Shown one piece after another: positions 1 through 64,000 of a stretch of DNA of 64,000 nucleotides. Under the pieces are notes generated by a model. It was not told where the DNA came from. It worked only from the letters and a program-made list of their open reading frames with translations, and did no database searches. Position 1 is the first letter of the stretch. The number at the start of each line of letters is the position of its first letter. Origin of the DNA: Crambe crambe (Eukaryota > Porifera > Demospongiae > Poecilosclerida > Crambeidae); contig OZ004587.1 in the NCBI GenBank assembly GCA_963924555.1, positions 4,960,001 to 5,024,000 of the forward strand, in the 5' to 3' direction. The position numbers and the translations under genes were made by a program.

Positions 1-483
1 GTAAATGAATTCATCTGTTCTCCCTATGTGGGTCTTCAGTTCATCCACAAACTTGGAGAAGGTCCACTCTCTCTTCTTCATTGGTTCACGGAAGTCAGGG
101 TAGTTGCTCATCTGCATATTATGAAGAAAATGGCATTAAATAAATATAGTTTTAACAAGGATCAGGACACCGCTCACTTTTTTATCATCAAAGTAGAGGA
201 AGTGTCTGGTCTTGGAGATAAATACTGTGCTGCCAATGTCGTCCTCCAGGTAGTTAAGTGACCATCTTAATGAGGGGGAAACCAGATCTGTCCCTGTCAG
301 GATCACTGGTTGCTGAGGAGTCAAGGGAACAAATTATAAGTCTAATACAAATTTCAAGTCTGGTGATCCTTACCTCATGTGTCATTAGATGGTCGGCAGT
401 GGGATCCTCCCAGTGCAGACGTGGGATGGGTTCCAGGGGGAAGGGATAGTGTCGTAGGCCTGTTCTCTCATCCACCACCACTT
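1..483 (-). pseudogene. HIF1AN: HIF1AN (FIH) copy, exons 2-4, lacking exon 1
   Basis: Three exons of a factor-inhibiting-HIF asparaginyl hydroxylase are visible: exon 2 (374-483), exon 3 (178-312) and the 5' part of exon 4 (1-111). The gene runs off the left edge. Each exon is open and matches the complete gene at 25681-27722. Exon 3 has a 9-bp in-frame deletion. No sequence resembling exon 1 lies to the right, because similarity to the complete gene fades in intron 1 near 540. The copy therefore has neither its start codon nor the original promoter. I call it a 5'-truncated copy; a new upstream exon cannot be excluded. Confidence 0.8.
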
Positions 484-855
484 CTGTAACATAGAGGAAG
501 GAAGGAGGGGATATAGGGGGAGAGACAAAGAAAAGAGAGTGAGTGAGTGTGTGTGAGATGATTCCATGTGAAGATTTACTACAAATTCATGAATGAGGAC
601 ATCATACCGAGTTAGTCACCAATCCAATGTTAACAGTATCCTGATTAGAGGGTTATCCTCATCTACAGATCTAGCTATAGATATCAGTGTCTTTCATCTA
701 CACATACACTTGTTATTCAGTACTCTATATGCATATCAAGTGCCCTAATTAAAGGGTCATCCTCATTGCATAGGATCATCAGCATCTTGATTAGATGGTA
801 AGACCATAGGCCTATCAGTGTCCAGATTAGAGGGCATCCTCACAGGCCTACTTAC

Positions 856-1034
856 ATGAGCTAGAGACTTGGGAGGGCTAGTAATATGAAAAAGTATAGT
901 GTGAACACCTATTGGAGTGATCGAGGCAGCTGCTCTACCACCAGGTGGTGGTTCAGTCCAAACTGCATGGTGGTACACGTACATCTCTGTTGAAAAGACA
1001 CATAGGGGTGGTCCAGTTTCACCAGGCTCTGAAT
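856..1034 (-). CDS. Orphan candidate exon, about 60 aa, conserved in both units
   Basis: A 179-nt exon candidate has a clean acceptor (tttgtag before 1034) and donor (gtaagt after 856). One frame is open throughout, entering in phase 1 and leaving in phase 0. It begins DSEPGETGPP and contains MYVYHHAVWTEPPPGG. The copy at 12688-12866 has the same length, splice sites and open frame, with only a few substitutions. I do not recognise the family. The phase does not fit a splice to HIF1AN exon 2 just downstream, which expects phase 1, so it is not a simple replacement first exon. It may be a leftover of a gene cut by the duplication. Confidence 0.4.
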
Positions 1035-1834
1035 CTACAAAATGACAATGGCCATATCATGATAATTATATGGCAGTTAAAAAGTCCAGATAGAATATCC
1101 TAAACAGTGAAGGAGCAAAATAGCATCAGGCCTATAGCTATACAATCCAAAGAAAATTTTTATCAGACATCTGACATTTTGACCTGGCAAATGCCCTATT
1201 ATAATCCTCACTGTTAATCAGAGAGATGAGGGAGTAGCTAGGAGACGTATGTACATAGAGGAAGGTGGGGGGGAGGAGGAGAAGGAATGAGGGAGTGGGA
1301 AAGAGAGAAGTGGGGAGGGAGAGATGAGGGAGTAGGAGACGTACATAGAGGAATAAAGGGAAAAGATGGAAGGGTACAGCCTCCTCATTGCTCTCTGGCT
1401 CCTTGGAGGGGTTAGGACAAGGAAGAGGGTGGTGGGGGCATGGTGAATTTGTTTCTGAATCAGAATTGGATGAGACTTTGATGTGGAGACAGAGGAATTT
1501 GAAGTTTTTGATGGCTGAAGCATAATATTGAGTGACTGTGATGATGGAGACAGTAGCTAGAAGATTCAGAGGCGAGTATGGGGTTACATGACCACCCTTC
1601 ACCCTAAAATGGGATAACTTTTTACCATATGCTTTTTCACCCCCTAATGTGTGAACATATTATGTAGTGGTGGACAATGGGACTATGGGAGGCTCCAGTT
1701 GGCCAACAATCCTTCACAATAAGACAATAAGGTTGTGCAACAACAGAACATAAAGGCTAGTGTGGGACTCGCTTGGCTCACCTCAATCAGGATGAAATGA
1801 CTGCTCATAATATGACCAGAATGCTTATTATCAT

Positions 1835-1950
1835 ATTTGCTGCTGTCAATACTGTCTTCTGGGTAGTGAGGGGGGAACCAGATCTGTCCCTGTCAGGATC
1901 ACTGGTTAATTGCTAGGATAGTACCCACCAATGAAAGAAAAGAAGAGTAT
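1835..1950 (-). pseudogene. Relic of HIF1AN exon 3
   Basis: The sequence resembles HIF1AN exon 3 and adjoining intron 2 (27085-27190), including the block accagatctgtccctgtcag and the following intronic accaatgaaag. About 20 bp are lost inside the exon and substitutions have accumulated. The same relic sits at about 13,690-13,790 in unit 2, so it predates the unit duplication. It is an additional, older HIF1AN fragment, independent of the three larger copies. Confidence 0.6.
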
Positions 1951-3601
1951 AGCATTAGAAAGGTATGACTGGTATTGCCCTGTCTTTGTATGAACATGCA
2001 AACCCCACTCCTCCACAGATTGTAAGTAGAATTGCTAGTGATCTAGCTACTTGGTTCTGAACTATTTTGAGAGTGAGAATACTGACCTATTTGAACTCTG
2101 TGTTTGAGAGGGACACTGCAGCACTTCATTGAATCCATACTAACAAGTTTAAAGAAGAGAGAGAGAGATGATGCGGAAGTGGAATTTTATACTTCTGCTG
2201 TGCTGCAGTGCAACACTTCCTGCTTGACTAAGTGCAGAAGGCGTGGGAGTGCAACAGCCACACCTCCCAAGATTAATATCCTGCAGGGACTACTCTAGGA
2301 TCATAAGTCTAAGGTTTAAGTATAAAAATAAAACCTTTTTGTGTAAAAAATACAAAGTGAAAGATACAAAGTGAGTGATATTTTTAAATTCACAAAAAAA
2401 AAAAGTGAACAAAGTGTTCAATTATACAAAAGGCTGGTAAAACATTATTTATAAGGTGTATAGTGGTAAGCAAACTAGTAGTTACTTTCTTTTTGTTGTT
2501 TTTTTTTTGTTGTATTTTTTCTTTCTTAATTCTTTTTTTCTTTTTTTTCTTCTTCTTTTAATGGTTGAAACTTATCAGGCTTTCACATCTGTAAAAATCA
2601 AGTCACCATGTAAATGTTGACCATACAGCTAATTGAACTAATAGAGGAAATCTCACTCATCCACAAGTATTATTCTAAGTTACGGGCATCCTGCAGTCAA
2701 TCCAGTGGAATTTGTGAATAATTTGGGACCCAGCCTTTTGTCGTTTATACAGTAGAGAGGTTGTCCTCTTTTAAACATTCCTTATCAGAGGTTCCATTGC
2801 TTGGTCTTACAATTACAGCTTTCAATATAGTTACTGGTTGGTGATTAACAGTCTATGTCTGTGATTTCAGAAATAGCTATAGCTAATACATCAAAGAATG
2901 AACCCTGTACCCACCGACCCACAATAAATTGAGCAATGCTCACATAGAGGGAGGCATTATAGTCCATGCAAACATGATATTGTGTTTGGTAAACTGTGTT
3001 CTAGGTACCATGTACAGCAATGATTATTAATTACTTCAAACAGTGGTGTTAGAGATGGCTGTCCATAAGAACCAGTGGGTCACAAGGACCATATTGAATT
3101 CCACTTGTATAGGTATAAAGTATACATGTAGTTGTGTAAGTCATGATATGCTATCTTGACAGTATCAGATTAGAAGCAATGCTTTAATGACCCCATAATT
3201 ATGACTTGACATGATACAACACCAACATCATTACATGCAGTGATATGGAAGGACAAAGGAAAGTATGATGAGCTAATTATTCCACACCATGTTAGTCATT
3301 ATCACCACAAATCTATAGTGGACATTAAACACAAGGTTGCTTGGTCTGTACTTCAGTACTAGATGAGGACTATGCACCCATACGACATAGCTAAACATCA
3401 CAAGTCTCTACCAGCAATAGTCAACACTCAACATCTAAAACTAATCAATTTGATGATCACATAAAAGTCCTAAATCAACCAGTCACTGTCTCTACATATC
3501 TCATCAAGTATCAATGGTAGAAATCAAAAGTTTCCCACATGCACTCATGGACCACCACTACATGCACACATGCATACAATAATCACACAGTCCTCACCTT
3601 A

Positions 3602-6600
3602 TTACCACCACAACACTCTAGGGTCTGCTGGTCGCTTATATCTCTCTGATAAACAAAGTACTGTTAAACTTGTATTCTGCTGTAGACTTGATAGGATTAC
3701 ATCAACTCCTTCTTCATATGAATGATCTTCATGTAGATGTAGTTCTTTTAGTGAAATGTTTTTCTCTAGCATCTCACTCATCGCCTTAGCTCCTTCCACT
3801 CCAATAGCATTGCCTTGCATTATTAATACTAACAAGGTGGAGTTTTCAGATAATGCTGCAGCGATGTGAATGCATCCTTGTGATGTTATTTCACAGTAAG
3901 CTATACCAAGGTATTCTAACACTGCATTAGTTTTAATCGCATCACCAATGGAAGCTGCTCCAATATCTCCTATTGGGTTCCAAAATAGTTTTAATCTGGT
4001 GAGTGATTTATTGATGGCAAGACCTGCTGACAACTGCACTGCTCCCTCACTGGTAATTTCACACCAAGCTATATTAAGGTGCTCTAACACTGCATTAGTT
4101 TTAATTGCAACACCAATGGAAGCTGCTCCAATATCTCCTATTGGGTTCTCCTGTAATTCAAATACGATGAGTGATTTATTGATGGCAAGACCTGCTGACA
4201 ATTGCACAGCTCCCTCACTGGTAATTTCACAGACACTTATATCAAGGTCTTCTAACACTGCATTAGTTTTAATTGCAACACCAATGGAAGCTGCTCCAAT
4301 ATCTCCTATTGGGTTCCCCCATAGTTCTAATCTGGTGAGTGACTTATTGACGGCAAGACCTGCTGACAACTGCACAGCTCCCTCACTGGTGATACTACAA
4401 GAATTCAATATTAAAGTTTTTAAGCTCATCAATGCACATGTGAGGAGTTCAGATAAAAGAGTTGAGGAAATTTCATCAAGTTTGTTGTACTCAAAATCCA
4501 ATTCCATAAACTGCTGGAGTATAGGATGAGGGATGTTTACAAAATGTTCAATGCTATGAATGTCACAGTTATTAAAGTCAGCACTTGTTATTTCTCCTTT
4601 CCAAGTTACTGCTCTCATCTTCATCAACCCTTTGGAAAACATTTCTATTCCCTCATTTTCCATGTATGAATATCTAAAGCCCAATTTCCACTTGCTTTGA
4701 GAATATGCCATAAAATGGCCCACCACGTAGTAATCAAGAGGACTCCATTCATGAGATGATGACACTTGTATCAACTCACGAGATGCCATCAGATTAGAAA
4801 TTGCATCAGTATCACCAGCTTCATACATCCAGTGATAGGCAGCTGCACTTCTATAATCTGAGATATGCTCTCGAATCATTTCTGAAGTGAAGGCATTAAA
4901 CTTGGAGAGACCGAAATAGAATTTCATCACCACGCTCAGGTGACCTACTTTGACATGTTCTCTTATTAGCTGCTGTTGTGTGTGGAGAGGCAACTGTGTG
5001 ATGTGGTAGGCAGCTAGAAACTCTTGAAGCGTCAGATGGATGAAGTGGTAGGAGAGCTCGGCATCCTCAAGATAGAGCTCTTTCACTGATACCATCAATC
5101 CTAGAGTCGCTCCATGGATATCAGCACTGCTGAATGTCAGCTGTTGAATCATGATTCCTTCCCAAGCCAGTTTGCTTAGGGCCAGCAGCTGTTGATGCAC
5201 ATCTGGAGGGAGGTCCTCAAGAGATCCAATCTTCCAGGACTGTTTGCCGTGTGCCTTATGTCCTGAAAAGTGCTGCATCAGCAGTTTACATGTATACACT
5301 GTGTAGAGTTGGGTAACGGTGGTTGGGGAGATTGACTCCATGTCTCGGCTCCACTTGAATACATCTGTCACTATGTTGGCAGTCACAGGAGTGTGCATGG
5401 CTGCCTTCATAGCTGGATAATAGTTCACATAGTCCAAAAATTTGCTATGGATGTCGGGACGAACCCTCTCTTCTCTCAATACTCGACTTAACTCTAAAGT
5501 AGGAGTTGTGACAATTTCGATATGCTGGTCCACTTGGATTGATGTGTTCTCAACGATTGGCTTTGTGGCCCATGGTCGGCTGGTTATGATTATGGTAGCT
5601 TTGGGTAGCTTGCGACCATGTATTAAATCAAGAAATATCGAAGACACTTTCCTCATTCTTTGTTCCAGTTCGTCCCAGGCTTCCAGCCACAGGACCACAC
5701 CCTCTCCTTGGCTGCTCTCCACTTCCTGTGCTATGGCCCCCTGGAGCTGAGGGTGGTGGAAGAGGTCAGAAATACTTTTGGCTGACCTCACTCTGTTGTC
5801 TCGTAGGGGAAGGAGGACCAGTAGGGTGTGGTCATTCAGACGTTGGCCCTGAGACCACTTGAAACAGAATTGTTCACTGAATGTGGTCTTGCCCACACCT
5901 GGAGCTCCTTCGATCAGAACTAGTCGTGGTTTTTTCCTATATTTGGGGTCAATTGCTTCATCTTCTGTCATAGGGTATTTCTTGTAGATGACATCATCTT
6001 TGTCTCCCCTGATCGTACTCTTAGTGAAGCTGTCCATTTTTTTCCAATGAATCCCCTCCTTCTTTATCCTTGCCAGTTTGAAAGCAGAGAGGTTCTTGCC
6101 CTCCATGGTGGAATAGGTGTCCTTCAGGAAGGCTGCATACTTTGGAATACTTGAATATTTGTATTCTTTACCATCGATGGTCATGCATTCTATTTTGTGT
6201 TCCTTGAAGAATTCTTTATTGTCAGTGTTCTCCAAGTCCTGCACTAAAGTGGAGGCGATCTGAGCAGGCAGCAACCATGTGACTATCAAACTGCCATGTG
6301 ATACTTTCTTCAAGATGAGGGCAAAGGAGGGGAGGAGGAACTTGCGGATGATGTGACCTTTCAACTCTTCTAGTTGCTCCAAAGTGCATGTCTCCCAGTC
6401 TAATTTCAGGTGGAGTACAAATTCCTTCAGATCCGCTTCGCTAGGCCTGCTTTCAACTACTGGACAATGCTTGGCAAAGTCACACAATCGAGTGTTACGT
6501 CGAAAAGATTCCAGTGAACTAAGATAACTCTTCATATTCTGCATCAGAGTTTGGTCTCTGATGTTATGAACTAAATTTTCCAATAGTGTATAATTCATAA

Positions 6601-9600
6601 AGTTCCAGTACTCACTAAGTTTTCGCCAAATGCAGTTAATGGTGGACTCACCATCCAATTCTTTTGCCATTTGTTCAAAGAATTCCTTATGTTCTTCTTT
6701 GTACTTGATCGGCAATGTCATGAGGCGAGCTTTGAATCGATTGACAGTATAATCTTTCTCAATTTTATCATACGTCCGAATTGATATGTCATTAAATTCA
6801 TCTTCAAGGTCTTGTGTTTGCTGTGGAATTGTTTTTTGAAGGAGATCTGCAATATACAAAATAACAGGTATTCGACTCAGAGATATATGTAGTGATTATT
6901 GTTATGATATTGTTCTGTTCTATTACTCTATTATTATGACATGGTTTCAGATTTTTCTCAAGTCTCCTGGTAATGTTGTAATCTTCTAGTCTGGTCGATT
7001 GTATATACCTTAAGGTGGGTATTATTAGCGACTTTAGCGAGTAGGCCTTTATTTGCTAATATAAGCACACACTAATAATAAAATTACGTATAATTAGAAG
7101 TAATATTGAACAAAACAGTGTCAAACTAGGCTAGCTGTGTGAACGTGAGTGTCCTTGCGGAGTTAGCTAGCTAGCTAGATTGCTGTTGTCTTCATCAGAG
7201 TCTGTTTGAGATACTTCATCATCATCTAATTTCATGGACTCAAGAATGGCAGTAGTAGGGGTGGAAAAAGGCAGGAGTGACAGGTGTGATAGATGGAAGT
7301 ATCACTATTCCAAATCAAGATCCTTTTTGTTCAATCTACAAAATATAACTCTCCAATGATAGTTACTGACACAATAATGCATTATATTGTTTGTGCCTGA
7401 TATTCTTGAAGCAACTTCATATGAACTTACATTAAAAATAGCTATTACACAAAGCTCAAAATAGCTAAAATTAATACCCGCCAAATACAGTATCCAGACG
7501 TGCAAGAAATCAACCACACGTGTCCGTCCCATCTGGTGCCGTCCCCAGCTATATATGTTTCTGGAAGATCGAAAAAAGAAGCTTTATTCCGATACTTTGA
7601 ATGCAAAAGACTTGTCTTCTGGATCCCCAAGGCCCCCCCCCCCTTTCAAGGATTGTACCTTCTTCACTGGTGTAGAAAGTTGCTATGGAAGATTGTCCAG
7701 GCAGAAGGCATAATAAGTACGCTAAATATGATCCACATACTGGCTTCTACCATGAATGAGCACAATTAACTTCTACTTCTAGGACAGGCACCTGCAACTC
7801 TTGCAGATGATTCATTTATGCATAGTGCATGGCTGGCTACAGCTAGCTGTATGCACCGACCATCCACGAAATTTAACCACGAACAATTTCATTCCCCCCA
7901 TAACACAAAATTTTTACCCCTTGAAAATAACCCGATTTTATATAATCAAGAAAGTTTGAGCACACCTTTTGGAACTTCTCCTTCCATAGGAAGTTTTGGA
8001 CCTTCCATGGTAGATGGAGGTGAGGTGGAGTCCATTGGATGTGATGGAGGAGTCATAGGACAACCTGCAACAACAGAATAACTGATTAGAAATTTACTCT
8101 CCTCTTCAATAATTACCTTTGAGAGAGATGTTGTGAGTGTTGCTAGTGGCAGTGATGGTGTCCTTGAGGAAAGGGGAGGTGAGGTTGATTTGGCAAGTGT
8201 ATTGACCAGCATGGGACAGAGAGAGAGAAGGGAAAGAGAGAGTGTTGTCTAAAGACTCAACCTCAAACAGCACTACTCCATTGTGACTCCAGCAGTATGT
8301 GATAGTAGGACTGAAATCTTCAGCACCTGATACAGTGCAGGAAAGGCAGTATTTCTCCTCCACTGAGGGGTTGCCCCCAGTAATCACCACTTCAATTGGA
8401 GGGGCTATAAATGAAGGAGAGAGAGTCTGGTCAATATTTTATAGCCTCAAATTGACATTGTCTGATGTGCCTTGCTGTTAAGGGGCTACAGGACAAGACA
8501 AAGTTATGGTAGCATTCTACAAGCAGCTACTTAGGTAACTGGGTCATATACATTCTACATCAGATATCAATACTGTAGATACTACTAACTTACCATCAAG
8601 GAAGACTTTCTCCTCCTTTACTACTTTCTCAGCTAAGCTTTTAAATCCCACGGTAGGCTTGATCAGAGCGGACACAACAGCTTTCCACGAGATCTCACCC
8701 CCACATCCATTCAACCACTCCACCAACATGAAAGTGAAGCACTTATCCTGGTCATCACGATTGTTGGCCCCCAACACTTGCAGGATGTCGATTGGGAGAC
8801 GTAGCTGGAGTCCAAAGGTGAACCACTTGGTCCTCGCTTCCCACAGACAATTTTGAATGTCGGCAAAATTGGACGAAATCAATTCAACTATGAATCATAT
8901 TTAAAATATACTACTAAAATTGTATTGTTGCTACTGATATTGCATGCAAAGCATAGTCATAACTACTTGACTCACTTCCTGGACCAGGGTTGGTCTCGAC
9001 GTCTCCAGCACAGTGTAGTAGACAGCATATAATGGTGATAGAGAAGGCCACAAACAAGTACACACCAAGTCCTTTCAATATCCTCTGTTTACTGCAACCT
9101 CCAGGGGCTTGAGTCATACAGGAAGTGTCTGTTAAGGGAAAAGGAAGACTCATTGTTTTAGGTAAAGGGTTTTCAACATGGTAAAGGGTAATCATAGTAC
9201 AACCATAATAGTATGGTGAACTCCCTGTAATCAGGACCCCTGAAATGAGGCCACCCTTCTTATTAGGACACTTCTGCTGGCTCAAAGGTGGCCGGATTAG
9301 AAGGATTCAACTGTATCACATTCAGGAATTATATTATTGGCTTTCAGAGAACTCTTTCACTGCAATGACATGTTGGTGTTTCTTGGTCATTCTACTCATC
9401 TAAATAACACTCTTTTTAAAGTGATTGCTCAAACATATTTTCTACCATTACGATAGAGATTGTACTATTGTGAATGATGAAGTTTAAATCTTGGAGGCAA
9501 TAATATACGACAGGGGCTGATCCAGAGAGGGTGAAATGGGTGACTTATCACCCCCCCCCCTCCCCCCCTCAATTTTAATGATATTCATGATTAATAAGAA

Positions 9601-10154
9601 TACTGACATTATTCATTAACAGAAATTAAACATCTGCGAGTCATTTTTCTCGGGTATTTCTGCTTAAAATTGTCACAGACTGCCTTAATGTATAGCAAGC
9701 CTTTCTTTGTGGTCAATCAAAAAGTGGGTGTAGCCACTGGAATTACATGAATTTTAGTTGTCACCCTTCTTTCTCAAATCCTGGATCAACCCCTGTACAA
9801 GGTATACATCACATATTGGAACCACGGCTCTATTGCATCTAAGCAATCCATGTACCATTAAAATGCCAATATTCTGACTTCCAATACACTCATAAGAAGA
9901 GGGGAAGAGGGTAAATGATTTCAACTTAAAGACAACTTGCTATGCACATTTTTAGCTTATGAAATATGTAAGGGGTGGTTCATGAGGGAGATAGCGTCAG
10001 AACGGGGGTGGGAGCTGAACTGACCGATTAGCGAGAGTAGCAACTCTTCCAGGATTTTGTTGGGAGAAATAGAGTGGCATTTCATTGAAGCACGAGAACG
10101 GGCAGCATTGTTCAGGCCTACACTGGCCCTCCACTGCTCCATACTGACTGGCAT
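3602..10154 (-). CDS. NLR copy 1: 2A leader - death - Ig - NACHT - LRR receptor, 1402 aa
   Basis: Six exons join in frame, all at phase 1: 10025-10154, 8976-9128, 8594-8887, 8117-8404, 7966-8064 and 3602-6846 (TAA at 3602-3604). Residues 1-92 are a leader with a hydrophobic segment (about 66-82) ending in the 2A-like motif DVETNPG/P. Residues 95-192 are a helical death-fold-like domain (IQNCLWEARTKW, DILQVLGAN, LVEWLNG). Residues 193-288 are an Ig domain (C-S-C, YCWSHNG, AGQYTC, NLTS glycosylation site). Residues 289-321 are a Pro/Ser/Met linker and 322 to about 620 a helical region. NACHT follows with Walker A GAPGVGKTT (Lys about 641), Walker B-like VVLWLEAWDEL and the TSRPWA motif. LRRs run from about 1110 to the end. 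It is probably an innate immune sensor. The initiator Met is the first ATG of exon 1 and is conserved in copy 2. The splice model is inferred, but all junctions are canonical and match copy 2. Confidence 0.88.
8976..9128 (-). other. 2A-like ribosome-skipping signal with hydrophobic leader (NLR 1, exon 2)
   Basis: This exon encodes a Cys/Lys-containing head, a hydrophobic run (VYLFVAFSITIICCLLH) and then CAGDVETNPGPG. The consensus D-x-E-x-N-P-G-P is complete. 2A-like peptides make the ribosome skip the Gly-Pro bond, giving two products without a protease. Here the skip would release a 92-residue leader and a receptor starting at the Pro just before the death domain. The hydrophobic run immediately upstream could also act as a signal sequence or membrane anchor if skipping fails. 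Confidence 0.85.
9129..10024. mobile_element. NLR 1 intron 1 with a copy-specific inverted-repeat insertion
   Basis: Positions about 9510-9797 are absent from the matching intron of copy 2 (near 21,130). The insert starts acaggggctgatccag and ends in the near-complement ctggatcaacccctgt, so it is a roughly 290-bp element with terminal inverted repeats of hAT-like type (CAGGGG...). It includes a C-run at 9551-9568. No clean target duplication is visible. The segment at about 9210-9315 belongs to a dispersed family also seen at 20,825-20,965 and 49,250-49,411. Confidence 0.55.
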
Positions 10155-10839
10155 GGTTACAGAGTACTACCTGTGTAAGAACAAGGCAAGGGGTGAATTC
10201 ATTATTCCACTTGATTCACTTCAGTAGATCACCAATAGCTGGTGTAGGACTGGTTCAACAAGCATCTCTTATTCCCACATCAAAAGCCACAAAATCTCAT
10301 GGGAAAGTGTCCCATAGGACACTTACGCTGTCTCACTCCGGGAGGGATTCTGCTACTATAACCACTCGATAGGTTAAATAATCTGATTTGGTTAACTAAA
10401 AGCAGGACTCTCTAGGTAAGACACGATAGTGTTACATGTGTGGGAGGAGCTCGTAATTATGGGTGTGGTTATAAGCGTGATCACTACGCGCGCGCGTCAT
10501 GCTTATGATATGATAATAGCAAGAACCAATTCAGTGTACTACTGTAATCAGTACTGTTTCAAGAACATAAAAGTTTAACTTTTTCCAGCAAGGTGATAGA
10601 CTCAACTCTAGGCAGGAGCATAGTGAATCGAACATCTACAAGAAAGTAGCAAAAAGCATTTTAGTACTGAAAAGGATTCTGAAATTGCCATATTAATGAT
10701 GTAACTACCATGTAAAATAGCTAGTTGGTATTGATGGTCATAGCTATTACTGGCAATTCATAAAAAATACTACCCTTATAATTTTAGACACATGAAGCTA
10801 GCTAGCTATACTTATCTCTAGCTCTATACAGCTGTCAAC
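10155..10839. promoter_or_regulatory. Upstream region of NLR 1
   Basis: This lies between the NLR start and the alliinase remnant and is closely repeated at 22,108-22,800. It contains an alternating purine-pyrimidine run (cgcgcgcg near 10,488-10,497) present in both copies, and otherwise AT-rich sequence. It presumably holds the NLR promoter and 5' UTR. I see no TATA box that I could defend. Confidence 0.4.
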
Positions 10840-11280
10840 CTTTATCACTGGTTCCAAACTCAGTTCCATTGAGTCCAGAGAGGTTGACCCAAGCAAAGTA
10901 ATCAGCACAGGGTCCCCCTGTGTCACAGTGGATCCATGCATACGCCCCTGGCAGAGGTGTTGGAAGCAAGATTCGATTGGTCAGGCCCGAATCTACAGAT
11001 TACTGAAGCTCTATATTTGAGCATCTTTCTTTTGTTTTTGATTGATAGCTACTTAATAACCTTGTTTTCCCCCAAATATTGGTCAGGCCTGAGCCTGACT
11101 GGCCTGACCTGTTCCACCGCCTATGCCTGGGGAGTCAAGGGAGTTCTGGAGCTTGAGAGCAGGACAACCACTCAGAGCTGAATTCAGCTGATCGAATAGA
11201 CTGTACATGACATTACGACCATATTCATACAGTCCTAGCAAGCCACTTGGACCTAAACCTTGACCTGCACACAGGGATCA
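10840..11280 (-). pseudogene. Alliinase-like last exon, interrupted (unit 1)
   Basis: This matches the last exon of the alliinase-like gene at 22818-23068. An insertion of about 179 bp (10952-11130) splits it between the two halves of tacgcccctgg/ggagtcaagg. The remaining upstream exons are gone: intron sequence continues to about 11,425 and then joins directly to sequence matching 25,650, a loss of roughly 2.4 kb. Only the C-terminal exon is left, so this copy cannot encode the enzyme. Confidence 0.8.
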
Positions 11281-11457
11281 ATTTTGGTGAATGGTGATTA
11301 GCTAATCAAAAAAATAATCCCCACTAGCTAAAATATATAAGAAATGCCATGTTAGCTACAATGAATTGTATAAATTTAAGGTTATAGTCAATGATTTGTA
11401 GTGCCACAAGAAATAAGTCAGTAGATAACAAAGAAAGTCTAGAAGTTTTATAATTAC

Positions 11458-12353
<896 letters not shown>

Positions 12354-15300
12354 CTGTAACACAGAGGAAGGGAGGAGGGGATATAGAGGGAGAGATAAAG
12401 AAAAGAGAGTGAGTGTGTGTTAGAGATGATTCCATGAGAATATTTACTACAAATTCATGAATGAGGACATCATACTGACAAATCCAATGTTAACAGTATC
12501 CTGATTAGAGGGTTATCCTCATCTACAGATCTAGCTATAGATATCAGTGTCTTTCATCTACACATACACTTGTTATTCAGTACTCTATATGCATATCAAG
12601 TGTCCTAATTAATGGGTCGTCCTCATTGCATATCATCTTGATTGGATCGGTGTCCAGATTAGAGGGCATCCTCACAGGCCTACTTACATGAGCTAGAGAC
12701 TTGGGAGGGCTAGTAATAGGAAAAAGTATAGTGTGAACACCTATTGGAGTGATCGAGGCAGCTGCTCTACCACCAGGTGGTGGTTCAGTCCAAACTGCAT
12801 GGTGGTACACGTACATCTCTGTTGAAAAGACACATAGGGGTGGTCCAGTTTCACCAGGTTCTGAATCTACAAAATGACAATGGCCATATCATGATAATTA
12901 TATGGCAGTTAAAAAGTCCAGATAGAATATCCTAAACAGTGAAGGAGCGAAATAGCATCAGGCCTATAGCTATACAATCCAAAGAAAATTTTTATCAGAC
13001 ATCTGACGTTTTGACCTGGCAAATGCCCTACTATAATCCTCACTGTTAATCAGAGAGATGAGGGAGTAGCTAGGAGACGTATATGTACATAGAGGAAGGT
13101 GGGGGGAGGAGGAGAAGGAATGAGGGAGTGGGAAAGAGAGAAGTGGGGAGGGAGAGATGAGGGAGTAGGAGACGTACATAGAGGAATAAAGGGAAAAGAT
13201 GGAAGGGTACAGCCTCCTCATTGCTCTCTGGCTCCTTGGAGGGGTTAGGACAAGGAAGAGGGTGGTGGGGGCATGGTGAATTTGTTTCTGAATCAGAATT
13301 GGATAAGACTTTGATGTGGAGACAGAGGAATTTGAAGTTTTTGATGGCTGAAGCATAATATTGAGTGACTGTGATGATGGAGACAGTAGCTACGTAGAAG
13401 GTTCAGAGGCGAGTATGGGGTGACATGACCACCCTTCACCCTAAAATGGGATAACTTTTTACCATATGAAATTTTTCACCCCCTAATGTGTGAACATATT
13501 ATGTAGTGGTGGACAATGGGACTATGGGAGGCTCCAGTTGGCCAACAATCCTTCACAATAAGACAATAAGGTTGTGCAACAACAGAACATAAAGGCTAGT
13601 GTGGGACTCGCTTGGCTCACCTCAATCAGGATGAAATGACTGCTCATAATATGACCAGAATGCTTATTATCATATTTGCTGCTGTCAATATTGTCTTCTG
13701 GGTAGTGAGGGGGGAACCAGATCTGTCCCTGTCAGGATCACTGGTTAATTGCTAGGATAGTACCCACCAATGAAAGAAAAGAAGAGTATAGCATTAGAAA
13801 GGTATGACTGGTATTGCCCTGTCTTTGCATGAACATGCAAACCCCACTCCTCCACAGATTGTAAGTAGAATAGCTAGTGATCTCGCTACTTGGTTCTGAA
13901 CTATTTCGAGAGTGAGAATACTGACCTATTTGAACTCTGTGTTTGAGAGGGACACTGCAACACTTCATTGAATCCATACTAACAAGTTTAAAGAAGAGAG
14001 AGAGAGATGATGCGGAAGTTGAATTTTATACTTTTGCTGTGCTGCAGTGCAACACTTCCTGCTTGACTAAGTGCAGAAGGCGTGGGAGTGCAACAGCCAC
14101 ACCTCCCAAGATTAACATCCTGCAGGGACTACTCTAGGATCATAAGTCTAAGGTTTAAGTATAAAAATAAAACCTTTTTGTGTAAAAAATACAAAGTGAA
14201 AGATACAAAGTGAGTGATATTTTTAAATTCACAAAAAAAAAGTGAACAAAGTGTTCAAATACGTACAAAAATCAGGTAAAAAATTATTTATAAGTTGCAT
14301 AGTGGTAAGCAAACTAGTAGTTACTTTCTTTTTTTGTTTTTGTTTTTTGTTGTAATTTTTTCTTTCTTAATTCTTTTTTTCTTTTCTTTCTTCTTCTTTT
14401 AATGGTTGAAACTTATCAGGCTTTCAGTCTGTAAAAATCAAGTCACCATGTAAATGTTGACCATGCAGCTAATTGAACTAATAGAGGAAATCTCACTCAT
14501 CCACAAGTATTATTCTAAGTTACGGGCATCCTGCAGTCAATCCAGTGGATTTTGTGAATAATTTGGGACCCAGCCTTTTGTCGTTTATACAGTAGAGAGG
14601 TTGTCCTCTTTTAAACATTATCATTTTAGTATCGAGTATATACAAAGGTTGAGAGTTTTGCCCTCTTTCAGAGTGTCCTTATCAGAGGTTCCATTGCTTG
14701 GTCTTACAATTACAGCTTTCAATATAGTTACTGGTTGGTGATTAACAGTCTATGTCTGTGACTTCAGAAATAGCTATAGCTAACACATCAAAGAATGAAC
14801 CCTGTACCCACCGACCCACAATAAATTGAGCAATGCTCACATAGAGGGAGGCATTATAGTCCATGCAAACATGATATTGTGTTTGGTAAACTGTGTTCTA
14901 GGTACCATGTACAGCAATGATTATTAATTACTTCAATGGCAAGAGACATAACAGTAGAGTTAGAGATGGCTGTCCATAAGAACCAGTGGGTCACAAGGAC
15001 CATATTGAATTCCACTTGTATAGGGAAATATAGTATGATATGCTATCTTGACAGTATCAGATTAGAAGCAATGCTTTAATGACCCCATAATCATGGCTTG
15101 ACATGATACAACACCAACATCATTACATGCAGTGATATGGAAGGACAAAGGAAAGTATGATGAGCTAATTATTCCACACCATGTTAGTCATTATCACCAC
15201 AAATCTATAGTGGACATTAAACACAAGGTTGCTTGGTCTGTACTTCAGTACTAGATGAGGACTATGCACCCATACGACATAGCTAAACATCACAAGTTTC

Positions 15301-15477
15301 TACCAGCAATAGTCAACACTCAACATCTAAAACTAATCAATTTGATGATCACATAAAAGTTCTAAAACCAAGCAGTATGATCACATCACTGTCTCCACAT
15401 GTCTCATCAAGTATCAATTGTAGCATGGACCACCACTACATGCACACATGCATACACATAATCACACAGTCCTCACC
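12354..15477. other. Second copy of the NLR 3' flanking region
   Basis: This is near-identical to 484-3601 with small indels. It carries the second orphan exon (12688-12866), the HIF1AN exon-3 relic (about 13,690-13,790) and T-rich runs (14,320-14,400). About 60 bp near 14,620-14,680 are present here and absent from unit 1. No convincing gene is seen apart from the orphan exon. Confidence 0.6.
12688..12866 (-). CDS. Orphan candidate exon, second copy
   Basis: Same length, splice sites and open frame as 856-1034, with a few substitutions including His to Pro near the end. Keeping an open frame in both copies is weak support for coding function, because the duplication may be recent. Family unknown. 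Confidence 0.38.
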
Positions 15478-18400
15478 TTATTGATACCACACCACTCTAG
15501 GGTCTGCTGGTCGCTTGTATCTGTATGATAACCGAAGTTCTGTTAAACTTGTGTTCTGCTGTAGACTTGATAGGATTACATCAACTCCTTCTTCATATGA
15601 ATAATCTCCATATAGATGTAGTTCCTTTAGCGAAGTGTTTTTCTCTAGCATCTCACTCATCGCCTTAGCTCCTTCCACTCCAATAGCATTGCCTTTCATC
15701 CGTAATATTAACAAGGTGGAGTTTTCAGATAGTGCTGCAGCGATGTGAATGCATCCTTGTGATGTTATTTCACAGCAAGGTATATCAAGGTGTTCTAACA
15801 CTGCATTAGTTTTAATCACATCACCAATGGAAGCTGCTCCAATATCTCCTATTGGGTTCCCCCATAGTTCTAATTTGGTGAGTGACTTATTGACGGCAAG
15901 ACCTGCTGACAACTGCACAGCTCCCTCACTGGTAATTTCACAGACATTAATATCAAGGTAATCTAACACAGCATTAGTTTTAATCGCATCACCAATGGAA
16001 GCTGCTCCAATATCTCCTATTGGGTTCGAATGTAGTTTTAATCTGGTGAGTGACTTATTGACGGCAAGACCTGCTGACAACTGCACAGCTCCCTCACTGG
16101 CAATTTCACACCAAGCTATATCAAGGTGTTCTAATACTGCATTAGTTTTAATCGCATCACCAATGGAAGCTGCTCCAATATCTCCTATTGGGTTCTCACA
16201 TAGTTCTAATTCGGTGAGTGACTTATTGATGGCAAGACCTGCTGACAACTGCACAGCTCCCTCACTGGCAATTTCACAGTGATTCATATGAAGGTGTTCT
16301 AACACTGCATTAGTTTTAATCGCATCACCAATGGAAGCTGCTCCAATATCTCCTATTGGGTTCTCACATAGTTCTAATTCGGTGAGTGACTTATTGATGG
16401 CAAGACCTGCTGACAACTGCACAGCTCCCTCACTGGCAATTTCACAGTGATTCATATGAAGGTGTTCTAACACTGCATTAGTTTTAATCGCATCACCAAT
16501 GGAAGCTGCTCCAATATCTCCTATTGGGTTCTCACATAGTTCTAATTCGGTGAGTGACTTATTGACGGCAAGACCTGCTGACAACTGCACAGCTCCCTCA
16601 CTGGTGATACCACTATAATTCAATACTAAAGTCCTTAAGCTCGTCAGTGCACATGTGAGGAGTTCAGACAAAAGATTTGAGGAAATTACATCAAGTTTAT
16701 TGTAGCTAAAATACAATTCGATAAACTGCTGGAGTATAGGATGAGGGATGTTTACAAAATGTTCAATGCTATGAATGTCACAGTATCTGAAGTCAGCACT
16801 TGTTATTTCTCCGTTCCAAGTTACTGCTCTCATCTTCATCAACCCTTTGGAAAACATTTCTATTCCCTCATTTCCCATATATGAATGATAAAAGTCCAAT
16901 ATCCACTCGCTTTGAGAATATGCCATAGCCATAGAATGGCCCACCACGTAGTAATCAAGAGGACTCCATTCATGAGATGATTCCACTACTATTGACTCAC
17001 AAGATGCCAGCAGATCAGAAATTGCCTCAGTATCACCAGCTTCATACATCCAGTGATAGGCAGCTGCACTTTCATCATCTGAGATATGCTCTTGAATCAT
17101 TTCTGAAGTGAAGATATTAAACTTGGAGAGACCGAAATAGAATTTCATCACCACACTCAGGTGACCTACTTTGACATGTTCTCTTATTAGCTGCTGTTGT
17201 GTGTGGAGAGGCAACTGTGTGATGTGGTAGGCAGCTAGAAACTCTTGAAGCGTCAGATGGATGAAGTGGTACGATAGCTTGGCATCCTGTCCACAATAAA
17301 GCTCTTTCACTGATTCAATCAATCCTAGAGTCACTCCACCGATATCAGCACTGCTGAATGTCAGCTGTTGCTTCATGATTCCTTCCCAAGCAAGTTTGCT
17401 TAGGGCCAGCAGCTGTTGATGCACATCTGGAGGGAGGTCCTCAAGAGATCCAATCTTCCAGGACTGTTTGCCGTGTGCCTTATGACCTGAAAAGTGCTGC
17501 ATCAGCAGTTTGCATGTATACGCTGTGTAGAGTCGGGTAACGGTGGTTGGGGGGGTTGACTCCATGTCTCGGCTCCACTGGAACACATCTGTCACTATGT
17601 TGGCAGTCACAGGAGTGTGCATGGCTGCCTTCATAGCTGGATAATAATTCACATAGTCCAAATATTTGCTACGGATGTCGGGATGAACCCTCTCTTCCCT
17701 CAATACTCGACCTAACTCTAAAGTAGGAGTTGTGACAAGTTCGATATGTTGGTCTACTCGGATTGAAGTGCTCTTGACAATTGGCTTTGTGGCCCATGGT
17801 CGGCTGGTTATGATTATGGTAGCTTTGGGTAGTTTGCGACCATGTACTAAATCAAGAAATATTGAAGATTCTTCCCTCATTCTTTGTTCCAGTTCGTCCC
17901 AGGCTTCCAGCCACAGGACCACACCCTCTCCTTGGCTGCTCTCCACTTCCTGTGCTATGGCCCCCTGGAGCTGAGGGTGGTGGAAGAGGTCAGAGATACT
18001 TTTGGCTGACCTCACTCTGTTGTCTCGTAGGGGAAGGAGGACCAGTAGGTTGTGGTCATTTAGACATTGGCCCTGAGACCACTTGAAACAGAATTGTTCA
18101 CTGAATGTGGTCTTGCCCACACCTGGAGCTCCTTCAATCAGAACTAGTCGTGGCTTCTTCCATTTAGTTTCATATGTGGCCTGAGCAACTTCATCTTCTG
18201 TCATAGGGTATTTCTTGTAGATGACATCATCTTTGTCTCCCCTGATCGTACTCTTAGTGAAGCTGTCCATTTTACTCCAATCGATCTCCTTCTTTTCCAT
18301 CCCTGCAAGTTTGAAAGCAGCGAGGTTCTTGCCCTCCATGGTGGAATAGGTGTCCTTCAGGAAGGCTGCATACTTTGGAATACTCGAATATTTGTATTCT

Positions 18401-21400
18401 TTACCATCGATGGTCATGCATTCGATTTTGTGTTCCTTGAAGAATTCTTTATTGTCAGTGTTCTCCAGGTCCTGCACTAAAGTGGAAGCGATCTGAGCAG
18501 GCAGCAACCATGTGACTATCAAACTGCCATGTGATACTTTCTTCAAGATGAGGGCAAAGGAGGGGAGGAGGAACTTGCGAATGATGTGACCTTTCAACTC
18601 TTCTAGTTGCTCCAAAGTGCATGTCTCCCAGTCTAATTTTAGGTGGAGTACAAATTCCTTCAGATCCGCTTCGCTAGGTCTGCTTTCAACTGCTGGACAA
18701 TGCTCGGCAAAGTCACACAGTCGAGTATTACGTCGAAAAGTTTCCAGTGAACTAAGATAACTCTTCATATTCTGTTTGAGAGAACGGTCTCCAATGTTAC
18801 GAATAAGGTTTTCTAAGAGTGTGTAATTCATAAAGTTCCAGTATTTACTCAGCTTGATCCAAATACTATTGATGGTCGACTCTTTTTCTAGTTCATTCTC
18901 AATTTGTTGGAAGAAATCCTCGTGTTCTTCTTTGTACTTGATTGGTAATGTCATGAGGCGAGCTTTGAATCGATTGACATCGATATCCTTCTCTATAATT
19001 TTATCATACGTTTGAATCGATACATCCATAAATTCATCTTCAAGGTCTTGTGTTTGCTGTGGAATGGTGTTTTGAAGGAGACCTGCAATATACAAAATAA
19101 CAGGTATTAAAAGTCTATCATTATTATTGTTATATTGTTCTGATAAGGAAACTCTCCACATTAAAAATGAAAAGGATCATGTGTATGAAAAAATAATAAA
19201 CGCAAAAAGACTTGTCTTCATGATCCCCAACCTTCGCTGGTGAAGAACGTTGCTGTGGAAAATTATCCATCAGGCATAAGGCATAAATAATACACTAAGT
19301 AACTGGCTTTTATCGGGAATGAGCTAGTCATAGTTCTACTTCTAGCATACGTAGGCACCTGCCACTCTTGCAGCTCATATATGCTTAGTGCATGCATGGC
19401 CAGCTACAACTAGCTCTACACACAGACCATCCACGACCACGAATAGTTACACTTGCCCCAAAACACGAAATTTTTACCCCTCGAAAATAACCCGCTATAC
19501 GGTAATCTATAGCCTTCCATGTATATTCCATACAAGCAAGAAAGATTGAACATACCTTTTGGAACTTCTCCTTCCATAGGACCTTCCATGGTAGATGGAG
19601 GTGAGGTGGAGTCCATTGGATGTGATGGAGGAGTCACAGGACAACCTACAACACAGAATAACTGATTAGAATTTTTAATTTTTTTACTCTCCTCTTCAAT
19701 AATTACCTTTGAGAGAGATGTTGTGAGTGTTGCTAGTGGCAGTGATGGTGTCCTTGAGGAAAGGGGAGGTGAGGTTGATTTGGCAAGTGTATTGACCAGC
19801 ATGGGACAGAGAGAGAGAAGGGAAAGAGAGAGTGTTGTCTAAAGACTCAACCAGCACTACTCCATTGTGACTCCAGCAGTATGTGATGATAGGACTGAAA
19901 TCTTCAGCACCTGATACAGTGCAGGAAAGGCAGTACTTCTCCTCCACTGAGGGGTTGCCCCCAGAAATCACCACTTTGATTGGAGGGGCTATAAACGAAG
20001 GAGAGAGAGTCTGGTCATAGCGTTAATCGACATTGTTTTGTGTTAATGGGACTACATGACATTAATGTGGCCAGAACTACAAGACAAAGTTATGGTAGCA
20101 TTCTACAAATCACTGCAGCAGGTCACAGACAATTTTAGGGTACCATTAAGTTAGCTACATCAGATATCAGTACTGTAGATTATACTAACTTACCATCAAG
20201 GAAGACGTTTTCATCCATTACTATTTTCTCAGCTAAGCTCTTAAATCCCACGGTAGGCTTGATCAGAGCGGACACAACAGCTTTCCACGAGATCTCACCC
20301 CCACGTCCATTCAACCACTCCACCAACATGAAAGTGAAGCACTTATCCTGGTCATCACGATTGTTGGCCCCCAATACTTGCAGGATGTCAATTGGGAGAC
20401 GTAGCTGGAGTCCAAAGGTGAACCACTTTGTCCTCGCTTCCCACAGACGATTTTGAATGTCAGCAAAATTGGACGAAATCAATTCAACTATGAATCATAA
20501 TTAAAATACTACTGATATTGCATTGATTCTACTGATATAGCATGCAAAGCATAGTCATAACTATTTGACTGACTTCCTGGACCAGGGTTGGTCTCGACGT
20601 CCCCAGCACAGTGTAGTAGACAGCATATAATGGTGAGAGAGAAGGCCACAAACAAGTACACACCAAGTCCTTTCAATATCCTCTGTTTACTGCAACCTCC
20701 AGGGGATTGGGTCATACAGGAAGTGTCTGTTAAGGGTAAAGAAAGACTCTGGATGTGTCAATTGGTAAAGGGTTTTCAACATGGTAAAGGGTGGTCATAA
20801 GTACTACTATATAGTACATAATATACAGTGAACTCCCTCTAATCAGGACCCCTAAAATGAGGCAACCCTGGTATTTAAAAAAGTCCTTCATAATATAAAT
20901 TCACCCCTGAAATGAGGCCACCCCTCTAATCAGGACACTCCTAAGGTGGCCGAGTCCATTGTATCTCATTTACGAATGTCAATCAATTTCAGGAAACTCT
21001 TTCACTGTAAAAAGCTTGCAATATGTTGGAGTCTCTTGGTCCTTTTACTCGTCTAAAGAACACTCTTTTAAAATGATTAATTTTCTACAATTACGATTGA
21101 GATTATAGTATGAAGTTTATACCTTGGAGGCACGAGGTATACATCACCTATGGCTCTATCATCTAAAGTAATCCATGAATCATTAAAATGCCAATATTCT
21201 GACTTCCAATGCACTCATAAGAAGAGGGTAAATGATTCAACATGATCGAACTTTCTACTTAATAGCAGCTTTGAATGGAGATCTGCTCACTTATTGCTCC
21301 ATTTACCTCACATGAGACTACTTTTCAAACCAAGAAGTACAACTGTCAGGTGTTTGCCTTAATTGGCACTGAAGCATGTAGAGCATGTTGATACAGGCCA

Positions 21401-22107
21401 TGATTAGCCAAGCTATTAAGAGCACCTTGAAACGACAGTCTAACAGGAAAGCCAAGAGCACCTAGAGAACAACGACAACATGCTCAAGAAAGAACAGAAA
21501 CAGCAGAGAGAACAATCTATGATTGCTTGAGTAGACAGCAATTAATTATGAGAGTCATGATGAGCGTGACTAAAGACATGATTTAGCTAGGCAACAACAA
21601 AGCCAAGAGCACTAATATAAACAACTATATACCAGAAAATCAGCCAGACATCAGGAAGGCTGAGTACAAGCCTTGCATGGAAGTGAACATTTGAAATTCC
21701 AATCAGAGGGCACCTAGCTACAAGAGAATATAAACCTAACTCTACCCTTCAAACATTGAGTGTGCACTATTAAGACATTACCTACCTAAGTCGATATAGG
21801 CCTAGCTAGCTAACAGTGCCGAGGCATTAGTCTTTTAAAGACAAACTTGTTATGCACTTGTCTACTTACATTTAGCTTATAAAAAATGATATCCATTATC
21901 AGCAGAGCAAGTAAAATCACATAGTTATGGTATATGAGGGAGTAGAGAGTCAGGACAGGGGTGGGAGCTGAACTGACCTATTAGTGAGAGTAGGAACTCT
22001 TCCAGGATTTTATTGGGAGAAATAGAGTGGCATTTCACTGAAGCACGAGAACGGGCAGCATTGTTCAGGCCCACACTGGCCCTCCACTGCTCCATAGCGA
22101 CTGGCAT
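15478..22107 (-). CDS. NLR copy 2: 2A leader - death - Ig - NACHT - LRR receptor, 1517 aa
   Basis: Six exons join in frame at phase 1: 21978-22107, 20574-20726, 20194-20487, 19707-19988, 19556-19645 and 15478-19082. Domain order is as in copy 1: leader with 2A DVETNPGP, death-fold domain, Ig domain, linker, helical region, NACHT (GAPGVGKTT, VVLWLEAWDEL, TSRPWA) and LRRs. In-frame differences are two residues lost in the Ig exon, three in the linker exon, and two extra 56-aa LRR units (five instead of three). All open frames are intact, so both receptors look functional. An upstream in-frame ATG at 19161 lies in intron 5 and is not used in this model. The most divergent stretch in the last exon is its N-terminal helical part and some LRR surface positions. 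Confidence 0.88.
16191..16526 (-). repeat. Two identical 168-bp LRR-coding units
   Basis: Units 16191-16358 and 16359-16526 are identical base for base as I read them. Each encodes 56 aa, i.e. two ribonuclease-inhibitor-type LRRs of 28 residues. The neighbouring units are close but not identical. This indicates a very recent unit duplication or conversion inside the LRR array of NLR copy 2. Confidence 0.9.
20574..20726 (-). other. 2A-like ribosome-skipping signal with hydrophobic leader (NLR 2, exon 2)
   Basis: This is the same design as in copy 1: hydrophobic VYLFVAFSLTIICCLLH, then CAGDVETNPGPG. The 2A core is unchanged between the copies. Changes fall outside it (Ala to Pro-neighbouring Ser in the head, Ile to Leu in the hydrophobic run), which suggests the motif is kept by selection. 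Confidence 0.85.
20727..21977. other. NLR 2 intron 1 with a copy-specific insertion of about 590 bp
   Basis: About 21,241-21,830 has no counterpart in NLR 1 intron 1; flanking sequence matches 9,895-9,945. The insert is A-rich and non-coding, and I see no clear terminal repeats. At 20,825-20,965 there is a copy of the dispersed repeat with aatcaggacccct and aaggtggccgagt blocks, shared with unit 1. Confidence 0.5.
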
Positions 22108-22817
22108 GGTTACAGTGTCAGGGAGTACTACCTGTGTAAGAACAAGGCAAGGGGTGAATTCATTATTCCACTTGATTCACTTCAGTAGATCACCAATAGC
22201 TGGTGTAGGACTGGTTCAACAAGCATCTCTTATTCCCACATCACAAAGCCACAAAATCTCATGGGAAAGTGTTTACCTATTCTTATCGAGACTAAAAATC
22301 CCATCTCACTAGATAAGTATGACACTTACGCTGTCTCACTCCGAGAGGGAGGGATTACTACAACAACTCGATAGGTTAAATAATCCGATTTGGTTAACTA
22401 AAGCAGGACTCTCTAGGTAAGACACGACAGTGTTGTTTCGTCTACATGTGTGGGAGGATCTAGGAGCTCGTAATTATGGGTGCGGTTATAAGCGTGATCA
22501 CTATGCGCGCGCGTCATGCTGATATTATGAATAATAATAACAAGAACCAGTTCAGTATAATTACTGTTTCAAGAACATAAAAGTTTAACTTTTTCCAGTA
22601 AGGCGATAAACTCAACTCTAGGCAGGAGCATAGTGAATCGAATATCTACAAGAAAGTAGCAAAAAGCATTTTAGTACTGAAAAGGATTCCCATGTAAATA
22701 GCTAGTTGATATTGATAGTCATAGCTATTACTGGCAATTTGTAAAAAGTACAACCCCTTATCATTTTCATACATAATGTAGCTAGCTAGCTATACTCTCT
22801 CTAGCTCTATACAGCTG

Positions 22818-25360
22818 TCAACCTTTATCACTGGTTCCAAACTCAGTTCCATTGAGTCCAGAGAGGTTGACCCAAGCAAAGTAATCAGCACAGGGTTCCC
22901 CTGTGTCACAGTGGATCCATGCATACGCCCCTGGGGAGTCAAGGGAGTTCTGGAGCTTGAGAGCAGGACAACCAGTCAGAGCTGCATTCAGCTGATCGAA
23001 GCGACTGTACATGACATTGCGACCATATTCATGCAGTCCTAGCAAACCACTTGGACCTAAACCTTGACCTGCACACACGGATCAATTTGGGTTAATGGTG
23101 ATTACTGTTTATTTTGCCAATCAAAAAAATAATGCCCACTAGAATATAAGAAATGCATGTAAGATTAGTCAATGATTTGTAGTGTCACAAGAAGTCAGTA
23201 GATAGCTATGTATTTATGACCAGATAAGGCCAGTTTAGGTTATAGGTGGTAGCTATTCAAGTTTAGCTAACTCTTTGGACTTACTGAGAGTAGTCTCAAG
23301 ACTGGAGAGTACTCTCAATTCAATGTCTGCTGATTGTGCTATGACAATGGATGAAGCCACATCTGACATGCTGTCTGCAAGGATTGGATCACGAACCAAA
23401 CCCCATCCAAATCTGGTACCAGCCAGTCCATCATTTTTTGAACTGTTAATACCATACATCAGTAGCTATGTGATTGATACACTCTAGCTAAACCTCTAAA
23501 TAGTGTAGCTACATCAATTAACATGTAAAAGATGATCAAATGCTATAGATACATGAGAGAGGAACTTCCCATGGACCCACAGTATCCTTTGTTCAGATAT
23601 TTAGCTACACTGCATAGCTAGCAAGCTATCTCTCACCTTGAGAATATCATGATGGATTTGTTCATTACTTGATCAATGTTGGTGAACATGGGCCAGTAAT
23701 ACACCATGTCTGTTATGACATGGTCTGGATCCTTCACTAGTGGTTTCTTCTTTGAGCCATCCGGGTTGTTGGGGTAACTGCAACCATGCATAGAATTCAT
23801 GGAATGAATATTATCAGGGGTTTACCCTTCAGCTATTTTTAAGAAGGAAAGAATATAGCTAGCTTGCTATAGCTACCTTGTCAATTTGCACCTCAATTGT
23901 TTTATACATAAAAACCTGTAGCTACCAATAATTATAGAGAACTAACGTTACAATCTCAATGGTCCAAGGAGAGTTAGGATCAGCGCTGAGATTCCACCTT
24001 GCAGTGGAGATGCGAGCAATGATGTCAGGGTAAGAAGCATAGTAAGGGACTTGTGCTAACACATCTACTCTGTCAGGACAATTCACACTGCAACTCTTCA
24101 AGATTTTCTCAGTCAATGCTACCACAGTAATATAGATTACCATGGTAGCACCCATGCCTGTTACTATGTGGTAGCCTTCTGTCACAGCATTCTCAGTCTT
24201 TAAAGAAGTAAAAACAACAGATGATATGATTAGCATTGAAACAAGTAGCTACAGAAAAAAAAAATAGTAATAAAGAAAAAAAGCGGCATAATCTAGTCTG
24301 AAACTGCAGCTTCATATGTAGCTATACTTTCCATTACTGGCAATTTTAAAGCCAGCACACTAGCTAGTACATGTAAGCTTACTATAGAGTGTAGTCTTTG
24401 AATGGAAGAAACTAGAGGAGGTAAAGCTGCATTAGAGATGGCAGAATGAGATGGAAACTGGTAGGCTGGTCTGTAAAATAAGATACGTATAAATAATAAA
24501 CTATTGACTAGCTGACTAGCTACGATAATTATAAGATAGATTTTTTGGTGGATAACTAAAATAAGACAGTGGGAGATGTCACAGCATTCACTCTATCATC
24601 TACTCCTCCCTCCCCTCGAGTGTCAGACCTGTAATGGCCAAGGATTGAAGTACAGGGGTCTGCACCAATGCTTGAATTCTGCCAGTACTCAGCGAAAACT
24701 ATAGGATTGCCACCATATGCTGAGAAATTACAGCTCAGTGTGTCCTCCTTGGTCTTACAAAGAGGTCCCGAGTAACATTGGTAGCAGGGACGACCTTCAT
24801 ATCCTGTGCAGCTGTGAAAAAAATAGTTTTGTTAATGCAGTTGAAGCTTTGAATATGGCTGAAGGATTAGCCACTGTTTTTTGCAGAAAGTTTGTCCTTT
24901 TTTCAGGGGTTAAAAATGTACAGTAATGCTATATGGTAAAAGAACCAAAAAGAGCATCCTTAGTTGGGAGATTGTCCTTTTCTTGGAGGGCAAACTTTCC
25001 ACTATATAGCTTCGAACCCAGCCTCTTTCTTCCTTTCCACTAGCTAGCTGAGTTTCCACTCAGTAGCTACATGATAGCTGCAGTCTTGTGGGATGACAAA
25101 GTAAAAACTTCCAGCAGTGGAGTGGCATGCAGATTCCCGTTCACCTCATTAATATATATTTATAGCTGCTACTTAACAACTTCTAGACTAGCTGAAAGGT
25201 TAGTTACGTGGCTTGACCTGTTGAGCACTGGGTCCCATACGCCTCCAGGTTGACAGGGATCAGGAGACGGGTACTTTTCACATATCTGCACGCATGTCCC
25301 ATCGTGGACCACCTCCAAGGCAAGCAACAGCGTTAGTATTCTTAATCTTATAAACATCAT
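22818..25360 (-). CDS. Secreted alliinase-like PLP-dependent enzyme, 404 aa
   Basis: Seven exons join in frame: 25218-25360, 24629-24811, 24383-24470, 23947-24197, 23637-23777, 23285-23442 and 22818-23068. The N-terminus is a signal peptide (RLRILTLLLALEVV). A Cys-rich EGF-like segment follows (CTGYEGRPCYQCYSGPLC), the hallmark of plant alliinases. PLP-fold motifs are in order: TGMGAT, YPNNPDG, ITDMVYYWPMFT, SK followed by GLAGTRFGWGL (Lys expected to bind PLP), and SPGAYAWIHC near the end. Alliinases are C-S lyases acting on S-alkyl-cysteine sulfoxides; the related TAA1-type enzymes are aminotransferases. The substrate here is unknown. The protein ends about 25 residues earlier than plant enzymes, so a further short exon may be missing from my model. 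Confidence 0.85.
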
Positions 25361-25680
25361 TGGTTCTCCAATTCCAGCTCTAGCCCCTCCCCATTATTTA
25401 ATGCGCATGCGCCTTGGATCTCGTGCACCATTGGTATGTGGTCTGCATGTACTGTTAGAAAAAAAAGCAACAACAAAAAACAAAAACAAACGATAATAAT
25501 AAAAATAAAAGAAAGCCAACAAGAACAAAAACTATGAATGGCATTATAAACATTATGTGATCCAGTGATTATGCACTATGAAAAGTCTTATAATATGAAT
25601 GTCCACAATCACTTCATATAGCAGTAATAAGTTATTAGTATAAAAAATGAGAAAAGAAAGTCTAGAAGTTTTATAATTAC

Positions 25681-27722
<2,042 letters not shown>

Positions 27723-28021
27723 TCTGCTCCTGAGAGATCCGATCCCTACCTTGTAAAGTAGGTGTGTGTTGACCACTCACTCTCTCTTGCCCCCCAAACG
27801 CGGGTTCAAAGTTCGCTTGATAATAATTCCCCTTCGAATGTAGGGACATCCCCACTATTAATATGACGTCACTAATTTTATGCAACGAGCCCCACCCTTG
27901 TATCCCTGGATGCGTATATGCACCACTGCCCCGCCCTTGTTGTTTATACACTTCCCCGCCCATCTTAGCGAGGGTTCTGTCTAGGATAATTTGTGCAACA
28001 AGGAACCGAACTGAACCAGAC
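27723..28021. promoter_or_regulatory. Divergent promoter region between HIF1AN and adhesion GPCR
   Basis: Only about 300 bp separate the HIF1AN start codon (minus strand) and the GPCR start codon (plus strand). The stretch is richer in C and G than its surroundings, with ccccgcccatcttagcg and similar blocks that could bind Sp1/KLF-type factors. It must hold both 5' UTRs and probably a shared bidirectional promoter. No TATA box is evident. Confidence 0.55.
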
Positions 28022-48107
<20,086 letters not shown>

Positions 48108-48571
48108 GAAAAAAAGATAGAGCAAAAGAAAAAAAAAGCTTATATTATGTAGTGAACAAGTTGCTAGTTATAACAAACTATGTTATTAATGTCCTCAAAC
48201 TGACCTCAAACATTTTTAATAACACATTATCCTTCATGATAGCTTGTATCTTTTTATGTAGTTGCATGTACAATATCTGTATTATGAGTATATTTTATAT
48301 TAATACTACAATGGCTTCACCATTAGATTTGACTGACAGTTGTGGATATTGAAAATGACACTAATATTTACAAAGTCATAGCAAGAATTAAAAAGGAATT
48401 AGTTGTAATGTTGATGACACTGACCATGGACTATAAAAGAATGGAGACATTGATGACAACATGCAGCTGGATAACTAGATCTCTAGCTGATCATAATATT
48501 GTGGCTCTATAGCTATCTAATTCTACGTTGGGAAAGGAGAAGCTTTCTTGCAGCTCATCAGGTAAGGAGAA

Positions 48572-51500
48572 ATGCAGTCCAAATTGGTGATTCTGATCGC
48601 TGTGGCAGCATCAGTGCTGCAATGTTTCTCCTGTGCCATGCCTGCAACACCATCATATGTGAAAACTGGAGAATGTGAAGTGAGTTGATTTGCTGAACCT
48701 ATATTAAAGCAGTATGGAAGCTATTGTTAAAATTAGCTAAGCATCATCTCCAGCATCTTTGTTTCTTCTACGTATGAGACAATATTTGTGTTTTACAGAG
48801 TACAGCACAGCATTGTCGCTATTCCTACACTGCCCGGCAACAATACTTTGACAGTGGGGAAGAGGGAGATGTAGAAATAAAAGCGGAAATTGATATAACT
48901 TGCATCTCATGTAAGTAGCTAGGTATAGCTACATGTACAGCTAGTCAATTAGAATAAAGCACCATTGACCACCTGGCATACTATTGTTTTTATAACAGCT
49001 GGGATTCATAATGAAGCATCAGCCAATCTCTATTGCATGGACATCAAGAGTGCCAAAATCTCTGGAAATCTTGTGCAAAATGCTACTGATGAAGAAATAA
49101 GGTTCAGATTTAGTAATGCTGTATAATAGTGGGAATTCTTTGTGTGGTTTTGTGGGAAAATTTTCATGAATTACCTAATACACACACAAGTGGTTCACAC
49201 TTAAATTCTAGCTACTCTCCACAAATTTGTGCTATTCTTTACGTATCCTAATGTGGACTCCCTGAAATGCAAAAACCTCTCTAATCAGGACACTTTTTCT
49301 TGTCCCAACACAATATAAATTAACCCCTAAAATAGGGACACCTCTCTAATTATCAGGACACTTTTCGCTGGTCCCAAAGGTGTCCGCATTTAGAGGTTCC
49401 ACTGTATTTCAGAGTCATTAGCTATCACACTACTATGATTCCTGTACTTTATTAAATAGAGGGATGCAGCAATCAATGACAAAACTGCTGTCCAGATGGT
49501 TCTGTTTCGTCCAGAATTCTCATGGGAAAATAGCAGCTGTTTACCACTCCACCTCCGAGAACAATCAAGCCATCACCTTCAAGAAAGGTGTTGCTGCTGC
49601 TTTCCAGGCCAATTTTGATGACACTGAGGAAGAGGAGGAGACAGATCCAGGATCAACCCACACCTCCCACTACACGTATGTTAGGAGTATAACATGCATG
49701 CATTATGCAGGTATATATAGCTATGATACATATCTGAACCTCTCACTTTTCAGACAATCAAGAGTGAGCTATAAAAATGACGTAACTAATGATTTTTGTA
49801 GAGAATTAGCTAGCTAAGTGTCCTCACTTCAATGTAATGGAACACAAATAGCTACATCATTACTCTCATAGCATTTCATATTGTTAAGAGCATCCACATT
49901 AAGTTATTGTTATAACTGTGAATTACAGCCATGTTCCAACAGAGGAAGGGAAGATGAAGATGAGAAGAGTCGTTCATGGAAATGACGTGCATGAATTCGC
50001 ATCAAATGCACCAAAAAGTGATGTTGAAATGGAGAAGGATGAAGAAATTGAATACGAGTCAGGACATCTGGTGCATTCTGCTGGAAACATGACTGTGCGG
50101 TTTGTGAATGAATCAGATGACACAGAAGATGAAAAAGATGAACCTTCAATTTCAAACATGTTCTCGGCAAGCGGATGGTATGATCTTGAATTGCGAAGTT
50201 GCCACAAGACTACTGGTTACATGTTTGGTGTTCAAAAGAAGAAGATTGATTCCAACATGAGAAATTCTATGGAGGAGGATTTGAAAGCAACAATTGATGA
50301 AAGTGAGTATAATTATAGCTAGCTAAAAATTAAGTCTGAGGTTCTGAGGTTTGATTATAAATATCCTTGCCATTTGCAAATGCTCTGGCCGGCTAATTAA
50401 GAGCAAAGAACCATAATTTGTTATAATTTTGGTTTGTTGTTGTTGCTATTATTATTATTAGTTTCTCTTTTTTCTTTGTTTATAAAGGAGCTGAGGCACT
50501 TCAGGAGATGAAACTTCTGAGAGAAAGATTTCCATCTGGATCCGTTATAGAAGTTTTACAACACTACAAGGGAGATCAAGAAAGCGACAAGCTTGGTAAC
50601 TGGGGAAACAAACATGGATAGCAAATATAATTTTATTAATGTCTTTACTAATTAATAGTTGAAAAACTGAAGAGACTCATAGAACTTGAGTCAGAATATG
50701 GAACTCAATCTTCATACACTCCTGCTATTAATGAAATTTTAGCTTTCATTGAACATGTAAATATCACTTCGGTATACAGCTTGCTAGCTACTCTATGATG
50801 AATCTTTGTAATGCAGATACCAAGCACAGAGCCCTATAGAAAACTCAGGGAAGCAGTTGTCATGTTATTGAGTGCTGATGGAAGTCTGAGATCCCAACTG
50901 GTAACTTATTAAATAACTATCTCAAGTATAAAAATCGAATTTAATACTAAACACTGGCCACTTTTTAAACTTTGGCTCACTATAACTCATGACTACTATG
51001 TAGTTGTTATGGTCTGGAAATTTGACGTAGAGATAGTCTGATAATTAATAAGAAAACCGAACAATAATAAATGGGATTGTCACATATGATGTTAGAATTT
51101 TTTTTGTCATCCAGGCCCTCTTGAATGCTTTGGATAATGCAAGTGATAGTTTGGAGGCAAACTCTATCCTCACTCACATATCTTTCTTGGATTGGGCAAG
51201 TCTCGACCTTGTAGTCGGTCTGGAAGATCATTTACGCAACCTGAATCCCAAATTCAATGATAGCATCTCAGACCAGCTACTTTTGGTGTATGGAAGTCTC
51301 GCAACCAAAGGCTCTGAAGAGGTAGAAATTCGAGTCATGAATTATCTTAACACAGTATCTTTGAGCATCAATAGCCAGTCTGATCTCGATCTCTCACAAA
51401 GCATTCTAGTAGTCCATGCTCTAGGGAACACTGGATCAGAGTCATCTCTTAGGGTAATACTTGGCTTTCTTCATCAAAACAGCGAGTCAAAACAGATGCA

Positions 51501-53513
51501 ATTAGCTGTCATAGATGCTTTGAGTAAACTCACTGAAGATAATACTGTTTTAACTCTTCTTGAAGAATTCTTAGTCCCTGGGATTTCTGACTCAGAAGAA
51601 TATGTTGCTGCTGTCGTTGAGACACTAGATCATGGATTCGAGTATGTTGAAAACCGACAACAAAGTCAGGTGGCTGAATACATCACTCATCTCAAGGCTC
51701 ACTCTATTTTGTTCTCAATCGTAAGAGTATCAGCCTCGATTAACAGTACCGATCTACACATGATGGTAGTGGACTACTTCAAGAAGATTAACTCCAGAGA
51801 TTTTCTTTTTGAAATCCTTGAAGGAGAGATTGGTGCTCGAGCCAAGCGACAAACCAGTGATTGGGACTCAACAAAAAAGTCAGACTACAACCATGTTGCT
51901 TCTTTATCCACACGCAAGAACGATGTAAAGACATATTCTCGTCATAGTGCATACATCACCTCGAAGACCATTGGTATCAGCAAAGCTAACATCAAAATAG
52001 CCAGTGGGTACTTTGCAGGAATCAGCAGACATTGTGATAAAATGAAAGCCTTTGGTCGAAGCATCGTTAAGGGAAGAGTCCTTTCAAAGACGGCAACCTT
52101 GGCCGATTTTAGATTCCGACTAACAGCCACTACAACATCAATATCTGTTTCGTTATATGCAAAGATTGGCACCAATACCTTGCTCAATTTTAACTTCAAA
52201 CGTGCACTAAAAAGTCATTGCAAACGTCATTCTCGCCCGATAACTCAACATCGAAGGCGTCTCTTCAAGTACAGCATTCCTGTCGTCATCTATGTTGGCA
52301 CCTTGCGGTTTTCAATAGGTCTTTATGGCCATTTGAAAGTGCATTTCAATACGAATGTCTGTATCGGCAGGAAAGGAACAGAGATATCGGGAGCTTTGGG
52401 TGCATTGACACCTAATGTTGGAGCTTCTTTTGAAGGCAGTGTGTCTGCAAGTTTGCTGGTAAGTATACTGCTGATCCTTTAAAGTAATCAACTGGTTTTT
52501 GCTTATAGCTATACTGCTTTTGTCCTCAAATTCAGTCTCCAGTATTAGCTACAATCATAATAATAACAGATAATGTAATATACATATAGTTGGCATGCAC
52601 AGCTTAGCTAGCTACTTATAATTTGCTTTTAACTACATACACTATTTTGTACAAGGTGCATGTGATTAATTTTCGTGGTTGAAGATCACGAAAATAAATC
52701 AACATTGAAAATTTCCCAATCTATGGTATATTATTCAATGCTGACATTAATCTATTATACCATGTAGGAAGCAGTGAGGGGAGGAATAACTGCCTCAGCC
52801 AGTTTCAGCTATCAGATTGAGCCAGCAGCGAGCGTGCAGGCGTGCACTGCATACTGTCGCCTCTCTGCAAGGTTGTGCATTGGAATCTATGACTCCTGGC
52901 CCAATAATAAAGTCAGCCTTGACACATGGTATCAAATCAGAAAACCAGGCATCTGCAAGAAGAAAGTGTGGGGGGTCAAAGTTGTACGTAAATTTACAGT
53001 ATAGTAATGTAGTGGAAAATTTTGTGGGGTCAAATTTTCGTGGATTTTGTGGTTTCGAAACGGGAATTTATTGTGGCTCACACTTCAAATTTTGTCACAA
53101 GAAAATTCCCCTCTGTACAGTCAGTAGCTAACAAGTGGCAATTAAGGCTATTTTTTTCTATGTACGTAGCTAATGGATATAATTTTTTTTTTTCATTTTG
53201 TAGAAAGGTTATCTTCTCTCTTTTGATAGGTGGTCTCCTTAATGAGTAGCACAGGGAAAATAGCTTAGGATATGGCAGTGTGATCTGATTGTTTAGACAG
53301 GTTTCATTGGACGTCACTAAAATGTAACTACTGTATTTTTTTCCATAGCCCTACCCTTGCCTTAAATGGGGCAAGCGTCGCCGCTGGGACAAACTGAGCA
53401 AGAAATGGAATCTCGGTTCTCGAGGACGGAGGGCATTGTACCAGCGTTGCAAGGGAAAGCTGCACCGTACCTGTGCTGCAGGGGCTCTCAACAGTCCACT
53501 CTTCAAATATTAA
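48572..53513 (+). CDS. Secreted vitellogenin-N-like protein with furin site, 975 aa
   Basis: Eleven exons join in frame: 48572-48679, 48799-48910, 48999-49101, 49460-49675, 49929-50302, 50488-50595, 50659-50756, 50817-50900, 51115-52458, 52768-52983 and 53349-53513. Residues 1-20 are a signal peptide (LVILIAVAASVLQCFSC). The middle, to about 640, resembles the N-terminal lipid-transfer module of vitellogenin/apolipophorin/MTP proteins: a beta-rich start (WFCFVQNSHGKIAAVYH), an acidic stretch, FSASGWYDLELRSCHKT, then a helical repeat region (VVHALGNTGSESSLRVIL). A furin-type site RAKRQ is at about 643-647. The basic, Cys-containing C-terminal chain is not recognised. The protein is far shorter than egg-yolk vitellogenins, with no vWD domain seen. 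It is probably a secreted lipid carrier or a derived immune/structural protein. Confidence 0.82.
49245..49411. mobile_element. Dispersed MITE-like repeat in vitellogenin-like intron 3
   Basis: It has inverted blocks atgtggactccctgaaatgc / gcatttagaggttccactgta and internal tctaatcaggacac repeats. Related pieces lie at 9,210-9,315, 20,825-20,965, 32,305-32,700 and 45,648-45,850, giving at least five copies in this window. Confidence 0.65.
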
Positions 53514-54604
53514 AAAAAAAAAACAACAACAAAAACTAAATCTGAAATTTCTATACTTAATCTTGATACTGAAAGTCCATGAATTAACACCTAAGAGTAA
53601 CTGATTTTTATCTTGCTATCTATATAATTTGAAGGAAAAAAATTAAACAATATCTGATTCAGTGATTTTTTGTTAGCCATAGTTGTCAGTGGATCACATG
53701 TTAAGTTTATAGTTACCATGGTTAGATTTGTACCACTAGAAGTTGATTATCAACCTCCTGGAGATGTTGATATTAAAGTCTCTATTACCCTCTGTCGTGA
53801 GACCTACATGGCTGCTATAACCTATCTATTATAAAAAAACATACCCCATGCCCCTGTATTAAGGAGTGTGGGATAACTATCGGCATTTAGCTGTAAGCTC
53901 CTTTATGCAATTTCAAAATTACACTGCTATGTGCTGCCTACTGTCTACTATTATAGGTGACATTGTCCCACCCCATTTGCACTTTATACACTTCCTTAAC
54001 AAACACAAACCACACTGAATTCCATTCAATCTACTAGCTAACAGGACATACGTATGGGTCAGCAAAATGGACATAGCAGACCATTAATCTTGAGCATAGA
54101 GAATTTATTGAATAGCTAGCTACCATCAGTATTAAGAAATTTCCCATAAAATTGCTTATAGCTTTGTAAAGCTGAGCACCGCTATGAAAGAGAAAGAATC
54201 TGAAAAGACCCACTCAGCCACAGCCAATGACACCTGTACTACGTATATATTTATCCTCATGAAACTTCCATCATAAAGTTATATTATTAGACACATCCTC
54301 AGCAGCACAATGATTCTCTACAAAATTATTCTTCGTGCTTTTAGCTAAGCTCCCTATTTATGCTAAGGTGTGGCTGATTTTTGGTACGTGCTATTGTAAT
54401 GCCTGCAGAATAGCTAGTACATACATTATGTATAGCAAACAATTATTGATCAAAAGTTTTAGCTCAAAACAAACTAGCAAGTTTAAAGCAGAGCAACTTG
54501 TGTGAACAACTATCTTGTATGTACGTATTAGTGATGTCATAGTAAAATTACGTAGCCACAGCCAGTAGCTAATCAAGTTATTGCATGTGGTTGAATAATC
54601 ACTG
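53514..54604. other. 3' flank of the vitellogenin-like gene
   Basis: AT-rich, with no open gene. It is repeated with small differences at about 63,200-64,000, so the 3' flank was copied with the 3' fragment of the gene. The transposon begins at its right end. Confidence 0.6.
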
Positions 54605-54624
54605 CCGGTGTCATAGTCAGCGGT

Positions 54625-55640
54625 GACTCCCCTCGGCGATGACTCCCCGGTCACTCCTGACTAGGCGTGGATGACTCCCGGTCACTCATGCCTAGGCGTG
54701 GATGACTCCCGGTCACTCACGCCTAGGTCTGAGTGACTCCCCGGTCATTTCTGACTAGTCTATAATGACTCCCCCCTGGAAAAAATGACTCCCCAGTTCC
54801 GAGCACTCTTGACTAGGCGTGGATGACTCCCGGTCACTCACGCCTAGGTCTGAGTGACTCCCCAGTCATTTCTGACTTGTCTGCCCCTGAAAAAAGACTC
54901 ACCAGTCCCAATTCATTGCATTGCTGCATGCAAAATCATAATAAGTCAAGAATTTATACCATAGCTAGTTGCTTATGAAATTGAGTGAATGGAATCTTTT
55001 GTGCCTAGGAAGAAATTACTCCCTGAATCAAGATAGATGGACTCCCCCCATGCATGCATAGTTGGAGTCATGACAGCCATGGAAGGGGAATCATTTCATC
55101 CTATAGCCAGGCATTAGGCAAGATTTTCAGGGAGTTATCGGATAGGGAGTCAGTCATTCATGCCTGTAGGATGTGTCGACTCCCCTTCCATGGCTATCAT
55201 GACTGTCCAGTTATCTCAATTCATGGAGTCATTGGTGCCTAGGATGAAATGACTCCCCTTCCATGGCTGCACCATTCTGAATGGAAGGGGAGTCATTTCA
55301 TCCTAGGAACCAATGACTCCTGAAGTCATTGGTGCCTCTAGGATGAAATGACTCCCCTTCCATGGCTATTATGACTCCAATCATGTAGTCCAACTATCTC
55401 AATTCAGGGAGTCATTGGTGCCTAGGATGAAATGACTCCCCTTCCATGGCTGCACCATTCTGAATGGAAGGGGAGTCATTTCATCCTAGGAACCAATGAC
55501 TCCTGAAGTCATTGGTGCCTCTAGGATGAAATGACTCCCCTTCCATGGCTATTATGACTCCAATCATGTAGTCCAACTATCTCAATTCAGGGAGTCATTG
55601 GTGCCTAGGATGAAATAATTCCCTTTCCATGGCTATGACT
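54625..55640. repeat. Left subterminal arrays with palindromic gactcc units
   Basis: The first part repeats gactaggcgtggatgactcc and related units. The second part contains hairpins in which ggaaggggagtcatttcatc is followed within about 60 bp by its complement gatgaaatgactccccttcc. One such hairpin block is duplicated at about 55,260-55,380 and 55,440-55,565 with near identity. Confidence 0.85.
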
Positions 55641-55990
55641 CCGGTGTAGCTGTATAATTCGTGCCACTCCATGTACAAGTTCACTTCATTGTGAGTCATT
55701 CGTGCCTAGGATGACTCTCCTATAGCTAGTTTGGCATGTATGTGGAGTCCATTTATCTTAGTTCAGGGAGTCATTTGTACCTAGGATGTATTCCATGGAT
55801 ATAAATTTTTCAGGGAGTCATTCGTGAAATAGCTCCCATTCCATCCATGCATAGATTGGGGGATGAAATGATGTTTGCTTATAAAGGGGCAATCCCTGTG
55901 AATGCATTATCACACAGCTGATACAATAACAATAATAACGATAAGAAGATAAGCTAGCTATGATTGCATGAACGGCACAAAATTTTTTCA

Positions 55991-56600
55991 CTATATATTG
56001 TCATAATCGACACAGTCTTGGTGAAACCAATTAAAACAATGTTCACATTCAACCATGTTGCCATATGTCTCTGGCATAAGGCAGTCACAGTATAACTCCA
56101 GAATCCGACAGGGGAAGTAATTATCCCTATGCCCCCTTTCCCCCAACTTTGGAAAAGGAGTCTTCCATAAACATTTAGAAAGATGGCTCCTCATTTCTTC
56201 CTGCTGGAATTCAATCTCTCCCACATTTTCTCCTAGTGCTGCATGGACAGCAAAAGCTATCGCAAATACTCCACAATCCACGATACCACTTTGTTGCTGC
56301 ACAGGAGGAACATGTATGTATAGCATATTCCTGTATTCCATTGTTTCAGCATCCACTTCTTCCTGAGCATGAGAAAAACAAATTATAGCTATAATAGCTA
56401 CCTATGCATGTATGTACCTACGTATACGTATTGTTTCACCATTCTGAACTGGAATCAAGGCATCGTTTTGGCAGAGCAATGGTGACTGAAATCCACCAAT
56501 ATTCGGAAATTGCATCTTCAAGATATGCTGAGCAAGGATGATATGTTCATCACAGATCCATTTCCCACCCAGCACTATATTTTTCATCTTCTTTGGATCT
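55991..56600 (-). pseudogene. Ulp1-type (C48) protease plus PHD-finger gene remnant
   Basis: Two exons are visible. The downstream one (55991-56362) has QQQSGIVDCGVFAIAF, the Gln and Cys region of C48 cysteine proteases. It then encodes a Cys/His cluster CDCLMPETYGNMVECEHC...WFHQDC, a PHD-like zinc finger. The upstream piece (about 56,424-56,600) has a typical N-terminal stretch of the family (LAQHILKMQFPNIGG). The segment that should carry the catalytic His and Asp between them is missing. The gene is therefore probably inactive, though a divergent small exon cannot be excluded. Confidence 0.65.
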
Positions 56601-56834
56601 TTCTCTACAATAATATATTATGGATTGGTAGCTATTATAGTTGACTATTGATTTTGAAGCAAACTGTAGCAGATAATCTGTTTTGAGGGGAAGTTGACGA
56701 GGATAATTACTAGGTACCTCCTTATTCTGCACAATCTTAGTATGTAGCACAATGGTCCATTACAATATCCTGACCTTTTGGGAACCAGTTTTGAGGGGAG
56801 ATTGACGAGGCGAATTGCCAGGCATGAATTATCA

Positions 56835-57560
56835 ATAGACATGGAAGGGAATCATTTCATCCTCAGCATGAATGACTCCCTATAAATGGAAGGGGAGTCA
56901 TTTCATCCTAGGCATGAATGACTCCCTGAAAAATCTATAGCCATGGAAGAGAATCATTTCATCCTAGGCATGAATGACACCCTGAAAAATCTATAGCCAT
57001 GGAAGGGAATCATTTCATCCTTGGCATGAATGACTCCAGGGGAGTCATTTCATCCTAGGCATGAATGACTCCCTGAAAAATCTATAGCCATGGAAGAGAA
57101 TCATTTCATCCTAGGCATGAATGACTCCCTGAAAAATTAATAGCCATGGAAGGGAATCATTTCATCCTCGGCATGATTGAAGGGGAGTCATTTCATCCTA
57201 GGCATGAATGACTCCCTGAAAATCTATAGCCATGGAAGAGAATCATTCCATCCTAGGCATGAATGACACCCTGAAAAATCTATAGCCATGGAAGGGAATC
57301 ATTTCATCCTTGGCATGAATGACTCCAGGGGAGTCATTTCATCCTAGGCATGAATGACTCCCTGAAAAATCTATAGCCATGGAAGAGAATCATTTCATCC
57401 TAGGCATGAATGACTCCCTGAAAAATTAATAGCCATGGAAGGGAATCATTTCATCCTCGGCATGATTGAAGGGGAGTCATTTCATCCTAGGCATGAATGA
57501 CTCCCTGAAAATCTATAGCCATGGAAGAGAATCATTCCATCCTAGGCATGAATGACTACC
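56835..57560. repeat. Right subterminal satellite, about 58-bp unit in a higher-order repeat of about 295 bp
   Basis: Units of catttcatcctaggcatgaa + tgactccctgaaaaatctat + agccatggaag repeat about a dozen times. Variants (gacaccctg, aaattaatag, ctcggcatgattg) recur in the same order about 295 bp apart, showing amplification of a multi-unit block. Confidence 0.9.
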
Positions 57561-57629
57561 AGAATATGCATGCATTAAAGTTCAAAGGAAGATGCATCAT
57601 ATATAGTGCTTACACAAAGGACAGTTATA

Positions 57630-57740
57630 ATAAAATATGCACAGTTTTGGTGAAACCAGTTCAAGCAATCTTCACATTCCACCATATCTCTGGCATCATG
57701 CAGGCAGTCACAATATGCAGAATCTGACAGGAGCAGTAAA
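57630..57740 (-). pseudogene. Degraded second copy of the PHD-finger segment
   Basis: The minus strand encodes YCDCL, DMVECEDC and NWFHQNC, matching the zinc finger at about 55,995-56,100 but with a deletion and no surrounding open frame. It suggests the transposon carries two partial copies of its gene end. Confidence 0.6.
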
Positions 57741-57999
57741 TCCATGACACCATTTTTGTTGCTAGCCAGCTATATAGCTATACATAAAAATTGTCCCACA
57801 GGTTCATCATCCTCTTCAGCATCAACTTCTTCCTGAGATAAATTAGCTACGTAGCTACATGATTTATTGTGATCAGGCGCCAAGGCAGGAATGACCGTGT
57901 GGGGAGTCATTTTCACCAGGGGGGAGTCATTTATGCCTTAGGCAGGAATGACTGGGGGAGTCATTTTCCGGGGGGAGTCATCCGTGACTTTGACACCGG

Positions 58000-58546
58000 A
58001 TCAGCAAGTCTGTGAGACTACTGGCGAAGTAGTGGGGAAAAGGGGACTGCTCAGAGCTCCGCCAACACACATGGGATTCAAACGTCCAGTGCAACTCTGA
58101 ATCACAGGCCTTCTCCCTCGGGAAGGAAGGCTCCAGCTTGTACTCAAGGGACTAAAACGATGGCGAGACCCCCATGAAAAAGACTGCATAGAAAAAAAGA
58201 TAATAGATAAACAACAAAACAACAAGAGTGTCTGTAGTAGCTATAGAAGCTAGGCAATTAGCTATAGTGAAAGGTGCAAGGTGAATGCAAATTCACTGTA
58301 CTTATTAATCTTTACTAAAATGTACATCAGCTATTTGTGCCGTAAGAAGTGAAGGTCCTACATACAAGTTAAAAATCAACTAACCCACATAATTTTTGCT
58401 TCCTAATTTGAAAGGCAGAGAAGACTAAATGTTTTTTTTTCTTGAAATATGAACCTAGCTATTTTTCTAGCCATTTTTTTTTGGCTATAATAACATTATT
58501 ATAGTTATTATCTATCAAGGCCTACTTTTCGATGGCAGGTACTTAC
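58000..58546. other. Junction between transposon and truncated vitellogenin-like copy
   Basis: No gene seen. It contains a short G/C-richer block (58,010-58,170) with small inverted segments (ccttctccctcgggaaggaagg) and an isolated MITE end (58,262-58,297). The last exon expected for the adjacent pseudogene is absent. Confidence 0.45.
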
Positions 58547-61500
58547 ACTTCTGAGTTGGTACCATGCATATAATTCAATCCGATTATTGGGCCTAGAGTC
58601 TAAAACTCCAATGTACGACCTTGCGGAGGATGTACAGCGTGCAGTACAAGCCTGCACACCTGCTGCTAGCTCAATCTGATAGTTGAAAGTGGCCTCAGCT
58701 GACAGGCCTGCTCGTGCTACCTATAAGATGAAACGATATGTACGTAATGCAGACAAAAAGAATGTCGGTATCAACATTACAAGTTTATCTTAGAATTGCA
58801 ATTGTACATACGTAATGTGGACTTCTCATCGACTTACCAGCAAGCTAACAGAAGCACTTCCTTCGATAGAAATTCCCAATCTAAAAGTTATTGCACCCAA
58901 AGCTCCCGATGCCTCTGTTCCTGTTCCACTGATGCAGACATTTGTATTGAAGTTTATATCTAATTGTCCATGAAGAGCAATTGAAATGGTCAAGGGGATT
59001 CCGAAGACGGTGACAGGTATACTGAAACGGAAGAGGGTTCTTTGACCGACCTAGAGGGTGAGAATTGGCTCTGCAGTGGCTGGATAGTGCTCCGTTGAAG
59101 CCAAAGTCAAGTAGAGTATTGGTACCTACTCTGGCATATAGAGAAATGGATATGGATGTGGTGGAAGTAGTAAGCTGGAATTTAAGATCAGCTAAGGTGA
59201 CTACAATTACGTTGCTTCATTATCAACTCGACAAAGTGATGTCAATACCTATCCCCGTCATAGAGCATACATCACCTCCAAGACCATTGGCATCAGCAAA
59301 GCTAATATCAAAATAGCCAGTGGGTACTTTGCAGGAATCGGCACTCACTGTGACCAAATGAAAGCTTTCACTCGAGGCATTGTAAAGGCAACGGTTCTCT
59401 CACAGTCTGCAAGAATGGATGAAGAGTCCCAGTCACTCGTTTGTCGCTTGGCTCGACCACCTGATATTGTGCTCTCTCTTTCAAGTATTTCAAAAAGGAG
59501 ATCTTTCGAATCGATCTTCTTGAAGTAATCCACCACCATCATGTGTAGATCGGTACTGTTGATTGAAGCAGATATTCGTACAATGGAGTATAAGATGGTG
59601 TGAGATGTGAGGTAAGTGATGTATTCGTCTACCTGCAGTCGTCTGCTTTCAACATACTCGAATCCGTGATCTAGTGTTTCAATGACAGCAGCTACATATT
59701 CTTCTGAGTCAGAGGTCCCAGGGACTAAGAAGTCTTCAAGTACTGTCAATACAGTGTCCTTATCAGTAAGCTTACTCAGTGCATCAATGACGGCTAATTT
59801 CATCTCTTTCGATTCACTATGCTGTGCAGATCGATTAAGAAAGCTGAGTATAACTGTAAGAGCTGACTCTGATCCAGTGTTCCCGAGAGCATGGACTACT
59901 AGAATGCTTCGTGAAAGATTTAGATCAGTTTGGCTGTTGATGCTTGAAGATATTGTGTTAAGATAATTCATGACTTGAACTTCAACCTCTTCAGAGCCTT
60001 TGGTTGCAAGACTTCCATACACTAAAAGTAGCTGGTCTGAGATGTTGGCATTAAGATTTGCATTTGGGTTGCGTAAATGATCTTCTAGACCAATGACAAG
60101 GTCAAGACTCACCCAATCCAAGAAGGATATATGAGTAAGAATCGAGTTCACCTCCAAATTATCATTTGTATAGTTCAGAGCATTCAAGAGATGCTGAAAG
60201 GTTAACACACAAAAAAAAAAATCTAGTAAAAATTAGACATTTTCATAATTATAATCATGATTAGCTATGCAATTAATTAGCTATTCATTTTATTTATATA
60301 CTATTTGAGATCTTAAGCTTCCATCAGCACTTAAAAGCATGAAAATTGCTTCCCTTAGATTTCCATAGGAGTGTGAGTTTGGTATCTGTTATGAAATTTT
60401 AGGCAATTTGCCACCACATTCTGTAATGATAATGAATTTGTGCTTACTTGTTTCATGAACGTCAATATTTCATCTATAGCAGGAGTATTTGAAGGTTCAA
60501 CTCCATACTCCGACTCCAGTTCCACCAGCCTCTTCAGTTTTTCAACTGTTGATAAAAATATAGCTACAATAAAAATCCTTACTCGTCACAGCCAGGGACT
60601 AGTTAAGTTATCAAACAGGAATAGTTACAATGTATGGAACCTTTAAAAGACTTTAGCATTAAAATACTGTTGTCAGTGTGAGATATGGGGAGATATTTCA
60701 CAAGCCAAAAGCGAGTGAAATATCTCGCCATATCTCACAGCTGATGCTTGAATTGAAAGGTGTAGCTATGTCCTTTGTTGTAGCAATTTCAGAGTTTCTT
60801 TCTTTCAGAATCATATGTAGCTATACTTTCTTAGTTTTGAGAAGTTGCATTATTCTACCTTGTTTTTCACTCTCTTCATCTCCTCTGTATCGTCTTAAAG
60901 CCAAGGTTACAGATCCAGAAGGAAGCCTTTCCCTCAACATATTCATCTCTTGAAGTGCTTCATCTCCTGAGTCAGTATGTGATGAATGGTTAAAATTTGT
61001 GTACACATTTGTACATAGTGCTTTTGTTAAAACTCACTTTCATCAACTGTTGCCTTCAAATTCTCTTCCATGGAAGTTCTCATGTTGGAATCAATCTTCT
61101 TCTTTTCAATCCCAAACACGTAGTTGGTAATCTTATGACAACTTCGCAGTTTTAGATCATACCACCCACTTGCCGAGAACATTGCTGAAAAAAAAAACTC
61201 ATCAGCCTGTGTGACATCTGATTCATTCACCAAACGCACAGTCATATTTCCAGCAGAATGTACCAGTCGTCCTGCCTTATACTCAATTTCTTCATCCTTC
61301 TCCATTTCAATGTCCTTTTTTGGTGCACTTGATGCAAGCTCATGCACATCTCTTGCATGAACAATTCTTCTCATTTTCATCTTCCCTTCTTCAGTTGGAA
61401 TATGACTGCATTCAGAGCAATTAATAAATTATATTCATAGCCTGGCAATATTGACTCCATGAATAACTTACGTGTAGTGGGAAGTGTGAGTCGATTCTGA

Positions 61501-61850
61501 ATCTGTCTCTTCCTCTTCCTCTGTTTCATCAAAGTTGGCCTGAAAAGCAGCAGCAACACCTTTCTTGAAGGTGATAGCTTTATTGTTCTCAGAGGTGGAG
61601 TGGTAAACAGCTGATATTTTTCCGTGTGAATTCTGGATGAAACAGAACCATTTAGAAAGAAGTTTCGTTATCGATTGCTGCATCCCTCTATGTGAATCAA
61701 TGATAATAATGTATCTCATTAATTCTATTGATTATATACTTTTTTTGTCTTCAGTACTATTTTGTAAAATGTCTCCAGAAAGTTTGGCACTTTTGATGTC
61801 CATGCAGTACAGTTTTGCAGAATTGGAGTTGCATCTCTTAGACTTTGAAT
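58547..61850 (-). pseudogene. Vitellogenin-N-like pseudogene with 216-bp internal inversion
   Basis: Exons matching the gene at 48572-53513 are present on the minus strand: exon 3 (about 61,747-61,846), 4 (61472-61687), 5 (61038-61405), 6 (60859-60966), 7 (60448-60545), 8 (60302-60385), 9 in pieces (59413-60193 and 58837-59196) and 10 (58547-58720). Lengths and phases match those of the intact gene. Exons 1, 2 and 11 are missing. Inside exon 9, 59197-59412 is inverted, so the protein stops soon after the furin site RAKRQ. A 1-bp frameshift lies near 59,053. Substitutions elsewhere keep the protein frame, so it may have been functional before these breaks. Confidence 0.88.
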
Positions 61851-62282
61851 GATCTGAAATTTTCCTCTTTCTTTCATATAAGGCCTGGCCTGCAGCTTAT
61901 GCAGTGGTGGAGCGACTGGTCACTTTTTTCACTCCGAATGTTTTTAATTTAATTGCTATAATAGCTTCAATCTTTTAAAGCCAAAACTTTTCTGGGTGGT
62001 ATGCCCCCAGACCCACCTGGTGCACTATGTAGTCACAATAAATACCTGACTACGTACATCATTTTTGTTACTCCGCCCCTGTCAGGTGACATCTTAACAG
62101 GAGGAAAGCACATTCTCATTGTAGTCCTATGACCTTAAAGGATCAGAATAATAACTAGCTAGAGTTCTCAAGCATTGACATCACTTTATTGAAATATTTT
62201 ATAAGAGTTATTTACTGACCTTAGGGGTTAAAACATCCCACTGCTCTAGGGAGATTCTGAAAGAGTACAAACCTCAGGGTAC
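61851..62282. other. Unassigned stretch between two vitellogenin-like fragments
   Basis: No coding signal; separates the minus-strand pseudogene from the plus-strand fragment. It has pieces such as ggtatgccccca gacccacc that look like decayed repeat DNA, but nothing that I can classify. Confidence 0.4.
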
Positions 62283-63254
62283 AACCACCAAGGAGAAGCA
62301 TCGTTAAGGGAAACATCGAAGGAGCCTCTTCCAGTACAGCATTCCTGTCTTCATCTATGTTGGCACCTTGCGGTTTTCAATTGGTCTCTATGGCCATTTG
62401 AAAGTGCATTTCAATACAAATATCTGTATCGGTAGGAAGGGAACAGAGATATCGGGAGCTTTGGGTGTGCTGACACTAATGTTGGAGCTTCGTTTGAGGG
62501 CAGTGTGTCTGCAAGTTTGCTGGTACGTAAGTATACTGCTGATCCTTAACTGATTTAAGTTTTTTCCAATTAATATAGCTAGCTATACTGTTTTTTCTTG
62601 AGCCTCAAATTCAGTCTCCAGTAATACTTTATTACATAATAATAATTAACAGATAATGTCAGCATAGAGTAATAATCACATGCATAGTAATGTACAGTTT
62701 GCACATATTTATACGTAGCTATCAGTTACACAGTAAATGAGTAAATTACGACAATAACAGTAGCTACTGATCTTATCCACAATAGGACATCTAGTCTAAT
62801 TTAACTACATGTAATTAAATATTAACTATATAGCAATTAAGGCATATATACTGTTGCTATTTTTTTTCTAAGTAGCTAATGGATAGGTTATCTTCTCTCT
62901 TTCGAGACAGAATATAGCTATATGGTGGTCTCTTTAATGGAGAACAGCTTAGGATATGGCAGTGTGATCTGATTGTTTAGACAGGTTTCATTGGACGCCA
63001 CTAAAATGTAACTACTGTATTTTTTTTCCATAGCCCTACCCTTGTCTTAAATGGGGCAAGCGTCGCCGCTGGGACAAACTGAGCAAGAAATGGAATCTCG
63101 GTTCTCGAGGATGGAGGGCATTGTATCAGCGTTGCAAGGGAAAGCTAAACCGTACCTGTGCTGCAGGGGCTCTCAACAGTCCACTCTTCAAAACATTAAA
63201 ACAACAAACTAAATCTGAAATTTCTATACTTCATCTTGATACTGAATGGCCATG
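62283..63254 (+). pseudogene. 3' fragment of the vitellogenin-like gene
   Basis: The sequence starts with a 20-bp match to about 52,060-52,076, jumps to the match of 52,246-52,458 (rest of exon 9), lacks exon 10, and ends with exon 11 (63034 onward, LKWGKRRRWDKLSKKW). A 1-bp deletion in exon 9 (gctgacactaatgttggagc) breaks the frame. The original stop is lost in exon 11, and the frame runs on for about 20 codons. The following DNA to 64,000 matches the 3' flank of the intact gene. Confidence 0.88.
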
Positions 63255-64000
63255 AATCAAAGCATACTGATACATAACATTTTTATCTTGCTATCTATAT
63301 AATGGAAATAATAAATAATTTATATCAGTAGATTTTGTTAGCCATAGTTGTCAGTGGATCACATGTTGAGTTACTAGTTTACCATTTGTACCATTAGGAT
63401 TGTTCCCTTCGAGGTTGGCTATCAACCTCCTGGAGATATTGATAATTAAGCTATTACCCTCTGTCATGAGACCTACATGGCTGCTATAACCTATCTATTA
63501 TAAAGACATACCTCATGCCCCTGTATTAGGGAGTGCGGGATTTAGCTGTAAGCTCCTTTATGCAATTTCAATTTATGCTAAATTATGAGAACTAATTCTA
63601 TTGAATTATAAAATTGCTGACAATTAGCTATAGCTATGTAAAGCTGAGCACCGCTATGAAAAGAGAAAGAATCTGAAAAGACCCACTCAGCCACAGCCAA
63701 TGACAGCTGTACTATGTATATATTTATCCTCATGAGACTTCCACCATAAAGTTACATTATTAGACACATCCTCAGCAGCACAACTACAGTATTATGATTC
63801 TCTACAAAATTATTCTTCATGCTTTTAGCTAAGCTCCCTATTATGCTAAGGTGTGGCTGATTTTTGCTATGTACGTGCTATTGTAATGTCTGCAGAATAG
63901 CTAGTACATACATTATGTATAGCAAACAATTATTGTTTTAGCTCAAGACAAAAAAAATTTCTCTAGCTAGCAAGTTTAAAGCAGAGCAACTTGTGTAAAC

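Follow-up and report, generated by a model that had tools for sequence, protein, structure and literature searches.

Where in the cell would a receptor work that carries an extracellular-type Ig domain between a death-fold and a NACHT domain? The question is raised by two tandem genes on the minus strand of a 64,000-nt stretch of DNA from the sponge Crambe crambe (the window; contig OZ004587.1). Copy 1 lies at 10154–3602 and copy 2 at 22107–15478, with predicted products of 1402 and 1517 amino acids (Table 1). A sequence-only reading had claimed two intact copies, each joined by six phase-1 splices. The intact copies are borne out, with all six exons, AG/GT borders and frames open as far as the stop codon in the NACHT-LRR exon; the phase-1 introns, however, number five. 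In both copies, the order is an N-terminal exon, a hydrophobic 2A (StopGo) leader, a death-fold exon, an Ig exon, a linker, and a long pre-NACHT/NACHT/LRR exon, and exons 2 to 5 are symmetric (phase 1 at both ends). From the DNA, each copy is predicted to be one gene with the domain order 2A leader-death-Ig-NACHT-LRR.

Table 1. Predicted exons of the two genes (positions in the window; scores in bits)
Copy	Exon	Content	Positions	Strand	Evidence
1	1	first ATG, 43 aa	10025..10154	(-)	open frame, phase-1 donor GTCAGT
1	2	hydrophobic 2A (StopGo) leader ending GDVETNPGPG	8976..9128	(-)	motif DVETNPGP read directly
1	3	putative death-fold domain	8594..8887	(-)	no own Pfam match; 37% identity to same-slot exon with Pfam Death 27.7
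1	4	Ig domain	8117..8404	(-)	Pfam Ig_2 28.0 alone; AG/GT borders
1	5	Pro/Ser/Thr-rich linker	7966..8064	(-)	open frame, AG/GT, phase 1
1	6	pre-NACHT region, NACHT, 4 LRR units, stop	3602..6846	(-)	Pfam NACHT 50.3, LRR_6 89.4
2	1	first ATG	21978..22107	(-)	
2	2	2A leader	20574..20726	(-)	
2	3	putative death-fold domain	20194..20487	(-)	93% identity to copy 1
2	4	Ig domain	19707..19988	(-)	Pfam Ig_2 28.4, ig 24.7 alone, both above cut-off
2	5	linker	19556..19645	(-)	
2	6	pre-NACHT region, NACHT, 6 LRR units, stop	15478..19082	(-)	homologous to the Pfam-scored exon of copy 1

The domain search that had been proposed for the joined protein recovers NACHT and LRR_6 in copy 1 (cut-offs 26.7 and 23.4 bits); Ig_2 passes its cut-off of 27 bits in the exon alone but falls to 22.6 bits in the full 1402-aa protein, and Death is reached only in paralogues. 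With the Walker A motif GAPGVGKTT read directly in both copies and LRRs at the C terminus, the last exon has the features of bona fide NLRs. Between the two copies, dN/dS is 1.32 in the region after NACHT and 0.76 in the LRR region (small counts in both), and the variation is placed towards the LRR end. The linker of copy 1 shows few changes, and purifying selection is not evident in it. The structure model of the pre-NACHT region, made from the two window copies only, is too poor to use (mean pLDDT 41.9).

The death exon of the window has no Pfam match of its own. Three of its paralogues that occupy this slot reach 27.7, 25.6, and 28.2 bits (cut-off for Death, 22.6 bits), and a fourth, closer to the exon of the window, stays below the cut-off at 17.4 bits. 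The label "death-fold" would therefore be right but indirect. Across the family, this exon occurs in three classes while the Ig exon is nearly constant. Such swapping of the death domain at the exon level, next to a constant Ig, speaks for a fixed partner of the Ig.

A lack of any Ig profile match in exon 4, which would have told against the first reading, is contradicted by the Ig_2 scores of the exons taken alone (28.0 bits in copy 1, 28.4 bits in copy 2). More divergent Ig copies of the family score higher (33.3 and 36.1 bits). The B-strand Cys, the F-strand Cys, and the core Trp are unchanged in seven of seven divergent sequences, and the Cys pair and Trp are retained in all 26 loci read, where two other Cys vary; profile match and core together place the exon in the Ig superfamily. 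Against the two most distant copies, dN/dS is 0.25 and 0.26, which indicates purifying selection; against four nearer copies it is higher (0.35, 0.45, 0.72, and 0.74), and between copies 1 and 2, with three synonymous and three nonsynonymous changes, it is 0.31 (small counts). Among the C10 array copies, the Ig is 94–98% identical to copy 1 (full exon, gaps counted). Being among the less varied parts, it was set aside as a diversified recognition part. The structure model of the exon (again from the two window copies only) has a mean pLDDT of 44.0, too poor to use or to confirm the fold. The N-glycosylation sites noticed earlier are present as two sequons in 23 and 21 of the 26 loci read, mostly near-identical array copies, but both are missing from the two most distant copies; glycosylation as a feature conserved with divergence is thus not supported.

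The sequence-only reading also held that an Ig disulfide would not form in the cytosol. That objection is weakened: the Ig profile of the family matches titin and MALT1 Ig domains, which are cytosolic, as well as cell-surface Ig proteins. The MALT1 Ig (3k0w) is matched with E 6.8e-6; titin, FcRL5, otk, and contactin chains are better matches. The paracaspase MALT1 is a cytosolic signalling protein of the order death-Ig-Ig-caspase, with no NACHT, LRR, or 2A, in which the Ig domains serve as an interaction or dimerisation module. The present genes resemble it in having a death domain beside the Ig; after the Ig, NACHT-LRR follows instead, and no caspase family occurs in the Pfam list.

In the genome, 26 of 29 Ig exons of the window type lie on one strand with a 2A exon, a death exon, and a NACHT-type exon, arranged as in the window, so the architecture is more than chance. 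A strict count gives 20 complete loci among the 29. Left out are C10:4842240 (no 2A match), C17:4487220 (a fragment), C21:3307517 (NACHT-type exon not found), C10:4876601 and C17:4481351 (last exon broken), C6:3511410 (matched only in its pre-NACHT part), C9:6224442 (2A exon interrupted by a stop), C9:8155024 (2A motif lost), and C10:6617746 (last exon 11 kb off); C10:4697898, counted among the 20, lacks the AG at the last acceptor. Exon 1 matches at 30 places, of which 24 have a family Ig exon no more than 5 kb downstream; for five of the 29 Ig sites, no exon 1 was found within 6 kb. At the Ig exon, all 26 loci read have the acceptor AG where it should be, and 23 have the donor GT as well; for the remaining three, the match ends before the exon end. 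At the last exon, a correctly placed acceptor AG is seen in 15 of 19 loci, two of them Ig-less relatives; of the remaining four, three give a match that begins inside the exon and one lacks the AG.

The leader contains a single strongly hydrophobic segment (mean hydropathy 2.42 over 19 residues), preceded by basic residues and ending in the 2A motif, D(V/I)ExNPGP, as in the signal leaders of sea urchin type. By hydropathy alone, no segment elsewhere in the protein is as hydrophobic, and there is no second strong transmembrane segment. The motif is intact in 22 of the 26 Ig loci read; among these is a locus with a leader only about 60% alike, which is nonetheless strongly hydrophobic. A long NACHT frame is retained both by a copy that has lost the motif and by one whose 2A exon contains a stop. 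Because exon 2 has no Met in two of the copies read, these two are unlikely to be translated from exon 2 alone. The genome is rich in 2A motifs. Two 2A-death genes were read whose death exons score 21.8 and 21.7 bits, just below the Death cut-off, and in whose scanned frames no Ig family was found; the leader is therefore not there for the Ig alone, and we rejected it as an Ig-specific device.

Each half of the architecture has echinoderm precedents. In Strongylocentrotus purpuratus, some NLRs of a death, NACHT, and LRR family carry N-terminal 2A signal leaders, and one such leader, tested on a reporter, gave dual targeting; when StopGo was abolished, the cargo went into the secretory path (as described in PMC4981915). 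A Pro-to-Ala change in NPGP has served as the control for a sea urchin leader. The likeness lies in an NLR behind a hydrophobic leader ending in a 2A motif. The sea urchin leader, however, is described as 26 aa at the very N terminus (PMC4981915), whereas in the window a 43-aa exon stands ahead of the leader exon; "immunoglobulin" and "Ig domain" are absent from the main text of that paper, the Ig being a feature of the window genes. AjNLRC4 and AjNLR-new of Apostichopus japonicus share with our genes an Ig and a NACHT in one protein, with a reported role in bacterial uptake (PMC8699970, PMC13133943). Both are described with transmembrane segments (AjNLR-new as Ig, transmembrane, NACHT; PMC13133943), whereas by hydropathy the window genes have no strong one between Ig and NACHT. 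AjNLRC4 is said to be without LRR and CARD (PMC8699970), unlike the window genes with their LRRs, and the accounts of both proteins in these two papers mention no 2A leader, which the window genes have. The claim of an unfamiliar arrangement thus holds for an Ig between death and NACHT, not for Ig plus NACHT as such.

Among demosponges, NLRD and NLRC genes are reportedly present in Amphimedon (Yuen et al.). In Dysidea avara, the described repertoires are Death-NACHT-LRR, which our genes resemble, and CARD-NACHT-LRR, some with transmembrane domains; no Ig domain is named on any of these NLRs in the running text of PMC12909245.

We propose, at about even confidence, that these genes encode an NLR under StopGo control that stays mainly in the cytosol, carries a constant Ig module, and has a minor read-through form. 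Each gene would give one mRNA for a death-Ig-NACHT-LRR receptor behind its StopGo leader. During translation, the 2A motif would usually break the chain right after the hydrophobic leader, and the main product would be a leaderless cytosolic NLR with an N-terminal Pro. As in other NLRs, the variable LRRs would sense, NACHT would oligomerise, and the death domain would recruit; the Ig, constant and conserved, would sit next to the death domain and serve for interaction or dimerisation. If StopGo failed, the unbroken protein with its leader would enter the secretory pathway, and the Cys pair of its Ig could close there. This form would be minor and possibly regulated. Entry into the secretory pathway, as first suspected, is thus kept on the strength of a leader like the tested sea urchin one (PMC4981915), while the main form is placed in the cytosol. 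Several observations count against this explanation: the invariant Cys pair would also be expected if the protein resided mainly in an oxidising compartment, dN/dS of the Ig rises to 0.35–0.74 against the four nearer copies, 2A-death genes without Ig exist, copies with the 2A lost or stopped keep a long NACHT frame, and an in-frame ATG precedes the NACHT exon in six of 19 loci.

Alternatively, function could lie with the unsplit read-through form: the NLR would be secreted or held at the membrane, its Ig would bind microbes outside, and the cytosolic form would be a by-product. The strong leader with its basic residues and the invariant Cys pair fit this. So do two of the Ig relatives looked at in the genome, which sit among tandem Ig exons (in one case together with a fibronectin type III exon), a second 2A-Ig(n)-NACHT family whose NACHT is distinct and which lies on another contig, and the sea cucumber Ig-NACHT protein described at the cell surface (PMC8699970). 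We consider it rather unlikely nonetheless: death and NACHT would lie in the lumen without known partners, no second strong transmembrane segment is seen by hydropathy, the sequons are absent from the most divergent copies, and the near constancy of the Ig in the C10 array is unlike a diversifying recognition domain.

It is improbable that the 2A/death/Ig exons belong to another transcript, or that most transcripts leave out the Ig exon. Exons 2 to 5 start and end in phase 1, so the frame would survive such skipping, and NACHT exons of this type are also found after CARD-like exons at other places in the genome. In six of 19 loci, copy 2 included, an in-frame ATG stands before the NACHT exon, within its open frame, and might in principle give that exon an independent start. 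On the other hand, such an ATG is missing in the other 13 (copy 1 included) and ahead of the Ig exon in six of six loci checked, the exon order is held in 26 of 29 loci, the splice borders are conserved, and the Ig is under constraint.

In favour of a split topology like that of AjNLRC4, with the Ig outside and NACHT inside, is that this tested membrane receptor combines both domains (PMC8699970), but such a topology is very improbable and was rejected on hydropathy, the second strong transmembrane segment being missing: the best stretch between Ig and NACHT (aa 496–514, hydropathy 1.39) carries two Lys and one His, and relatives without an Ig have a stretch much like it. To a chance look-alike or pseudo-exon we give almost no credence. 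Ig_2 scores barely above cut-off in the exon and below it in the full protein, and some broken family copies, would fit it, but it is already contradicted by the scores of the divergent copies, a dN/dS of 0.25 against the most distant copies, and the invariant core.

The predicted genes show an extracellular-type module that has been stably built into a death-NACHT-LRR receptor and expanded to 20–29 loci. Tentatively, and with more doubt than conviction, the pairing of a StopGo leader with Ig-NACHT proteins may have arisen at least two times in this genome, in separate NACHT lineages, giving a receptor class that would be assigned during translation either to the cytosol or to the secretory path and the outside; one gene would patrol both sides of the membrane, and the Ig would work oxidised only in the read-through product. 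Should StopGo set the compartment, what 2A leaders do for immune receptors could be tested with an internal reporter, namely the Ig in its redox and glycan state. The family offers a test of how a NACHT sensor gets placed inside or outside the cell.

The two tandem genes of the window are NLRs with a constrained Ig domain, and they form part of a gene family. The sequence-only reading, which described a 2A–death–Ig–NACHT–LRR order, was right in its observation and understated it, since the Ig is constrained and a whole family exists; its count of six splices per gene falls to five. All five introns of each gene are phase 1. Exons 2 to 5 are thus symmetric, with phase 1 at both ends, so that gain, loss, or skipping of any of them keeps the frame.

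Features of the Crambe crambe window and of a second array on contig C1 (window coordinates unless stated; exons in the order N-terminal, 2A leader, death-fold, Ig, linker, pre-NACHT + NACHT + LRR)
Feature	Position	Strand	Remarks
Copy 1	10154-10025, 9128-8976, 8887-8594, 8404-8117, 8064-7966, 6846-3602	minus	joined, 1402 aa
Copy 2	22107-21978, 20726-20574, 20487-20194, 19988-19707, 19645-19556, 19082-15478	minus	joined, 1517 aa
Pre-NACHT region	6068-6847 and 18301-19083		~250 aa
Cupin_8 exon	12041-12337	same as copy 1	upstream of copy 1; 42.0 bits
Alliinase-like gene	22818-24248		exon upstream of copy 2
Alliinase_C match	23922-24248		31.4 bits
Downstream piece of alliinase-like gene	22818-23081		no Pfam match
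Similar piece	10835-11277		upstream of copy 1
Vitellogenin/lipoprotein N-terminal ORF	51052-52482	plus	24.0 bits (cut-off 24)
Vitellogenin/lipoprotein N-terminal ORF	59345-60232	minus	26.7 bits (cut-off 24)
Tandem 2A-leader, multi-Ig, NACHT array	G000 C1:3553870-4006049		L070, L071, L072; distinct NACHT

By eye, the downstream piece of the alliinase-like gene resembles the piece upstream of copy 1, and this likeness upstream of both copies suggests that part of the neighbor may have been duplicated along with the receptor gene. The two vitellogenin/lipoprotein ORFs also look similar to each other.

The genome was searched exon by exon and the best candidates alone were scored, so that counts are lower bounds. 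Among 97 Ig matches, 29 sites with at least 57% identity define the family; one 30th row overlaps a family site and the remaining 67 reach at most 40%. Two of the other Ig matches, when opened, sit within runs of tandem Ig exons, and a fibronectin type III exon accompanies one of these sets. At 26 of the 29 family sites, the Ig exon has a 2A and a death exon upstream of it and is followed by a NACHT-type exon, all on the same strand. With an intact 2A motif, an uninterrupted NACHT part of the last exon, and a 4-kb limit, 20 of the 29 remain (nine left out). A single array at C10:4.68-4.98 Mb, on the contig of the window (C10:4960001-5024000), holds 18 of the 29, and exon 1 is found within 5 kb upstream of 24. 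Exon borders are conserved. At the loci read, the acceptor AG is present for the Ig exon (26/26), the death exon (25/26), and the last exon (15/19); the Ig donor GT stands at the expected place in 23/26. An in-frame ATG ahead of the last exon, which counts against a single gene, occurs at six of 19 loci, including copy 2 of the window; there is none at the other 13, including copy 1.

The Ig_2 profile gives 28.0 and 28.4 bits for the two window Ig exons scored singly (Pfam cut-off 27) and 22.6 bits, below the cut-off, within the full protein of copy 1 (1402 aa). From one copy by itself the assignment would be marginal; what makes it firm are the divergent copies of this exon, which reach 33.3 and 36.1 bits. 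In copy 1, NACHT scores 50.3 bits and LRR_6 89.4 bits. The window death exon has no Pfam match. Exons in the same slot elsewhere in the genome are 33%–39% identical to it, and three of these score 27.7, 25.6, and 28.2 bits for Death (cut-off 22.6); another copy, ~75% identical, stays under the cut-off at 17.4 bits. A Pfam scan of 253 aa ahead of NACHT gives no family at E 0.01. This pre-NACHT region nevertheless recurs genome-wide, preceded by death or CARD-like exons in the loci read, and is a candidate for an undescribed domain.

When compared with the two most distant of the copies read, the Ig exon has dN/dS 0.25 (dS 0.66) and 0.26 (dS 1.51); four nearer ones give 0.35, 0.45, 0.72, and 0.74. 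All seven aligned sequences share the B-strand Cys, core Trp, and F-strand Cys, and these three residues persist in 26 of 26 Ig exons, whereas divergent copies have lost two other Cys present in the window copies. The two Ig sequons occur in 23/26 and 21/26 loci, with none in the two most distant copies. Between the window copies, counts being small, the Ig differs by three synonymous and three nonsynonymous changes, and dN/dS is 1.32 after NACHT and 0.76 in the LRR region; LRR units number four versus six. Variation is concentrated toward the LRR end rather than in the Ig.

The sole strongly hydrophobic 19-mer (aa 63-81, mean hydropathy 2.42) lies shortly ahead of GDVETNPGP, a motif of the self-splitting 2A (StopGo) type, which is intact in 22 of the 26 Ig loci read. 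From Ig to NACHT, no stretch exceeds hydropathy 1.39, and the one with that value includes Lys and His. With a single strong hydrophobic segment, all parts behind the leader should share one compartment. In the sea cucumber proteins that combine Ig and NACHT, by contrast, there are transmembrane segments: AjNLRC4 is described with Ig outside and NACHT inside (PMC8699970), AjNLR-new in the reverse orientation (PMC13133943). NLRs with 2A leaders are described in PMC4981915, where a sea urchin leader of this kind shows an estimated 80% recoding in vitro and its recoding-dead mutant goes mainly to the Golgi. In our reading, the default product would be cytosolic and a minor, read-through form secretory. 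An extracellular life, which the Ig had been taken to imply, is only one of two live options.

The authors of PMC8699970 knew of no earlier report of proteins with both Ig and NACHT. Sponge NLRs are surveyed in PMC12909245, PMC6208332, and PMC8242945; among the genes listed in PMC6208332 is a differentially expressed one of D. avara that combines Ig domains with a CARD domain. PMC11797021 and PMC5094078 were also consulted. A 2026 StopGo study (PMC12846837) cites PMC4981915, and its main text contains none of the terms sponge, NLR, and NACHT. Among the titles and abstract openings listed in the literature searches, we found no description of an Ig placed between death and NACHT, nor of a sponge NLR with a 2A leader.

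The 20 most closely read copies (L009-L028) sort by their death exon into three classes of six, eight, and six members. The death exon of the third class is just 36%–37% identical to the window exon, with an adjoining Ig exon 94%–98% identical. Ig dS between death-exon classes, 0.053, is close to the 0.038-0.048 inside them, and pairwise identity dips between the 2A and Ig exons and recovers within the Ig exon. The death exon is thus the exchangeable cassette and the Ig the constant part. Two relatives of the NACHT exon that lack an Ig (67% and 69% identity) share its phase-1 acceptor and have an N-terminal exon resembling CARD (16.3 bits for Pfam CARD in one, under the cut-off of 23.9; no match in the other). 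Two 2A-death genes (L067 and L068, C10:4.46 and 4.28 Mb) show no Ig family in the frames scanned from death exon to pre-NACHT; their death exons score 21.8 and 21.7 bits, slightly below cut-off, and their pre-NACHT region is of the window type, its frame ending within the stretch read without reaching a NACHT. Given such Ig-less 2A-death and CARD-like relatives, the gene seems to have been put together from parts that exist on their own as well.

Genome-wide, GD(V/I/M)ExNPGP occurs at 207 sites versus none in a reversed-pattern control; those listed cluster on C1, C5, C6, C8, and C9, and weak 2A-leader matches lie at C10:4.1-4.5 Mb. At C1:3.55-3.99 Mb lie nine of the listed sites, each with its own partner exon of a different NACHT (nine exons, 72%–100% identical to the query copy); the window NACHT is absent among the 53 matches to that query. 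Ig matches lie between 2A site and NACHT exon in seven of the nine pairs. In the unit read, the leader closes with GDVELNPGP, three of five Ig frames scanned exceed at least one Ig cut-off (two are under), NACHT scores 57.1 bits, and an extra hydrophobic stretch (hydropathy 2.49), perhaps an exon, sits between leader and first Ig. A 2A leader ahead of Ig and NACHT thus occurs on two distinct NACHT lineages, by either separate origin or shuffling.
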